From Thermococcus sp. (GTDB taxonomy: Archaea; Methanobacteriota_B; Thermococci; Thermococcales; Thermococcaceae), in contig NZ_JAMOQU010000072.1 of assembly GCF_027063845.1 (NCBI RefSeq), forward strand, positions 57,071 to 121,070: a stretch of DNA of 64,000 nucleotides, given 5' to 3'. The stretch's first letter is position 1. Each line of letters opens with the position of its first letter. Made by a program: the position numbers and the translations under genes. Below, piece by piece: positions 1 to 64,000 of this stretch. The notes beneath the pieces were generated by a model. That model saw only the letters and a list, made by a program, of their open reading frames with translations, was not told the origin of the DNA and ran no database searches.

Positions 1-557
1 TCGACTATGGTGTAGTTAATCCTCTCGTAGGCCCTGCTTATGTCGTCGTTGCCCTCCTTCAGCTTGTTGTTGTCTATTGCTATTATTGAGTCGGCAATCT
101 TGGAGAGCTTGTCTATCGTTATGGCGGCGTTGATTGTGGGCCTTATACCCTCTTCCCTGAGCGGGAGCGCGCCGATGGCAACGACAAGCGAGTCTGGGTA
201 CTCCTCCTTCAGGGCTTCCGCGAGGACGGGCGTTCCGCCGGCACCGGTTCCACCGCCAAAGCCAAAGGTAAGGAAGAAGATGTCAACGTCCTCGTAGCCG
301 ACTAGGGAGTTTATCTTGCGCATCACGAGCGGTAGGTCGCGCTTCATGGCTTCTCTGCCCAGTATTGGGTTCGCATTGACACCCTTACCGCCTGTGAGAC
401 TCTCACCTATGAGTATCCTCCTGTCCTGTGGGACGTGCTTGAGGTACTCCAGGTCGCCGCGGGAGGTGTTCACCGCGAGGGTTTCAAAGTCAACTAGCGC
501 GAACAGGTCGGCTATCTTCGTCCCGCACTGGCCGATTCCTATTATCAGGGCCCTCAA
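1..557 (-). CDS. cetZ: CetZ/FtsZ-like tubulin-family GTPase (N-terminal part)
   Basis: A tubulin/FtsZ superfamily GTPase cut off by the window start; only about 185 N-terminal residues are visible. The protein begins MRALIIGIGQCGTKIA, the nucleotide-binding start typical of CetZ-type proteins, and has the tubulin signature FGFGGGTGAGG. The start is a TTG, with a GGGGTGA ribosome binding site just upstream, 6 bases after the stop of the preceding gene, so the two are probably co-transcribed. CetZ proteins are known from haloarchaea as polymerising cell-shape factors; Thermococcus usually also has separate FtsZ genes. That this copy is CetZ rather than FtsZ is inferred from the N-terminus and GTP loop only. 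Confidence 0.85.
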   Translation of the reverse strand, partial: MRALIIGIGQCGTKIADLFALVDFETLAVNTSRGDLEYLKHVPQDRRILIGESLTGGKGVNANPILGREAMKRDLPLVMRKINSLVGYEDVDIFFLTFGFGGGTGAGGTPVLAEALKEEYPDSLVVAIGALPLREEGIRPTINAAITIDKLSKIADSIIAIDNNKLKEGNDDISRAYERINYTIV

Positions 558-563
558 GGGCCT

Positions 564-2789
564 TCACCCCACGACCTTCTGGATGAACCTGTCGTTTTTG
601 TACGTCAGCACCATTGCATCACCGCGAATGTAGCGTATGAAGCCCGTTGTGAAGAGCTCGACGGCCATCCACCTGCTCGATGGGGAGTAGAACACAAAGA
701 GCACGTTTCCGTCCGGGGTGTAGCCCGGAACCAGCACTATCGAGGAATCCACCGGCGCGGTGTAGTTGGCCACCACTACACTTCCGTTCTCAACGCGGAA
801 GTTGAGGTAGGGATTGTAGGCGGAGACGTTGTAGCTTCCGTAGGGCGCCACGACTAGGTAGTAACCCTCGCCTATTTCAGTCGTATTGGACACCACAAAG
901 GAGTTTCCATAGAGCCTGACGAGGGAGTTCACTATCTCGTAGGTCTCGTTCTTGGAGAGTCCGGATGTCACGATTGTAAAAAGCTCCGAACCGAGGGCCA
1001 GCCTGACGTCATCAAGGGTGACCTTCGGAACGAACTTGTAGCGGGAGAGGTACATCACTGCAAAGGCCGTCTCGACGGGCTTTCCGTTGATTTCACCGCT
1101 CTGCTTGGCCTCGATGACAAAGTTGAGGGTGTCCCTGCTGAAGTTGTAGCCGAACTCAGCCAGAACGTCGGTAACGCGAACGGTCAGCTCAACGGTGGGT
1201 TTCTCCCGGATAACGCGGCCGCTCATCGGGTCGTAGTAGGGCTTCCAGTAGGCCCATCCACCGTCAACGCGCTGGGAAACGAGCCACTCCGCGTGGGGCT
1301 TGAGCTCGTCCTTGGGCACGATTCCCCGAAGGGCCTCAATTATTGAAACGGTCGTCATGACGTCGGGCCTCAGCATGTAGGAGAAGTATGGAGTCGAAAC
1401 GTAGATTCCCCATCCCCCGTTGGAGGTGCCCAGAACCCACTTAACTGCGCGCTGAATCAGGGAGTCGTTGGCAGGAACGCCGAGGTCAAAGAGGGCCCTG
1501 ACGGCGAGTGCCGTCTGGTAGGGCTGGGGGCCGAGGTTGTTGCCCCAGAGGCCAATTCCATAGGGAAGCTGAGAGGAAATTATGTCGTTGATGGCCTTCT
1601 CCTTTTCCTCCGCCGAGAGGGCGTTGAAGTGGAGCAGTGTCTCGAGGGCGTAGAAGTAAGCGGGGGAGAACCTGTGGGTGCTCACCATCCTCGCCCCATC
1701 GACAGTGAGAGCTTCCCTGGCCCACGAGAGTGCCTTCTCGACGGACTCGTTGGTCGGAACGCAGTATTTGAGAGCGAGGAGGGCGTAGTAAGTTGCCTTC
1801 TCGTTTGACGGGCCGGGTTTGACAAGGGGCCAGCCCCCGTCGTCGTTCTGGAGCGACTCAAGGGCGGAGCACGGGGCAACGTAGGGGTTCTGCTCAGCAG
1901 GAAGCTGAGGGGTGTACTGCTCGAGATATGCAACAGCCATGAGTGCGAATGCAGACGTCTTGACTACCTCAGGAGTCGTGAGGGGATACGTTGGCGACGA
2001 GAGCCAGTAGGCGTAGTCGCCGGAAACGTTGGCGAGTTCGAGCAGTTTGCTCACGAAGAAGGACGTGGTGAAGTCAAGGGGCCTGACGAGCTCAAGGGCA
2101 TAAGTGAGCATGGTCCTGTCGAGGGTCGTTATAGAGTCGCTCCTGAGGAGTTCCTCAACGTTGGAGACAAGGTCCTCAGACACAGGGTAGTTAACGGCGT
2201 GGAGGGCTATAACCTTGAGCGCAAGAGCCTGGGGAGCGGGGAGGGTCGAGGGGGCGGAGAGGAGGAAGCCGACTGCGTTCTTTATTGGGTTCTCCGTATA
2301 GTAGTAGCCGTACTCACCGAGAGCCCAGACCGCCATGACGGTCGGGTAGAAGGCGGGAGCACTGTCCAGGACGTAGCCCCAACCTCCGTCGGACGAGGAC
2401 GTCAGAAGATAAGATACCGCACCCGAAACACCCTCGATGAGAGCGGAGCGATGAACCGGAGAAACGTACGGTTCTGCCTTAAGAAGGGCAATAAGGGCAT
2501 AAGAAGTGTCAACCACGTTGCTTGTCTCGTTCGGAAGGTAACCCCACCCGCCGTCAGAGTTCTGAAGGGAGAGCAGTCTCATGGTGAGGGAGTCGATTTT
2601 ATCGGCAGACGTGTTGCCAACGGCCTTCTGGGCACCGGAAAGGGCCATGAGAACGAGGCTCATTTCTCGAACGCTCTGAACGTTGGAAGAGGTATCTTCG
2701 AGAAAGTTAACGCTCCAGCTGATTTGGCCAGCGTAAGCGCCGGGAATTACCAGGAGGATGACCATTAAAACCGCCATTATCCTGTTCAT
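564..2789 (-). CDS. Secreted prenyltransferase/squalene-oxidase-repeat protein
   Basis: A large secreted protein (741 aa) with a clear signal peptide (MNRIMAVLMVILLVIPGAYA). The body contains repeated QW-like motifs of the alpha/alpha-toroid fold: DGGWGY twice, DGGWPL, NGGWGI and DGGWAY. This is the repeat seen in squalene cyclases and prenyltransferase beta subunits, but I see no catalytic DxDD motif, so an enzymatic role is not supported; a surface-binding role is as likely. About 150 C-terminal residues lie beyond the repeats. The ORF track starts five codons earlier at a TTG; I prefer the ATG at 2789 because GGGGTG lies at ribosome-binding distance and the signal peptide then begins directly. 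It lies immediately upstream of the CetZ-like gene. Confidence 0.75.
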   Translation of the reverse strand: MNRIMAVLMVILLVIPGAYAGQISWSVNFLEDTSSNVQSVREMSLVLMALSGAQKAVGNTSADKIDSLTMRLLSLQNSDGGWGYLPNETSNVVDTSYALIALLKAEPYVSPVHRSALIEGVSGAVSYLLTSSSDGGWGYVLDSAPAFYPTVMAVWALGEYGYYYTENPIKNAVGFLLSAPSTLPAPQALALKVIALHAVNYPVSEDLVSNVEELLRSDSITTLDRTMLTYALELVRPLDFTTSFFVSKLLELANVSGDYAYWLSSPTYPLTTPEVVKTSAFALMAVAYLEQYTPQLPAEQNPYVAPCSALESLQNDDGGWPLVKPGPSNEKATYYALLALKYCVPTNESVEKALSWAREALTVDGARMVSTHRFSPAYFYALETLLHFNALSAEEKEKAINDIISSQLPYGIGLWGNNLGPQPYQTALAVRALFDLGVPANDSLIQRAVKWVLGTSNGGWGIYVSTPYFSYMLRPDVMTTVSIIEALRGIVPKDELKPHAEWLVSQRVDGGWAYWKPYYDPMSGRVIREKPTVELTVRVTDVLAEFGYNFSRDTLNFVIEAKQSGEINGKPVETAFAVMYLSRYKFVPKVTLDDVRLALGSELFTIVTSGLSKNETYEIVNSLVRLYGNSFVVSNTTEIGEGYYLVVAPYGSYNVSAYNPYLNFRVENGSVVVANYTAPVDSSIVLVPGYTPDGNVLFVFYSPSSRWMAVELFTTGFIRYIRGDAMVLTYKNDRFIQKVVG

Positions 2790-2851
2790 ATACTCACACC
2801 CCAACCAAAAATGGAGAGGAATCTAAATAAAGTTTTCCACGTGGCGTGGAA

Positions 2852-3853
2852 TCAATCAGAGATGAACCTTCCCGTCAATCCCCTTCCTCTGCCGTCCACG
2901 TCGTCGCGCATGATGAGAACGACCCTGCTCGGCTCGTACTCGTCCTCGATGTGGTAGCCGGGGAGGTGCCTCACGAGCTCCTCGGTGAAGGCCCTGATTT
3001 CCTCGTGCCTCGGCATGTTGTTGATGGTGAGCCTGTTCCGCGAGAAGCCGACGAACATGTAGGCTTTGGCCTCGACGAACATCGGGTTCGCTATCTTAAT
3101 CAGCTCGGCGTACTTTTCGGGACTGTGCATGTTCTCGCCTTTAACGAGGGTTAGCCTTATCACCGTCCTCGTTTCCGCGTCGCGCATGAGCCTGAGCGTC
3201 TCCATAATCCTTTCCCAGCCGTCGGGAATCATCGGGACGTTGACGCGGTTGTAGGTCTCGATGTCCGGAGCCGTGAGCGAGACGTAGAGCTGGGTCGGGA
3301 GCTTGTCCTCCCTTATCATCTCCTCCAGCCTCTCCGGAACGGTTCCGTTGGTGACTATGAAGGTAGTGAAACCGCGCTTGTGGAACTCCTCAACCAGGTC
3401 GCCCATGTAGGGATAGAGCATCGGCTCGCCCGAGAGACTAATCGCCGCGTGCTTCGGGTTCCAGGCCTCTTCGAACTTCTCCCTCGGAACCTTGGGGTTG
3501 CCCTTGTAGCCCACCAAAAGCTTCCTCTGGGCCTTTATGCTCTCCTCGACGATGAAAGCAGGGTCGTCCCAGGGCCGGGGAAGCTCTGTTCCCAGAAAGC
3601 TCTCCATCGGGCGCCAGCAGAAGATGCAGTTGTGGGTGCACCAAGCTAAAACTGGTGTCATCTGCAGGCAGCGGTGGCTTGCTATGCCGTAGAACTTCTG
3701 CTTGTAGCAGAATCTGCCCTTTGTGAGGCTCTCCTTGAGCCAGTGGCAGAGCTTAACGCCACTGTGCCTCCCAACGAGCTCGTAGTGCTGTTTTCGAAAC
3801 AAGAGCGCGATTTCCTCCGGCATGTTAGGGTTGGCCTTAACCACTATCGCCAT
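2852..3853 (-). CDS. taw1: 4-demethylwyosine synthase (radical SAM, TYW1/Taw1)
   Basis: Radical SAM enzyme of wyosine biosynthesis. It condenses pyruvate with N1-methylguanosine at position 37 of tRNA-Phe to give the tricyclic 4-demethylwyosine. The cluster-binding CxxxCxxC motif is visible (WCTHNCIFCWRP), and further N-terminal cysteines (KLCHW, RFCYK, HRCLQ) fit the second iron-sulfur cluster known in the family. The length of 333 aa matches archaeal Taw1, which lacks the flavodoxin domain of eukaryotic TYW1. The ATG at 3853 is preferred over the GTG at 3862 because AGGTGA sits 5 bases before it. It is a single gene with its own upstream region. Confidence 0.93.
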   Translation of the reverse strand: MAIVVKANPNMPEEIALLFRKQHYELVGRHSGVKLCHWLKESLTKGRFCYKQKFYGIASHRCLQMTPVLAWCTHNCIFCWRPMESFLGTELPRPWDDPAFIVEESIKAQRKLLVGYKGNPKVPREKFEEAWNPKHAAISLSGEPMLYPYMGDLVEEFHKRGFTTFIVTNGTVPERLEEMIREDKLPTQLYVSLTAPDIETYNRVNVPMIPDGWERIMETLRLMRDAETRTVIRLTLVKGENMHSPEKYAELIKIANPMFVEAKAYMFVGFSRNRLTINNMPRHEEIRAFTEELVRHLPGYHIEDEYEPSRVVLIMRDDVDGRGRGLTGRFISD

Positions 3854-3944
3854 TAGTCTCACCTAACCCAAACTCGGAGGAGGTTTTAAAAACCTGATTG
3901 GTCGCGACTGTGCATCGTCGAAAATTCCTTCGTCAATCTGCGAA

Positions 3945-3957
3945 AGGTTTAAAAGGT
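3945..3957 (+). promoter_or_regulatory. Putative TATA box for the 44-aa gene
   Basis: The AT-rich stretch GGTTTAAAAGG lies about 25 bases before the ATG of the small gene at 3977, followed by a GGTGGAG ribosome binding site. The arrangement is standard for Thermococcales and is the main support for that small gene being expressed. Confidence 0.5.
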
Positions 3958-3976
3958 GGAGGCCGAGCCCACAACC

Positions 3977-4111
3977 ATGATGCGCATAAAACCCGAACCC
4001 ATGCTCAAGCCGAGGGAGATAGTTCTCTTCCCTGGAGAGGAGCCCGAGGAAGATAACGAGAGGCCTAAGGTAAAGCTCCTCCACGAGATAAGGCGCTACC
4101 GCTTGGCCTGA
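3977..4111 (+). CDS. Small conserved-looking protein of 44 aa, unknown function
   Basis: A gene too short for the ORF track. It encodes 44 residues starting MMRIKPEPMLKPREIVLFPG, with an acidic centre (EEPEEDNERPK) and a basic end (LLHEIRRYRLA). It has a TATA-like box, a GGTGG-type ribosome binding site and the GC-rich codon use of its neighbours. Its last 16 bases overlap the end of the convergent methyltransferase gene on the other strand. I do not recognise the family. The start could be either of the two adjacent ATGs. Function cannot be inferred. Confidence 0.6.
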   Translation: MMRIKPEPMLKPREIVLFPGEEPEEDNERPKVKLLHEIRRYRLA

Positions 4112-4671
4112 ACAACCACGATGTCCTCAAAGAAGAGGTGCCTTTTGGCGACGACCTCAGCCCTAAGGCCGACTTTCCGGAAAAGATTCAGCGTTTCTTC
4201 AATCCCGGTTATCGAACTCTGGACGAGGTAAACCCTGCCGTTCTCGGTCAGGTAATCAGGCACCTCCCGGATGAACCGGTCTATCACCTCCCTCCCGGTT
4301 TCCCCCCCGACGAGGGCCAAATCTATCGGTTCCTCCGGCTCGCCCGGTAGGTATGGGGCGTTGAAGGTTATCACGTCGAACTTTCCAGAAACGTTCTCAA
4401 AGAGGTCGCTCAGGCGAAACTCGACGTTCCCGATTCCGTTCAGCAGGGCGTTCTTTCTGGCGAGTTCTACGGCCTTTGGGTTCACGTCAACGCCGAGAAC
4501 GCGTTTGGCTTTTCTCGCCATGAGGAGGGCTATAATCCCCGTCCCGGTTCCAACGTCGAGTGCAATCTCACCGGGCTTGACCTCAAGGGTCTCGGCGAGG
4601 AGAAACGTATCCTCCGCCGGCTCATAGACGTCCGGGTGGAGTTCAATCCTTATTCCGTAATAGACCGGCAT
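4096..4671 (-). CDS. HemK2/MTQ2-type protein (release factor) glutamine methyltransferase
   Basis: Class I SAM-dependent methyltransferase, 191 aa. Visible features are the N-terminal VYEPAEDTFLL typical of the HemK2 family, the SAM motif DVGTGTGIIAL, and the catalytic motif as NAPY in place of the usual NPPY. Family members methylate the GGQ glutamine of translation termination factors, and some archaeal members act on lysine or arsenic substrates, so the exact target is inferred. It is the last gene of the rpoE'-spt4-ribosomal operon. The track start at 4728 lies inside rps27ae; the ATG at 4671 matches the family N-terminus better. An ATG two codons upstream is an alternative. Confidence 0.82.
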   Translation of the reverse strand: MPVYYGIRIELHPDVYEPAEDTFLLAETLEVKPGEIALDVGTGTGIIALLMARKAKRVLGVDVNPKAVELARKNALLNGIGNVEFRLSDLFENVSGKFDVITFNAPYLPGEPEEPIDLALVGGETGREVIDRFIREVPDYLTENGRVYLVQSSITGIEETLNLFRKVGLRAEVVAKRHLFFEDIVVVQAKR

Positions 4672-4700
4672 CGCCATCGCCAAGAGAAAAGAAAGGGAAA

Positions 4701-4874
4701 TCACTTCTTCCACTCGGTGTAGCCGCACCTTCCGCAGGACCAGCGGTCCTTGTGGTTGGCCATGAAGACGCCCGGCCCGCAGCGCGGGCAGAACTTGTTC
4801 TTCCTGACGACCTTTCCACCCTTAACCTCGTAGAGCTTCCACTTCTGGCTGGTCTTCTTCTTGCCCTTGGCCAT
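4701..4874 (-). CDS. rps27ae: 30S ribosomal protein S27ae
   Basis: A 57-aa zinc-ribbon ribosomal protein, missed by the ORF track, which lists a frame-shifted shadow here. It reads [20 protein letters not shown] and then has two zinc-binding pairs, CPRC and CGRC, ending YTEWKK. This is the archaeal S27ae without the ubiquitin fusion found in eukaryotes. It follows rps24e by 10 bases, the usual archaeal order, and is in the same operon. Confidence 0.95.
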
Positions 4875-4884
4875 TTACACCACC

Positions 4885-5181
4885 TCACTCTTCCTCCTTC
4901 TGAATGAGGCCGTCCCTAACGAGGATGTACTCGGGCTCTATGTAGAGCATCCTCTCCCTCGTCTCGTAGGCCTTGGCGTAGCCCTTGCTGACGTGGCTTC
5001 CGAAGTAGCTCCTGATGTACTGGAGAACGGTGGTGTTCGGGTCGAGGTCGAGCATGGCAACGAGCTTACCCTTCACCGCTTCCCTGCTCGGGGTAGGCTC
5101 GCCCTCGTGGATGATGTCAAAGTATATCTCCTTTCTTCCGAGGAGCCTGTTCTCCCTTATCTCGGTCACCTTAATCTCCAT
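4885..5181 (-). CDS. rps24e: 30S ribosomal protein S24e
   Basis: A 98-aa ribosomal protein beginning [19 protein letters not shown] and containing the family core [20 protein letters not shown]. The start is the ATG at 5181, preceded by GGAGGTG; the track's longer form begins inside the upstream gene and lacks a matching ribosome binding site. It overlaps the end of the dephospho-CoA kinase gene by 11 bases, suggesting coupled translation. Confidence 0.95.
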
Positions 5182-5698
5182 CACGAACCACCTCCATCTT
5201 GGCAAGTATTTGCGCACACCTGCGCTTGCATTCGGGTGTTACCTTTATAAGCACTACCCCCTCGTCGGGCTGGCCGTAGAGGACGACGGAGTTGAGAGGG
5301 GCGTAGAGCACCGCTGGAACAGCCCCCAAATCCTCCTCACCGCTGACGAGTATGTGAACCGGCCTGCCCCGCTCGACGAGGCGGAAGGCCTTTCTGACGG
5401 CGTCTAATAAAGCTTTCGTTATGGTCCCAGGGGGATTTGAAACGGTCATGAAGACGGCCTTCGCGTTTATGTCGGGAGAATAGTCGGTCCTCTTCGTCCT
5501 GAGGTCGTAGAGGGCAAGGGAAGGAGAAATGCCAAGCTTGAGGACGTTCTCGGTGACGACATCCCCAACGGTAATTACAGTTTTACCCCTAAGCTCGTCC
5601 TTAATCCGAAGGTAGGGCTCCGGAATCGGGCCCTTTATCAGCTCCCCCAGCGGTTTCTTGAGCTCTCTCCTGAGCTCCTTGGTTAGGCGGAACAACAT
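5171..5698 (-). CDS. GTP-dependent dephospho-CoA kinase (DUF359 family)
   Basis: A 175-aa protein of the DUF359 family, shown in Thermococcus kodakarensis to phosphorylate dephospho-CoA with GTP in the last step of CoA synthesis. The characteristic segments [27 protein letters not shown] and [11 protein letters not shown] are present, and there is no P-loop, as expected for this non-CoaE family. It sits between spt4 (1-base gap) and rps24e (11-base overlap), the gene order I associate with Thermococcales. Confidence 0.9.
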
Positions 5699-5699
5699 T

Positions 5700-5903
5700 T
5701 CACCTGACCCTTATGGCGTATTTGCCAGGAACCTTCGCCGCCTCTGGTATGCTCTCGCGGAGCTTCTTCGCTATCCTGCTCTCGGTGTCGAGGATTATGA
5801 CGAGGTCGAACCAGTCGTCGCTCAAATCCCTGCTCCCGCAGACGGGACAGCGGTCCTCGGTCGTTATGTAGTGGCAGTGCCTGCAGGCCCTCTCCTTCGC
5901 CAT
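5700..5903 (-). CDS. spt4: Transcription elongation factor Spt4 (RpoE'')
   Basis: A 67-aa zinc protein, partner of Spt5 at the RNA polymerase clamp. Two cysteine pairs are visible (CRHC and CPVC), followed by the Spt4 core DDWFDLVIILDTESRIAKKL. The ATG at 5903 is preferred over the track's GTG at 5909 because GGAGGAG lies at good distance. The upstream rpoE' stop overlaps this leader, so translation is probably coupled. Confidence 0.95.
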   Translation of the reverse strand: MAKERACRHCHYITTEDRCPVCGSRDLSDDWFDLVIILDTESRIAKKLRESIPEAAKVPGKYAIRVR

Positions 5904-5905
5904 GC

Positions 5906-6466
5906 TCACTCCTCCTTGGCCTTTCTCTTCTCCTTCTCAATCCATTCGAACTTTCCGAGACCGGGCTGGCGCATGGTCATGTTAATCTTGTTCTCCCTGA
6001 TGATTCTGCTCTTGACGCTTATGCCGATTATCCTCGCCCTCACGAAGTCGCCGAGCTTGAGGACGCGGTTGGTTTCCTTGCCTATGAACTGCCTGTTCTT
6101 CTCGTCGAAGACGACGTAGTCGTCCATGAGCTGGCTTATGTGGACGAGACCGTCCATCGGACCGATTCTGATGAAGGCTCCGTAGGGCATCATCTCCACG
6201 ACTTCGCCCTCGACGACCTCCCCGTTCTCGGGCTTCCAGACGAGGACGTCAAAGGTGACCTCGTGGTAAGTGGCCCCGTCGCCTGGGACGATTATTCCCT
6301 GCCCCACGTCGTGAACGTCGAGGATTGCCAGGATTACTCCCTCGTCCCTATCGTAGATGCCCTCGTAGGTCTCGCGGAGGACCTTCTTGGCCGCATCCTT
6401 CGGGTCCATAGTGAACATCCTGGGCGGAATCCTGACGACGTCCTTAACCGTCAAAAGCTTGTACAT
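5906..6466 (-). CDS. rpo7: DNA-directed RNA polymerase subunit Rpo7 (RpoE')
   Basis: A 186-aa RNA polymerase stalk subunit that pairs with Rpo4. It begins MYKLLTVKDVVRIPPRMF, the N-terminal tip domain, and the second half holds an S1/OB domain (GEVVEMMPYGAFIRIGPMDGLVHISQL). GGAGG lies upstream of the ATG. It follows ppa by 30 bases in the same operon. Confidence 0.96.
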   Translation of the reverse strand: MYKLLTVKDVVRIPPRMFTMDPKDAAKKVLRETYEGIYDRDEGVILAILDVHDVGQGIIVPGDGATYHEVTFDVLVWKPENGEVVEGEVVEMMPYGAFIRIGPMDGLVHISQLMDDYVVFDEKNRQFIGKETNRVLKLGDFVRARIIGISVKSRIIRENKINMTMRQPGLGKFEWIEKEKRKAKEE

Positions 6467-6496
6467 GGCCTAACCTCCAAAAAGAGTTGAAGGGAA

Positions 6497-7030
6497 TCAC
6501 TCCTTTCCAAACTTCTCCTTGTAGAGCTCTATGGCCCTAAGGATTTCCTTCTTGGCCTCCTCGGCGTTGCCCCAGCCCTCAACGGTGGTGACCTTGCCCT
6601 GGAGCTCCTTGTACCTCTGGAAGAAGTGGGCAATCTCGTCGAGGAAGGCCTTTGGAACGTCGTCTATGTCCTTCCAGTCCTTGAAGTACGGGTCCTCTAC
6701 AGGAACGGCGAGAACCTTCCAGTCCTTGTCTCCGCTGTCCTCCATCTTCATAATGCCTATCGGCCTGGCCTCGATGATGGTGAGCGGGTAAACCGGCTCG
6801 CGCATGATGACCATTATGTCAAAGGGGTCGCCGTCGTCGTACCAGGTCTGCGGGATTATTCCGTAGTCCACTGGGTAGAAGAACGGGCTGTAAAGGACGC
6901 GGTCAAGCTTGAGGAGTCCGGTCTTCTTGTCGAGCTCGTACTTGTTCCTGCTTCCCTTCGGAATCTCTATGAGAGCGTACACAACGTCCGGAACGTTCGG
7001 TCCGGGCTCAAGCTCGTGGAACGGGTTCAT
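6497..7030 (-). CDS. ppa: Inorganic pyrophosphatase (family I)
   Basis: A 177-aa soluble pyrophosphatase that hydrolyses pyrophosphate released by polymer synthesis. The metal-binding signature is visible as [10 protein letters not shown], with upstream active-site segments KGSRNKYE and [12 protein letters not shown]. It is the first gene of the information operon. A TATA-like ACTTTAAAAG near 7083-7092 and an AGGTGG ribosome binding site precede it. Confidence 0.96.
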
Positions 7031-7082
7031 CTCTAACCACCTCTAACCCTTTTAGAATTCCTAAGGTGGCTTTCCGCTTGGG

Positions 7083-7093
7083 CTTTTAAAGTT
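7083..7093 (-). promoter_or_regulatory. Putative promoter of the ppa-rpo7-spt4 operon
   Basis: Read on the minus strand the segment is ACTTTAAAAGC, a TATA-like box about 55 bases before the ppa start. It lies in the 76-base gap after the DUF5305 gene, so the operon is likely transcribed independently of the surface locus. Confidence 0.5.
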
Positions 7094-7106
7094 GTTGGTG
7101 TCCGGG

Positions 7107-8069
7107 CTAATTCGCCCGGTACTCGTAAACGGTTTCACCGTCGGTTATCGCGTAGACGTCAGTATCGCCGTCGCGGTAGTGTACTATAGGCCTGTCAACG
7201 AGCTCGAAGACCCTCTCAAGGTCCTTCGGGGAGGAAAGCTCAACGCGCCTCCCATCGGGGGACGTTCCCTCAACCGTGTACTTCTTCAGACTCTTCAACT
7301 CCTTGGGCTCGCGTTCCTTCTTTTCGCGCTTGGCGTAGATGAACCCCACCGGGGGAATCGCGAAAAGCAGTGCCATGGCCGGGAAAACGGTTCTGGCCGT
7401 TGAGACTCCGACGTCTGAGCCGGCAAAGGAAAGCGAGTTCGTGGTTGTGCTGACCGTTCTCACGACCTTCTGGTACTCCTTGTCCGTCCCGCTGAAGTAC
7501 AGCATCCCCGATGCGTCGCGCTTCAGCCGGATTTCCTGGGTGAAGGACTCCCTCCCGTTGGCCAGAACTTTCACGGTGACGTAAACTTCCCTCTCGGCAC
7601 GGTAGAGGCCCGTTCCTTCGCGAACCATCTGGAGTCTCTCGTTCAGCTCAGTAAAGTTCAGCTCAACTGGAACCTCGAAGGAATTCACGAAGGTACCCCT
7701 GGCGAGGAGCTCCGTGTCGTTGACGATGTAGACCCTCTTCTTGCCCGAGGTGACGTAGTAGTTGACGTGAAGAACGGCTTCGTAGCTTCCCCTAGCACCG
7801 TCCGATGAGAACTCGTATGTCCCAACTATCATGTCGGTTATCTTTGAGGGATAGTATTCAAGGGAAGTCCCGTTACCGTAAACGGTTTCGTTCGAGAACA
7901 GCCCATAGGCCGTAAAGTGTCCCTCCTGCGCGTAGGCTTTTGAGTAGGTTGCCTTCGTTGTTACGGGTTCCCTCGAGTAGGCAACGCCCGAGTAGAGGGC
8001 AAAGATGAAGGCGAGGGAAACCGAGAGGGCAAGACCTCCGAGGAGCGCCCGCTTTTTATCAATCTTCAT
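7107..8069 (-). CDS. DUF5305-type membrane-anchored extracellular protein
   Basis: A 320-aa protein with an N-terminal membrane segment (near residues 8-30), a beta-rich external domain with several N-x-S/T sites, and a second membrane segment (ARTVFPAMALLFAIPPVGFIY) followed by a charged cytoplasmic tail. I recognise this as DUF5305-like; the function is unknown. Members are often found next to SipW-like signal peptidases and camelysin-like proteins in archaea, as here. The start is the ATG at 8069 with GGAGGTC upstream. It is the last gene of the locus, 2 bases after the preceding stop. Confidence 0.7.
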   Translation of the reverse strand: MKIDKKRALLGGLALSVSLAFIFALYSGVAYSREPVTTKATYSKAYAQEGHFTAYGLFSNETVYGNGTSLEYYPSKITDMIVGTYEFSSDGARGSYEAVLHVNYYVTSGKKRVYIVNDTELLARGTFVNSFEVPVELNFTELNERLQMVREGTGLYRAEREVYVTVKVLANGRESFTQEIRLKRDASGMLYFSGTDKEYQKVVRTVSTTTNSLSFAGSDVGVSTARTVFPAMALLFAIPPVGFIYAKREKKEREPKELKSLKKYTVEGTSPDGRRVELSSPKDLERVFELVDRPIVHYRDGDTDVYAITDGETVYEYRAN

Positions 8070-8071
8070 AA

Positions 8072-8941
8072 TCAACGACCTCCAGTTACGTGAACCGTGA
8101 TTTTATTCGAGACGACGTCGGTGCCGCACAGATGAGCCCCGCAGTTGAGGACGTAATCGCGCGGACAGTAAAAGATAACGCTCATTGGGATGTTCAGGGT
8201 TACCGTTTCTCCGTGAGCTACGTGGACGTGCCACACTATGAGCCAGCCCCAGCATCCACAGTGACCAACCCGGAAATGCATGTCTGCATCGCCGGAGCTC
8301 GCCTCTGGGTGGTGCACTATGTAAAACGCACTCCTCGGATATGGGATGAAGTCCTTTATGACGAAGTCGCCCTCCGGACCGTTGTTGGTAAAGTTGAGTT
8401 GCAGGGTTATTGAATACCAATTCCAAACAGTGTAGTTGTAAACGTCCCCAACTATGGCCTTCCTGAGCACGTAGGTTGGCTTCTCAACCTTAGCATACAT
8501 CGAGCAGTCCTTGAGCTCGGCGCTTCCGCCGTCCCACTCCGCATAAACGGTCAGGGGAACCTCGTAGGTGCCGTCATCAACGTCGTCATCCGCTGAGAAG
8601 CTCCCACCGATTGTAACCGACTCGCCCGGCTCAAGGGTGTAAGTTGAACCGTTAACGCTCCCGCTGAGGCCATCCGGAAGGGAGGAGTAGTTCCCCTCCA
8701 CGTGGAACGTTATCGGTCGGTCCATCAGGTTTTCAACTGTTATGGCCGTGAACTCCACGCCCGAGCTTGCGTTAACCGGAACCGGCTCCGACAGACAGCG
8801 GTACGCTATGTAGGAATCGCTTCCACCCACAACCTCAAACTCGGCACTCCTACTTGCCGTGTAAGCCCGAAAATTCCCGCTCGAACCCACTATCAGGAGC
8901 AGCCCGAGGAGGAAAGTCGTGATAAGTATGAATTTTCTCAT
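8072..8941 (-). CDS. Secreted beta-rich surface protein, camelysin/DUF1102-related N-terminus
   Basis: A 289-aa exported protein beginning MRKFILITTFLLGLLLIVGSS and then GNFRAYTASRSAEFEVVG. The post-signal segment parallels those of the two DUF1102 proteins upstream (GANFRYYSADRQASFDVVS and GANFRDYNADRSVHWDIVS), so the three share a processing site and early strand. The remainder looks like two beta-sandwich modules with paired cysteines (CGCWG, CPRDYVLNCGAHLCG). It carries several sequons and no C-terminal membrane anchor. It starts 1 base after the signal peptidase stop. The family is not certain; an accessory or tip subunit of a fibre is an inference. Confidence 0.6.
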   Translation of the reverse strand: MRKFILITTFLLGLLLIVGSSGNFRAYTASRSAEFEVVGGSDSYIAYRCLSEPVPVNASSGVEFTAITVENLMDRPITFHVEGNYSSLPDGLSGSVNGSTYTLEPGESVTIGGSFSADDDVDDGTYEVPLTVYAEWDGGSAELKDCSMYAKVEKPTYVLRKAIVGDVYNYTVWNWYSITLQLNFTNNGPEGDFVIKDFIPYPRSAFYIVHHPEASSGDADMHFRVGHCGCWGWLIVWHVHVAHGETVTLNIPMSVIFYCPRDYVLNCGAHLCGTDVVSNKITVHVTGGR

Positions 8942-8942
8942 G

Positions 8943-10001
8943 CTAACCATCTCCGAGTACCTTGGAGAGGATACTTCCCCTCCGTTTCCTGATTCTAAGA
9001 ACGTCCCCCTCCGAAATCCCCGCGAGATGGTAGAAGGCCAAGAGCACTGCCGAGATTAGCAGGGCGTAGGCTACGAACGGGAGATACGGGCTGAAGGAGT
9101 ACAGGAAAATCACGAGTGAAGCGGGAAGGATTGCCGGATAAGACCTGACCTGGAACTCCTCCCTGTAAATCTTTGTGTCCTCTGGAACGGTGACGTGGAC
9201 GGGAACTTCAACGCTTGAACCCCCACCAATGCGGAAAAACGTCGGCCCCAACAGCTGAGCCCGTTCTCCGTCGCCGCTGATGAAGTAGTAAAACGGGTAC
9301 AGGGCCTTGTTCTCGACGCTCAGGTTCTTATCGAAGGTTGAACCTGGCAGGTACCAGCCATCCCTCTGGCCGCCGGCGAGCGTTGAGGAGTAGCTGAAGG
9401 CTAGAGTTCCCCACGAGGCAACCGTCACGAAGAGAAAGCCTGCCACTATCATGACCGATGCAACCGCATATAGGGTTCTAATGCTCACGCGGTAGTACTT
9501 AACTCGCTTCTTCCTTTTGGAGTCCCCCGAAAACGTAAGGAACGCCCCGACGATAAGGAGGACCACTATCGCGTAGACGTTGCTGAGCCTTGCCCTCAGG
9601 GACTGGATTAAGTTCCCCCCTCCCCTCAGGACAAGGGGTTTGCCTAAGAGAACGACCACCTTTCCTGCCACGTCAGAGTTGTTTACGGGCGGATAAAGGC
9701 CGTCCTGCTGGTCGGTGGCAACGTTGTTGTCTCCCTTAGTTATGAATCCCTCATCGGTAACCGCGAAGACTCTGTGAACCGTCCAGCCGTCGCGCCTGTG
9801 GAAAACTATGATATCGCCAACCTCGAAGTTCTTCGCAAGGGGATTCATCAAGAAGAGGTCGCCCCTGTTTATGGTGGGCGTCATGCTATCGGAGTAAACG
9901 TACGAGAGAAACACGGGGCGGTCCAAGAAAAAGCCCGCTAACGAGCCAAGGAGAAAGGCAATCACAATGAAAGCAAAGGTGAACTCAAGTATTTTTTTCA
10001 T
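8943..10001 (-). CDS. Type I signal peptidase, ER/SipW-type, with C-terminal extension
   Basis: A 352-aa membrane signal peptidase of family S26. The catalytic serine is in YSDSMTPTI (about residue 39) and the second catalytic residue is histidine (TVHRV, about residue 76) rather than lysine, the ER/archaeal/SipW pattern; the aspartate box is KGDNN. Typical archaeal enzymes are about 150-220 aa. Here a second half follows with a membrane segment (LYAVASVMIVAGFLFVTVA), an external domain, another membrane segment and a basic tail, an arrangement like the neighbouring DUF5305 protein. It lies between DUF1102 genes and their presumed relatives, so it is probably dedicated to processing them. GGGGGAG precedes the ATG. 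Confidence 0.85.
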   Translation of the reverse strand: MKKILEFTFAFIVIAFLLGSLAGFFLDRPVFLSYVYSDSMTPTINRGDLFLMNPLAKNFEVGDIIVFHRRDGWTVHRVFAVTDEGFITKGDNNVATDQQDGLYPPVNNSDVAGKVVVLLGKPLVLRGGGNLIQSLRARLSNVYAIVVLLIVGAFLTFSGDSKRKKRVKYYRVSIRTLYAVASVMIVAGFLFVTVASWGTLAFSYSSTLAGGQRDGWYLPGSTFDKNLSVENKALYPFYYFISGDGERAQLLGPTFFRIGGGSSVEVPVHVTVPEDTKIYREEFQVRSYPAILPASLVIFLYSFSPYLPFVAYALLISAVLLAFYHLAGISEGDVLRIRKRRGSILSKVLGDG

Positions 10002-10047
10002 AGCAACTCCCCCTCAAAGGGGTTGGGGCAAAGGCCCCGAAAAGAAA

Positions 10048-10584
10048 TCACTGCTCGCAAGCTCCAGCAACCGCTTCAATGCTCATCTGGAATTGATACT
10101 CACCAATTGTTGAGTTCGTGTTGTCGAATATCATTCCAACCGGAATTGGGTTTCCATGCTCGACGGTGAACTGAATGTTGCTTGATGGTCCGGCTATGGG
10201 GCTGTCGTAGGTTCCCGCGAAGATTAAGACGTCATCGTGCTCGGTCTTGATGGTGACGCATATCGGGTAGCTGGTCTCGTTGTTCTCCCAGAGCTCGTTG
10301 CTGACCTCAAACATCTCCTCAAAGACGTAGGTCGTGTTCGGGCTCATACCGTTTCCACCGCCCGTCGGGTGGTTCGGGTTGTACTGGCTGATATCAACGT
10401 ACATCTTTCCAGCGTCGTAGGTCACATAGGGCTGAAGGGCGGTCAAATCAATCAGCTCGTTGTCGTCCGAGACGACATCGAAGCTCGCCTGCCTATCGGC
10501 AGAGTAATATCTGAAGTTTGCCCCGGCTCCAACCGCCAGGAGCATTCCAACCATCAGTAAAGCCAATCCAAACAGTTTATTCAT
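10048..10584 (-). CDS. DUF1102 secreted protein, TasA/camelysin-like fibre subunit candidate
   Basis: A 178-aa exported protein with signal MNKLFGLALLMVGMLLAVGAGA followed by NFRYYSADRQASFDVVSDD. DUF1102 proteins are beta-rich. TasA-like proteins form extracellular fibres by donor-strand exchange in bacteria and, as I recall, in the archaeal bundling pili of Pyrobaculum. This copy is a clear paralog of the next gene upstream, sharing DELIDLTxxQPY, VDIS and the MSPNTTYVFEEMFEVSNELWE region. A cysteine lies near the C-terminus. GGGGGT lies upstream of the ATG. The fibre role is inferred. Confidence 0.75.
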   Translation of the reverse strand: MNKLFGLALLMVGMLLAVGAGANFRYYSADRQASFDVVSDDNELIDLTALQPYVTYDAGKMYVDISQYNPNHPTGGGNGMSPNTTYVFEEMFEVSNELWENNETSYPICVTIKTEHDDVLIFAGTYDSPIAGPSSNIQFTVEHGNPIPVGMIFDNTNSTIGEYQFQMSIEAVAGACEQ

Positions 10585-10598
10585 CTTTCATACCCCCT

Positions 10599-11198
10599 TC
10601 ATGACCCCTGACCGCATTTGCCGACTAGCTCGCTGGGCTCGGTGCCAAGCCTGTATGCCTGGATGTGTATGGTGCTGCTCTCGCTGTCTCCGGGGAGCGA
10701 GTTCCCAACGGTGAAGTCCATACCAACCTTAACGGCCTCTCCCGGACCAAGGACAAAGCAGACGTCGTTCTTGGCCATGTCGCTGGCGTAGACTATCTGT
10801 CCGGTATCAACATAGTGAACGTCGTGGTCTGCTCCATAGAACTGTATCGCGGTGTTGGCGTTGGTAATCCTGACGACTATGCTCATGTTGTCCTCCCAAA
10901 GGTCGTTGCTTACCTCAAAGACCTCGTCGAAGTTGTACTCCGAGTTCGGGCTGAGGCCCTTGCCATAACCGGGGTAGTTCGGGTTGTCCGGGCTTATATC
11001 AACGACAAGAACGCCACCGTCGTTTATGTACGCGTAGGGCTGAATGGGCGTCAGGTCAATGAGTTCAGTATCATCGCTGACGATGTCCCAGTGGACACTC
11101 CTGTCAGCGTTGTAGTCCCTGAAGTTGGCTCCAGCCCCTAACACGAGACCAAAGGCCACCAACAGGCCAAAAATTCCTAAGGCAAGATTCTTTCTCAT
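10599..11198 (-). CDS. DUF1102 secreted protein, first gene of the surface locus
   Basis: A 199-aa paralog of the following gene: signal MRKNLALGIFGLLVAFGLVLGAGA, then NFRDYNADRSVHWDIVSDD, VDISPDNPNYPG, SPNSEYNFDEVFEVSNDLWE, and a cysteine near the C-terminus. The start at 11198 is chosen because GGAGG lies 9 bases upstream and the signal peptide then begins at once; the track's start lies upstream of that site. The gene is preceded by an unusually long, structured leader that can hide this ribosome binding site. It is probably the major subunit of the surface structure made by this locus (inference from its first position and its paralogy). Confidence 0.75.
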   Translation of the reverse strand: MRKNLALGIFGLLVAFGLVLGAGANFRDYNADRSVHWDIVSDDTELIDLTPIQPYAYINDGGVLVVDISPDNPNYPGYGKGLSPNSEYNFDEVFEVSNDLWEDNMSIVVRITNANTAIQFYGADHDVHYVDTGQIVYASDMAKNDVCFVLGPGEAVKVGMDFTVGNSLPGDSESSTIHIQAYRLGTEPSELVGKCGQGS

Positions 11199-11340
11199 TT
11201 TTTTTCGCCTCCAGATTGGAGGCACTGTGGCAGAGAAGTCAGCGGTGAGAGTGAAGGTTCATCCCTAAACCAAGACACACTCACAACCACTGCAACGGTG
11301 AAATCAACGCAGTGCCTCAGCAACCCCCTCGGGTTGCTCA
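11199..11340 (-). promoter_or_regulatory. Structured 5' leader with hidden ribosome binding site
   Basis: Between the TATA box and the DUF1102 start lie about 140 transcribed bases. On the minus strand, the ribosome binding site is one arm of a perfect 7-bp hairpin, GCCTCCA-ATC-TGGAGGC (11207-11223). The other arm is part of CAGTGCCTC, which can instead pair over 9 bp with GAGGCACTG further upstream (11310-11318). That upstream segment also forms a 6-bp stem with 11288-11293. An 8-bp AGCAACCC/GGGTTGCT hairpin (11319-11338) sits at the 5' end. The alternatives are mutually exclusive, as in translational riboswitches or protein-controlled leaders. The switching function is inferred; the pairings are directly visible. 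Confidence 0.6.
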
Positions 11341-11361
11341 CTAATTCCTTGGCCTGTTGGG

Positions 11362-11371
11362 GTATATATGA
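11362..11371 (-). promoter_or_regulatory. TATA box of the surface-fibre operon
   Basis: The minus strand reads CATATATACC here. With the usual 25-base spacing, transcription would begin near 11340, directly before the first leader hairpin. Confidence 0.55.
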
Positions 11372-11420
11372 AATGTCGGATTAACGGCCGGTAATGGGAG
11401 ATTACCCAAGAAAAGAAGGC

Positions 11421-11852
11421 CTAAATGCGCTTCATTTTCCTGTGGTGAATAACCCCAACACCGGCGTAAACCAGTGATGCGATGGCAAGGTGAAGGTTGT
11501 TCAGGTAGAGGGCAGTTAGGAAGAACAGCAGGGAGAGCCCTATGTAAAAGGTGCTCCAGCTTATGTCGTTCTTCTTGACGGTCTCCATGTAAACGGTAAC
11601 ATCGTCAGGCACCTTCACGAGGGTTACAATGCCGTGCTTAAAGGTTATAACCCCCTCACGCTCGAGCTTCGGAATATGCGTCTGGACCAAGCTCACGTAG
11701 ACGCTCTTTCTGTGCTTCCGGTCAGTGTTTCCCTCGTTCTTGGCTATGTACTCAACCATATCCCTCAGCTCGGCCCTCCCGTCGGACTTCTGGAGGTACT
11801 CAATCATGAGCATCCTCCTGCTGTTTCCGAGTATGACCGAGGAGGTCCCCAT
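11421..11852 (-). CDS. Membrane-anchored winged-helix regulator (ArsR/DUF7344-like)
   Basis: A 143-aa protein with an N-terminal winged helix (LGNSRRMLMIEYLQKSDGRAELRDMVEYIA, then LVQTHIPKLEREGVITFKHG) and two C-terminal membrane helices (STFYIGLSLLFFLTALYL and LHLAIASLVYAGVGVI). The architecture resembles DUF7344 proteins, common in haloarchaea. It lies 5 bases after the smaller winged-helix gene and directly upstream of the fibre operon, so it is a candidate regulator of it, perhaps sensing envelope state (inference). The ATG at 11852 has GGTGAT upstream. Confidence 0.72.
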   Translation of the reverse strand: MGTSSVILGNSRRMLMIEYLQKSDGRAELRDMVEYIAKNEGNTDRKHRKSVYVSLVQTHIPKLEREGVITFKHGIVTLVKVPDDVTVYMETVKKNDISWSTFYIGLSLLFFLTALYLNNLHLAIASLVYAGVGVIHHRKMKRI

Positions 11853-11857
11853 GGCAA

Positions 11858-12064
11858 TCACCGTGCCAACCTGTAGTGTTTTCTACCGTTGTTGCCCACC
11901 CTCGTCTCGACGAGACCGGCCTTGGCCAACCGTCTGAGGGCCCGCTCGACCCCCTGCCTCGTGACGTCAAAGCCCCTTTCCATAAGAAAACGGGTGATGA
12001 ACGCAACGGTCAGCTCCCTCTCGCGGAGCATCTCAACCATTTCACTCTCAAAATCCCCCCTCAT
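11858..12064 (-). CDS. Small winged-helix DNA-binding protein
   Basis: A 68-aa protein that is essentially one winged helix-turn-helix: ELTVAFITRFLMERGFDVTRQGVERALRRLAKAGLVETRVG, ending KHYRLAR. The start at 12064 has GGGAGGTC upstream; the longer track form runs through the promoter. It forms a two-gene unit with the membrane-anchored regulator. A TATA-like TTTAAATAC lies near 12117-12127. The target is unknown but the fibre operon is next. Confidence 0.7.
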   Translation of the reverse strand: MRGDFESEMVEMLRERELTVAFITRFLMERGFDVTRQGVERALRRLAKAGLVETRVGNNGRKHYRLAR

Positions 12065-12116
12065 GACTACGACCTCCCGACCGGAGTAAGACCCGGCCTT
12101 GGAAAAATAGGGGAAG

Positions 12117-12127
12117 GTAGTATTTAA
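12117..12127 (-). promoter_or_regulatory. Putative promoter of the two-regulator unit
   Basis: The minus strand reads GTTTAAATACT about 55-60 bases before the start of the small winged-helix gene, a good archaeal TATA box. The remaining AT-rich sequence up to the tRNA-Gln 3' end (about 12130-12455) holds no gene I can support. A 50-codon hydrophobic frame exists there but lacks a convincing promoter. Confidence 0.45.
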
Positions 12128-12456
12128 ACCTGCCTCAAAAGTTCGAGAAAGGAAGTTAGAGAAGAAGGGAAAGTGAATCAAGCAGAATTCGGGTAAAAAC
12201 GCTCAACAAAAGGACATATTCAAAAACAAAGGCAGAAATAGTCGGAACAGCAAACGGAATTCCACGGATTTTCCAAAATAAACGGGCAGAACTGTGCATC
12301 CAGCTCATCTTTGAAGGCGAATTCACGGGAAAGACCAGGAAAAATCGCGACGTGTTAGGATAAACATCAACGGCAAAAATACGTTTTGAAGTATAACACG
12401 AGGTTCGAGAAGGGAATTTAAGAGAGGGGGTTCGGGGTTCTGGAGCCCTTAAACGA

Positions 12457-12532
12457 TGGTAGCCCCGCGGGGATTCGAACCCCGGTCGCGGGATCCAGAG
12501 TCCCGCATGCTTGGCCGCTACACCACGGGGCT
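12457..12532 (-). tRNA. tRNA-Gln (anticodon CTG)
   Basis: A complete cloverleaf is visible on the minus strand: acceptor AGCCCCG pairing with CGGGGCT, anticodon stem CGGGA/TCCCG around loop CTCTGGA (anticodon CTG), and T-arm GGTTCGAATC. The 3' CCA is encoded. A TATA box (AATTTATAAATCC, about 12557-12570) lies upstream at normal distance. I see no intron. Confidence 0.95.
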
Positions 12533-12579
12533 GTGCCCGTTGAATAGCTAAAGGAGAGGATTTATAAATTTTACTCCCC

Positions 12580-13345
12580 GCAAGCTTTGCTTGCGCAAAG
12601 CTTGACCAAAATGGTCTAGCTATCCAAAAAGGCAGGAGAAAGTTGCATGCCTCATCAAGCACCCAATAGTTTTGGGGGTTTACCTCAAGGATAGCTTTGA
12701 GAGGAGGTGTCCAACTTAAAACAGCGCCCTTCGGGCGCTAATGGAAGAAACACGCTCCAGAATAGCAAGCTTAAAAGGAAACCCCTTGTGGAAACCAGCC
12801 ATTCCAATGAGCATGTCCACTTTGATACACACCCCCTATCGAGCAACTTCTCACCAGAAAATTTCCCCACTAGCGCTGAAACTTTGGTTTCATCAAAGTT
12901 TGTGATTCCTTTAACAAGGGCTTCTTCAAGAGCGTTTGCACTTTCAACATCTAGGAGATGTTTTGGAATTCTCACTTCTAGAGGCCTTTTAGTTTGGGTT
13001 TGCTTTTTATCGCGCTCCAAAGGAGCGCTTCTTAGAGAAACCCCCCTCAATAGCTCTTTTAAAGAGAATTCTCCCAAGAAAAATGGCCGTTTGAAAACGC
13101 AAACTCCTTAGAATTGCATTCTTAACGAAGAATCACGAGCCTTGGTCAAACTTCGCGAAGGCGAGCAAGCTTTAGGAAAGCTTGACCAAAGGATTGCCCT
13201 TATCACTAATGAGCAAAAAGTCAGTCGTGCACTAACCAAAGAGCAAATCCAAAGGGGTTTAACACTACAACAAAACCCCTCAGATAGTTTCAAATTGCCA
13301 TCGGCGCCCTCCGGGCGCCTTCTTAGAGTGAAACACTCTAAAGTG
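12580..13345. repeat. Hairpin-dense gap between tRNA-Gln and tRNA-Ile
   Basis: About 765 bases of lower GC than the neighbours, containing many perfect short inverted repeats with tiny loops: CAAGCTTTG/CAAAGCTTG (12581-12604), AGCGCCC/GGGCGCT (12723-12739), AAACTTTG/CAAAGTTT (12879-12901), GCGCTCC/GGAGCGC (13012-13028), CTCTTT/AAAGAG (13054-13066), a nested TTGGTCAA...TTGACCAA cruciform enclosing CAAGCTTT/AAAGCTTG (13143-13189), AGGGGTTT/AAACCCCT (13253-13280), GGCGCCC/GGGCGCC (13303-13319) and TTAGAGTG/CACTCTAA (13323-13341). No gene family is recognised. It may be a degenerate inserted element beside tRNA genes, or a structured RNA. Confidence 0.5.
12685..13077 (-). other. Uncertain ORF or gene remnant in the tRNA gap
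   Basis: A 130-codon frame whose middle looks protein-like (PLEVRIPKHLLDVESANAL and ITNFDETKVSALVGKFSGEKLL), while both ends run through the GC-rich hairpins (SAPLERD, LAPEGR). I do not recognise it. The codon use is poorer in GC than in the neighbours. It may be a decayed gene into which hairpin repeats were inserted, or chance. No convincing ribosome binding site is seen. Confidence 0.25.
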
Positions 13346-13432
13346 AAGCAAATTTAACAGAACCCTTCTGAAACTGCACTTTTCAGAAAGGCACATAAAC
13401 TTCCGCCAGCGCTTGCGAAGCAAGGGCTGCAA

Positions 13433-13510
13433 TGGTGGGCCCGCGGGGCTTCGAACCCCGGACCTCCCGCTTATCAGGCGGGCGCTCTGACCAGGCTGAG
13501 CCACGGGCCC
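13433..13510 (-). tRNA. tRNA-Ile (anticodon GAT)
   Basis: The minus strand shows acceptor GGGCCCG/CGGGCCC, D-arm GGCTCAGCCTGG, anticodon stem CCCGC/GCGGG with loop CTGATAA (anticodon GAT), T-arm GGTTCGAAGC, and an encoded CCA. It lies 10 bases after tRNA-Glu and is probably co-transcribed with it. I see no intron. Confidence 0.95.
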
Positions 13511-13520
13511 ATAAGAATTC

Positions 13521-13598
13521 TGGTGCCCCGGCCGGGATTTGAACCCGGGTCGCGGGATCGAGAGTCCCGCATGATTGACCGGGCTACACCACCGGGGC
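13521..13598 (-). tRNA. tRNA-Glu (anticodon CTC)
   Basis: The minus strand shows acceptor GCCCCGG/CCGGGGC, anticodon stem CGGGA/TCCCG around CTCTCGA (anticodon CTC), T-arm GGTTCAAATC, and an encoded CCA. A TATA-like CTTTTTAAACCC at about 13622-13634 (minus strand) is the likely promoter for the Glu-Ile pair. Confidence 0.95.
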
Positions 13599-13641
13599 GT
13601 GTCCGAGATTAAGGGCGAGGGAGGGTTTAAAAAGTTTTCGG

Positions 13642-14586
13642 TCAGAGAAGCTCTCTAACTGTTCTCCTCACGGCCTCATAACTGTTCAACCTCGGCCTCC
13701 AGCCGGTGGCTTTTGCCTTCTCTATGCTCAGACGCATGAACTTGACGTCGCCCTTCCAGCCCCTGCCCCCGTCAACTCCACCAGTGAAGACGAACCTCGG
13801 CTTAAGGCCCATCTCCTCGCTCACTATCTCCGCTATCTCCCGAACGGTTATCCAGTCGTCGTTGCCGAGGTTGTAGAAGTCAACGGTTTTCCCGGTGCCT
13901 TTGAAGTGCTCGAATATTTTGAGCATTCCCTCAACGGTGTCGCTCACGTGGAGGTAGCTCTTCCTCTGCGTTCCGTCGCCGAGTATCTCAAGCTCTTCCA
14001 GATTTCTCCTGAGCTTGTTGATGAAGTCGTAAATCACCCCGTGGTTGGAGCGCTCGCCTATGATGTTAGCAAGGCGGAAGATTAAAGCCCTGAACCCGAA
14101 GGTGTGGGCGTAGCCGCTTATCAAAGCCTCTGCCGCGAGCTTCGCCCCGCCGTAGACGCTTATCGGTTCGAGCGGGGCGTAGTCCTCGGGAGTAGGTATG
14201 ACCTCGGCGTCACCGTAAACCGTTGAAGAGCTCGTGAAGACGATGTACTTGGCGCTCGAATTCCTCATCGCGTTGAGGAGGTTGTAGGTTATCAGCACGT
14301 TGGTCTCGTAGAGAAGTTCGGGGCTCTGAGAGCCGATTCTAACCTCCGGGTTGGCCGCGAGGTGGAAGATGACCTCAACGTCTTTAACGGCCTCCCTCAC
14401 AATTTCCGGGTTTCTCATGTCGCCTTTGATGAACTCAAAGCGCTCGTTATCGAGCCAGCGTTTTATGTTGTTTAGACTGCCTGCGCTGAGGTCGTCGAGA
14501 ACCCTGACCTCATGTCCGAGCTCCATGAGCTTATCAACGAGGTGCGAGCCTATGAAGCCAGCCCCACCTGTGACAAGAACTTTCAT
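13642..14586 (-). CDS. NAD-dependent sugar epimerase/dehydratase (GalE-like)
   Basis: A 314-aa extended short-chain dehydrogenase. The NAD-binding motif TGGAGFIGSHL is at the N-terminus, SSSTVYG supplies the catalytic serine region and YGGAK the tyrosine-lysine pair. It most resembles archaeal UDP-glucose 4-epimerases, interconverting nucleotide sugars for glycan synthesis. It is transcribed away from the TA-pyrophosphorylase operon and is the first gene of the glycan block. The exact sugar cannot be read from the sequence. Confidence 0.85.
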   Translation of the reverse strand: MKVLVTGGAGFIGSHLVDKLMELGHEVRVLDDLSAGSLNNIKRWLDNERFEFIKGDMRNPEIVREAVKDVEVIFHLAANPEVRIGSQSPELLYETNVLITYNLLNAMRNSSAKYIVFTSSSTVYGDAEVIPTPEDYAPLEPISVYGGAKLAAEALISGYAHTFGFRALIFRLANIIGERSNHGVIYDFINKLRRNLEELEILGDGTQRKSYLHVSDTVEGMLKIFEHFKGTGKTVDFYNLGNDDWITVREIAEIVSEEMGLKPRFVFTGGVDGGRGWKGDVKFMRLSIEKAKATGWRPRLNSYEAVRRTVRELL

Positions 14587-14664
14587 GGTATCACCATACG
14601 GAGTTTGAGCAACTGTTATTAAGCTTTGGGAAAGTTTTTTGTATCCAACACCATACCCACTACC

Positions 14665-15072
14665 ATGCAGGTTTACACGCTGGGGAAGGAAGAAAAAGAA
14701 AGGATTATCAAGTCACTCAGGGATTTCCTCTCAAGCCGGGACGAGATCGCCTTTGCCTACCTGCACGGCTCCTTCCTTGAGGATGGACCCTTCAGGGACG
14801 TAGATGTGGCAGTCTACGTAAGTTTTGAGGCCCACCCGTTCTACGAGGAGGAGCTGGAAGAGGAGCTCTCAAGAATAATCGGGCTTCCAGTTGACGTTAG
14901 AGTTCTCAACGACGCTCCTGTAACGTTCAGGTTCCGCGCCATTGGAGGCCTGTTGCTCTTCAGCAGGGACGAGAAAGCTCGGTGCGACTTCGAGGAGGGG
15001 ACGATGCGAGAGTATCACGATTACTCATACTACTTGAACATGTACAGGAGGGAGGCCCTTGGAATACGATGA
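14665..15072 (+). CDS. mntA: MntA-type minimal nucleotidyltransferase antitoxin
   Basis: A 135-aa MNT-domain protein. The nucleotidyltransferase signature is HGSFLEDGPFRDVDVAVYV (GS...DxD), with a third carboxylate expected in PVDVRVL. In characterised MntA-HepT pairs this protein AMPylates and thereby silences the HEPN toxin. It overlaps the next gene by 14 bases, the usual arrangement. The start is the ATG at 14665; the track extends upstream into the promoter region. Confidence 0.85.
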   Translation: MQVYTLGKEEKERIIKSLRDFLSSRDEIAFAYLHGSFLEDGPFRDVDVAVYVSFEAHPFYEEELEEELSRIIGLPVDVRVLNDAPVTFRFRAIGGLLLFSRDEKARCDFEEGTMREYHDYSYYLNMYRREALGIR

Positions 15073-15490
15073 GGAGAAGGTAACTCGCCTGATGTCGGAG
15101 GCTAGGGCTGCTCTAGAAGCACTTTATGAGCTCTCGGAACTCCCCAAGGAGGAATTTCTTCAGAATAGACACTATGTTTCAAGCGCAAAGTACAACCTTC
15201 TCGTTGCAATCGAAGCGTGCATTGACATTGCTTATCACCTGATATCAAGGAACAAAATGAGGCTTCCAAAGGACTACGCAGATTCGTTCAGGGTTTTAAA
15301 TGAAAGGGGAATCATTAACAATGATTTAACCAAGAGACTTGTTCTCATGACGAGATTCCGGAACAGACTTGTCCACATTTACTGGGAGGTTGATGATGAG
15401 TTTATTTATAAGATACTCCAGGATAACCTGTCAGATATTGAGGAATTTATGAACTCGATTTCAAAGGAACTTCGGAGGGAAAACCCATGA
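15059..15490 (+). CDS. hepT: HepT-type HEPN ribonuclease toxin
   Basis: A 143-aa HEPN-domain protein (DUF86/HepT). The catalytic motif RNRLVHIY (Rx4HxY) is present; the tyrosine is the residue AMPylated by MntA in studied systems. The start is a TTG at 15059 with GGAGG just upstream inside mntA. Its stop overlaps the ATG of the downstream sugar nucleotidyltransferase (ATGA), so the toxin-antitoxin pair is translationally linked to a glycan gene. Confidence 0.87.
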   Translation: MEYDEEKVTRLMSEARAALEALYELSELPKEEFLQNRHYVSSAKYNLLVAIEACIDIAYHLISRNKMRLPKDYADSFRVLNERGIINNDLTKRLVLMTRFRNRLVHIYWEVDDEFIYKILQDNLSDIEEFMNSISKELRRENP

Positions 15491-16482
15491 AAGTCCTCAT
15501 AATGGCAGGTGGCTATGCCACAAGGCTGTGGCCAATAACGAAGGACAACCCAAAGGCACTGCTCCCGGTCGGGGAGAAGAGGATAATAGACCACATCCTT
15601 GAGAAAGTCCTAAGGCTCGACCTGCCGGTTTACATCTCCACCAACCGCTTCTTCGAGTCCCACTTCAGGCCAATCGCGGAAGAGTACGGCGTCGAGCTAA
15701 TCGTTGAGGACACTCTCCACGAGGAAGAGAAGCTCGGAACGATAGGGGCGATGAAGAAGGCCGTTGAAGAGCTCGGTTTAGATGATTACCTCCTCATAGC
15801 GGGAGACAACCTGTTTTCGTTCTCGCTGGAGGATTTTCTGGCGAGGCACTCTGGAGATACGCTTATAGCGGTTTACGACGTTGGAGACCTTGAGCTGGCC
15901 AAGCGCTACGGCGTTGTTGTCCTAGAGGGCGACAGGGTGGTAGCCTTCGAGGAGAAGCCGGCACAGCCGCGTTCGACGCTAATCAGCACCGGTGTCTACG
16001 TTTTTCCGAAGAGGGTTATGGGACTCCTCGACGACTACCTGAGCAACGGAAACCGGGATTCACCGGGCTACTTCGTCCAGTGGCTTCTCGCGAGGGGGGA
16101 GCCGATAAAGGCCTACCGCTTCTCCGAGTACTGGTACGACATAGGGAGCGCGGACAGCTACCTGGAAGCTTTAAGAACGCTTCTGAAAGAGAGCCACATT
16201 GAGGAAATCCAGATAAGCCCCTACTCCAAAATAATTCCACCTGTTGTGATAAAGCGTGGTGCGAAGATACTCGGCCGCTCTATTATAGGGCCCTTCGCCT
16301 ACATCGGCGAGGAGTGCGTTATAGAGAACTCCGACGTCAGCGACTCGATAATCTTCAGAAAAACCATAATCAGGAACTCCACCATATGGCGCTCCATCAT
16401 AGACGAGAAGTGCGAGATAAGGAATCTCGAGCTCAGAAAGAGTCTCGTTGGCGGTCACGCAAAGATACAGAGGGGTGAGTAG
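15487..16482 (+). CDS. NDP-sugar pyrophosphorylase with C-terminal left-handed beta-helix
   Basis: A 331-aa sugar-phosphate nucleotidyltransferase. N-terminal domain: MKVLIMAGGYATRLWPITKD (nucleotide loop), NPKALLPVGEK, the metal-binding region AGDNLF, and FEEKP. The C-terminal third has hexapeptide-like repeats (IGPFAYIGEECVIENSDVSDSIIF). It makes an activated sugar such as dTDP- or UDP-glucose or GDP-mannose for the glycan pathway; the specificity is not determined. It overlaps hepT by 4 bases. Confidence 0.88.
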   Translation: MKVLIMAGGYATRLWPITKDNPKALLPVGEKRIIDHILEKVLRLDLPVYISTNRFFESHFRPIAEEYGVELIVEDTLHEEEKLGTIGAMKKAVEELGLDDYLLIAGDNLFSFSLEDFLARHSGDTLIAVYDVGDLELAKRYGVVVLEGDRVVAFEEKPAQPRSTLISTGVYVFPKRVMGLLDDYLSNGNRDSPGYFVQWLLARGEPIKAYRFSEYWYDIGSADSYLEALRTLLKESHIEEIQISPYSKIIPPVVIKRGAKILGRSIIGPFAYIGEECVIENSDVSDSIIFRKTIIRNSTIWRSIIDEKCEIRNLELRKSLVGGHAKIQRGE

Positions 16483-16519
16483 AGGGTACCTGTTTCGGGT
16501 GGAGTCCAATGCTTTTTGA

Positions 16520-16955
16520 CACCCCTCTCAGAGTTTTGAGTTCCTTGAGAGGGTTTTGAAGAGTATGGGTTGTCTGCAAATCCAAAGGAGATACTCTCTG
16601 CTATCAAGGCTCTCGACGGTGTACCCAGCTGGCTGACACATTACGGGGCAAGCAGAGTTGATGGGAAGACCCACTGGGATGCCATTCAGGACGTTCTTAT
16701 CGAGGCTGAGGGATACATTCGTTCGGAGTTTGAGGAACTGGACAGGGCTTCCCGAGGTACAGGGCTATTATGGAAATCGTGGCAGGCATCACTTCCAGGA
16801 AGAACTCCGCTTCCTGGACGGAAATAAAGAACGCCCAAGAACTCAGGGAAGGCAAGGAGATTGATGACAAAAATCTTAACCTACTCCCAAAAAAGCTCGT
16901 TAACTACGGCTTTCTGGAGCATGTGGGGAGGGGCACAGCATTCCCGACCCGGTAA
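16520..16955 (+). pseudogene. Decayed C-terminal part of an archaeal AAA ATPase
   Basis: Joining three frames gives the C-terminal third of an ATPase related to the intact gene at 50980-52035: FEFLER, then GFEEYGLSANPKE...IKALDGVPSWLTHYG, then FPRYRAIMEIVAG...SWTEIKNAQ and KKLVNYGFLEHVGRG. The intact gene has LLDGIPGWLVLFG and LKKMGWIEEE at the matching places. At least two single-base losses break the frame (near 16552 in GAGAGGGTTTT and near 16750 in AGGGCTTCCC), and the P-loop half is absent. The track lists two fragments (16570-16827 and 16770-16955). It is a dead remnant. Confidence 0.75.
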
Positions 16956-17143
16956 TTAAGAGAATCTTCCAAACCTGACTTTTTTCCGTTAGCCCCCAAT
17001 AAGTTTTGAATCTACGATATGAGAAGAAGTGGGGAGCACCCGCGGACGAGACCAGAGTGAAGTTCCATTACGCAACGCTTTTATTACTTTACGAGGGTAG
17101 TAGACTGAAGGATAGATTACAATTACGCGAGAGGGGAGCTTTA

Positions 17144-19489
17144 ATGAGATGGCGATTGAAGTCTGAAACGGCGTCCCACCTTTACCGGAAACTCATCGAA
17201 CCGAAGTTCGCCGTCCCGATAATAGCCGTTGTGGCACTCATCCTCAGGCTCCTCCCCATGCGCTTTAAGTACCTCCTAGGTTACGACCCGTTCTTCCATC
17301 TTGCTTACATCAGGTACGCCCTAACGCACGGCTGGGTGAATTTCTTCCCCTACGCCCTCGGTCCCTGGGGTTATCAAGTTCATAATTTCCATCCCCTTGG
17401 CCTCTGGATGACGCCAGCTTTCATTTACAAACTCCTTCATCCATTTGGCGTTTCCCTCTACAATGCATTCAGGATAACCCCGGTAATCTTCGGCGTTCTA
17501 ACTGTTGTCCTTGTCTACATCTCCGTTCTCAAACTGTACGGGGAGAGAGAAGCCTTCCTCTCGGCATTCCTTCTCGCGGTGAGCTTTGGCCACGTCTTCC
17601 GCTCGATGGCGGGCTATTACAGGGGCGACAACTACATGCTCTTCTGGTACAGCGTGGCTCTTTTTGGAATCGCCCTTGGGTTGGCATGGAAGCCCAGGAG
17701 GTGGAAGTACGAGAGGTTCGCGTTCTACCTAATCCCCGGGATAGCGACGGGCTTATCTGCAATATTCTGGCAGGCGTACTACCCAATCTTCGCCTTCGTT
17801 CTGGCAAACGCGGTTCTTCTATCAATAGGGGCTTTTCTTCTCAGGGAAGACGAAAGAATTCTGGACGGACTGGCCATCGCGCTTTCAACGGCCTTTGGGG
17901 CCCTGATAGCCAACGCCCTCGGTGAAACCTTTGGCTACGGTATGGCTAGCTACAACAGATGGCTCGGCAAGAAGTTCGCCGAGGAGCTTGGACTCCAGTT
18001 CGGCCTTATAAAGGATGCCTTTCTGCTGTTGTACCTTAAGTACGCCGTTCCCGTTTCAGTTATTGCCATTGCCATCCTCCTTATCTCAGCGAGGTTAGTA
18101 AAAAGCTGGAAAATCAGGGCCTCAATCGTGGGAATTATTACCATAGCGGGCATTGCCCTAGCAGGTCATTACCATGGAATCGCCCAAAACCTTCTGGAAA
18201 AGATTTTTACCAAGGCCCCGATAGTAGAGACCCAGAGAACCGCCATGAGAGACCTGTGGGAGGCCTACGGGCCGGCTTTCGTTGCAGTACCCCTTTTTGC
18301 ATTGTCCTTTAGAAGGAGGAACCTGGGGGACTACGTTGCTCTCGGCCTCGGACTCGTGGCAATCCCCATGCTCCTTATATGGACGCGCTTCCTCTTCATT
18401 GGTTCCGTCGCCGTCGCGATTATGGCAGGTGTTGGGTTGGCTTCGGTCTTAGACCTCATAGAACTCTCTCCGGATTCCGTTAAGAGATACCTGTCCCTCG
18501 CACTGAGTGGACTCGTTATAGCCGTGCCCCTGACGACGGCCGTCGCGGAGGTTCAAAACACGCTTTCCATAAAACCCATCGTGAACGACAACTGGGAAAG
18601 GGCTCTGGAGTACCTCGGCAACCACTCAAACATCAACGATGTCGTTCTTACTTGGTGGGACGAGGGGCACTGGGTGACGTACTTTGCGGAGAGAGCGCCC
18701 GTTGCTCAGGGAAGCGCAAATGCATTCGTGGCCAGGTATTATCTAGGAAAAGTGACAGAGAAAAGCTTGATGAGCTCCGGAATTGACTACGTCATCGTTT
18801 CCCTCGATGCCGTTGAGAAGTTTGGAGCAATACTTGAAACGGCCAAGGAAAGCGGGTACGCCATGATTCTTCTGAAGCCGGTCCCAACCCCCGGTGTGCT
18901 AACGTTCATGGCTCCTGGGTACGCCATAATGGCAACACCGGGGGAGAGCTGGGACGCAAAGGTCAGGATTGGGAATGTATGGGGGGTTCCCGTCGAGCTC
19001 TTCATAGAGAAAGGGACGAAGGTTGAAAAGGTGCCGCTGAAAGAGAAGCCCACAATGGAGGCCTACGTTTACATAAACCTCAACTACGGCTACGCGGTGC
19101 TCATGAACGCCAAGGCCTTCAACACGAGCCTCGCGAGGCTGATGCTCACCGACGAGTATCCAAAGGACTACAAGCTCGTTTACTCGGACGGAGGAATCGT
19201 TAAGATATTTAGGTTCGTGCACCCGAATGTTATTGTTACGGCCGAGAACGGCTCGGTCGTGTTGAAGTTTGAGAACGCGACTGGAACTAGTCTTGGAATC
19301 TACGGCTTCCTCGACAACGGGACAAGGGTTTACAAGAAGTGGTTCAGCATTAAGGGCAAAGATGAGTTCATCCTGCCGGAAAACCTTAACGGGAGCGTTG
19401 TCGTGAGGTACACCTACTCAAAGGGCAAAACCGTGCTTGACAGGGGAGTTTTCAGGATTGAGGACGTTGTTGGAGGAGAGAAAAAGTGA
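17144..19489 (+). CDS. aglB: Oligosaccharyltransferase AglB/STT3
   Basis: A 781-aa membrane enzyme that transfers the lipid-linked glycan to asparagine in N-x-S/T sites outside the membrane. Visible features: first external loop GYDPFFHLAYI, the GDNYML motif, about a dozen membrane helices, and the acceptor-binding motif WWDEGHW at the start of the soluble C-terminal domain. The ATG at 17144 has GGGGAG upstream; the track's start lies 46 codons before, in non-coding sequence. It overlaps the flippase gene by 4 bases, forming the head of the glycan operon. Confidence 0.93.
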   Translation: MRWRLKSETASHLYRKLIEPKFAVPIIAVVALILRLLPMRFKYLLGYDPFFHLAYIRYALTHGWVNFFPYALGPWGYQVHNFHPLGLWMTPAFIYKLLHPFGVSLYNAFRITPVIFGVLTVVLVYISVLKLYGEREAFLSAFLLAVSFGHVFRSMAGYYRGDNYMLFWYSVALFGIALGLAWKPRRWKYERFAFYLIPGIATGLSAIFWQAYYPIFAFVLANAVLLSIGAFLLREDERILDGLAIALSTAFGALIANALGETFGYGMASYNRWLGKKFAEELGLQFGLIKDAFLLLYLKYAVPVSVIAIAILLISARLVKSWKIRASIVGIITIAGIALAGHYHGIAQNLLEKIFTKAPIVETQRTAMRDLWEAYGPAFVAVPLFALSFRRRNLGDYVALGLGLVAIPMLLIWTRFLFIGSVAVAIMAGVGLASVLDLIELSPDSVKRYLSLALSGLVIAVPLTTAVAEVQNTLSIKPIVNDNWERALEYLGNHSNINDVVLTWWDEGHWVTYFAERAPVAQGSANAFVARYYLGKVTEKSLMSSGIDYVIVSLDAVEKFGAILETAKESGYAMILLKPVPTPGVLTFMAPGYAIMATPGESWDAKVRIGNVWGVPVELFIEKGTKVEKVPLKEKPTMEAYVYINLNYGYAVLMNAKAFNTSLARLMLTDEYPKDYKLVYSDGGIVKIFRFVHPNVIVTAENGSVVLKFENATGTSLGIYGFLDNGTRVYKKWFSIKGKDEFILPENLNGSVVVRYTYSKGKTVLDRGVFRIEDVVGGEKK

Positions 19490-20742
19490 ACGCGGTAAGG
19501 AGAATCCTCGATGACTCCCTGTACAGGAACACGATTATAATGCTCACGGCCAGCGTGCTCTCAAACGGCTTTAACTACCTCTACCAGCTCATAATGGGAC
19601 GCCTGTTAACGCCAGTCCAGTACGGGGAGCTCCTGGCGTTGCTGTCGCTCTTCTACATGTTCTCCGTGGCATTCACGACAATCAACACATCAGTCACGAA
19701 GTTCGTCAACGTCTACGGAATCCGGGGGGAATTCGGAGTCGTCAGGAGCCTGATAGTCGAGTCAACGAAAAGACTGTTCCTGACCGGGGCCCTTGTGGTG
19801 CTCTTGGTGGCAATGATTTCCCCGGAGGTATCTAAATTCCTTAACATAGACAACCCTTGGTACCTAATCGTCCTCTTTGCGTCGGTTCCCTTCGGTCTTG
19901 TCCTACCAGTCTACCAGGGAGCGCTAAGGGGGCTCCAGAGGTTTGGGGCTCTTGGCCTGAGCACATCCTCGTGGTCGCTGTTCAAGCTCGTGTTCTCGGT
20001 TCTCCTGGTTATTGCCGGCCACGGTGTCATCGGTGGCGTTGGGGGGGTTTTCCTGGCCCACGTCATGGCGTTCGCTCTGACCCTCTGGCTGATAGCCGAT
20101 ATCCTTAAACTAGACGAACGCGCCAAGGTTCCCCTCCGTGAAATCCTACACTACAGCGGGGGAGCGTTTATAGCACTGTTCGCGTACACAACCCTGTGGA
20201 ACATGGATATGATTATCGTAAAGCACTACTTATCCCCCTCCGAGGCCGGTCTTTATTCCTCAATCTCCGTCCTCGGGAAGATAGCGCTTTTCGCGCCGGG
20301 AGCAATTGGGATGGTCATATTCCCAGAGGCGTCCAAGATTCATGAAAGGGGAGAAAACCCGATAAAGATTCTGATTAAGGGATTGCTCCTCGCAGGTGTC
20401 ATCGCCGGCGGTGTGGTGGTTGTGTATGCCCTATTTCCCGGAACGATACTCAGCATAGTCTACGGGGGCAAATACTTCGATGCCAGTCCATACCTCTGGA
20501 GGTACGCCCTCGCGATGATGTTCCTTGCAATGGTGTCAGTAATTCTCAATTACTCCCTCTCCATAAGGAACTTCAGGATAGGCGTTGCTCTCATAGCGTC
20601 CCTGCTTGTGGAGATAGTAGTGTTAATAAGCAAATTTCATTCAACAATTAGTAACATTATAACAGCACTTATAGTTGTTGGTGTAGTAACGTTTATAACT
20701 TCATTATTATCACTAATCTCCCGAGGAAGGGATGATGACTAA
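19486..20742 (+). CDS. Flippase-like polysaccharide exporter (Wzx/MOP family)
   Basis: A 418-aa protein with about 12-14 hydrophobic segments and the RfbX-like start NTIIMLTASVLSNGFNYLYQLIMGRLLTPVQYGEL. The family flips lipid-linked oligosaccharides across the membrane. Its position directly after AglB (GTG start overlapping by 4 bases) suggests it delivers the AglB donor. GC content falls toward its 3' end. Confidence 0.85.
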   Translation: MNAVRRILDDSLYRNTIIMLTASVLSNGFNYLYQLIMGRLLTPVQYGELLALLSLFYMFSVAFTTINTSVTKFVNVYGIRGEFGVVRSLIVESTKRLFLTGALVVLLVAMISPEVSKFLNIDNPWYLIVLFASVPFGLVLPVYQGALRGLQRFGALGLSTSSWSLFKLVFSVLLVIAGHGVIGGVGGVFLAHVMAFALTLWLIADILKLDERAKVPLREILHYSGGAFIALFAYTTLWNMDMIIVKHYLSPSEAGLYSSISVLGKIALFAPGAIGMVIFPEASKIHERGENPIKILIKGLLLAGVIAGGVVVVYALFPGTILSIVYGGKYFDASPYLWRYALAMMFLAMVSVILNYSLSIRNFRIGVALIASLLVEIVVLISKFHSTISNIITALIVVGVVTFITSLLSLISRGRDDD

Positions 20743-21514
20743 AGTCTCCGTGCTGATGCCAGCGTACAACGAAGGCAAATATCTCCGCGAATCGGTCGTT
20801 AAAACAAAGAAGGAACTTTCCCGTATCCCTCACGAGATTATCATAATAAACGATGGCTCCTCGGACGACACAGAGAGCATAGCAATTGAGCTCAGCAGGA
20901 AATATAGAAACGTAAAAGTAGTGTCGTACACCAAGAACCGGGGTAAAGGGTATGCCCTGCGAAAAGGATTCCAGCACAGCACCGGCGAGTTCATCGTGTT
21001 TTTAGATTCCGACCTCGACATACCCCCTTCCCAGGTTCATCGTTTCATCAGTGCCCTTAATAACGGATATGACGTGGCAATAGGCTCAAAATACATCCCC
21101 GGTGCAAGGGTCAACTACACGTTCAAGAGATGGCTGTTCAGTACCGCCTATCGCAATCTCGTAAAAGTGCTTCTCTCACTGGACGTTTCAGACACTCAGG
21201 TCGGGTTAAAGGCGTTCAAGAGGCACGTTCTGGAAAACGTGTTTCCGAGGATAACGGTCAAGAGATACGCATTCGATGTCGAGTTACTCACGGTAATAAG
21301 CATGTATGGATACAGCATTGTAGAGATTCCCGTGAAGATTGAGCACAAGGTATATAACTCCTCCATTAATTGGAGGGCAATAGCGAGGATGTTCCTCGAC
21401 ACCATGGCTGTGTATTACAGGAAAAACGTTCTCCACTATTACAACGGTGGTATTCATGAGGATTCTCTGGCTCAACTGGAAGGATATCGAGCACCCCGAG
21501 GCGGGGGGCGCTGA
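20732..21514 (+). CDS. Glycosyltransferase family 2, dolichyl-phosphate sugar synthase-like
   Basis: A 260-aa GT2 enzyme with VSVLMPAYNEGKYL, the INDGSSDDT nucleotide loop and LDSDLDIPP as the DxD motif; DTQVGLKAFKR is typical of dolichyl-phosphate glucose/mannose synthases (ALG5/DPM1 type). It likely makes the lipid-phosphate sugar used for outer-face extension. It overlaps both neighbours. The second of two adjacent ATGs is an equally possible start. Confidence 0.82.
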   Translation: MMTKVSVLMPAYNEGKYLRESVVKTKKELSRIPHEIIIINDGSSDDTESIAIELSRKYRNVKVVSYTKNRGKGYALRKGFQHSTGEFIVFLDSDLDIPPSQVHRFISALNNGYDVAIGSKYIPGARVNYTFKRWLFSTAYRNLVKVLLSLDVSDTQVGLKAFKRHVLENVFPRITVKRYAFDVELLTVISMYGYSIVEIPVKIEHKVYNSSINWRAIARMFLDTMAVYYRKNVLHYYNGGIHEDSLAQLEGYRAPRGGGR

Positions 21515-22541
21515 GGTATACACCCATGAGATAGCGGAGAGGTTAGTTAGGAATGGGCACGAGGTAACGCTGTTTACGTCCAGTTTCGAAGGTGCAAGTA
21601 CGAGAACTGAGATTAATGGAGTCCAAATAATCCGGAGAGGAAAAATCATCGGGCTGTTCAACACCGTGTACTCCCATGCAAAGAGGTTTTACCGCAAGCA
21701 TGAGGGAGACTTCGACATCGTTATCGACGAGATAAACACGCGACCGTTCTTAACCCCCAAGTACGTGAGGAAGCCCGTGGTTGCGCTCATTCACCAGCTC
21801 GCCGTTGAGTTCTGGGATTACAAGACGCCGTTTCCAATCAACGTCGTGGGCAAAAGGATACTTGAACCGTACTGGTTGAAGTTTTATCGGGAAGTGCCAA
21901 CTATAACTGTCTCAAATTCCACTAGGGAAGACCTGCTTCAGCTGGGTTTTAAAAACGTTGAAATCGTTTACAACGGTCTCAACGGAAACGTTCTCGAGAG
22001 AGTTCCTGAAAAATACGACGAGTTCACCGCAGTTTTCGTCGGCAGGATGACCCCCACCAAGAGACCCGAAGATGCCATAAAAGCCTCCATAATTGCGGAG
22101 AGCGGACAGTTAGTAATGATTGGGCGTGGTGAACTACTAGAAAACCTTAAAAAGCAATACAGTACTTACAACGTTGAATTCAAAGGCTTCGTTCCCGCCG
22201 AGGAAAGAGACGAGATTATGATGCGCTCACACGTCCTGCTCGTTCCAGGCATAAGAGAAGGATGGGGACGGGTCGTGATTGAGGCCAATGCCCTTGGAAC
22301 TCCCGCGATAGGTTACAACGTGCCCGGGCTGAGGGACTCAATCCAGGACGGCTACAACGGCCTGCTGTGCGAGCCAAACCCCCAAGCGATGGCCGAGAAG
22401 ATTAGACTGCTTTATGAGGACGAAGAACTCAGGATTAAGCTCAGCGAGAACGCGTTGGAATGGGCCCGGCGCTTCAACTGGGACTACAGCGCGGAGAGGT
22501 TTGAGAGGATTTTGAAGGAGGTTGGTGAAAAAAATGGATAA
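21456..22541 (+). CDS. Glycosyltransferase family 4
   Basis: A 361-aa GT-B enzyme. N-terminal acceptor domain: MRILWLNWKDIEHPEAGGAEVYTHE. C-terminal donor domain: FVGRMTPTKRPEDAI and the GT4 signature PGIREGWGRVVIEANALGTPAIGYNVPG. The start is the ATG at 21456 with GGTGGT upstream, inside the previous gene (59-base overlap). It transfers a sugar to the lipid-linked glycan; donor unknown. Confidence 0.83.
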   Translation: MRILWLNWKDIEHPEAGGAEVYTHEIAERLVRNGHEVTLFTSSFEGASTRTEINGVQIIRRGKIIGLFNTVYSHAKRFYRKHEGDFDIVIDEINTRPFLTPKYVRKPVVALIHQLAVEFWDYKTPFPINVVGKRILEPYWLKFYREVPTITVSNSTREDLLQLGFKNVEIVYNGLNGNVLERVPEKYDEFTAVFVGRMTPTKRPEDAIKASIIAESGQLVMIGRGELLENLKKQYSTYNVEFKGFVPAEERDEIMMRSHVLLVPGIREGWGRVVIEANALGTPAIGYNVPGLRDSIQDGYNGLLCEPNPQAMAEKIRLLYEDEELRIKLSENALEWARRFNWDYSAERFERILKEVGEKNG

Positions 22542-23364
22542 GACGCCGTTAGTGTCTATCATAATACCTACCTACAATTCGGGTAAAACCCTCGGGTTGT
22601 GTTTGGAATCCATAAAGAATCAAACATACCCAAATATTGAAACTATCGTGGTGGATAACTTCTCCCGGGATAATACTCCAGAGATTTGTAAATGGTACGG
22701 TGCTAGGTTAATTCAAGTTAAAGGCGAGCGGGCCAAAGCCAAAAACATCGGCACGATGGAGGCCCGTGGAAAGTACGTTCTCTTTGTAGATTCTGACATG
22801 GAGCTGACACCAAAGGTCGTTGAAGAATGCGTCACCCTTATGGAATCCGACCCCAAAATTGGTGGTATTGTAATACCCGAACGCTCAGTTGGAGATAGCT
22901 ACTGGGTCAAGGTGCGGGACTTTGAACGGCAGTTTTACGCAGGGACCTCCATTGAATCGGCAAGATTCTTTAGGCGGGAACTTGTGCTCAAGGTCGGAGG
23001 ATTCGATGAAAACGTGGTTTTTTTCGAGGAATCAACACTGCCCCAGAAAATAGAGAAGCTCGGATACGACGTGTGGGCTCGAATCTCAGCTCCAATACTC
23101 CACCATGAGGAAGGGTTCAGTCTCAGAAAGTGGCTGAGGAAGAAGTACTACTATGGTCAAACTGCAAGAGAATACAAAAGGAAATATCACGAGTTCGGGA
23201 GCAAGCAGATAAGCGCCTTATACAGGTTTGGCCTATTCTTCAAGAACAAAAGATTCTGGAGCCGACCCCATCTCGCGATTGGAGTGATAACGTTGAAACT
23301 CCTCGAATATGTTGCTGCTGGAGGGGGTTATATGAATTATCTCCAGACAGATAAAAAGAGGTGA
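22534..23364 (+). CDS. Glycosyltransferase family 2
   Basis: A 276-aa GT2 enzyme with PLVSIIIPTYNSGKTLGLCLES, VVDNFSRDNTPEI, the DxD in FVDSDMELTP, and a late H-x-E (HHEEGFSLRKW). The start is the ATG at 22534 with GGTTGGTG upstream. Base composition begins to drop here compared with the aglB region, marking the approach to the AT-rich cassette. Confidence 0.82.
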   Translation: MDKTPLVSIIIPTYNSGKTLGLCLESIKNQTYPNIETIVVDNFSRDNTPEICKWYGARLIQVKGERAKAKNIGTMEARGKYVLFVDSDMELTPKVVEECVTLMESDPKIGGIVIPERSVGDSYWVKVRDFERQFYAGTSIESARFFRRELVLKVGGFDENVVFFEESTLPQKIEKLGYDVWARISAPILHHEEGFSLRKWLRKKYYYGQTAREYKRKYHEFGSKQISALYRFGLFFKNKRFWSRPHLAIGVITLKLLEYVAAGGGYMNYLQTDKKR

Positions 23365-23369
23365 GCATT

Positions 23370-24380
23370 ATGGATTATGTAACAATATCCCCTGAAGTTC
23401 TAAAGGCAAAATCAGGCATAGGAAAGATTCACTATTACTCTTTTGGCGAATTTCTAAGGGGAAACTGTGAGATTCCTCATGGGGAAAGAAATGCTGTCGT
23501 ATCAGTAAAATTCGAGATTGGAAGTACCAATGATGTCCCGAGCAATTTAAGATACAAATACTCAGATAGTATTTTACTGGATAATCTTCACGATAATATC
23601 GTCGTAAAGCTTGAGAAAGCCATTTCCCCAATTGGCAGAATTAAAGCCCTCCTTAAAATAGGGCCAGCAAATAAATTGTCCAATATTTCTCTGGTAGTTA
23701 ACAGGAGATATTATACAATATTCAAGATGAAAATAGAAAACGTCATCCCCCCAGGGATATTGCTCAAAGACGCTACGTATCTTTCGCTTATTCATAATAA
23801 CTTCATACCTCTACATTCTTCAGCATTTGCGAAGGACAAAAATGAGGGATACATAATAATGGCTCCCCCGAATGTGGGGAAAACTACCACAGTCTTAGAA
23901 GCTGTAAAAAATGGATTCTACGGGCTGAGTGAAGATATCTCAATAGCAAACTTAAAATCGAAAACGGTTCATGCGGTACCATGCACTGCCACCCAACATC
24001 ATGAAACAAAGATTAACAAACTGTTAGGTCCTCTTTCATACTTTACAGCTTCAAGCTTCAAAACATTTGGAGAGGAATACAGAGAGAGAATAATACCAAA
24101 GGCAAAAATCAAAGGAATATTCATCCTTGAAAAAGGGAACAGTCTTCTTCAAGAGCTCTCTTCAGAGGAAGCGTTTGAGAGGATTATCCTACTGAACAGA
24201 GATGAATTCAAATGGCACTCTGACATGATAATTACTGCTATTCAATACTATTTCCCTGAAATAAGGATTGAACATGTAGAAGAAGAAATAATAAATAATC
24301 TCGTCACCAGCATTCCTGTTTATTTGGTTAGAGAAAAATCTCCCTTTGAGTACTTTAGAAGCATCAGGGATGTAATATGA
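23370..24380 (+). CDS. HPr-kinase/PEPCK-like P-loop protein in the glycan cassette
   Basis: A 336-aa AT-rich gene. The middle contains IPLHSSAFAKDKNEGYIIMAPP then NVGKTTT, a P-loop in the context seen in HPr-kinase-related proteins of exopolysaccharide clusters, followed by FYGLSEDISIAN. The N-terminal ~150 residues are unrecognised. These kinases are poorly characterised; phosphorylation of a carrier or sugar is a guess. The start is the ATG at 23370 with GGTGAGC upstream. It overlaps the next gene by 4 bases. Its low GC suggests acquisition together with the next gene. Confidence 0.6.
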   Translation: MDYVTISPEVLKAKSGIGKIHYYSFGEFLRGNCEIPHGERNAVVSVKFEIGSTNDVPSNLRYKYSDSILLDNLHDNIVVKLEKAISPIGRIKALLKIGPANKLSNISLVVNRRYYTIFKMKIENVIPPGILLKDATYLSLIHNNFIPLHSSAFAKDKNEGYIIMAPPNVGKTTTVLEAVKNGFYGLSEDISIANLKSKTVHAVPCTATQHHETKINKLLGPLSYFTASSFKTFGEEYRERIIPKAKIKGIFILEKGNSLLQELSSEEAFERIILLNRDEFKWHSDMIITAIQYYFPEIRIEHVEEEIINNLVTSIPVYLVREKSPFEYFRSIRDVI

Positions 24381-27300
24381 AAGCAAACAAAAGAATCGAA
24401 ATAGTAGGTCTAGTTATTACTAGTGTTGCACTTAGTATATTAGTTGGTAGAAAAGTACTATCAATGCCCGGCATCCCCATATTAGCAGAGCAAATAGAAA
24501 CATATACCGCGGATAATTTCTGGAAAGTTGTGTACCCCACATGGAATGAAAACACTGAAGTATTTAGCATAGCGGATTTCCCCAAACTATACTTGTATGC
24601 CATCATCAAGGGATTGAGCTATATATTTGGATTCTCCATTACAATTAAACTGTTCCTTATTCTGCCAAATGTGGTAGCTGTGCTCACTGCATATTACTTA
24701 GTAGAATATTTAATATTAAAAATAGGAAACAACAATGGCAAGTTTACTGAGATAATAAATAGGAATTCTTGGATATATCTCCTACTGCTCACCGTAAGCA
24801 TAACTTATGGGTTCAATCCATGGATTATGTGTCGAAGCAGGAACATAATACTAAGATGGCAGTATGCGCTAACGCCCCTGATAATCTATTTGTGGATGAA
24901 GATACTTACTGAAAAGAAAATCAAACCGACACAGATTGTAGCCATCTCTGCTATTCTGGCATTAGTCGAGACATCAAGGTTTATTGTAAAAATAGGTGTC
25001 CCATTAGCCGTATATATGCTTTCATATATAGTACTAAACCGCTCAGAGGTTAAAAAAGCGATAAAGAGAACGATATTAGTTGCATTGCTCTTTACAAGCT
25101 TTGTACTACCCATATATCTTCCTATTTTGTACCACTCAATGAACTCAGGAATACGAGCAGTCTCTGTTTTCAATCTTGATATGGTAGGTGGGGAAAAGCC
25201 CATTAATGTATTCTCCTTGTACTTTGTCCATTATATTGGAATAACATATAATATCCCCTTTGAATTAACAGAGAAATTCCCTTATTTTTTCATTACGATA
25301 TCAATTATATCCTTCATTGGGCTAATTTTATTAAAGAGGCATTTGTGGATTCCCCTAACAACAACAGTATTATTCCTTATTACCTTCATCTTTTCAGCGC
25401 TAAAGGATAGCCCGTTCTGGTTTATCCTTTCAACGGCATTTGGCGAGTATCCAACACTTGGAAGACTTTTCCGTCAGCCATACCACAACTCCCAAATGCT
25501 TCCATTATATTTGATAATACTCTTAGCATACACAGCAGGATACATCGTGCTAAAAAATTCAAAAAAGAACCGAACTATTGCAACGATATTTATGATTTTA
25601 GTCGGAGTTGCATCGCTGGCATCTAGTTGGCCGTTATTGACCGGAGATTTAAACGGATACTGGACCCCCTCTTCAATCCCTGAGGACTATATTAACGTTA
25701 ACAACTTGATTTCAAATAATACAACGTATCACGCACTATGGATTCCTGAATTCTGGGGAAGAAAGGCGGTATGGATAAAAGCCCAAAATCCATACAATGG
25801 ACCTCCAACAGGCATATTTGCAGTTAGGTCATCATCAATTCCCTCCTACGATTACCAACAATTCACATTCTTCAACTATTATTTCCCCATTCGCTCTCCA
25901 AATCCACGATATAATTTGACGTACCTTGGAGAATACTGGGATTTAATCTATGGAAGTCTTGGAATTAAGTACATAATAATTCATAATGATGTAAAATGGA
26001 ACAAAAATGATAGGTATTCAAGTGAACTCGTAGAACAAGCTATAAGGGAACTCTCAAAACTTGAAAGAATCCATGAAATATACTCCGGCGAATACATTAC
26101 TGTGTTCGAAATATCGAATGTGTCCCCACCAGTTTTGATAAGTGGACATCCAGTTATTGCATATACGGGTCTCACTGGATACCCCCCCGAAGTAGCGACT
26201 TTTAAAAAAGCCCCATTAGTATATAGGGAGCAGTATCTCAATATCCCACCATTAAACCAGGATATCGTACTAACATACAATGACATTTTCCCAAGTATCT
26301 TTGAACAAATAAAACAAAAATACATTGTTTCGCCAAGAATGCTTTCACAGGATTATTTTAAACCAAAAGATAATTGGACATATATTTATTCTTCTCAAGC
26401 AAGAGATTTCATCAAGTACCTAATCGACCTCAGACCACAATACACTTTCAATTTCGATTATGGGTTAGGGATAACATTTACAATGGCTCCAAATGCATCT
26501 ATCTCTTCAAGTATTCACATTGAACCTGGCCAATATGTACCGGTTATACGCCTATTAAAGAGCTCCATGGGAGGACTACTAAAGATAACTATAGACAATT
26601 ACACTTTCTACATAGATACTAATAGTACAATAAACTCTTTTGAGTATATACCACTATCCACAATATCCTTTAATTCCAAAGGTATTAAAATTAACATCAT
26701 TAATTTGAAGGGTCTAAATGCAATTAATTTCATAGCATTTATACCCAAAAATGAATATCAAGATGCGCTCAATCAGAGGGGCAAAAAACATGAAATGATA
26801 CTATACGAGCTTACACCTAATGTGTTTGAGCAGAAGGATGTAATATATGAGACTAATAAAAGTTCAATCACCGGATGGCAACTTAAGTTTACAAGCCCAA
26901 CGGGAGAACTTGTAGCTAATATAACTATTCCAAAAGTAGGGTTTTACAAAGTTAAAATTCAAGGTGACGGGATGTTTAGTGTTAAAATTTCAAACCAAAC
27001 ATTGATAATTAACACAATCAACTCATCTAGTGCAAATAGCACTCTTCTAAGACTATCCCCCGGCACAGACCGTATAGAGATAACCCCCTACCTGGGAATA
27101 CAATCGCTGCTCCCAGATTATTCTTTTGAAAACAACCTTAGCTCTTGGAGTTCAGGGAGTAACAAATTCACTAAGGAACTCTCAAACGACTCAATCCAAG
27201 GTAATCATAGCCTAATGGTTTATACTACCTCAACAAAGCCTCACACGTGGAGCTGGATTTGGAGTAATCCTATAAATGTAACACCTGGGAAAGAATACAT

Positions 27301-28090
27301 CATAATAACTCACGTCAAGATACAAAACACGAACGGAACTCATATTCCTATCGTTGGTTATTTCGAAAATCTTCACAAATGGAAACAGTTGAGGCAATGT
27401 CCCACAGGTAGAGTAGGAACAGGAACGTTTAACTGGACCGAGTATAAGTGTATAGTAAAAATTCCCGAGAACGTTACCAAAATCAGAATAGTCCTAAACG
27501 CAGGGTGGGTTCTCGACCCCTCCAAAGGGCCCGCAATAACATGGTTCGACGACATTGAAGTATATCCCTTAGATGAATTACCAACTATAGACTCAGTATG
27601 GCTCTACTCCGTCAACAATCCCAACGAGACCCTCGAGGACATCTTCAACGTCAACGAAACTCCCGCCACAGTCCAAAGCTACACAAAAATCAACCCAACC
27701 CTCTGGAAAGTCAAAGTCAGCGCCACGAAGCCGTTCTTCCTGACCTTCGCCGAGTCCTATGACCCGCTCTGGGAGGCGAGGGTCTACAAGGATGGAAAGC
27801 TCGTCGAGAAAGTCAAGCCCGTTCCAGTATACGGAGTCATAAACGGCTTCTGGATAAACCAGACCGGCAATTTAACAATAGTCCTCCGCTACACGCCCCA
27901 GGACTGGTTTGAGCTCGGCCTCAAGATTTCACTCACAATGTTTATCCTCAGCATGTTCTACATAATCCACGACTGGAGACGAGAAAAAGGGGACAGATGG
28001 GCGAGGAAGCTCGAAAAGATATTCACCAGAGCAATCACCGGCATTAAAAAGAGGTTCAAAAAAGTCATCGGAGGCGTGATTAAGAGATGA
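24377..28090 (+). CDS. Giant membrane glycan protein with carbohydrate-binding module, mosaic in composition
   Basis: A 1237-aa protein. The first ~410 residues contain about 10-12 membrane helices like GT-C glycosyltransferases. A long external part with many N-x-S/T sites follows, including a CBM4/9-like module (LPDYSFENNLSSWSSG ... ITWFDDIEVYPL, about residues 910-1070), then a final domain (FLTFAESYDPLWEARVY), one membrane helix and a basic tail. Codon use is strongly AT-rich up to about base 27,595, then abruptly GC-rich to the end, indicating a recombination joint near residue 1074. A glycosyltransferase or glycan-polymerising role is likely but unproven. Confidence 0.65.
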   Translation: MKANKRIEIVGLVITSVALSILVGRKVLSMPGIPILAEQIETYTADNFWKVVYPTWNENTEVFSIADFPKLYLYAIIKGLSYIFGFSITIKLFLILPNVVAVLTAYYLVEYLILKIGNNNGKFTEIINRNSWIYLLLLTVSITYGFNPWIMCRSRNIILRWQYALTPLIIYLWMKILTEKKIKPTQIVAISAILALVETSRFIVKIGVPLAVYMLSYIVLNRSEVKKAIKRTILVALLFTSFVLPIYLPILYHSMNSGIRAVSVFNLDMVGGEKPINVFSLYFVHYIGITYNIPFELTEKFPYFFITISIISFIGLILLKRHLWIPLTTTVLFLITFIFSALKDSPFWFILSTAFGEYPTLGRLFRQPYHNSQMLPLYLIILLAYTAGYIVLKNSKKNRTIATIFMILVGVASLASSWPLLTGDLNGYWTPSSIPEDYINVNNLISNNTTYHALWIPEFWGRKAVWIKAQNPYNGPPTGIFAVRSSSIPSYDYQQFTFFNYYFPIRSPNPRYNLTYLGEYWDLIYGSLGIKYIIIHNDVKWNKNDRYSSELVEQAIRELSKLERIHEIYSGEYITVFEISNVSPPVLISGHPVIAYTGLTGYPPEVATFKKAPLVYREQYLNIPPLNQDIVLTYNDIFPSIFEQIKQKYIVSPRMLSQDYFKPKDNWTYIYSSQARDFIKYLIDLRPQYTFNFDYGLGITFTMAPNASISSSIHIEPGQYVPVIRLLKSSMGGLLKITIDNYTFYIDTNSTINSFEYIPLSTISFNSKGIKINIINLKGLNAINFIAFIPKNEYQDALNQRGKKHEMILYELTPNVFEQKDVIYETNKSSITGWQLKFTSPTGELVANITIPKVGFYKVKIQGDGMFSVKISNQTLIINTINSSSANSTLLRLSPGTDRIEITPYLGIQSLLPDYSFENNLSSWSSGSNKFTKELSNDSIQGNHSLMVYTTSTKPHTWSWIWSNPINVTPGKEYIIITHVKIQNTNGTHIPIVGYFENLHKWKQLRQCPTGRVGTGTFNWTEYKCIVKIPENVTKIRIVLNAGWVLDPSKGPAITWFDDIEVYPLDELPTIDSVWLYSVNNPNETLEDIFNVNETPATVQSYTKINPTLWKVKVSATKPFFLTFAESYDPLWEARVYKDGKLVEKVKPVPVYGVINGFWINQTGNLTIVLRYTPQDWFELGLKISLTMFILSMFYIIHDWRREKGDRWARKLEKIFTRAITGIKKRFKKVIGGVIKR

Positions 28091-29406
28091 AGCGCCTATC
28101 AGCAATTGTGGTGGCTTTCTTTGTATTAACCCTTGCAACGGCCTCGGGGTGGTGGGGCAACGGGGTCCAAGTATCCGAAACTGACAGTACCACCAAGCTC
28201 ACCTCAAACTCAACGGGAATCCATACTGCAATATCCCCCAAACTTCCCGCCAATGAGACTTGGAACGTTTCCTTTGAAGTTAAGAGTTCCGTTAGCTCAC
28301 TTCTTGTCGAACCGGCTTACTTCAACGGTACGAAGTTCCTGTTCGCAAAGAGCCCCGTTCCAGTAAGCCTCAAAACCTCAGAGTGGGGCAGGGTGTCTGT
28401 AATCATCCCCTCTGAAGAGAAAGCCCAGTTCTCCGCACTCGTGTTCATAATAAACGGAACTGGAACCGTTGAGGTTAATGACTTCAGCGCCAGCAAAGCG
28501 AAGGGTCAACAGACCAGCCAGACCCAGACAGGGACCCTCCAACCAACCGCACAGAAAGGAGGAATAAGCAACGTTACCGGAAGCAACTCGGACATAATCG
28601 TTACCGTGATACTTAACGGAACGTATAAGTCCGGGGGCACGTTAAGGGCAGACTTCTATATAACCAGCCGGGAGAAAACGTTCACTAGGGTAGATATTAG
28701 CCTTAAGGTGTACTATCACGGGATTAAGGTGTTTTCATACTCCCATCCTTCTTGGAGAGAGTACAGACCCGGAAAAACCGTCCATATCTACAAGGAATCC
28801 CGGCTACCGATTCTAACTCCTCCGGGCAGGTATGAACTCATCTTCACAATAACTCCCGAGGGGGGAACCCCCCTAACGTTAACGGCGGAGATTCAGGTAA
28901 AACCCACCATTGAATGGTTCGTTCTAGTATTATTCTTCGTGGGCGCAATCGTGGGACTTATTTACGTTCTCATCCGGCACAAATGGGTTCTTAAAAATGC
29001 CTTCAGATGGTACTCCAAGCTCTCTATAGGTCAGAGGTTCGTACTTTATGCGGTTATAGGCCTGAGCACCTCAGCGCTCATACTGGCCGCGGGAGCAGAG
29101 AACCTCGCAAACGACGTGGCAATTTTTGTTTACTATCTCCTCCTTATGGGAGTGCTAAACCTTTGGGTGGAGTACTTTGAACCAAAGCGGGATAACCCGG
29201 AACTTCGCTTTGGGTTCAGTCTCATCCTCATTGGGTGCCTCTCGTACCTGTCAAGGGATACCCTCATGAAATATCCAGCGTTTTTGCTGTGGTTGCTGGG
29301 AACAGCTCTCATAGTCAAAATGGTCCTCCGTAGTATAATAGATAAAAGAAAACCCTCAACCCCCAGCACCATAAAAAATATCGAAGGATTGAAACAATCG
29401 AAATAA
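28087..29406 (+). CDS. Exported membrane protein of the glycan locus, unknown function
   Basis: A 439-aa protein with a signal peptide (MKRLSAIVVAFFVLTLATASG), an external part of about 265 residues with many N-x-S/T sites and a Q/T-rich linker (QQTSQTQTGTLQPTAQ), then about 5-6 membrane helices from IEWFVLVLFFVGAIVGLIYVL onward, and a basic tail. I do not recognise a family. It overlaps the giant gene by 4 bases, so it is probably translated with it. It could be a partner in glycan assembly or a glycosylated surface protein. Confidence 0.6.
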   Translation: MKRLSAIVVAFFVLTLATASGWWGNGVQVSETDSTTKLTSNSTGIHTAISPKLPANETWNVSFEVKSSVSSLLVEPAYFNGTKFLFAKSPVPVSLKTSEWGRVSVIIPSEEKAQFSALVFIINGTGTVEVNDFSASKAKGQQTSQTQTGTLQPTAQKGGISNVTGSNSDIIVTVILNGTYKSGGTLRADFYITSREKTFTRVDISLKVYYHGIKVFSYSHPSWREYRPGKTVHIYKESRLPILTPPGRYELIFTITPEGGTPLTLTAEIQVKPTIEWFVLVLFFVGAIVGLIYVLIRHKWVLKNAFRWYSKLSIGQRFVLYAVIGLSTSALILAAGAENLANDVAIFVYYLLLMGVLNLWVEYFEPKRDNPELRFGFSLILIGCLSYLSRDTLMKYPAFLLWLLGTALIVKMVLRSIIDKRKPSTPSTIKNIEGLKQSK

Positions 29407-29451
29407 CCGGGAAACGGAAGAAGGCTTTATAATCATCAGAAAGGGTGGGCA

Positions 29452-30819
29452 ATGATGAGCCGGAAGAGAGTCTTAGCACTCCTGTGGGCAACCCTAATCC
29501 TAGCACCGTTTCACCTGCTCAGGCTTTTTCAGGATGAAATGTTGTATATGATACTCTCAAGAGATGCTTGGCATCTGATAATGAGACCAAGGTCATCACT
29601 GGTATTCATCCTAACGTCTCCACTGACAGCCATCGGAAACGTCGATGTGTGGGTAACTCTCCTCAGGCTCTCAACGTCCTTTGTAACCCTTGCCAACGTT
29701 CTCCTAGTGTACGAGCTCGCCAAGAAGAGGTTCGGAGAAAAGCCCGCGTTCATAGGAGCCCTGCTATTTATAACTTCATTCACGGTCCTACGGTACGGAG
29801 CTCGCTACACCCTCGAACCTTGGGGAGTCTTCTTCGTGCTCCTGGCGATATACCTGACAGAAAAAAGCCCCGCGCTCGCCGGCCTGTGCATCGGTCTTTC
29901 ATTTGCGTCGAGGGAAACGTGGCTCACGACGATTCCCTTCTTCCTGCTGTACCTGAGAATCATAAGAAAAAGGGACTTCTGGCGGGCGCTGGTAACCGCG
30001 AGCGCGCCCGTCCTCCCAACGTTCCTGCTGATGGCCGGGATAGGGATTCAACGGAGCCCTATTGAATATAACTCAAGAATTTTCATCCAGTGGGGATTCG
30101 AGGCAGTGGAACTCGAAATACGGGCGTGGGGCCTGTTCGCCATAGCATACCTCCTGATAACACTTGGGTTTCTCGGGGCGCTACTCTTCGCCGAAAAAAG
30201 GCTACGCAGGGAGATAGCCCTGCTGGCGCTTCCCTCAGTTCTCACGCTGGGAGGAGTTTTCGGCTTCCTCCTAAACGGGCCCTTTGAGAGGTACACCTAC
30301 GGACCGCTCGCACTCATGAGCATTTACTCTGGCTGGGGTCTCCTCAGGGCGTATGATTGGGCTAAAAACCACGTCCCTGTAATCAAGCCAGCGCTCAAGA
30401 AGGTAGTTGCCCTCTTCATAGGCCTCCAGCTCATCGCTATGAACATCGCGGTCGTTGAAATGAGCAACATCGGGGCGAAAGGAATCCAGGATTACGGATA
30501 CTGGCACGACAGAAAGGTGTTCAGAATTCTAGAGGAATACGCCAAATCGACGGACTCTTTCGGGGGAACACCACACCCGGGGCTCCTAGGCTTTGAAAAC
30601 TGGACATGGGCGGACAGAAACCTCACGCGCGTTCTTCTGAAGAACCCAGACTGGCTGATAACGTTCAGGGCCTGGGCGGAGGTGAACCAGAGCGCTGTAC
30701 ATGATGGCGCCGTTGAGGTCTGGGAGACTGGACCGTACCTGATAGTCCACCGAAAAACGAGCCTCCCGATGAAGAACTGCGTCATTCCGAGGAATTTCAC
30801 GTTCTGGAGGAAGCCGTGA
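29452..30819 (+). CDS. GT39/ArnT-like membrane glycosyltransferase
   Basis: A 455-aa polytopic protein of the GT-C fold. The first external loop carries the acidic pair FQDEMLY, followed by a PMT-like helix pattern (LLFITSFTVLRYGARYTLEPWGVFF and GLSFASRETW). Family members use lipid-phosphate sugars on the outer face. A TATA-like CTTTATAATC lies about 25 bases upstream, so it has its own promoter. Its 3' end overlaps the convergent GT4 gene by 23 bases. Confidence 0.75.
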   Translation: MMSRKRVLALLWATLILAPFHLLRLFQDEMLYMILSRDAWHLIMRPRSSLVFILTSPLTAIGNVDVWVTLLRLSTSFVTLANVLLVYELAKKRFGEKPAFIGALLFITSFTVLRYGARYTLEPWGVFFVLLAIYLTEKSPALAGLCIGLSFASRETWLTTIPFFLLYLRIIRKRDFWRALVTASAPVLPTFLLMAGIGIQRSPIEYNSRIFIQWGFEAVELEIRAWGLFAIAYLLITLGFLGALLFAEKRLRREIALLALPSVLTLGGVFGFLLNGPFERYTYGPLALMSIYSGWGLLRAYDWAKNHVPVIKPALKKVVALFIGLQLIAMNIAVVEMSNIGAKGIQDYGYWHDRKVFRILEEYAKSTDSFGGTPHPGLLGFENWTWADRNLTRVLLKNPDWLITFRAWAEVNQSAVHDGAVEVWETGPYLIVHRKTSLPMKNCVIPRNFTFWRKP

Positions 30820-31864
30820 GGGCCTCAAAGCGCCTCCTAGCGAGAACACCCATCTTTCTGAGGAGTTTTCTGTTGGAGAGCAGTTCTCGTAGGGCCCTCT
30901 CAAGGGAGTCCTTGTCGGCATCAACGAGAACCCCACCCTTCCCAGCCTCAACGATAATAGGAAACTCCCCGGATTTGCTAACGAGCACTGGAGTTCCAAA
31001 GGCCATGGCCTCAACAACGACCTTACCAAAGGCCTCGCTTTCGGAGGAAGGGAGGGCAAGAAGGAGAGCATTTCGGTAGAGCTCTTCGAGCTCGTCGTCT
31101 TCAACGAAGCCCTTAAAGACAACCTTCCCCTCAATGCCGAGCTCCTCTACCAGTGCCCGATAGTGGGGCACCATATCACCCGAGCCCACGACCACGAGGG
31201 TGACGTCTGGAAATGAGTTGCGAAGCCCACTAAAGGCCCGCAGGAGAAGCTCAAGGTTCTTCCAGCGGTGGGCCCGCGTCAGCTGACCGACGAAGAGAAC
31301 GTAACGTCCGCCGTAGTGGGGAGTGGCTTTGAGATACCGCTCCTCAACCGGGGGGTACCTGACCCGCGACCTGAAGCCCTTGGCGCGGAGAACCCTAGAA
31401 ACGTACCTTGAAACGGCAACGAGTTCAACGCCCCTGAGAGTCAGCCTCTCTACGGTCCGCTCGTATAGACCGGCGAGAAAATCGATGAGGGAGCCCTTTT
31501 TGAGGGAGCCGGTGTGGTAGAAGACCGTCACTGAGACTCCAAGGAGTTTTCCCACAAGGGAAGCAACGTCGGCGTAAAAGGGAACGGGGGTATGGGCGAT
31601 TATCCGGTCAAAGCCCTCTGCCCTCACGAGAGAAATGAGTTCAAAGGGAAGGGTCAGCCGGACGGGTGTGTTTGAGATAATGACGTGAGGACGCTGGCGT
31701 ATAACCCGGACATTCCCGAGGGTCTCGACCCGGGGCTTTCCCCTGGTGGCGCACAGGACGGTAACCTCTCCCTCCGATGCAAGCTCCCTGGAGAGGGCGT
31801 GGGCGTAGCGTTCAAGCCCGCCCCCCTCCGGAAAGAAATAGGGAGACACCGCGAGAACCTTCAA
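30797..31864 (-). CDS. Glycosyltransferase family 4
   Basis: A 355-aa GT-B enzyme: MKVLAVSPYFFPEGGGLERYAHALSR at the N-terminus, FVGQLTRAHRWKNLELLL and the donor-site SSESEAFGKVVVEAMAFGTPVLVS in the C-terminal domain. It is the second gene of a two-gene minus-strand unit with the GT2 protein. It is GC-rich like the chromosome backbone. Substrate unknown. Confidence 0.85.
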   Translation of the reverse strand: MKVLAVSPYFFPEGGGLERYAHALSRELASEGEVTVLCATRGKPRVETLGNVRVIRQRPHVIISNTPVRLTLPFELISLVRAEGFDRIIAHTPVPFYADVASLVGKLLGVSVTVFYHTGSLKKGSLIDFLAGLYERTVERLTLRGVELVAVSRYVSRVLRAKGFRSRVRYPPVEERYLKATPHYGGRYVLFVGQLTRAHRWKNLELLLRAFSGLRNSFPDVTLVVVGSGDMVPHYRALVEELGIEGKVVFKGFVEDDELEELYRNALLLALPSSESEAFGKVVVEAMAFGTPVLVSKSGEFPIIVEAGKGGVLVDADKDSLERALRELLSNRKLLRKMGVLARRRFEALTASSRT

Positions 31865-31867
31865 TGG

Positions 31868-32983
31868 CTAACCCTCCTTCAGCATAAGGATGCTCACGAA
31901 GAACGAGAAGAAGGCGAGCTGTATTCCGAGCGCTATCAGTGTCATGACGAGCACCGCCTGCTTTATCTCAAATAGCGCACCGTAACCGCTGGAACGCCAC
32001 TTGAGGAAAATCATTAATCCCAGGACGAGGCCCGCGCCGATGAGCACCGCTGAGAGGAGCAGTCCTTCTTCAAGGATGGAATACCTCATAAAGAACTTTG
32101 TAATCCTGTCCGGCTTTTCGAGACCCTCTCTCGCGGCGTAAACCTTGCTGAATATTCCAAAGTTGATAATGTGGAAGCCAACAATCACGAGAAGGCTGGC
32201 GAGGATTAGGGAGTGAACCCTAAGGGGGTTGGTGTTGTAGGCGTATACCATAAGACCCATGCCAGAAAGGACGAGAACGATTCCAGGAAGCAGGAAAAGA
32301 TATGACGGCGAGTAAAGCAACATGAGGCGGAGGTGGCGCCAGCCGTCGCGGAAGGAGCTGAGCTTTGATTCCCCGATGCGGGGGTGGTATGTTATCGGGA
32401 CCTCCTTAATCCTGAGCCCCGCCTTCGCCGCCTCGATGACCATCTCGCTCGCAAACTCCATTCCTCTGCACTTCAGCGGAAGCTTCTCCAGGGCGTCCCT
32501 GCGTATGGCCCTGAACCCGCAGTGGGCGTCGGACACGTTAGTCTTAAAGAGAACGTTCAGGATTTTCGTCAGAAGGGGATTCCCTATATACCTGTGAAGC
32601 CAGGGCATGGCACCCCTCTTGATTTCACCTCTGAGGCGGGTGCACATAACGAGGTCAGCCTCGTCCCTAAAGAGGGGCTCCAAGAGCTTTGGAAGCTCTG
32701 AGAAATCGTAGCTACCATCCGGGTCGCCCATGACTATGTACTTGCCCCTGGCGTGTTTGAACCCGGTGATATAGGCGTCCCCATAACCCTTGTCCCCCTG
32801 CCTGATTACGATAGCACCAAGGGAGCGGGCTATTTCAGGGGTTCTGTCCGAGCTCTTGTCGACAACGATTATCTCGTACGACAGACCCATCCTCTCAAGT
32901 GCTTCTCTCACCTTGGGCAATACAACTGAAATTGCCTCTTCCTCGTTCATTGTTGGGAGCACTACGGAAACGTCAACGCACAT
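31868..32983 (-). CDS. GT2 dolichyl-phosphate-sugar synthase with C-terminal membrane domain
   Basis: A 371-aa protein. N-terminal GT2 domain with VSVVLPTMNEEEAI, VVDKSSDRTPEI and GDPDGSYDF (DxD), and CGFRAIRRD typical of DPM1/GT2 lipid-linked enzymes. From about residue 230 there are four membrane helices in two pairs. It probably makes polyprenyl-phosphate hexose for the GT-C enzymes of this locus. It is divergent from the TasA-like gene across a 139-base gap holding both promoters. Confidence 0.82.
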   Translation of the reverse strand: MCVDVSVVLPTMNEEEAISVVLPKVREALERMGLSYEIIVVDKSSDRTPEIARSLGAIVIRQGDKGYGDAYITGFKHARGKYIVMGDPDGSYDFSELPKLLEPLFRDEADLVMCTRLRGEIKRGAMPWLHRYIGNPLLTKILNVLFKTNVSDAHCGFRAIRRDALEKLPLKCRGMEFASEMVIEAAKAGLRIKEVPITYHPRIGESKLSSFRDGWRHLRLMLLYSPSYLFLLPGIVLVLSGMGLMVYAYNTNPLRVHSLILASLLVIVGFHIINFGIFSKVYAAREGLEKPDRITKFFMRYSILEEGLLLSAVLIGAGLVLGLMIFLKWRSSGYGALFEIKQAVLVMTLIALGIQLAFFSFFVSILMLKEG

Positions 32984-33122
32984 AGCACTTCCCTCGCCAG
33001 ACTCATGGGGTATACCACCGAATCGTTTTTAGGATTTGCCCACATAAATACTCTAACAAGTAGAAACATTTTTAAGGGAAACAGGCGTATTATCTCCGTA
33101 ACTACAACTGGAGGCTGTAAAA
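32984..33122. promoter_or_regulatory. Divergent promoter region between GT2 and TasA-like gene
   Basis: For the plus-strand gene, CATTTTTAAGGG (about 33067-33078) is a likely TATA box and GGAGGCTG a ribosome binding site before the ATG. For the minus-strand gene, TTTATGTGGGC-type sequence around 33040-33050 is a weaker candidate. No other feature is seen. Confidence 0.4.
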
Positions 33123-33689
33123 ATGAGACGAACAATAGTTGGTATACTCCTGCTGGCAATACTCGCCCTGGCAGGAGTGGCCAAATCCCACTTCACAGAC
33201 ACGGCAATCTCTAAGGGCAACACCGTGACAACCGCCGAGTTCGACATCGCCATAAGTAAGGACGGAAAGCGCTTCTACAACGAGCTTAAGCTCTTCGACC
33301 TGAGCAACCTGCTCCCGGGGGAGAAGAAAAACGTGACATTCCTCGTCAAGAACAGGGGCACGGTCACGATGAACCGGCTGACACTGACGCTGAACGTCCG
33401 AAACTACGAGGTGAAGATGTCCCCGGCGGAGAAAGCCGTTGATTCAACACCCGAAAAGGGAGAACTCGGAAAGTGGCTGGTTCTGAAAACAATCAGCGTG
33501 AACGGGAAGCCCGTGCTCGTGAACAAAACCCTCGACGAGCTCAGCGGGAAGACGATATCCCTGCCGGTAAAGCTCAAGCCAGGGGAGAAGGCCGAAGTAA
33601 GGATGACCTTTGACCTCCCGGTCGAGGCGGGCAACGAGTGTCAGACCGATGGAATAGACGTGACGCTTAGGCTCGACGCGAGCCAGTGA
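33123..33689 (+). CDS. TasA/camelysin-like secreted protein
   Basis: A 188-aa exported protein: signal MRRTIVGILLLAILALAGVAKS, then HFTDTAISKGNTVTTAEFDI, the post-cleavage pattern of SipW-processed TasA/camelysin proteins (short spacer, asparagine-threonine strand, then FDI). A beta-sandwich follows with LLPGEKKNVTFLVKN, typical of this fold, and LPVKLKPGEKAEVRMTF. There is no second membrane anchor. TasA-like proteins form biofilm fibres in bacteria; the signal peptidase at 8943-10001 could process this one. The gene has its own promoter and stands alone. Confidence 0.7.
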   Translation: MRRTIVGILLLAILALAGVAKSHFTDTAISKGNTVTTAEFDIAISKDGKRFYNELKLFDLSNLLPGEKKNVTFLVKNRGTVTMNRLTLTLNVRNYEVKMSPAEKAVDSTPEKGELGKWLVLKTISVNGKPVLVNKTLDELSGKTISLPVKLKPGEKAEVRMTFDLPVEAGNECQTDGIDVTLRLDASQ

Positions 33690-33728
33690 GCTTTTATACT
33701 TCCCCCACCTTCTCCCTCAGGTGGGAGC

Positions 33729-34522
33729 ATGATTGGAATCGTATTCGACATGGACGGCGTCATCTACCGCGGAAACCAACCAATTGAGGGTTCGCGGGAG
33801 GTAATCGAATACCTGAGGGAGGAGGGTATTCCATTCGTCTTCCTCACCAACAACTCGACCAGAACGCCCAGCATGTACAGGCAGAAGCTCCTCTCGATGG
33901 GAATAGACGTCCTGGCGGAGAGAATAGTTACCTCGGGCCTCGCCACGAGGCTCTACATGGCCAAGCATATGGAACCCTGGAAAATCTTCGTCATCGGTGG
34001 AGATGGCCTCCACGAGGAGATGGAAAAGCTGGGCTGGGGCGTTGTAAGCCTCGAAGAGTGCAGGGAAGGAAAATGGAAGGAAATCGGGCACGTTGTGGTT
34101 GGTCTCGACCCCAAGCTAACCTACGAGAAGCTCAAGTACGGGACGCTCGCAATAAGGAACGGGGCGACATTTATAGGAACGAACCCCGACACCACTTACC
34201 CGGCGGAGGAGGGGCTCTACCCCGGAGCGGGGGCAATAATAGCGTCGCTGAAGGCCTCAACCGACAGGGAGCCTATAATAATCGGAAAGCCCAACGAGCC
34301 CGTGTATGAAATCGTGAGGGAAAAGCTCGGACCAGTTGATGAAATCTGGATGGTGGGGGACAGGCTTGACACGGACATTGCCTTTGCGAAGCGCTTCGGC
34401 ATGAAGGCGATAATGGTTCTCACAGGTGTGAGCACCTTAGAGGACGTCGAGCGGAGTGGTGTTAAGCCCGACCTCGTTCTGCCAAGCGTGAAGGAACTCC
34501 TAGACCACCTGAGGGTTGTGGA

Positions 34523-34526
<4 letters not shown>
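33729..34526 (+). CDS. HAD superfamily phosphatase, NagD/class IIA
   Basis: A 265-aa phosphatase. Catalytic motif I is FDMDGVIYRG, motif II is in LTNNSTR, the IIA cap follows, and motif III/IV are IIGKPNEP and MVGDRLDTDIAFAKRFG. Substrates of this subgroup are small phosphorylated metabolites. A TATA box CTTTTATACT lies about 30 bases upstream, implying a very short leader. It overlaps the ferritin-like gene by 4 bases. Confidence 0.88.
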
Positions 34527-38315
<3,789 letters not shown>

Positions 38316-38318
38316 GGG

Positions 38319-38338
38319 TTTCTTTTGTTTTCTTTGCA
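38319..38338 (+). terminator. T-rich transcription terminator after nrdJ
   Basis: Starting a few bases after the stop codon, the strand reads TTTCTTTTGTTTTCTTTG, a pyrimidine tract of the kind that terminates archaeal RNA polymerase without a hairpin. Confidence 0.5.
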
Positions 38339-38476
38339 CTCTAACCTCGCTCCCCCCTGACATCTTTTAACATTCTCCTGCCAAAATAGGTTTTTTAAGG
38401 CCTTTCTTTTAACTTCCACCACTCACCCAAAGCTTAAGTTCGGCGTTGAGAACTCATGCTATTCGGAGGTGTTCCC

Positions 38477-38941
38477 ATGGACAAGGTTTACCTGACCTGG
38501 TGGCAGATTGATAGGGCCGTCTTCGCGCTCGCCGAAGAACTGAGAAAGCACTTCATGCCCGACGTGATAGTCGGAATCGCGAGGGGCGGGCTTATTCCAG
38601 CGGTGAGGCTGAGCCACGTTTTGGGCGATGTGGAGCTCAAGGTCATAGACGTAAAGTTCTACAAGGGCATAGACGAGAGGATGGAGAAGCCTGTCGTTAC
38701 GATTCCGCTCCACGGCTCACTGGAGGGCAAGAAGGTAGTTATCGTGGACGACGTCAGCGACACAGGGAAGACCCTCGAAGTCGTCATCGAAGAAGTCAAG
38801 AAGGCAGGGGCGAAGGAGGTTAAGGTCGCCTGCCTCAGCATGAAGCCCTGGACCAAGGTAGTGCCAGACTTCTACATCTTCAGAACAGACAAATGGATAG
38901 TCTTCCCCTGGGAGGAGTTTCCGGTCGTGGTGAGGGAGTAA
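38477..38941 (+). CDS. Purine phosphoribosyltransferase (xanthine/guanine type)
   Basis: A 154-aa phosphoribosyltransferase. The PRPP-binding motif is VVIVDDVSDTGKTL and the N-terminal loop is VGIARGGLIPAVRLS. Archaeal relatives salvage xanthine, guanine or hypoxanthine; the exact base is unsure. The ATG at 38477 has GGAGGTG upstream. It is followed by ThpR after 40 bases. Confidence 0.83.
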   Translation: MDKVYLTWWQIDRAVFALAEELRKHFMPDVIVGIARGGLIPAVRLSHVLGDVELKVIDVKFYKGIDERMEKPVVTIPLHGSLEGKKVVIVDDVSDTGKTLEVVIEEVKKAGAKEVKVACLSMKPWTKVVPDFYIFRTDKWIVFPWEEFPVVVRE

Positions 38942-38981
38942 CCCCTTTTAATCCCTCCCCCCAACTTTTCTCGGTGGTGGT

Positions 38982-39536
38982 ATGAGGGCGTTCATAGCGA
39001 TAGATGTGAGCGACGAGGTTCGCGACAACCTTCTGAAGGCCCAGGAGAGGATAGGGAGCAAGTCAGCGAGGATAAAGTTCGTTGAACGAGAGAACTTCCA
39101 CGTGACGCTCAAGTTCCTCGGGGAGATTGACGAGGTAACAGCGGAAGAAGTTAAGAAGGCCCTGGCGGAGATAGCGAGAAAGCACAAAAAGCACCGCGTT
39201 CGCGTTAAGGGAATCGGCGTCTTCCCGAACCCGAACTACGTGAGGGTGATATGGGCCGGAATCGAAAACGACGAGGGGATAAAGGCGATAGCGAACGACG
39301 TCGAGCGCGAGATGAGGAGGCTCGGCTTCAAGAAGGACAAAGACTTCGTGGCCCACATAACAATCGGGCGCGTCAAGTTCGTTCGCGATAAGGTTGAACT
39401 GGCGATGGCGCTCAAAGACCTTGCCAACGAGGACTTCGGCGAGTTCGAGGTTGAGGCGATAGAGCTGAAGAAGAGCACTCTTACTCCAAAGGGTCCGATT
39501 TACGAGACGGTGGCAAGGTTCGAGCTCGCGGAGTGA
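38982..39536 (+). CDS. thpR: RNA 2',3'-cyclic phosphodiesterase ThpR
   Basis: A 184-aa 2H phosphoesterase, formerly called 2'-5' RNA ligase. The two catalytic motifs are FHVTLKFLG and AHITIGRVK (HxTx). It opens 2',3'-cyclic phosphates at RNA ends, probably in tRNA processing. It overlaps or abuts the CCA enzyme gene directly, a pairing I know from other Thermococcales. Confidence 0.93.
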
Positions 39537-39541
39537 GCGCA

Positions 39542-40906
39542 ATGGAGATGGAAGAAGTCCTCAGCGAGGTCCTCCAAAGGATAAGGCCGAGCAAGGAGGA
39601 GAGAACCTTCGTTAAGGCCCTCATGAAAGAACTGAGAACAATCGCTGAGGAGAGAATAGAGGAGCTCGGCCTCGACGTCAGGCCCTACTTCGTCGGCTCG
39701 CTCGCGAAGGACACTTATCTGGCCGGAGACCACGACGTTGACCTTTTCCTCGCCTTTCCCCTCGATACCCCCCTCGAAGAGCTGAGAGAGAGGGGTCTTG
39801 AGCTCGGAAAGGCCATTGCTGAAAGCCTTGACGGCTATGAAGTGGCCTACGCTGAGCACCCCTACGTGAGGGCCAAATATAAGGGTGTGAGCGTTGACCT
39901 CGTGCCCTGCTACGACGTCAGAACTTGGCGGGACGTTAGAACCGCAGTGGACCGCTCGATACTCCACACGAGGTGGGTGAATGAGAACCTCAGGGGACGG
40001 AACGACGAGGTAAGGCTCCTCAAGCGCTTCCTGAAGGGTATCAACGCCTACGGGAGCGAGATTTACGTTAGGGGCTTTTCCGGCTACTTGGCCGAAATCC
40101 TCATCATCAAGTACGGCTCCTTCCTCGATGTTGTCAAGAAGGCTGACTTCATCCTAAGGCAGAAGATAATAGACCCCGCAGACTGGCTGAGGAAAGAGCC
40201 AGAGGTTGCGCTCAAGACCGTGAAGAGGGAAACCGAGGAGGACAGACCGCTGATAGTGATAGACCCCGTCGACCCGAGACGGAACGTTTCGGCCAACCTG
40301 AGCTGGGAGAAGTACGGGCGCTTCTACTTCAAGAGCATGGAGTTCCTTGAGAATCCCTCGGTCAAGTTCTTCTTTCCGTCCGAGAAGCCCAAGGGAAACT
40401 ACCTCGACGAGCTGAGGAAGAGGGGAACCGCCCTTGTAACGCTCCTAATCGATGCCCCAGATATGGTGGACGACATACTTTTGCCCCAGCTGGAGAGGAG
40501 CGCGAGGGGCTTCGAGAAGACCCTTGAGAGGGAAGGCTTCCGCGTCCTCGGCTGGGACGTCGGAAGAAAAGGGAAGGCCTTCATAATGCTCGAACTCGAC
40601 AGGGATAAAAGGGAGAGAGTGAAGATTAAGCCCGGCCCGGAGTTCTTTACCGAGCGGGGGCGGAACTTCTACAGGAAGAACGGGAAGGTCTGGCTAATCG
40701 GGAAGAGGCTCTACTCCGAAAAACCCGTCCAGGAGAGCGTAGTGGAGGTTATCCTCGAACTCCTCGAGAAGAACCAGGTGGCTTTGGGGAGGGGAATAAG
40801 AGACGCGGTGAGAGACGCGGATATACTGTTAAACTACGTTCCTAAGGAGCTGGAGCGCGAGGCCTATCTCTTCCTGAGCCGAGAGAAGTGGAATCTCAAA
40901 GAGTAG
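39542..40906 (+). CDS. cca: CCA-adding tRNA nucleotidyltransferase (class I)
   Basis: A 454-aa archaeal CCA enzyme that adds or repairs the 3' CCA of tRNAs. The catalytic signature is GSLAKDTYLAGDHDVDLFLAF, with the third carboxylate expected in VDLVPCYDV. The start is the ATG at 39542, as GAGTGAG lies upstream; the track's GTG is three codons earlier. The last 78 bases are overlapped by a small minus-strand gene. Confidence 0.94.
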   Translation: MEMEEVLSEVLQRIRPSKEERTFVKALMKELRTIAEERIEELGLDVRPYFVGSLAKDTYLAGDHDVDLFLAFPLDTPLEELRERGLELGKAIAESLDGYEVAYAEHPYVRAKYKGVSVDLVPCYDVRTWRDVRTAVDRSILHTRWVNENLRGRNDEVRLLKRFLKGINAYGSEIYVRGFSGYLAEILIIKYGSFLDVVKKADFILRQKIIDPADWLRKEPEVALKTVKRETEEDRPLIVIDPVDPRRNVSANLSWEKYGRFYFKSMEFLENPSVKFFFPSEKPKGNYLDELRKRGTALVTLLIDAPDMVDDILLPQLERSARGFEKTLEREGFRVLGWDVGRKGKAFIMLELDRDKRERVKIKPGPEFFTERGRNFYRKNGKVWLIGKRLYSEKPVQESVVEVILELLEKNQVALGRGIRDAVRDADILLNYVPKELEREAYLFLSREKWNLKE

Positions 40907-41047
40907 GAGAAGGCCCTTTTTTCCAACAATCTTTTTGACCCGCTCCAAAGCGGACCTGAGTTCAAGGGCACTCTTACCATCGAAGCCCCTCTCGAGGAGC
41001 TCAACCAGCCGTGATTCCCTCAGCTCGAAACCCTTTTTGGGCTTCAT
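40829..41047 (-). CDS. Small protein of 72 aa overlapping the end of cca
   Basis: A small gene starting MKPKKGFELRESRLVELLERG with predicted helices throughout (SALELRSALERVKKIV). Support: a strong TATA-like GTTTATATTTT (minus strand, about 41076-41088) and a GGTGG ribosome binding site before the ATG at 41047. Its last 26 codons run antisense to the end of cca. The family is not recognised. The track starts three codons earlier. Confidence 0.55.
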   Translation of the reverse strand: MKPKKGFELRESRLVELLERGFDGKSALELRSALERVKKIVGKKGLLLLFEIPLLSAQEEIGLALQLLRNVV

Positions 41048-41088
41048 TAAAACCACCGGTTATAGAGTTAGGGAAACAAAATATAAAC

Positions 41089-42819
41089 TTACCCCCCGCG
41101 GTGCTCGCAGTACTCTGGGTTCTCCCAGAGGCCGTGTCTTTCGCCGGGGATGTGGCCGGTGTCCGCGGTTGCCCACTCAAGGTTGTAGCCCTCAATGAGG
41201 CTTCTCAGGTCGCCCCAGAGGTCATGTTTTCCTACGTAGAGCGCGGACCTCGTCACGACGTTGTAGCCGCTCGTTGGAACCTCAGGCTTCAAGGCCTCGC
41301 GCCAGGCCTCTTCACCCGTCTCCCAGCCCTCGATTGACGGCATCGCGGAGAGGTTCCATACGTGGTAGAGGTCATCAAAGCGGAGCATCTTGAGATACGC
41401 CCCGATAAAGAGCGACTGAAGCTCGCTTTCCTCGAAATACTCCATCAGCTCAATCAGAGCCTTTGCCATGACCGAGACGTTGGAAAAGGTAACACGGGTG
41501 TCAAGGTTCTCCCAGAAGCGCGGACAGGAGTGGTTGGCGAGGAGCATGAGATAGTAGGCCCTGCCGAGCGGTAGGGCGTCCCTATCGCCGTTGGCAGGCT
41601 CGAGGACGTAGTTGAGAGACGTGCTCAGGCCGAAGTAGTCGTAGTAATCCCTGAAGAAGACCCTGGCGTATCTGACCAAGAACTCCTCCGGGTCGGCGTT
41701 AAGCTCTTTCAGGCCCGTTAAAACGCCAAGCCTTACCGTCCTGTTGAGCTCGCCGAAAAGGCGCATGAAGGCGACCTTCCAGAGCTGGGAGATTTTTCTT
41801 CCGTTTATTTCCCTTGCGAAGACCCGTCCATCGGCCCTCCTGTAGCCGAGCCAGCGCGAGTCGCTCGTCTTGCCGTCGAGGCTCAGGTCGAGGTAGTCGC
41901 TCCAGCTGGAGAACTCCTTGACGGGCATCTCAAAGGAGCACTCGCCCTTGAGGCGCCTGAACTCACCAGAGAGCTTCCTCCAGACGAAGGAAGGCGCAGA
42001 AATCCGTTCAACTCCGTTTCTCTCAAGGCCCCCCATCCATGCAACGAATCGTTCGAGCTGTGCAGGATTTCCGAGCAGACTCTCAAGGTCGCTCGCGGTG
42101 AAGACCAGGTAGGGAACGCCTAGGTTCTCCTTGTAGTCGTCCCTCCGCGAGAGGGTCTCGCTCACCAGCCCCGGAACGTCGAGGGTGTTGAAGGTGAAGG
42201 CGTCGCTCAGGCCCCACTCACGGCCGAAGACGAAGGAGTTCGAGTAGCGGTTGCATGAGTACTTCGCCTGCGGAAAGTCGTAGAGAAGTTGCCTTTCATC
42301 GAGCAGGAAGACGAGCTTCCTATCGGTGAGGGATTCAATGAGGTGAACGGTCTTTCTCGTTATCACAGCCTCAGGAAGCCAATAACCAATAACGCTCTTG
42401 TCGCCAATCAGCGGAGCGTAGAAGTCAAAGGAAACCCTTGCAAGGATTTTCTGCTCAAACTCGTCGAGATGGGGCATTATCGGGTGGAAGGGAACCGTCG
42501 GAACGGCGTCGAGGGTCTTAAGGAGCTCAACAGTCCTCTCAAAGGCCCTCCTTCTGTACCGGAGGAGCATGAGGAACGTGAAAGGCTCTATATCGACGCT
42601 GACTCCCTTGAGCCGTGATAGAACATCGGAAATTCTCTCATAGGAGTAGAGCATTACCCGCGTCCAGTTCTCGCCCCTAACTTCCTCATCGCCGATTCTA
42701 ATCGCGACCGGGCTTTTCCGCTCCCCGTACTCTATCGGGCCGGACCCGTCGCCGTCCTCAACGTAAACTATGTCGCCCGGCTGGTAGGCGTGAAAGTGAT
42801 GGGCGTACTTCATGAACAT
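41089..42819 (-). CDS. Glycoside hydrolase family 57-like enzyme
   Basis: A 576-aa GH57-type protein. The first conserved region appears as HHFHAYQPGD at the N-terminus and the nucleophile-like region as IGYWLPEAVI. GH57 enzymes cleave or rearrange alpha-glucans. I chose the ATG at 42819 because GGTGAG lies just before it and the family begins near HFHAYQP. The first ATG (42882) is only about 12 bases from a TATA-like TTTATTAAC and uses rare codons. A near-match to the TrmBL1 site lies at the start. Substrate unknown. Confidence 0.8.
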   Translation of the reverse strand: MFMKYAHHFHAYQPGDIVYVEDGDGSGPIEYGERKSPVAIRIGDEEVRGENWTRVMLYSYERISDVLSRLKGVSVDIEPFTFLMLLRYRRRAFERTVELLKTLDAVPTVPFHPIMPHLDEFEQKILARVSFDFYAPLIGDKSVIGYWLPEAVITRKTVHLIESLTDRKLVFLLDERQLLYDFPQAKYSCNRYSNSFVFGREWGLSDAFTFNTLDVPGLVSETLSRRDDYKENLGVPYLVFTASDLESLLGNPAQLERFVAWMGGLERNGVERISAPSFVWRKLSGEFRRLKGECSFEMPVKEFSSWSDYLDLSLDGKTSDSRWLGYRRADGRVFAREINGRKISQLWKVAFMRLFGELNRTVRLGVLTGLKELNADPEEFLVRYARVFFRDYYDYFGLSTSLNYVLEPANGDRDALPLGRAYYLMLLANHSCPRFWENLDTRVTFSNVSVMAKALIELMEYFEESELQSLFIGAYLKMLRFDDLYHVWNLSAMPSIEGWETGEEAWREALKPEVPTSGYNVVTRSALYVGKHDLWGDLRSLIEGYNLEWATADTGHIPGERHGLWENPEYCEHRGG

Positions 42820-42821
42820 GG

Positions 42822-42838
42822 TCTCACCGATAGTGATA
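42822..42838 (-). promoter_or_regulatory. TGM-like TrmBL1 binding site
   Basis: The minus strand reads TATCAC-TATCG-GTGAGA. The published Thermococcales glycolytic motif (TGM) is TATCAC-N5-GTGATA, so 11 of 12 specified bases match. It lies between the GH57 TATA box and the chosen start, where binding of TrmBL1/Tgr would repress. The regulator gene is in this window (56459-57484). Confidence 0.5.
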
Positions 42839-42923
42839 CGTCTCCAACCCTTATCGCCTTTTCTTACCCATATCTGCCCCATAGGTTAATAAACCTGTCC
42901 AGCAAAGTACAGTCGGTGGGAGA

Positions 42924-43232
42924 ATGAAGAGGCTCTTGAGGGAACTCCTTGGGGAGGAGCTGGCCAACTACCTCGAACTGCTAAGGGCGAAGCTGGCCTT
43001 CGCGGAGGAGCTTTACGGAATAAAGATGAACTACGTCCCGCTCATTACCGAAGGAGACGTCGTAATCCTCGACAAGAGGGACGGGCTGATAAAGTGGCTG
43101 AAAACGAAGAAACCGCTCGAAGAGGAGGAGCTCAGAAAGCTGGCCGGTAAAATCCGCCAGAACCTCGAAAGCGGTTACGTGGAGATGCTCCTTTCAATGA
43201 ACATGTCCTGCATCAACGGACCTGGAGAGTAA
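42924..43232 (+). CDS. Conserved-looking small protein, unknown function
   Basis: A 102-aa soluble protein beginning MKRLLRELLGEELANYLELLRAKLAFAEELYG, mostly helical with a short beta centre (VPLITEGDVVILDK) and a CINGPGE end. GGTGGGAG precedes the ATG. It is divergent from the GH57 gene. I do not recognise the family. Confidence 0.6.
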   Translation: MKRLLRELLGEELANYLELLRAKLAFAEELYGIKMNYVPLITEGDVVILDKRDGLIKWLKTKKPLEEEELRKLAGKIRQNLESGYVEMLLSMNMSCINGPGE

Positions 43233-43262
43233 ATTTTTAAATCATCTTTTTAACTCGGCTCG

Positions 43263-44090
43263 ATGAAAAGGGCCGAGCTTATACTTCTCACGATAACCGC
43301 CATGTGGGGCTTCACATTTCCGGCGATGAAGGTCAGTCTGGACTATCTTCCGCCGATTCTCTTCCTGGCTTATCGCTTCGGTATCGCGTCGCTTCTAATG
43401 CTAATCCTTTTCCGCTCAAAGGTCCTCAGGAAGGAGACCCTGCGCGAGGGCTTTCTTCTCGGGCTCACGCTATTCTTCGGCCACAGCTTCCAGATTGTCG
43501 GCCTCAAGTACACCACCGCATCGAACTCGGCCTTCATAACGTCTCTCTACGTCGTGTTCACGCCCTTCATAGCCTATTTCCTCCTCGGGGAGAGGGTAAA
43601 AGCAAGAGACGTTTTGTCGCTCGCCATCGCCCTCACAGGACTTTACCTGATTTCAGGGGGTATGAGTGGTGTGAACTACGGCGACCTCCTCACGGCCCTC
43701 TGCGCCGTCAGCTTCGCCTTCCAGATAGTCCTCGTCCAGCGCTTTGGCGAGAAGGACTACCTCAGCCTGGCCTTCTGGCAGATTTTCTGGAACTTCATCT
43801 TTTCCTTAATCTTCGCGCTGGCGTTCGAGCCCAAGGTTCTTCCAAGGGAATTGCTCCCCTGGCTCGGACTGCTCTACACGGCCGTCTTCGGGACTGTTGT
43901 GGCGTTTACACTTCAGGTCAAGTACCAGAAGCACACGACGGCCTACAAGGCGGCGCTCATCTATTCGATGGAACCAATCTTTGGTTCCCTGTCGGCGTTC
44001 TTGATTCTCGGCGAGAGGTTTACTAAGAGGGCCTTAGCGGGCGCGTTCCTCATAATGGCGGGCGTTTGGAACAAGATAAAGAAAAACTAA
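43263..44090 (+). CDS. DMT-family transporter (two EamA domains)
   Basis: A 275-aa membrane protein with ten helices in two EamA halves: MKRAELILLTITAMWGFTFPAMK at the start and YKAALIYSMEPIFGSLSAFLILGER in the second. The family exports metabolites or amino acids; the substrate cannot be inferred. A TATA-like TTTTTAAATC lies about 25 bases upstream with no ribosome binding site, so the mRNA is probably leaderless. Confidence 0.87.
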   Translation: MKRAELILLTITAMWGFTFPAMKVSLDYLPPILFLAYRFGIASLLMLILFRSKVLRKETLREGFLLGLTLFFGHSFQIVGLKYTTASNSAFITSLYVVFTPFIAYFLLGERVKARDVLSLAIALTGLYLISGGMSGVNYGDLLTALCAVSFAFQIVLVQRFGEKDYLSLAFWQIFWNFIFSLIFALAFEPKVLPRELLPWLGLLYTAVFGTVVAFTLQVKYQKHTTAYKAALIYSMEPIFGSLSAFLILGERFTKRALAGAFLIMAGVWNKIKKN

Positions 44091-44141
44091 CGAAAGGTTA
44101 ATAAAAACTTCCACCTTATTCTTAAAGCGGAGGTGATGGTC

Positions 44142-44519
44142 ATGGTGCACGAGTACATAAAGAACCGCACCAAGGAGTTATCAAAGGATGAGAAGGAGAA
44201 GCGCTACAAGTACCTCGGAAAGGAGGTCATAGACGTCGGTGACCCGGGACTCGACAGCATCCCCGAGTTCTACGGCATAGCGAACGCCATATGGCGCGAC
44301 TGGAAGAACGGAGAGATAAGCACGAGGACGGCCCTTGGAAGGCTCGCGCTCCTCAAACTGCTCACATACAAGAGCAAGAACAAAAAGATTCAGGACATCC
44401 CGGAGGAGGAGCTTGAGGAGGTCAGGAAGTTCATAGACTACGTGATACAGGTCATCAAGAACGAGAGCAGGAGAAAGGGCGAGCCCGAGGAGGAGAGGCA
44501 GGTCGAGGAGAAAGCTTAA
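44142..44519 (+). CDS. Conserved charged helical protein, unknown function
   Basis: A 125-aa protein rich in lysine and glutamate: MVHEYIKNRTKELSKDEKEKRYKYLG, a hydrophobic middle (PEFYGIANAIWRDWKNGEIS ... LGRLALLKLLTY), and an acidic tail. It looks soluble and helical. GGAGGTG is placed well for the ATG at 44142. A TATA-like TTAATAAAAAC lies near 44098. I believe it is typical of Thermococcales, but no function is known to me. Confidence 0.6.
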   Translation: MVHEYIKNRTKELSKDEKEKRYKYLGKEVIDVGDPGLDSIPEFYGIANAIWRDWKNGEISTRTALGRLALLKLLTYKSKNKKIQDIPEEELEEVRKFIDYVIQVIKNESRRKGEPEEERQVEEKA

Positions 44520-44544
44520 AATTCTCACCGACTTAACCGTAACC

Positions 44545-44598
44545 GCCCTCCCCTCTCACACCCCCGTGATGAATGAGCGGGGGACGGTCGGGGAGGGC
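44545..44598. terminator. Two-part hairpin between convergent genes
   Basis: GCCCTCCCC (44545-44553) pairs perfectly with GGGGAGGGC (44590-44598), and inside it CCCCCG (44561-44566) pairs with CGGGGG (44578-44583). It lies between the 125-aa gene and the convergent ITPase gene, so a bidirectional terminator or 3'-end stabiliser is the simplest reading. It could also be part of a small RNA. Confidence 0.4.
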
Positions 44599-44604
44599 AC
44601 AGCC

Positions 44605-45147
44605 TCATTTTCTCCCGAAGAACAGCTCCTGATTCATCCTCGGTATCATCGCCATCAGGACTGCAATCTCGTTGAGTTCCGTCCTCGTGAGCAATCCTTT
44701 ACTCAGAACGCCTATCGCACCAACCTTTCTCTTGAGTTTAGGGTCTTTGACGAGCTCGCCCATCGCCACACCTGCCTCAACACCCTCCTTAAGGATTCTC
44801 TCGATTACAACAGGCGGGTACTCAAAGCCCGGTCCGTGACCTATCGTTATCCTCCCATCGGGACTAACAACTGCACAGACCTGAACGTCGAGGTAGCCGG
44901 TCACCGTTCCCGGGAATGGATAGATTCCCGCCTCGATTCCGACGCCGAGGTCTGCTCCTGTCTTCTCCAAAGCCCTCTTCGCCCTGTTTATAGCACCCCT
45001 TACTATCTCCTCGATTCCAATCGGCTGGTCTGAAACACCGCTGTCAACCTCAACGCCGACCACCTCGACGTCGCCGTAAATCCTTCTCATAACCCTCTCA
45101 ACGGCATTAACCTTTGTCGGATTAGTAGAGCCGACCGCGATTCTCAT
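44605..45147 (-). CDS. Inosine/xanthosine triphosphatase (YjjX family)
   Basis: A 180-aa house-cleaning nucleotidase of the NTPase_I/DUF84 family: [19 protein letters not shown] at the N-terminus, then [21 protein letters not shown] and GVGIEAGI. It hydrolyses non-canonical ITP/XTP. It is divergent from ileS. The minus strand has TTTATAAGG in the shared intergenic region. Confidence 0.92.
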
Positions 45148-45176
45148 GCCACCACCGAAAAAACTCGGCAGAAAAC

Positions 45177-45307
45177 CTTATAAACTAACTTCCCAATTCT
45201 GCCCCGATACCCATGAGGGGGGAGTGTTTTATCCTTCGCTCCGCCCGTTTCGAGGCTTGAGCCCTCTTCTGGGTTAGACTTAACTATCACTTCTGGAGGG
45301 TTCTGGG
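45177..45307 (+). promoter_or_regulatory. ileS promoter and ~100-base leader with a 15-codon ORF
   Basis: CTTATAAAC (about 45177-45185) is a TATA box placing the transcript start near 45207, so the ileS leader is about 100 bases. A short frame, ATG at 45213 to TGA at 45260 (MRGECFILRSARFEA), begins almost at the predicted 5' end, where a leaderless start is expected. GGAGGG precedes the ileS ATG. No T-box is expected in archaea and none is seen. Confidence 0.4.
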
Positions 45308-48300
45308 ATGATTAAGGAGCCAGAGTTTAGGGAATACAACCCGGGCAAGCTGGAGGAGAAGATAGAAGCCTTTTGGAAGGAGAACGACACCTACGAGAAG
45401 GTCAAGGCCAGCAGGGCGAACGGCCCAAAGTACTACTTCCTCGACGGACCGCCGTATGTGAGCGGTGCGATACACCTCGGAACGGCCTGGAACAAGATAA
45501 TCAAGGACATGATAATCCGCTTCAGGACCATGCAGGGCTACAACGTTCGCAGACAGCCGGGCTTCGACATGCACGGCCTTCCGATAGAGGTTAAGGTCGA
45601 GCAGGCTCTCGGCCTTAAGACCAAGAAGGACATAGAGACCGAGATAGGCGTCGACAACTTCATCAAGAAGTGTAAGGAGTTCGCCCTCAACAACCTCAAG
45701 GTCATGACCGAGCAGTTCAAGATGCTCGGCATCTGGATGGACTGGGACAACCCCTACATGACCATAAAGAACGAGTACATCGAATCGGGCTGGTTCACGC
45801 TCAAGAGGGCCTGGGAGAAGGGGCTTTTGGAGAAGGACAAGCGCGTCCTCCACTGGTGCCCGCGCTGTGAGACTGCCTTGGCCGAGCACGAGGTCCGCGG
45901 CGAGTACAAGGTCAGGAAGGACCCGAGCATCTACGTCAAGTTCCCTGTGGAGGGCAGGGAGAACGAGTACCTCCTCATCTGGACTACCACCCCCTGGACG
46001 CTTCCTGCCAACTTAGCCGTTACCGTTCACCCCGAGTACGACTACGCCAAAGTAAAGGTCGAGACAGAGAACGGCGAGGAGTACTGGATAATCGCGAAGG
46101 CCCTCGTCGAGCGCGTTCTGAATGAGGTCGGGGTCAAGGGAGAGGTAGTCGAGGAGTTCAAGGGCAAGAAACTTGAAGGGCTCCGCTACGTCCACGTCCT
46201 AATGGACGAGTATCCACGGCAGAGAGAGTTCCGCGAGAAGTACGAGTGGGCACACAGGGTTATCCTCGGCGAGCACGTGACGCTTGAGGACGGTACAGGA
46301 CTGGTTCACACCGCGCCGGGCCACGGTGAGGAGGACTTCGAAGTCGGGCAGAAGTACGGTCTGCCTGTTTACAGCCCGGTCGACGACCAGGGTCGCTACA
46401 CTGAGGGCAGGTGGAAGGGCGTCTACGTCAAGGACGCAGACCCGGAGATAATCGAGCACCTCAAGGAGAAGGGCTACCTCGTGAAGGCGGGAACGATAGA
46501 GCACAAGTACCCGCACTGCTGGCGCTGTAAGACCCCACTTATCTTCCGCGCCACTGACCAGTGGTTCCTCAAGGTCAGCAAGGTCAAGGACAAGATAATC
46601 AAGGAGAACGACGAGAAGGTTACGTGGTATCCCGAGTGGGTCAAAGTAAGGTACGACAACGGCGTCATGAACTCGGGTGACTGGGTCATAAGCAGGCAGA
46701 GGTACTGGGGAATACCGCTCCCGATATGGCAGACCGAGAACGGCGAGATATACGTCGTTGGCTCTTTCAAGGAGCTGGTCGAGCTTGCCGTCGCGATAGA
46801 GGTGGACGGCGAGCGCGTTGAACTCCCAGAGGACTACAACGAGAAGCTAAGGGTCATAGAGGAGAAGCTTGGCCCAGAAGATTTGCACAGGCCCTACGTC
46901 GATGCCTTCATCATAAAGGTTAACGGCAAGGAGATGAGAAGGGTAAAGGACGTCGTCGACGTCTGGTTCGACAGCGGAATAGCAAGCTGGGCGTCGCTCG
47001 ACTACCCACGTAACAAGGAGCTCTTTGAGAAGCTCTGGCCGGCCGACTTCATAGTCGAGGGCGAAGACCAGGTCACCAAGTGGTTCTACTCCCAGCAGGC
47101 CGCGAGCGTCATAGCCTTCAACACCGTGCCTTACAGAGCCGTTGCCATGCACGGCTACGTCCTCGATGAGAAGGGAGACAAGATGAGCAAGAGCCTCGGC
47201 AACATCATAAGGCCCGAGGAGGTCGTCCAGAAGGAGGGAAGGGACCCGTTCAGGTTCTACATGCTCTGGGCCACCAACCCCTGGGAGAACCTCCGCTTCA
47301 GCTGGAAGGGCCTGGCTCAGGTTAAGAGAATGCTCAACATACTCTGGAACGTCTACGTGCTCAGCGCAACCTACATGAGCCTCGACAACTTCGACCCGAC
47401 CAAGCTCAAGCCCGAGGAGCTTCCGTTCCGCGAGGAGGACAGGTGGATACTCAGCAGGGTCAACGGGCTCATAAAGGACGTCGAAGAGGGTATAGAGACC
47501 TTCAGGCTGACGAAAGCGACGAGAGCCATCTACAACTTCGTCGTCGAGGACCTGAGCAGGTGGTACATCAGACTAATCAGGAAGCGCATGTGGGTCGAGG
47601 GAGATGACCCAGACAAGTTAGCGGCCTACTACACCGTCTGGAAGGTCTTCGACGTCCTCCTCAGATTGATGGCCCCGTTCACGCCCTACATAGCCGAGGA
47701 GATATACCAGAACATGCTCAGGCCGTTCCTCGGCGTGGAAAGCGTCCACATGCTCGACTGGCCGAAGCCTGACGAGGAAACCATAGACGAGGAGCTTGAG
47801 CGCGAGATGGAGTACGTCAGGAGGATAGTCGAGGCCGGCTCTTCGGCGAGGCAGAGGGCCAAGATAAAGCTCCGCTACCCGGTCAGGAGGATAATAGTGG
47901 AGACCGAAGATGAGACCGTCAAGAAGGCCGTTGAGAGGCTCAACAGAATCCTGCGCGACCAGCTCAACGCCAAAGAAGTAGTCGTCGAAAAGGTCGAGCG
48001 CGAGCTCGTCATCAAGCCCAACTTTGCCAAGGTCGGGCCCGAGTTCAAGGGCGACGCCAAACTCGTGATAGCCTGGATAAACGAGCACGGAAGGGAACTC
48101 TACGAGGCCGGCGAGATGGACGTTAAACTCGAAGGAAAGACCTTCCACCTCACGAGGGAGCATCTGACAATCGAGGAGAAACTGCCGGACTTCTTTGTCG
48201 CCGAGGACTTCGAGGGTGGAAGGGTCTTCGTGGACAAGACCCTCACGAGGGAGCTCCTCGCGGAAGGCCTCGCCAGGGAGTTCGTCAGGAGGATACAGGA

Positions 48301-48508
48301 GATGCGCAAGCGCCTTGATTTGGACGTGAACGACAGAATCGTTGTCACCATAGAGACCACCGACGAGAACCGCGAACTGCTCAGTGAGAACCTCGACTAC
48401 ATAAAGAAGGAGACCAGGGCGACCGAGATAATCTTCGGCGAGGCGAAAGGATTCGTCGTCGAGTGGCCCGAGGTTCAGGCGAAGATAGGGATTGAGAAGG
48501 TGGAGTGA
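45308..48508 (+). CDS. ileS: Isoleucyl-tRNA synthetase
   Basis: A 1066-aa class Ia synthetase that charges tRNA-Ile. The HIGH motif is HLGT (in AIHLGTAWNK), KMSKS is intact (KGDKMSKSLGN), the editing domain is present (TTTPWTLPANLAVTV), and DWVISRQRYWGIPLP precedes the second half of the catalytic domain. The long C-terminal region fits the archaeal/eukaryotic type. It is a single gene with its own promoter. Confidence 0.97.
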   Translation: MIKEPEFREYNPGKLEEKIEAFWKENDTYEKVKASRANGPKYYFLDGPPYVSGAIHLGTAWNKIIKDMIIRFRTMQGYNVRRQPGFDMHGLPIEVKVEQALGLKTKKDIETEIGVDNFIKKCKEFALNNLKVMTEQFKMLGIWMDWDNPYMTIKNEYIESGWFTLKRAWEKGLLEKDKRVLHWCPRCETALAEHEVRGEYKVRKDPSIYVKFPVEGRENEYLLIWTTTPWTLPANLAVTVHPEYDYAKVKVETENGEEYWIIAKALVERVLNEVGVKGEVVEEFKGKKLEGLRYVHVLMDEYPRQREFREKYEWAHRVILGEHVTLEDGTGLVHTAPGHGEEDFEVGQKYGLPVYSPVDDQGRYTEGRWKGVYVKDADPEIIEHLKEKGYLVKAGTIEHKYPHCWRCKTPLIFRATDQWFLKVSKVKDKIIKENDEKVTWYPEWVKVRYDNGVMNSGDWVISRQRYWGIPLPIWQTENGEIYVVGSFKELVELAVAIEVDGERVELPEDYNEKLRVIEEKLGPEDLHRPYVDAFIIKVNGKEMRRVKDVVDVWFDSGIASWASLDYPRNKELFEKLWPADFIVEGEDQVTKWFYSQQAASVIAFNTVPYRAVAMHGYVLDEKGDKMSKSLGNIIRPEEVVQKEGRDPFRFYMLWATNPWENLRFSWKGLAQVKRMLNILWNVYVLSATYMSLDNFDPTKLKPEELPFREEDRWILSRVNGLIKDVEEGIETFRLTKATRAIYNFVVEDLSRWYIRLIRKRMWVEGDDPDKLAAYYTVWKVFDVLLRLMAPFTPYIAEEIYQNMLRPFLGVESVHMLDWPKPDEETIDEELEREMEYVRRIVEAGSSARQRAKIKLRYPVRRIIVETEDETVKKAVERLNRILRDQLNAKEVVVEKVERELVIKPNFAKVGPEFKGDAKLVIAWINEHGRELYEAGEMDVKLEGKTFHLTREHLTIEEKLPDFFVAEDFEGGRVFVDKTLTRELLAEGLAREFVRRIQEMRKRLDLDVNDRIVVTIETTDENRELLSENLDYIKKETRATEIIFGEAKGFVVEWPEVQAKIGIEKVE

Positions 48509-48585
48509 GATCAACTGCTTTCTCCTTTTATTACCTCGGACTTCAACGACACCATACAGAGTAGTATGATATAATTAATTCATCA

Positions 48586-48672
48586 ATGGAACGTCTCCAA
48601 GGGATAATGGCTTTGGAGGATATTCCAACAGAGAAAGTACAAGATAAAGCTTTTAATGTATTAGCAAACTAA
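48586..48672 (+). other. Possible 28-aa ORF before the AT-rich glycosyltransferase
   Basis: A short frame, MERLQGIMALEDIPTEKVQD and a few more residues, preceded by an AT-rich TATA-like GATATAATT. It lies 11 bases before the glycosyltransferase start. It may be a remnant of a longer gene lost when the AT-rich island formed, or chance. The rest of the 48509-48683 gap shows only AT-rich sequence. Confidence 0.2.
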
Positions 48673-48683
48673 TAAGTAACTGT

Positions 48684-50108
48684 ATGTATGACAAAATTGT
48701 AGCGTATTTCGGGAAGTTCTTAAATAGTTTAGATTGTATATTACAATCTCACGAGAAAGAATTTTGGAGAGATTATACACTAGAAAAGCATAATCAACTA
48801 AATTATTCTAAACTCGAATATTCATTGTTTTTAACAATAGGTATTCTCGGATCTTTAATTCTGAACTCGCTCTCAGGAAATCACACAGATTCATTAAGCA
48901 CTTTGGATAAAATACTTGTAAATGCCAAGTATATTTGGTTAGCATATTCTCCAATTGCAGCTCTATCAAGCTATGGCCTCCTTAGATATAATGCAAAGGA
49001 TGATTTTCAATTAGAGAGGAAGGTTCAGTCTGAGGATTATAAGGTCATTTTTCAGATTACGACGAGGGGGTTTAATAAGGATGCTGTGAGGAGGGGGGTG
49101 AAGTCTGTAGCCTATTGGGCGCCTAAATATCTTAGAGATTACGAAATTTGGGTTGTTACTGAAGATGATGTAGACAAGTCCTTCTTTGATAAGCTAAAGG
49201 AGATAGATGATAATGTCAGGATTATTTATGTTCCGAGAGATTATAAAACGAAGAATAATACGAAATATAAGGCGAGGGCTTTAAACTATGCATTAGACGT
49301 TAGAAGAGAAGAAGGTTATATTTCAGATAAAACTTGGATTTATTTAATGGACGAAGAGAGCATCGTCGGAGAGGATACTATACTCGGGATAATAGATTTC
49401 ATCGAAAACGAAGCCAAAAAAGGCAAACTAATAGGGCAAGGCTTAATAGTCTACTCAAACTTCTGGGGCAAAAACCTCCTAACAAGCTTAGAAGACAGCC
49501 TAAGAGCAGGAGACGATATAACAAGATATAAAATACAAGCAAGGTACGGAAAAGTTATCGTTGGAATACATGGTTCTCATCTCCTATATAGATCTGATTT
49601 AGAAGATATAATCGGATGGGACTTTGGCGAAGTAAGGGCAGAAGATGCATACTTTGGATTACTCATAAACAAATACTTTAATAAAGCATGGGGTTGGCTA
49701 AAAGGAAAACTATATGAGCAAAGTCCTTATTCGATAAAAGACTTTTTAAAACAAAGACGGAGATGGTTATGGGGAAAACTCGATATTTTACTTAAAAATA
49801 AAACGGTAGGAGTAAAATACAAGCTAATTCAGGCTATACACCTAATTTCATGGTTATCATCGCTACCTTCAATCATTATAACATATATAAATATTGCATA
49901 TCCTACTCCGGTCCCTCATAAGATAACCTCTGTTGCCTTTGGATATTCTATAGCAACATTATCTTACTTATACTGGGAAGGCTCAAAATTAAATCTAGAA
50001 CCAAGCAATGCGAGTTCACGTTTAAAAAGAGTGCTAAATATATTAGCTATTCCGATAATAGCCCCACTAGAAGGCTTATCTATATGTAGCTCCTGTAGAT
50101 GTATATAA
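48684..50108 (+). CDS. GT2 membrane glycosyltransferase (egghead/cellulose-synthase-like), C-terminally frameshifted
   Basis: A 474-aa AT-rich protein. Two membrane helices come first, then a GT2 domain with FQITTRG, the DxD-like MDEESIVGEDT, VRAEDAYFG and the processive-type QRRRWLWGK, then further helices, the pattern of egghead-like beta-mannosyltransferases. The frame ends LEGLSICSSCRCI, whereas shifting by one base after LSI gives VAPVDVYKIAVTLVKSIL to a stop at 50173-50175, a natural amphipathic ending. I infer a recent single-base indel. Codon use differs sharply from ileS upstream. Confidence 0.72.
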   Translation: MYDKIVAYFGKFLNSLDCILQSHEKEFWRDYTLEKHNQLNYSKLEYSLFLTIGILGSLILNSLSGNHTDSLSTLDKILVNAKYIWLAYSPIAALSSYGLLRYNAKDDFQLERKVQSEDYKVIFQITTRGFNKDAVRRGVKSVAYWAPKYLRDYEIWVVTEDDVDKSFFDKLKEIDDNVRIIYVPRDYKTKNNTKYKARALNYALDVRREEGYISDKTWIYLMDEESIVGEDTILGIIDFIENEAKKGKLIGQGLIVYSNFWGKNLLTSLEDSLRAGDDITRYKIQARYGKVIVGIHGSHLLYRSDLEDIIGWDFGEVRAEDAYFGLLINKYFNKAWGWLKGKLYEQSPYSIKDFLKQRRRWLWGKLDILLKNKTVGVKYKLIQAIHLISWLSSLPSIIITYINIAYPTPVPHKITSVAFGYSIATLSYLYWEGSKLNLEPSNASSRLKRVLNILAIPIIAPLEGLSICSSCRCI

Positions 50109-50227
50109 AATAGCTGTTACCTTAGTTAAATCGATCCTATCGTTACCACTATTCATAAATCCGAGGGTTATCTGAGTTATTGCCACTATCTAAGTTCGCT
50201 TTAATTTAATAATATTTACATATTTAT

Positions 50228-50368
50228 TTACATATTTACAGAAGCAGCACCGAGACAGCTTGTTTTCTGTTGAACGTATTGTCTTCCCCACCCAATGATC
50301 ATGGCTCCGATTGAAACTGTTAAGGTGATTAGCAATATCGATGCGATCAATGGTGATACGGGCTTCAT
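50228..50368 (-). pseudogene. Type IV pilin N-terminal fragment, leaderless
   Basis: A 46-codon frame missed by the ORF track: MKPVSPLIASILLITLTVSI continuing GAMIIGWGRQYVQQ, the start of archaeal type IV pilins (charged tip, SPLI, hydrophobic helix, aromatic/glycine turn), then stop after SVNM. A TATA box (CCTTTAAATAAGG, minus strand, about 50387-50400) lies about 25 bases before the ATG with no ribosome binding site, so it is leaderless. Pilins normally have a further domain of 60 or more residues; none is seen. It is therefore a truncated remnant or an unusually short pilin-like peptide. Confidence 0.55.
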
Positions 50369-50520
50369 TATATTTTTAACTACACGCCCTTATTTAAAGG
50401 TTTTAAATCACTACAAATCTTAGAGAACTTTTAAAAGATTAAGGACATGAAACTTCAATGGAAAAATTGGGACTCTCCGTCTATCAAGGAAGAGATTGGA
50501 GAAAACTAGTCAAACTTTTG

Positions 50521-50779
50521 CTATTTCTCCAAAACCTTCACTTTCAGTCCGTATTCTTTGAAGCGCTCAAAATCGCTATGGTGGATAAAAAGGTTCTATA
50601 TGAATACCTCAACCGGAGCACGGGACCCCCTCGTTCATCCACTCCTCAACTTCTTTCAGCGTTTTTCTGAGTTTCTCAACTTCTTCCTCGGTCATACTTC
50701 CGAACGCAATCATCAGAACGTCAATGTTACCTTTCTTCTCCTTCTTCCGCTTAGAAGTGCGTTTCTCATCCTCTGTCAT
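50521..50779 (-). pseudogene. Broken vapBC module (VapB C-terminal half fused by deletion to VapC tail)
   Basis: On the minus strand 56 codons from 50779 encode [20 protein letters not shown] ... [11 protein letters not shown], matching the VapB at 52434-52664 ([20 protein letters not shown] ... [11 protein letters not shown]). The VapB start is replaced. Immediately after its stop comes only the tail of VapC (FERFKEYGLKVKVLEK, matching [16 protein letters not shown] of the intact copy). About 100 VapC codons including the PIN active site are gone. It is a non-functional relic. The rest of the 50176-50940 gap holds nothing else that I can support apart from the pilin fragment. Confidence 0.8.
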
Positions 50780-50937
50780 GTCAAAAATTGATCTCTCGCT
50801 TACTTAACGTTTCTCCTCATTCAAAAACCCCAGCCTCCACACCACCCAGGGCTGGGCAACGATTATGGTTAGAAGTAGGGGAACCGTCAGTTTTCAACTT
50901 TTCTTGGCGCGTGGAAGTTAACTAACCCTTTCGAAGC

Positions 50938-50970
50938 CCTTATAACTTATGCCCCCGTAAGTTACTTACG
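50938..50970 (+). promoter_or_regulatory. ATPase promoter with dyad operator; left copy of a 27-bp direct repeat
   Basis: CTTATAAC is a TATA box. Just downstream the perfect-arm dyad CGTAAGT-T-ACTTACG (50956-50970) covers the expected transcription start, a repressor position. The 27 bases 50944-50970 recur exactly at 53530-53556. Confidence 0.5.
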
Positions 50971-50979
50971 GTGGCGTAA

Positions 50980-52035
50980 GTGCTGTTCGACCTCAGACCG
51001 AAGGAGAGGAGAGAGGATATTTTCGACAGGGAAAAGGAGTTCAAGGACCTTGAGAAAAGCGTTGAGAAATATCCACTGACTCTCCTTCTCGGAATAAGGC
51101 GCGTGGGCAAGAGCTCGATACTCAGGGCTTACCTCAACGAGAATCCCGGGATTCTGATAGACTGCAGGGAGCTCTACGCCGAGAGCGGGCACATAACGAA
51201 AGATGGCCTCATAAGGGAAATTCAATCGAAGCGAGGGCTACTCCAGAGAACCCTCACCAAGTTCAAAATAAAGCTGAGCCTTCGATTCCTTGAGATAGAA
51301 CCGGAGGAAGCCTCGCTGAGGGAGATCTTCAGAGAGCTGAACGAGCTCGGTGAAAAAACCGCGAGGTTCATAATAGCCTTTGACGAGGCCCAATACCTGC
51401 GCTTCTACGGCTCACGGGGCGGGAAGGAGCTTTTGGCTTTGTTTGCCCACGCCTACGACAGTCTGCCGAACCTCAGGATTATCTTAACCGGCTCGGAAGT
51501 TGGCCTGCTCCACGACTTTCTTGGCATAGACGACTACGAGAGCCCGCTTTACGGCAGGGTTGGGGGCGAAATCTACGTTAGGCCCTTCGACGAAAAAACC
51601 TCAAAGGCGTTCCTGAGAACAGGCTTTAGAGAAGCCGGCCTTGATGTGTCCGAGGACACCATAGACCGCGCCGTATCACTCCTTGATGGAATCCCTGGCT
51701 GGCTCGTCCTCTTCGGCGTGAAATACCTTGAAGCGAGAGACTTCGAAAAGGCGATGGAAGCAACGCTCAACGTTGCAAAGGGCCTGCTGTTCGGCGAGCT
51801 GGGGGAGCTTGAAAGGAGGAGCAGGAGGTACACGGGGATTTTACGGGCGATAGCGCTCGGCTACAACAGGTGGAGCCTGATAAGAGACTACCTCGCCGTG
51901 AAGGGTATGAGAACCCCTGGACCACGGTTATACGAACTTCTCAAGAACCTGAAGAAGATGGGGTGGATTGAGGAGGAGAACGAGAAGTACAGACTGGCCG
52001 ACCCCGTGGTTAAGCTAATCCTGAGAGGACCGTAG
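50980..52035 (+). CDS. Archaeal AAA ATPase (PF01637-type)
   Basis: A 351-aa ATPase: an N-terminal DIFDREKEFKDLEK element, Walker A in LLLGIRRVGKSSILRAY, Walker B in FIIAFDEAQYL, sensor-like ILTGSEVGLL, and a C-terminal winged-helix part (LYELLKNLKKMGWIEEE). Such archaeal ATPases are numerous in Thermococcus; the function is unknown, possibly DNA-related or defence-related. The GTG start has GGTGG upstream. A decayed paralog lies at 16520-16955. Confidence 0.83.
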   Translation: MLFDLRPKERREDIFDREKEFKDLEKSVEKYPLTLLLGIRRVGKSSILRAYLNENPGILIDCRELYAESGHITKDGLIREIQSKRGLLQRTLTKFKIKLSLRFLEIEPEEASLREIFRELNELGEKTARFIIAFDEAQYLRFYGSRGGKELLALFAHAYDSLPNLRIILTGSEVGLLHDFLGIDDYESPLYGRVGGEIYVRPFDEKTSKAFLRTGFREAGLDVSEDTIDRAVSLLDGIPGWLVLFGVKYLEARDFEKAMEATLNVAKGLLFGELGELERRSRRYTGILRAIALGYNRWSLIRDYLAVKGMRTPGPRLYELLKNLKKMGWIEEENEKYRLADPVVKLILRGP

Positions 52036-52086
52036 AGCCTGATTGTACTGGTTGGGCTTTTGCTTTTCCTTTTCCATTCAGTCGCA

Positions 52087-52464
52087 TCACTTTTCCAAAA
52101 TTTTTACCTTCAATCCGTACTCCTCGAAGCGCTTGAAGCCCTCATCGCAGGTGTAGAGCGTTGCGTTGTGGGCTATGGCAGTGGAAGCTATGAGAAGGTC
52201 TTTCAGGGGAGGTCGTTTTCCCTTCTTCATAAGGTCTCTGAAAATCGCTCCCGCTACCTTTGCGGAGTTTTCGTCGAACTCAACCTTGGGCATCATCTCA
52301 AGCATGAGCCCCTCCCGCTCTTTCAGGTGACCGCAGTGAAGCTCAAAGAGAACAATGGTTGGTAGATGATACTCTCTGTCTCCTTCTTGGTAAAGTTCTT
52401 CTACAACCTTTCTGTTCCCGCCGAAGAGCTCGATTACCACGCTGGTGTCCAGGAGTCCATCCAT
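52087..52464 (-). CDS. vapC: VapC-type PIN ribonuclease toxin
   Basis: A 125-aa PIN-domain toxin. Acidic active-site residues are visible in LLDTSVVIE (D6), FELHCGH (E), [10 protein letters not shown] (D) and TCDEGF (D). It overlaps vapB by 31 bases. PIN toxins cleave tRNA or rRNA when free of antitoxin. It ends convergent with the ATPase gene. Confidence 0.9.
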
Positions 52465-52664
52465 TCTTCAACCTCCTTCAATTCCTTCTTGAGCTCTTCA
52501 AGCTCTTCGGGGGTTCTCGTCCCGAAGGCAATCATTAGAACGTCCAGATTGCCCTTCTTTTTCTTGCCTATGAGCTCTCTCAAAAGCTCAGAAAAGCTCT
52601 TGTTCCCCTTCATCTTGACGAGCTCGTAGTAAACGTCATCGGCTATCGTAATTGTCTTGCCCAT
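52434..52664 (-). CDS. vapB: VapB-type antitoxin
   Basis: A 76-aa antitoxin: an N-terminal ribbon-helix-helix/CopG-like segment ([29 protein letters not shown]), then an acidic C-terminal helix ([18 protein letters not shown]) that would mask the toxin. The ATG at 52664 has GGTGAG upstream. Autoregulation is suggested by the 14-bp palindrome in its promoter. Confidence 0.87.
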
Positions 52665-52679
52665 TTTTCTCACCTATAA

Positions 52680-52706
52680 GTGCATGCATGCACGAAATAT
52701 TTAAAA
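52680..52706 (-). promoter_or_regulatory. vapBC promoter with palindromic operator
   Basis: GTGCATGCATGCAC (52680-52693) is a 14-bp perfect palindrome placed directly downstream of the TATA-like TTTTAAATATT (52697-52706) and before the vapB ribosome binding site. That is the expected place for autorepression by the VapBC complex. Confidence 0.6.
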
Positions 52707-53483
52707 CTTGCCCATGAGAACCCTCCAGATGAGCAGGATTTGGGTCAGAACGATCAGCGTTAAAGCCAGAGCGGTCAGTTTCCTCGATTTCTTCGGGAGA
52801 TAGAGGCCAGTAAGGCAGTAAAGGAAGTTCAGGCCCGAAAGCTCCAAGAGAAACTTCACCAGACCAGTTTTCCTGCCGATGGTCATTACCTCACCTATGG
52901 GGTCATTACCAGCTGGGTAACTCGAATAGAGCGCTATGAGCCTGACCGCGATAAGGATTGCCGTGTAGATGAGGTTCTGCCTTATCATCTCAACTAAAAA
53001 GTCTCTACTCAGGTCCCTTCCTTTAAAGAGTTTGTAGAGTGCGAATGGAAAATCCATGACCCATAGAACCATCGAGACGAAAAGAACGAAGAGGGCAAAG
53101 ATACGTACAAATATCGCGACCCCATTGAGAAGCCCCTTTAGCGGATTTTCCGTCATCACAACGGCCGTGGCAACCAATCCCCAGAACATCAGGGCTCTGG
53201 TTACTGTTTCGAAGACTTCCTTTGGAAGGTAGAGCCTGCCGTGGGTTTTCTCGATTATCTCAGGAAGGCGCCTTATGTCCTCCCGCGAATAGCCGTAGCG
53301 TTCAAGGGTCTTTCCAACGAAGTGAAGCGCCACGAGGAGAAACGGAATGAGAAGGAGGAAAACCGCGAAGATGTTCACGGCGTTTAGGCCTTCCCTCGTT
53401 GGGGGAACGAGAAGCCAGAGAACGAGCCAAAACCCCACCGCCAGCAACCACGGGAGGAGGTAGTCCCTAACAAAGACCCTCAT
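52701..53483 (-). CDS. Integral membrane protein, unknown function
   Basis: A 260-aa protein with about six hydrophobic helices (YLLPWLLAVGFWLVLWLLV, IFAVFLLLIPFLLVALHFVG, ALMFWGLVATAVVM and others) and few charged loops. I recognise no domain. The ATG at 53483 is preferred because a TATA-like GGTTATTTACC lies about 25 bases upstream, giving a leaderless mRNA; the track's longer start lies inside the repeat. Its stop overlaps the vapBC promoter. Confidence 0.6.
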   Translation of the reverse strand: MRVFVRDYLLPWLLAVGFWLVLWLLVPPTREGLNAVNIFAVFLLLIPFLLVALHFVGKTLERYGYSREDIRRLPEIIEKTHGRLYLPKEVFETVTRALMFWGLVATAVVMTENPLKGLLNGVAIFVRIFALFVLFVSMVLWVMDFPFALYKLFKGRDLSRDFLVEMIRQNLIYTAILIAVRLIALYSSYPAGNDPIGEVMTIGRKTGLVKFLLELSGLNFLYCLTGLYLPKKSRKLTALALTLIVLTQILLIWRVLMGKF

Positions 53484-53529
53484 GGCCGTTAATATTCCCG
53501 GGGGTAAATAACCTTTTCGAAGCCATAAC

Positions 53530-53556
53530 AACTTATGCCCCCGTAAGTTACTTACG
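53530..53556. repeat. Right copy of the 27-bp direct repeat with dyad
   Basis: Identical over 27 bases to 50944-50970, in the same orientation, including the dyad CGTAAGT-T-ACTTACG (53542-53556). Upstream similarity continues imperfectly (AACCTTTTCGAAGCC here, AACCCTTTCGAAGCC in the left copy). The two copies bracket the ATPase, vapBC and membrane-protein genes. Confidence 0.85.
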
Positions 53557-53597
53557 CCCCCATGAGTAACAACTCAAAAGAGTAACAAAGGAGAAAT

Positions 53598-54683
53598 TCA
53601 GGGCAACGGAACCCTCTCAACCTCAATCCGGTCGAAGGTCGGGTACTCCTCCACGAGGAAGAACCTCACGTCGCCTTCGATGGCCTCGGCCAGCTCTAAA
53701 GCCACCTCCTCTGGCATCTCTATTCTGCCCTTCTCCCTGTTCACGTGGAGCCACTCCTCTGGAACTTCGGCTTCCTCAACGAGGAACTTGTAAAGCTCGT
53801 CGAGGTCGTCGTATTCGGCAATCCCAAAGCGGAGCGTCCCGTCCTCGGTTATCTCCATGTAGGGCCTTGCCACGTTCCTCGCCATCCTCCTGAGCCTGTT
53901 CCTGAGCTGGACGGCGTCCTTGAGCTTGGCCGTGCAGAGGTGGTAGCTCAGCGAGGTGTTCTCCTCGCCCCACTTGAGGAGTTTGAGCCCGAGTTCGAGC
54001 GAACCCTTTATGGCCGAGCTCTCATCGCTTATCGGCCTGTAACCCCTGTCGAAAAGGTTTCTGAGGTTGGTCTCGCTGAACTCCAGCTCGTTCACGTTGA
54101 GGAACTTCGCGCCGAGGTTGTCGAGGAATTCGGCGTACCACTTCATCCTCTCAAACTGGCCCGGGACGGAGGGAATCTCCCCCCCGACGTCCCAGTCGAA
54201 GTCAAAGGCATTCTTTATGTTCTCAATTTCCACCCTGAAGAGCTTCGAGTCGGGGTTGAAGAGGTCTGGATGGAAGCGTATCTCATCTAATCCCGCATCG
54301 TAGAGCTTCTCAAGGTTCTTCTTCGTGGCCAAAGCGCCGGTAGTGTAGAGATGAACGTGAAAGTCCTCGCCAAAGTTCTCTTTGAGGGCGCGTATGTATT
54401 GAACGGTCCTGTCGAGCCTCACGAGAGGGTCTCCACCGGTGACGCCCGCGCCTTTTGCCTCTTGAATCACCGCTTCCTCAATGATGTCATCAACGCTCCT
54501 AACCGGCCTCTCGTTGGCGTAAACAACATCCTCCCTCCTCCAAGGGCTCAGCGGGCAGTAGAAGCAGTCCCTCGGACACTTTCCTGTGGTGAAGAGGACG
54601 AGCTTCTCACCCCTAACGCAGAGCTGACAGCCCTTCGGAAGTTCCCTCACGGCGTATGAGAAGTAAGGGGTTTCCCATACCAT
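53598..54683 (-). CDS. Radical SAM protein of unknown substrate
   Basis: A 361-aa radical SAM enzyme. The cluster motif is [14 protein letters not shown] (CxxxCxxC), followed by the SAM-binding [10 protein letters not shown], and [11 protein letters not shown]. Two more cysteines (CQLCVRGEK) precede the motif. It resembles pyruvate-formate-lyase-activase-type archaeal proteins; the substrate is unknown. The start is the ATG at 54683; the track starts at a TTG four codons before. Confidence 0.8.
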
Positions 54684-54750
54684 AGCCCTCGCCAACCCTA
54701 ACCTGAGGGCAGGCCTTAAAAACGTTGGCGGGCAAAGTTGTCCGATGCCT

Positions 54751-55113
54751 ATGAGGGAGAAGCCGAAGTACCTTCCACCGACGCTCCGCGAGAAGCACCG
54801 CTACATAGCCTTCCAGCTGATTGGGGAGAGGCCCTTCCGGAAGGACGAGGTTAAGAAGGCGATATGGGAGGCGAGCCTCTCAACCCTCGGAGTCCTCGGC
54901 TCGGCCAAAGCAAAGCCCTGGTTCATACGCTTCGACGAGAAAAGCCAGACGGGAATCGTCAGGGTCGACAGGGAGCACGTCGAGGAGCTCAGGTTTGCAT
55001 TAACCCTTGTAACCGAGATAAACGGCTCGAAGGCAATCTTCAGGACGCTCGGGGTTTCGGGGACGATAAAAAGGTTGAAGAGGAAATTTTTAGCCGAGTT
55101 CGGCTGGCGTTAG
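54751..55113 (+). CDS. rnp2: Ribonuclease P protein component 2 (Pop5)
   Basis: A 120-aa Pop5-family protein: [48 protein letters not shown], and [16 protein letters not shown]. It pairs with Rpp30 in archaeal RNase P to mature tRNA 5' ends. Its stop overlaps the convergent glycogen synthase stop by 4 bases. Confidence 0.93.
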
Positions 55114-56453
55114 AGCAGGAAGGGCATAGCCTTGTCTACAGCACCGGTGTAAACGAGCAGGTAGCGCCTGCAGGCCTTCTCCCAGGTGAAGTCCCTTCTC
55201 GCGCGCTTTTTGGCGTTCTCGCGGAGCCTTGTGAGGGTTCCCTCGTCGAGCTCTTTAGCTGAAACCATCGCCCTCGCAAGGGCGAATGCATCTCTCGGCG
55301 GGACGAGGATTCCGGTGGCGTTCTCCGGGTCGGTGTTGAGGTCGATTATCGTGTCCTTGAGTCCACCGATGGCGCTCGCTATTGGAACCGCTCCCAGGCA
55401 CATCGCCTCAAGCTGAACTAATCCAAAGGGCTCAAAGTAAGACGGAATCACCACGAAGTCCACCGAGCCGTAGAGTTCTCTAACGGTTTCCCTCGGCAGG
55501 ACGTCGGTGATTACCCTGACGTTCTCCGGGAAGCGGTTCTCAACGGCCCTGGCCCAGGCCTCCAATCCCGGGTCGCCCTTGCCGACGATGATGAAGCGCA
55601 TCTCCCTAAAAGATGGGTCGCCGGAGAGTATCTCTATCGTCCTGAGGAGCGTGTCAACGCCCTTCTGGGCCCTGTCAAAGCGACCGATGAACATGAAGGC
55701 CCTTCCGTCGCTCAGGCCGAAGCGCTCAAGGATTAACCGTCTCCGCTCCTCCCTCGGCCTATCGGCGTTCTCAAGGAGCTCCTCACTCCAGAAGGAGCAG
55801 TCTATGCCGTTGAAGACGTGCGTCACCTTGCCGTCAAAGTTCCTGAAGAAGTCCCACTCCTCGAGGAGATAGCTTTTGCTAACGGTCGTTACGGCATCGG
55901 CTATGTAGCAGGCGGTGTGCTCGGGGTCTATCTCGGGGTAAGGCGCGAGCTCGCCCAGGTTGGCCTCGTGGAAGTAGCCCGCTGGAATCCTGGCCTTGTT
56001 GAGCCTGTGGACCGTGAAAACGGTTTTGGGAGAGAAGTACTTCTTCAAAAGTCCGAGGGCGAAGACCGTATGCCAGTCGTGGGCGTGGACAACGTCGGGC
56101 TTAAAGGTCGAGACAAGGTGGTTGAGCAGACCGGCCGAAGCTTTGCCGAAGAGGACGGCCTTCCGGAGGAGGGTCTCCCAGTCGGGATAGACGTCGGTGT
56201 CGAGGAGGTCGCCGGAGAGCGTGTAAACCGTGACCCCATTCTGCTCCCGCTTTCTGGCGGTTACCTCCACGGTTCTACCCTCGAAGGAGAGCCTGAAAGT
56301 GAGAAACGGCTCGCCGAGGCTCCGCCCGTGGTCGGGGGTGAAGACGATTACCTCGTTGTCCTTGGCTAACCCCTCGGCTACGTTCGTCACCGCCTCGGCG
56401 AGTCCGCCGACCTTAACGGGCAGGTACTCGAAGGAGAGGATGAGGACGCGCAT
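55110..56453 (-). CDS. glgA: Glycogen/starch synthase (GT5)
   Basis: A 447-aa GT-B enzyme of family GT5 that extends alpha-1,4-glucan from ADP- or UDP-glucose. Signatures: N-terminal [13 protein letters not shown] (KxGGL), [37 protein letters not shown] and [11 protein letters not shown]. It overlaps or abuts the upstream TrmBL1-like gene, so the two are co-transcribed and probably under TrmBL1 control. The start is taken at 56453 (MRVLILS); an ATG two codons earlier is possible. Confidence 0.9.
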
Positions 56454-56458
56454 AGGCA

Positions 56459-57484
56459 TCACTCGAGGAGTATGAACTTCTCGCCCTCGACGTCCTCGAC
56501 GTAACTGCTTATTCCGCCAACCTTCCAGCGGTTGCCGCCGGCCTCTATCGTCACGTTGGCCACGAGCGGGGTGTACTCGTAGTCCACTATCTTTCCGTGG
56601 AGCTCCACCGGCTCCCTCGTATCGACGAGCTTTCCGGTGATTTCGGCCTCCCTCGGGAGACCAACGTGCCTTAGTATCGTGATGAGGGTTCTAATGTTTA
56701 CGATGGGCAACGGCTTGGGGAGGGCCTCGTAGTTAATTGGCTTCACAATCTCGCTGTTGTCGAAGTAAATCGTATAGAACCAGTGCATGTACTGGAAGAC
56801 AGCCCTCGGGCTCTTGGCCCAGAAGGAGTAGAACTTCTCCCGCCTCCTGTCCTTGGGAATCGCACCGAAGAATATCGAGTAGTCATCATCTCCAATTATC
56901 CAGCTCGCCATGAGCCAGGGGGCGCCACTGCTTCTCGCGAGGAGTATGTTGTCCGCCTTGAGCCAGTCGGGAATTTCATCAGGCAGGTTGGTGATTATCA
57001 CGAAGATTACGTCCTTTCTGGCCTTTATGTCCCGTCTGAGAAGCTCGAGGAACTCGTAGGGCGTGTTGATTAGAACCTCGTAGCGGGCGGTCCTTATTAT
57101 GTGCTGAACCCTCTCAAGGGTGTTGTCGAACCCGAGAATCGTCCATATCTCGGGCAACTCCTGCCCGTGGGTCTGCTTGTAAAGCTCGACAAACGCCTCC
57201 TTGAGTTTCTCGATGTCCTCTATGAACTCCTCCTTTATGCGCTCAAGGACGACCTCGGGGTTAACCGGGCGGTAGAGCCTTGGAGTCCCGTGCATAACAT
57301 CAACGAAGCCCTTCCTGTGGAGCGAGCTGAGGACGTCGTAGACCCTCGTGTGCGGAATTCCGCTCTCCTTGGTTATGTCGGTGGCCTTGCTCGGGCCGAG
57401 CTTGAGAAGGGTTATGTACGCTAAGCTCTCGTACTTCGTGAGTCCGAGCTTCTGGAGCTTCTCAATGATTTCCTCCTCCCTCAT
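56459..57484 (-). CDS. TrmB-family sugar-responsive regulator, TrmBL1/Tgr-like
   Basis: A 341-aa regulator. N-terminal winged helix (KLGLTKYESLAYITLLKLG, then GIPHTRVYDVLSSLHRKGFV) and a C-terminal sugar-binding TrmB domain (APWLMASWIIGDDDYSIFFG ... DYEYTPLVANVTIEAGG). As I recall the P. furiosus TrmBL1 sequence, this is a close match. TrmBL1/Tgr binds TGM sites and switches glycolytic and gluconeogenic genes. The ATG at 57484 has GGTGA upstream. It is upstream of and co-directional with glgA. Confidence 0.82.
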   Translation of the reverse strand: MREEEIIEKLQKLGLTKYESLAYITLLKLGPSKATDITKESGIPHTRVYDVLSSLHRKGFVDVMHGTPRLYRPVNPEVVLERIKEEFIEDIEKLKEAFVELYKQTHGQELPEIWTILGFDNTLERVQHIIRTARYEVLINTPYEFLELLRRDIKARKDVIFVIITNLPDEIPDWLKADNILLARSSGAPWLMASWIIGDDDYSIFFGAIPKDRRREKFYSFWAKSPRAVFQYMHWFYTIYFDNSEIVKPINYEALPKPLPIVNIRTLITILRHVGLPREAEITGKLVDTREPVELHGKIVDYEYTPLVANVTIEAGGNRWKVGGISSYVEDVEGEKFILLE

Positions 57485-57499
57485 TTTCGTCACCTATTC

Positions 57500-57534
57500 A
57501 CTAACGTTAGTTTGTTCATCCTTAGTGGTATATG
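57500..57534 (-). promoter_or_regulatory. trmBL1-glgA promoter with 12-bp palindrome
   Basis: The minus strand has a TATA-like CCATATACC (57526-57534) and, near the expected transcription start, the perfect palindrome ACTAACGTTAGT (57500-57511), a candidate operator. No TGM motif is visible here. Confidence 0.4.
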
Positions 57535-57594
57535 GTCACGGTGAGTGTATAAAACTTTTGCTTAACTTTTTAAGGGGCATCAAAAACACCCTAC

Positions 57595-57993
57595 ATGCTT
57601 GAGAAACTGGCGGAGTTCATAGCGGAGAACTTCTCACAGGGAAAGGCCGTTGAACTCGGCATAGGCTTCCAGACGAAGGTAGCTTTAAGGCTAATAGAGC
57701 TCGGCTACGACGTTCTGGCTATAGACTGGAACGAAAAAGCTGTAGAGAACGCGAGGAAGGCCGGCATAAAAGCAGTCCGCGACGACCTCTTCAGGCCGAG
57801 GCTCGGCCTTTACAGGGACGCGGTCCTTCTCTACTCAGTAAGACCAACGCCCGAGATAATGAAGCCCATCGTTGAGCTGAGCCGGAAGACAGGCGTTCCC
57901 CTCGTGGTTCTGCCCCTGAGCGGTGATTCCGTGCCCAGACCGCTAAGGCTTATGAACTACAAAGGACTGGCGATATACGTTTATAAGCCATGA
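57595..57993 (+). CDS. UPF0146 family protein (Rossmann-like, methyltransferase-related)
   Basis: A 132-aa protein with a degenerate SAM-type fold: GKAVELGIGFQTKVALRLIELGYDVLAIDWNEKAVE, DDLFRPRLGLYRDAVLLYSVRP. This is the archaeal UPF0146 family; no activity is established to my knowledge. A TATA-like CTTTTTAAGG about 25 bases upstream suggests a leaderless mRNA. GlmM follows after 22 bases. Confidence 0.85.
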   Translation: MLEKLAEFIAENFSQGKAVELGIGFQTKVALRLIELGYDVLAIDWNEKAVENARKAGIKAVRDDLFRPRLGLYRDAVLLYSVRPTPEIMKPIVELSRKTGVPLVVLPLSGDSVPRPLRLMNYKGLAIYVYKP

Positions 57994-58015
57994 GCGAACT
58001 AAAGCCGGTGGTGGT

Positions 58016-59365
58016 ATGAGGCTCTTCGGCACCGCGGGAATTCGAGGGAGGCTCTGGGAGAAGGTGACGCCCGAGCTCGCATTGAAGGTCGGAATGGCGA
58101 TTGGAACGTACAAAGGTGGAACGGCTGTCGTCGCGAGGGACGGGAGGACTTCAAGCGTCATGCTCAAGAACGCGGTGATAAGCGGTCTGCTCGCGAGCGG
58201 AATGGAGGTTTTAGATGCCGATTTGATTCCAACACCAGCCCTGGCCTGGGCCACCCGGGAGCACGGCGACGCTGGAGTTATGATTACCGCGAGCCACAAT
58301 CCGCCGACAGACAACGGTATAAAGGTCTTCAACGGCGATGGAACGGAGTTCTACGTGGAACAGGAGAGGGAGCTTGAGGGGATAGTCTTCTCTGGGAACT
58401 TCAGGAGGGCCGAGTGGAACGAGATTAAAACCGTCAAGCCCCTCGACGTTATAGACGATTACATCGGAGCGGTTCTTGACTTCGTGAACCACGAGACGGG
58501 CCTTAAAGTTCTCTACGACGGGGCCAACGGCTCCGGGAGCGTTTTAGCGCCTTACCTGCTCCGCGAGATGGGGGCCAAAGTTATAAGCGTGAACGCCCAC
58601 GTTGACGGCCACTTCCCGGGAAGGAGGCCCGAGCCGCGTTATGAAAACATCGCCTACCTCGGGGAGCTTGTTAAAGAACTCGGCGTCGATTTGGCGATAG
58701 CGCAGGACGGAGACGCCGACAGGATAGCGGTCTTCGACGAGAGGGGTAACTACGTTGACGAGGACACAGTTATAGCGCTCTTTGCCAAGCACTACGTCGA
58801 AGAGAACGGCGGGGGAACGGTCGTTACCTCGATAAACACCGGCTCAAGGATAGACGAGGTCGTCGAGAGAGCAGGGGGAAAGGTCGTTAGAGTTCCCCTT
58901 GGCCAGCCCCATGACGGCATAAAGAAATACGGAGCCATCTTCGCCGGCGAACCCTGGAAGCTCGTCCATCCAAAGTTCGGCAACTGGATTGACAGCTTCG
59001 TGACGATGGCGCTCCTGATTAAGATGATTGACGAGAACGGCCCCCTCTCAAAGCTCGTCTCGGAGATTCCGGTCTATTACCTGAGGAAGGAGAACGTTCC
59101 GTGCCCGGACGGGCTTAAGGGGAAGGTCGTTGAGAGGGCCAGGGAAGAGCTTGAGAAGGCCTTGGGGGAGGAAATCAAAGAAATTCTCACGATTTCGGGC
59201 TACCGCTTCCAGCTGAGGGACGGCTCGTGGGTTCTTGTCAGGCCGAGCGGAACGGAGCCAAAGATTCGCGTTGTCGTCGAGGGGCCAAGCGAAAAAAGAA
59301 GGGACGAACTCTTCGAGTTAGCTTACAAAACGGTTGCAAAAGAAGTGGAAACAAGGATTAATTAA
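58016..59365 (+). CDS. glmM: Phosphoglucosamine mutase/phosphohexomutase GlmM-type
   Basis: A 449-aa alpha-phosphohexomutase. Active-site serine loop TASHNPPTDNGIKVF, metal loop QDGDADRIAVFD, sugar-binding loop GEPWKLVHP, and phosphate-binding RPSGTEPKIRV. It interconverts hexosamine- or hexose-6-phosphate and 1-phosphate, feeding UDP-GlcNAc and the glycan pathway. GGTGGT precedes the ATG. Confidence 0.9.
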   Translation: MRLFGTAGIRGRLWEKVTPELALKVGMAIGTYKGGTAVVARDGRTSSVMLKNAVISGLLASGMEVLDADLIPTPALAWATREHGDAGVMITASHNPPTDNGIKVFNGDGTEFYVEQERELEGIVFSGNFRRAEWNEIKTVKPLDVIDDYIGAVLDFVNHETGLKVLYDGANGSGSVLAPYLLREMGAKVISVNAHVDGHFPGRRPEPRYENIAYLGELVKELGVDLAIAQDGDADRIAVFDERGNYVDEDTVIALFAKHYVEENGGGTVVTSINTGSRIDEVVERAGGKVVRVPLGQPHDGIKKYGAIFAGEPWKLVHPKFGNWIDSFVTMALLIKMIDENGPLSKLVSEIPVYYLRKENVPCPDGLKGKVVERAREELEKALGEEIKEILTISGYRFQLRDGSWVLVRPSGTEPKIRVVVEGPSEKRRDELFELAYKTVAKEVETRIN

Positions 59366-59368
59366 TAA

Positions 59369-60610
59369 TTAAATAAACGAGCTTAAAATCCCAATTATTA
59401 TTTCTTCAATATTATCAACCATAGCATTGACAAATTTGCCATCTTTTAATTTATTGCCTATAGCACTGGGTGTTAACTTGCGAACATCTTGATATACATC
59501 ATCAATCCATGGAGGATACTCTTTAGTCTGGCGAGGTTCTATCTTAAGTCCCCATGAAGGAAGTTTGTAGATAATAAAACTTAACGCAATGTCTACAAGG
59601 TAATACGTAATCTTAGAAGCATCGATAGATTTAAAGTATTCATATAGAATTGTCCGATAAAAGCTAAATCTAAATCTATCAAATCCATTAATCTCCTTAT
59701 TTGAGGACAAAGAACGCAAACTATCAGCACGAGATTCTATAAAACCAACTGATGACATGTATTTACTCGAAGACAGTATTTTCTCAAAATTCTCTCTGAA
59801 TTCGTTTAAGTCGATATACTTTATTTCAGAATTTACACAACCGCCGAGTGGAGATGAATATATCCATCTTTTATGATTTTTGATAGAGAGGGGATTAATA
59901 TAGTTAGTACATTTAGTTATCTTGTGATTGTATGATAATCGAAGCAAATCAAGCATAGAATAAAATACCGGAAAAGCATACGTGACAACAGAAGGTATTT
60001 GACTAGAAGTTGTCACAGCTTTTTCAAGAGCCATAAGAGTAGCATGTTGGTTTATATTTTTACAAAAATCATACCAAAAGACCAGATTTTGATTATTTGT
60101 ATATGCCTTATAATCATAACATTCATAATTACTAAAGTTAAACAATGAGTTGCATACATTAGTGTTAGTGGGCAACAGCGGTTTAATAATCGAACTCTTA
60201 GTAATCCATTGGTTGTTAGTCTTTTTCTTCCAGATTCTAACAATAGATGAAGGAAGTTTATATTGAATAAAGATATCTGACGCAACTCCCGACGAAATGG
60301 CAAATAAGGGAATTATATATTGTAAATGTTTCACAGTCTTGTTTATAATATTCTGTACATTATTGATGTTATTGTATATCAAATTTTTGATATTATTAGG
60401 GTTATTAAGACAGCTAAACAAACATTGATAAAAATGAGCTGGGCGGAATACAGGTGACGAAAAAGGGATTATACAGCCACAAACATCAAACCCCAATCCT
60501 TTCTCAGAATTCTGAGTGGGAACAAAAAATAATCTATCTTTATAAAAAAGCTCCATATTGTGATGTTGCTCATACATTCTTTCCGAAAACTCAACCTTAA
60601 TTGCTCTCAA
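59369..60610 (-). CDS. AT-rich orphan protein, unknown function
   Basis: A 413-aa protein with no recognised family. It is unusually AT-rich and asparagine/isoleucine-rich (NNPNNIKNLIYNNINNVQNI), has several cysteines (GFDVCGCIIPF), a conserved-looking WIYSSPLGGCVNSEIKYIDL, and a helical C-terminus. I place the start at the TTG at 60610: GGGTGAT lies just before it, and the strong TATA box (TTTAAATATTATATATG, about 60638-60654) would start transcription near 60620, after the track's ATG. The neighbouring genes are GC-rich backbone, so this is a single-gene insertion. Confidence 0.6.
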   Translation of the reverse strand: MRAIKVEFSERMYEQHHNMELFYKDRLFFVPTQNSEKGLGFDVCGCIIPFSSPVFRPAHFYQCLFSCLNNPNNIKNLIYNNINNVQNIINKTVKHLQYIIPLFAISSGVASDIFIQYKLPSSIVRIWKKKTNNQWITKSSIIKPLLPTNTNVCNSLFNFSNYECYDYKAYTNNQNLVFWYDFCKNINQHATLMALEKAVTTSSQIPSVVTYAFPVFYSMLDLLRLSYNHKITKCTNYINPLSIKNHKRWIYSSPLGGCVNSEIKYIDLNEFRENFEKILSSSKYMSSVGFIESRADSLRSLSSNKEINGFDRFRFSFYRTILYEYFKSIDASKITYYLVDIALSFIIYKLPSWGLKIEPRQTKEYPPWIDDVYQDVRKLTPSAIGNKLKDGKFVNAMVDNIEEIIIGILSSFI

Positions 60611-60680
60611 AGATATCACCCAACACATTAACATATATAATATTTAAAAGTTACGATTCCATTAAAAATTATTAAAAAGC

Positions 60681-61496
60681 TCAGACAAAGCGCGCAGGCC
60701 TCAAAGTCCTGACTGCTATTTCCCTTTTGTCTACCATGACCTTGAAGCCCTCCTTGGCGACGTAGGTCTTAACGCCCGTTACCGTTTCGATGTATTTCGC
60801 CTCCTTGTAGGGGTTGGCGAAGTGCATCTTCATGCCGATGTGACTCATTATCAGGACTTCGGGTTTTTTCTCCATGCTCTTGAGCATCTCAACGGCATCG
60901 TCGGTGCTGAGATGGTAGGGGATTCCCATATCCCTCGGGCGCGTTATCGCCGCTATGAGAACCCTCGCCCCGTCGTGCCACTCTATAAGGCCGTCGAAGT
61001 AGGCCGTGTCGGGAATGTAGGAGATGTCGCCGTAGGCAGTCTTCATGCGGAAGCCGATGGTAGTGGGGTCGGAGTGCTGGCTCGGGGTTATCAGGAACTC
61101 CTCCTCACCTATCGCTATCTTGTTGCCGGGCTCCGGAGTGTGGACGCTCTCAAGGACCTCAATGTGATACTTGCTTATCGCCGGTGTATGAGTCTCGTCG
61201 CCGTAGACGACGCTCTTCGAAGCTATGAGCACTCCCCTCTTCTTGAGCGCGCCACCGGTCATGGCCTCGACCATGACCTCGAGGTCGTTGCAGTGGTCGA
61301 CGTGCCTGTGGGAGACGAAGATTGCATCGAGCCTCCTCGGGTCGAGCTTGTAGCGCCAGCTTCTAACCAAAGCACCCGGCCCAGGGTCAACGTAAACGTT
61401 CCTGCTCGCCCTTATGTGGAATCCCCCAGTGGAGCGGAACTGGGTTATTGTGATGAACCTCCCGCCTCCGCTCCCGAGGAAGGTTATCTCTATCAC
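60681..61496 (-). CDS. Metallo-beta-lactamase-fold hydrolase
   Basis: A 271-aa MBL protein. Metal-binding motifs: HRHVDHCND (HxHxDH-like), TPSQHSDP and MSHIGMKMH. N-terminal EITFLGSGGGRFITITQFR resembles RNase Z-like and phosphodiesterase-like members. The substrate is unknown. It is divergent from the M20 peptidase gene. Confidence 0.85.
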   Translation of the reverse strand: MIEITFLGSGGGRFITITQFRSTGGFHIRASRNVYVDPGPGALVRSWRYKLDPRRLDAIFVSHRHVDHCNDLEVMVEAMTGGALKKRGVLIASKSVVYGDETHTPAISKYHIEVLESVHTPEPGNKIAIGEEEFLITPSQHSDPTTIGFRMKTAYGDISYIPDTAYFDGLIEWHDGARVLIAAITRPRDMGIPYHLSTDDAVEMLKSMEKKPEVLIMSHIGMKMHFANPYKEAKYIETVTGVKTYVAKEGFKVMVDKREIAVRTLRPARFV

Positions 61497-61610
61497 TCCC
61501 TCACCTCCGTATCCTCTGCGGACGGTGAAGTATACGGCCGGGAGTATATAAGGTGTTTGGGTGGCCGAAAGCAGTTTAAGCCCTCAGAAGAAATAGGGTT
61601 GGTGATTCGA

Positions 61611-62876
61611 ATGGTCCAACTTGAGAAGGTTTTGAGAGAAGTCGAAGGCCTGAGGGACGAGATGGTAAAGACGCTCGTCGAGCTGATTAAGATTCCGGCC
61701 ATAAGCCCCGACTACGGTGGTGAGGGCGAATACGACAAGGCCCAGAAGCTTCTTGAGATTATTAAGGACTGGCCCTTCGATAAGGTCGAGGTCTACAACG
61801 CCCCCGATGAGAGGGCCAAGAAGGGGGTCAGGCCGAACATATTGGCCTATTACTACGGCGAGAAAGGCGAGGAAAGCGAGAGACTCTGGATTCTCACCCA
61901 CCTCGACGTCGTTCCGCCCGGGGACCTGAGCAAGTGGACCGTTACGGAACCCTTCAAACCGCTCGTCAAGGACGGCAAGGTCTATGGGCGCGGAAGCGAG
62001 GACAACGGGCAGAGTTTGGTTGCTTCGCTTTATGCAGTGAAGGCCATGATGAACCTCGGAATAAGGCCGAAGAAGACAGTTATCCTTGCCTTCGTCAGCG
62101 ACGAGGAAACCGGGAGCAAGTACGGAATCGAATGGTTGATGAGGGAGCACCCGGAGCTCTTCAGGGAAGATGACCTCGTTCTCGTCCCCGACGGTGGAAA
62201 CGAGGACGGAACGTTCATAGAAGTCGCTGAAAAGGGAATCCTCTGGTTCAAGCTAAGGGTCAGGGGCCAGCAGGTGCACGCGAGCATGCCGGACAAGGGC
62301 CTGAACGCACACCGCGTTGCACTTGATTTGGCCTACAACCTCGACAAAAGGCTTCACGAGAAGTACAGCGAGAGGGACGAACTCTTCGAGCCAGCTGAGA
62401 GCACCTTCGAGCCGACGATGGGAGGGAATCCAGCAGACAGCCCCAACATAATCCCCGGTGAGCACGAGGTCGTTTTTGACTGCAGGGTTCTGCCGAGGTA
62501 CAGCCTCGACGATATCCTCAAGGACATCGAGGGCATCGTGGAAGAAGTTAAGGAAAGGCACAGGAAGGAGCTTGACGGGAAGGTTCTCCCAGAAATCGAG
62601 GTGGAGATTCTTCAGAGGGCAGACCCGGCCCCGCCGACCGACCCGAAGGGCGAGATAGTGAAACTCCTGAAGGAGGCGATAAAAGAACTCCGCGGAAAGG
62701 AAGCCAAGGTCGGTGGAATAGGCGGTGGAACCTTCGCGGCGTTCTTCAGGAGGAAGGGGATTCCAGCGGTTGTCTGGGCGACGCTCGACGAGATGGCACA
62801 CCAGCCCAACGAGTACGCGAAGATTGACAACATGGTCGAAGACGCCAAGGTAATGGCCTACCTCGCCCTGCGCTGA
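61611..62876 (+). CDS. M20 family metallopeptidase/deacylase
   Basis: A 421-aa M20 enzyme (ArgE/DapE/carboxypeptidase type). Metal ligands: THLDVVPPGDL (HxD), GRGSEDNGQ (D), FVSDEETGS (EE, with catalytic E), PDGGNEDG, and a late HQPNEY (H). The track's 684-codon version extends through antisense of the MBL gene. The ATG at 61611 has GGTTGGTG upstream and matches the family N-terminus. It probably cleaves N-acyl amino acids or short peptides. Confidence 0.9.
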   Translation: MVQLEKVLREVEGLRDEMVKTLVELIKIPAISPDYGGEGEYDKAQKLLEIIKDWPFDKVEVYNAPDERAKKGVRPNILAYYYGEKGEESERLWILTHLDVVPPGDLSKWTVTEPFKPLVKDGKVYGRGSEDNGQSLVASLYAVKAMMNLGIRPKKTVILAFVSDEETGSKYGIEWLMREHPELFREDDLVLVPDGGNEDGTFIEVAEKGILWFKLRVRGQQVHASMPDKGLNAHRVALDLAYNLDKRLHEKYSERDELFEPAESTFEPTMGGNPADSPNIIPGEHEVVFDCRVLPRYSLDDILKDIEGIVEEVKERHRKELDGKVLPEIEVEILQRADPAPPTDPKGEIVKLLKEAIKELRGKEAKVGGIGGGTFAAFFRRKGIPAVVWATLDEMAHQPNEYAKIDNMVEDAKVMAYLALR

Positions 62877-62912
62877 GCGAAAGCCTTTTCTTTCCAGTTT
62901 CCACCTCTTTTC

Positions 62913-63656
62913 ATGCCCCTCTGGAAGGACGGGAAGCTCGGACTGCCGGTAAAGGAAGCAGTAAAGCTCTTTCCGGAGCTGAAGGACTACCTTGACGAGC
63001 GAGGAAGGCTCGACTTCTCGAACAGGAAAGCCAGAATACTCTACAACAGGGTGATAGCGAAGGCCCTCTTTGGGCTTGATATCGACTATCACCCGCGTGG
63101 ACTTGTAACGCCTCCAATATCGCGCTACCTCTTCCTCAAGACGTTTCTCAAGGGAGGAGAAAAGGTTCTGGAGATTGGAACCGGGCACACCGCGATGATG
63201 GCGCTTATGGCCGACAAACTCTTCAATTGCGAGGTAACGGCCACGGAGCTGGACGATGAGTTCTTCGAGTACGCGCGGAGGAACATCGAGCGGAACCTCG
63301 CCAAGGTCAGGCTAATCAAGAGCAACGGGGGGATAATCCGGGGAGTAGTTCCCGAAGACGAGCGCTTCGACGTAATTTTTTCGGCTCCACCATACTACGA
63401 GAGGCCGACGAAGGGAGTTCTCACGGAGGGGGAAGGCGTTGGCGGGGGAAAGTACGGCGAGGCCTTCTCGGTAAAGCTGATAGAGGAAGCGAGGGACTAC
63501 CTGCGGCCCGGCGGAAGGGTGGCCCTCTTCCTGCCCGACAAAGAACCGCTAATCAGGGCGATATCAGAAAGGGGAAGCGAGCTGGGCTACTCGGTGAGGG
63601 ACGTTCGGTTTAGAGCTGGAACGAGGTGGAGGCACAGTTTGATATTGGGACTGTGA
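62913..63656 (+). CDS. RlmF/METTL16-related SAM methyltransferase
   Basis: A 247-aa class I methyltransferase: an N-terminal domain with RILYNRVIAKALFGLDIDYHPRG, SAM motif EIGTGHTAMMAL, and catalytic SAPPYYE (an NPPY variant for N6-adenine methylation). Relatives methylate adenine in rRNA or snRNA; the archaeal target is unclear. There is no ribosome binding site upstream, so it may be leaderless. Confidence 0.82.
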   Translation: MPLWKDGKLGLPVKEAVKLFPELKDYLDERGRLDFSNRKARILYNRVIAKALFGLDIDYHPRGLVTPPISRYLFLKTFLKGGEKVLEIGTGHTAMMALMADKLFNCEVTATELDDEFFEYARRNIERNLAKVRLIKSNGGIIRGVVPEDERFDVIFSAPPYYERPTKGVLTEGEGVGGGKYGEAFSVKLIEEARDYLRPGGRVALFLPDKEPLIRAISERGSELGYSVRDVRFRAGTRWRHSLILGL

Positions 63657-63740
63657 AGAAGAAAAGCGAAGGGACTCCGACCGTGGGCGTCTCAGCACTT
63701 GGCCCTCAGTGGAGGTGCTTTCTCGTCATCGTCCCGAGTT

Positions 63741-64000
63741 TCAGTGCATATCCTCAACGTAGAGGAAGAGGCACTTAAGGTATTCGGTGTCCTTCGAGGC
63801 CATGAGTATCGGGTGGTCAGGGGCCTGAGTCCTGTAGGGCTCAAGCATCTTGAGGAACTTGCCGGCCTTTGCGCCAGCGGCGATTACCATATCCTTGAAG
63901 GCCTGCATGTCAACGTGCTGGGAGCAGGAGCATGTTACGAGGATTCCGCCCTCCTTAACGAGCTTCAGGCCGGCGTAGTTCACGTTGAAGTACGCCCTGA
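63741..64000 (-). CDS. RlmI-like rRNA cytosine-C5 methyltransferase (C-terminal part)
   Basis: The C-terminal end of a SAM-dependent methyltransferase; the rest lies beyond the window. The catalytic GGILVTCSCSQHV and end YRTQAPDHPILMASKDTEYLKCLFLYV fit the RlmI/YccW family, which methylates a 23S rRNA cytosine in bacteria. The track starts it at 63983, but the frame stays open to the window end. Confidence 0.82.
   Translation of the reverse strand, partial: RAYFNVNYAGLKLVKEGGILVTCSCSQHVDMQAFKDMVIAAGAKAGKFLKMLEPYRTQAPDHPILMASKDTEYLKCLFLYVEDMH

Follow-up and report, generated by a model that had tools for sequence, protein, structure and literature searches.

Introduction

In the TasA/TapA/SipW system of Bacillus subtilis, TasA depends on SipW, and an aromatic residue (Phe in TasA) occupies P2' of the cleavage site (PMC10269814). 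The archaeal bundling pilin (PDB 7ueg) belongs to a donor-strand fibre of hyperthermophilic archaea with exported subunits (PMC9674648, PMC9715654). The thread filament of Sulfolobus acidocaldarius (Saci_0406) is likewise a donor-strand fibre, and its subunit is exported with an ordinary Sec signal peptide instead of a class III signal (PMC9715654). Structured 5' mRNA leaders proposed to control archaeal expression include crcB, the preQ1-like sRk28, and the L7Ae leader; at the time of a 2014 study of T. kodakarensis, direct experimental support for in vivo attenuators or riboswitches in Archaea was lacking (PMC4247193).

Results and Discussion

Gene content and order

The window (the whole 64,000-nucleotide stretch of Thermococcus sp. 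DNA that was analysed) carries seven genes of interest, all on the minus strand; positions are those of the window, with preferred start codons. Downstream of a pair of regulator genes lie five closely spaced genes, which encode, in this order, DUF1102a, DUF1102b, a signal peptidase, a further exported protein (the third), and a DUF5305 membrane protein. Every gene named in the original prediction was found in its place and with its predicted content (ORFs, Pfam), and the gene order, for which a comparison across Thermococcales had been proposed, recurs with variations in 40 fetched loci from other members of that order. DUF1102 is present in 87 of 94 Thermococcales genomes. This near-universal, uncharacterised gene set gains a testable role, that of a common surface fibre which is not a type IV pilus.

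DUF1102 proteins, putative fibre subunits

DUF1102a (11198-10599, minus strand; PF06510, E 1e-55) is the putative major fibre subunit and DUF1102b (10584-10048, minus strand; PF06510, E 4e-54; donor segment NFRYYSADR) a putative second one. Both match PF06510 over the full profile length, with 188 and 183 bits, respectively, against a gathering score of 22.2. A post-signal segment is common to the three exported proteins (ANFRDYNADRSVHWDIV, ANFRYYSADRQASFDVV, GNFRAYTASRSAEFEVV). It had been described as GNFRxYxAxR; the segment is real in all three, but the G before NFR occurs only in the third protein, both DUF1102 proteins having A.

The AF2 model of DUF1102a is beta-rich (pLDDT 81.7); residues 23-43 lie mostly below 50 yet are conserved, and this conserved mature N-terminus (NFRxYxAxR...) is the undocked segment of the monomer model. 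Among PDB matches in Foldseek, the Pyrobaculum bundling pilin 7ueg ranks first (E 3.2e-5, prob 1.00), ahead of FimA; TM-scores are low (~0.3; rmsd 13.5) and the fold match therefore rests on E-value and rank. A structure prediction of this kind had been suggested in advance, and its outcome, an undocked N-terminal segment on a beta-rich fold whose best match is a donor-strand pilin, is the one anticipated. TasA was absent among the 50 Foldseek matches listed for this model.

Homology of DUF1102 to TasA/AbpX by sequence was rejected: none of the three exported proteins matches the TasA/camelysin models PF12389, NF046066, and TIGR04088, and hhalign of DUF1102 against TasA-like proteins aligned 17 columns and no more. 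The subunits had been called TasA-like; this holds at the level of fold but not of sequence. Bundling pilin and AbpX chains gave no significant sequence match to DUF1102 either, and Saci_0406 did not match it among the structure and sequence search results listed. Two NCBIfam fimbrial models do respond weakly: TafA (NF052520, fimbrial protein) in 28 of 48 DUF1102 proteins (best E 8.5e-6) and TafE (NF052522, fimbrial adapter) in 13 of 48 (best E 3.8e-4), the TafE match in DUF1102a spanning signal peptide and donor segment. Both fall far short of the curated cut-offs (20.9 vs 190 bits for TafA, 14.7 vs 155 bits for TafE), and no paper on either was found in the literature searched. Sequence matches of DUF1102 to adiponectin/TNF-type proteins were treated as chance likeness between jelly-roll proteins. 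Relatives of DUF1102 were searched for on viral contigs and none was confirmed.

Third exported protein

The third exported protein (8950-8072, minus strand) has a head that is a divergent form of DUF1102, carries an Ig-like domain at its C-terminus, and may be a minor subunit or adhesin. It has no Pfam match of its own; its orthologues match DUF11, and the Ig-like domain aligns with that region. Judged by profile comparison, the protein is homologous to DUF1102: hhalign aligned the two over 138 columns (E 1.5e-13), post-signal segment included. Because this alignment spans the shared segment and the gene order recurs, the segment is not a chance resemblance. In the AF2 model (pLDDT 84.6), residues 23-45 are below 50, so that the same N-terminal segment is undocked as in DUF1102a. 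Foldseek matches to integrins and AgI/II adhesins were set aside as generic Ig matches.

Signal peptidase and presumed cleavage site

An ER-type peptidase had been predicted between the exported proteins, and the gene at 10001-8943 (minus strand) encodes one: an archaeal/ER-type signal peptidase with an extra transmembrane and extracytoplasmic C-terminal part. It matches the NCBIfam archaeal signal peptidase I model (TIGR02228, E 8.6e-20) and Pfam S24/S26 peptidases (E 4e-6 and 6e-5), and its Ser-His-Asp-type catalytic motif, SxSMxP...HRV...KGD, is kept in 40 of 42 peptidase relatives. The presumed cleavage site, A|NF in DUF1102a and DUF1102b and at GNF in the third protein, places Phe at P2'; this Phe is invariant (F26 in A2, F27 in A3). 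The operon's own peptidase and the P2' Phe follow the logic of TasA and SipW, with the exported proteins presumably processed by this enzyme.

The likeness to the Bacillus subtilis system thus lies in an ER-type peptidase within the operon, the P2' Phe, and a minor subunit that shares the N-terminal segment of the major one. The differences are that the TasA/camelysin models leave DUF1102 unrecognised, that the SipW-type signal-peptide model TIGR04088 does not match, that the Thermococcus peptidase has its extra C-terminal part, and that DUF5305 and DUF11-type domains are additional.

Proposed fibre assembly

The undocked strand, the 7ueg match, the gene order, the dedicated peptidase, and the P2' Phe of the cleavage site lend support, at the level of prediction, to the donor-strand fibre originally proposed. 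We consider it likely that the locus encodes a surface fibre of donor-strand type with its own peptidase, in which the subunits would polymerise by donor-strand exchange. DUF1102a and DUF1102b would be exported by Sec and cut after GAGA by the operon's ER-type (Ser-His-Asp motif) peptidase, which would free NFRxYxAxR...; the freed N-terminal strand of one subunit could then enter the open groove of the next. The third protein would be the capping subunit, either a minor tip/adhesin or a base subunit. The DUF5305 membrane protein (8069-7107, minus strand; PF17231, E 2.1e-10), a putative anchor or assembly factor, and the extra extracytoplasmic part of the peptidase would hold the growing fibre end at the membrane. 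The roles given here to the third protein, to DUF5305, and, below, to both regulators are putative.

The exported proteins might instead not polymerise and remain monomers or oligomers, secreted or bound to the surface as lectins or adhesins associated with the S-layer, their conserved N-terminus docking on DUF5305 or the S-layer, with peptidase and anchor as shared parts. An undocked N-terminus could indeed bind another partner, and as surface modules DUF5305 and DUF11-type domains are generic. We nevertheless regard this as unlikely: a dedicated peptidase and a pair of nearly equivalent subunits, accompanied by a minor one that shares their N-terminal segment, have the look of a donor-strand system, the best fold matches are filament subunits, and a sister operon of the same plan has true TasA-like subunits. 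Another polymer, for example a tube or cannula-like sheath in place of a thin fibre, is suggested by the hyperthermophile tube protein 9bab, tenth in the Foldseek ranking of DUF1102a; at E 1.3e-2 this match is far weaker than that to the bundling pilin, and such an architecture appears very improbable.

Second operon of the same plan

The locus had been termed self-contained, a description to be read in the light of a second, paralogous operon elsewhere in the genome. This operon has the same layout but truly TasA-like subunits, which match TasA (5of1/8aur) and, by sequence, AbpX (9rhp/9sj2). A second copy of DUF5305 sits inside this TasA-type operon. The genome-contig scan covered nine Thermococcus metagenome-assembled genomes. 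Subunits unrelated to TasA by sequence share one plan, made up of a dedicated peptidase, a minor subunit, and DUF5305. This sets the donor-strand fibre plan apart from any single protein family and draws attention to the DUF1102 genes of other archaea.

A lone TasA/camelysin-like gene was observed at 33123-33689 in the window.

Structured leader of the proposed fibre operon

A conserved leader of ~105-160 nt precedes the first subunit gene. In the window it extends over 11343-11197 (minus strand; covariance model R1, 117.5 bits), behind a TATA box (CATATATA; 11363-11370, minus strand) that is found in 32 of 32 aligned leaders, 29-32 nt before P1. P1, the 5'-terminal hairpin GCAACCC...GGGTTGC (11320-11337, minus strand; three covarying pairs), lies at the predicted transcription start, which is expected near 11341. 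The 5' strand of P2 (GAGGCACTG; 11310-11318, minus strand) pairs with 11227-11219, the 3' strand (CAGTGCCTC; 11219-11227, minus strand), whose GCCTC (11223-11219) doubles as the anti-Shine-Dalgarno strand of P3. P3, the hairpin GCCTCC-loop-GGAGGC (11207-11223, minus strand), sequesters the Shine-Dalgarno sequence at 11212-11208. As one strand is common to both, P2 and P3 are mutually exclusive.

Cells of P1 are paired at 97.5% in the model-fitted alignment and at 93.1% in the MAFFT alignment. P2 shows two-sided change at three pairs, two clearly compensatory and one G-C to U-G. Over the whole leader (15 pairs), 97.6% of cells are paired, a share that does not exceed 49.2% once the partner strand is shifted along, and six pairs have two-sided change, with 16 such cells observed vs 4.2 in shuffles. 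P3 was recovered independently by RNAalifold (32 leaders) and in the minimum-energy fold of the window's leader; it shows no covariation because the Shine-Dalgarno sequence is fixed, and its support is thus from invariance and energy only. The position of the covarying helices with respect to promoter and start codon is fixed, as in a structured cis-regulatory RNA.

The covariance-model search gave one confident match in each of 34 genomes, always at the fibre operon; a regulon-wide switch was rejected, because the few other matches lie elsewhere than at that operon and are weak (E 5e-4 to 0.07). An Rfam search of window positions 6000-14000 (E up to 5) returned only tRNAs and sub-threshold matches outside the leader, and a known riboswitch or leader family was therefore rejected. 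The leader is a previously undescribed conserved RNA structure, absent from Rfam. A coding upstream ORF was also rejected, since the leaders do not conserve any open frame; some open frame occurs in 23 of 32 vs 18 expected. Compared with crcB, the preQ1-like sRk28, and the L7Ae leader, this leader has mutually exclusive Shine-Dalgarno pairings, a single operon, no Rfam family, and no known ligand.

The leader is a candidate translational switch of the fibre operon. With P2 formed the Shine-Dalgarno sequence would be free (ON), and with P3 formed it would be hidden (OFF). Tentatively, and with some reserve, we read the 5'-terminal hairpin and two exclusive helices as an archaeal RNA switch of a new class, whose trigger would be a small molecule or one of the operon's own proteins. 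The leader could also be no more than a 5' stabiliser (P1) joined to a ribosome-binding site that is weak and fixed, without P2 and P3 serving as a switch. Other genera examined retain only the Shine-Dalgarno sequence and, at the predicted transcription start or close to it, a hairpin; they lack the switch part, as that account would have it, and the leader as such is therefore not needed for a fibre. The account is made rather doubtful by the two-sided changes in P2 and by GCCTC, which is invariant in 32 of 32 leaders despite variation in the strand it pairs with in P2; this is the pattern expected of a strand that P3 uses as well.

An RNA thermometer, in which P3 would melt on warming to growth temperature free of ligand or protein, agrees with a computed mean P3 probability that drops from 0.81 at 37 C through 0.53 at 85 C to 0.32 at 95 C; the P2/P3 balance depends on the extrapolation of energy parameters to 85 C. 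Heat melts any hairpin, however, a covarying competitor such as P2 would be superfluous, and the window's own leader is mostly closed at 85 C (P3 0.83), so that we think a thermometer distinctly unlikely. As a candidate switch, the leader is small and open to genetic work, and would allow possible RNA switching to be studied in a hyperthermophile; if true, it would represent riboswitch-like control of archaeal fibre or biofilm formation.

Upstream regulator genes

The two upstream winged-helix genes may set transcription of the operon. REG1 (12064-11858, minus strand; ORF of 68 aa from ATG 12064) encodes a small winged-helix protein with GntR/MarR-type matches, all sub-threshold in Pfam; in most of the fetched loci it is found upstream of REG2, and it was not detected in genus g3. 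REG2 (11852-11421, minus strand) encodes a DUF7344 winged-helix protein (PF24035, E 1.8e-18). Two hydrophobic stretches were read from its C-terminal sequence, and the product is probably a membrane-tethered regulator.

Gene organization and conservation

All genes named in the original prediction were confirmed in position and strand by ORF and Pfam analysis: two small winged-helix regulator genes, REG1 (12064-11858) and REG2 (11852-11421), followed by DUF1102a, DUF1102b, the signal peptidase, the third exported protein and DUF5305, in that order (11198 to 7107), all on the minus strand. The five genes are as tightly spaced as described, with gaps of 14 and 46 nt and touching or overlapping neighbors thereafter. 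The segment following the signal peptide is common to the exported proteins; the G proposed to precede NFR occurs in the third protein only, with A in both DUF1102 proteins. Three tRNA genes lie directly upstream of the regulator genes (12460-12532, 13436-13510, and 13524-13598, minus strand).

DUF1102 is present in 87 of 94 Thermococcales genomes (72 of the 74 of good quality), usually in two to four copies, and is almost restricted to the Thermococcales within the phylum, with one weak match outside. Comparison across Thermococcales (40 fetched loci, other genomes) revealed a recurring gene order, REG1-REG2-DUF1102 (two or three copies)-peptidase-third protein-DUF5305, often adjoined by an inorganic pyrophosphatase gene. 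In loci of another Thermococcales genus (g3), REG1 was not detected, and the third protein was short or undetected.

Predicted fold and donor strand

At the level of prediction, the donor-strand fibre proposed originally is the best-supported explanation of the operon. The AF2 model of DUF1102a (mean pLDDT 81.7) is of low confidence at residues 23-43, the mature N-terminus, within which the invariant residues A24, F26, R33, and V40 fall; a conserved segment without a place in the modeled monomer looks like a donor strand. In its signal peptide, putative donor segment, and head region, the third protein is homologous to DUF1102 (E 1.5e-13). Residues 23-45 are likewise undocked in its AF2 model; both models thus have the undocked N-terminal segment that the original prediction called for. 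The top PDB match of the DUF1102a model among 350,542 chains is the bundling pilin of P. calidifontis (7ueg; E 3.2e-5), with FimA structures next, among them a variant with a reversed N-terminus; with low TM-scores, the match to the 7ueg fold is good but not conclusive. DUF11 was found in orthologues of the third protein, and DUF11-type C-terminal domains number zero, one, or two per orthologue in the alignment, which fits an adhesin-like end subunit.

Signal peptidase

The operon peptidase matches archaeal signal peptidase I. The motif SxSMxP...HR...KGD is found in 40 of 42 relatives (of the other two, one has a split frame and one is diverged or frameshifted). Transmembrane segments and an extracytoplasmic part of about 100 residues, as read from the sequence, follow the catalytic domain. 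At the inferred cleavage site of DUF1102, P2' is Phe. The corresponding Phe of TasA, together with its neighbors, hinders bacterial LepB, and cleavage is served by the archaeal-like SipW (PMC10269814).

Relation to TasA-type and other fimbrial proteins

A second fibre-type operon is located elsewhere in the same genome (G000:C19; L007 5986-10445). Its products are an HTH_45 regulator, two TasA-like proteins whose signal peptides are of the SipW type (TIGR04088), a small third exported protein, a SipW-similar signal peptidase, and DUF5305. A profile built from its TasA-like subunits, their relatives, and a lone protein encoded at 33123 in the window gives matches to TasA (5of1, 8aur; E 3e-7, 4e-7) and AbpX (9rhp, 9sj2; E 2e-6, 9e-6). 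Plan, peptidase type, and DUF5305 are common to both operons and the subunit family differs; this common plan makes the strongest independent case for reading the DUF1102 operon as a fibre operon. Since strong DUF5305 copies of this type turn up in about 12 of the 94 Thermococcales genomes, the second operon ranks as an accessory locus and the DUF1102 locus as the core one. The lone 188-aa exported protein (33123-33689, plus strand) shows a weak TasA/camelysin (Peptidase_M73) match; its gene has no signal peptidase of its own and is flanked by glycosyltransferase and HAD-type phosphatase genes.

An identity of DUF1102 with TasA was rejected at the sequence level. Weak matches, far under cut-off, were obtained to the NCBIfam fimbrial protein TafA (28 of 48 DUF1102 proteins) and fimbrial adapter TafE (13 of 48). 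Stronger TafE matches, still sub-cut-off, are given by proteins of the type GAFTSVSADR...ALLALTP from another family of the same class. From these matches taken together, DUF1102 is probably a member of a wider archaeal fimbrial superfamily already known to NCBI. A literature search found no paper behind the TafA and TafE models. In that other family, L184, L185, and L186 each contain several small exported TafE-like proteins (GAFTSVSADR...), apparently with no signal peptidase alongside; a response-regulator-like gene adjoins them in two of the three loci.

Leader RNA

The most novel element of the locus is a long leader RNA. Between REG2 and DUF1102a, a TATA box (11370-11363) is followed by the leader from about 11341. 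Its length of about 105-160 nt is unusual, since 5'-UTRs are mostly 10-50 nt (median 16) in T. kodakarensis (PMC4247193) and 84.6% fall within 0-50 nt in T. onnurineus (PMC5316973). Among 32 distinct aligned leaders, helix P1 (GCAACC...GGTTGC) begins 29-32 nt past the TATA box in all 32; because this distance is fixed and total leader length highly variable, P1 is placed at the predicted transcription start. In P2, GRGGCAYYG directly 3' of P1 pairs with CRRTGCCTC directly before the Shine-Dalgarno; P3 is formed by GCCTCC-loop-GGAGGC. GCCTC is common to both, and P2 and P3 are therefore mutually exclusive.

In a MAFFT alignment, not fitted to the structure, 95.9% of P1 and P2 cells are paired and six pairs show two-sided change (16 such cells vs 4.2 in shuffles); sliding the partner strand by 1-3 columns lowers pairing to 35-53%. 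The model-fitted alignment gives 97.6% paired cells, with again six two-sided pairs and 16 cells. Compensatory changes in P2 (C-G to U-A and U-A to C-G) occur in separate genome groups. At pair 38:163, 21 leaders have G and 11 have A on the 5' side, and C never replaces the 3' U; such locking is as expected if P3 also requires this strand as the partner of the Shine-Dalgarno. RNAalifold, unaided, recovered P3 and part of P1. Leaders are more stable than dinucleotide shuffles (mean z -3.1; -4.0 for the window's own leader). A covariance-model search of 94 genomes gave a confident leader in 34, one each and always at the DUF1102 operon; other matches were weak. Rfam holds no family corresponding to the leader. 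A coding function was rejected, no reading frame being conserved.

Formation of P2 would leave the Shine-Dalgarno free (putatively ON) and formation of P3 would hide it (putatively OFF). Computed means at 85 C, from extrapolated energies, are 0.53 for P3 and 0.36 for P2; with the two states so similar in weight at growth temperature, a modest amount of binding energy could be enough to shift the balance. A ligand is a possible trigger; restriction of the element to a single operon makes feedback by one of the operon's products, or a fibre-specific signal, likelier than a general metabolite. The other genera examined also have a hairpin positioned at the predicted start or close to it, a hint that P1 may have a second role in protecting the 5' end.

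For one of these genera (g4), the covariance model gives a weak but correctly placed alignment to a leader of about 58 nt that has a 5' hairpin and Shine-Dalgarno only; given this short leader, the switch part (P2/P3) seems to have been inserted between the ribosome-binding site and a 5' hairpin of older origin. Leaders are short as well in several further Thermococcales lineages (L055-L077), reaching only 44-74 nt upstream of the first DUF1102 gene, yet prediction still places a hairpin at the transcription start or close by, e.g., GTGCCTCAT...ATGGGGCAC in L068.

Putative transcription regulators

In REG2, a DUF7344 winged helix is accompanied by two hydrophobic stretches at the C-terminal end, an arrangement that points to a transmembrane transcription regulator. 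Regulators of this kind are known from archaea, where they control genes for motility and pilins (PMC10269533). From its position, REG2 may control the DUF1102 operon.

Other features of the window

A ribonucleotide reductase ORF (35019-38315, plus strand; 1098 aa) contains an apparent mini-intein, judged from sequence only. Three AT-rich islands (~23000-28000, 48000-51000, and 59000-61000) have a G+C content of ~0.36-0.40 vs 0.5-0.57 elsewhere and are candidates for foreign DNA.
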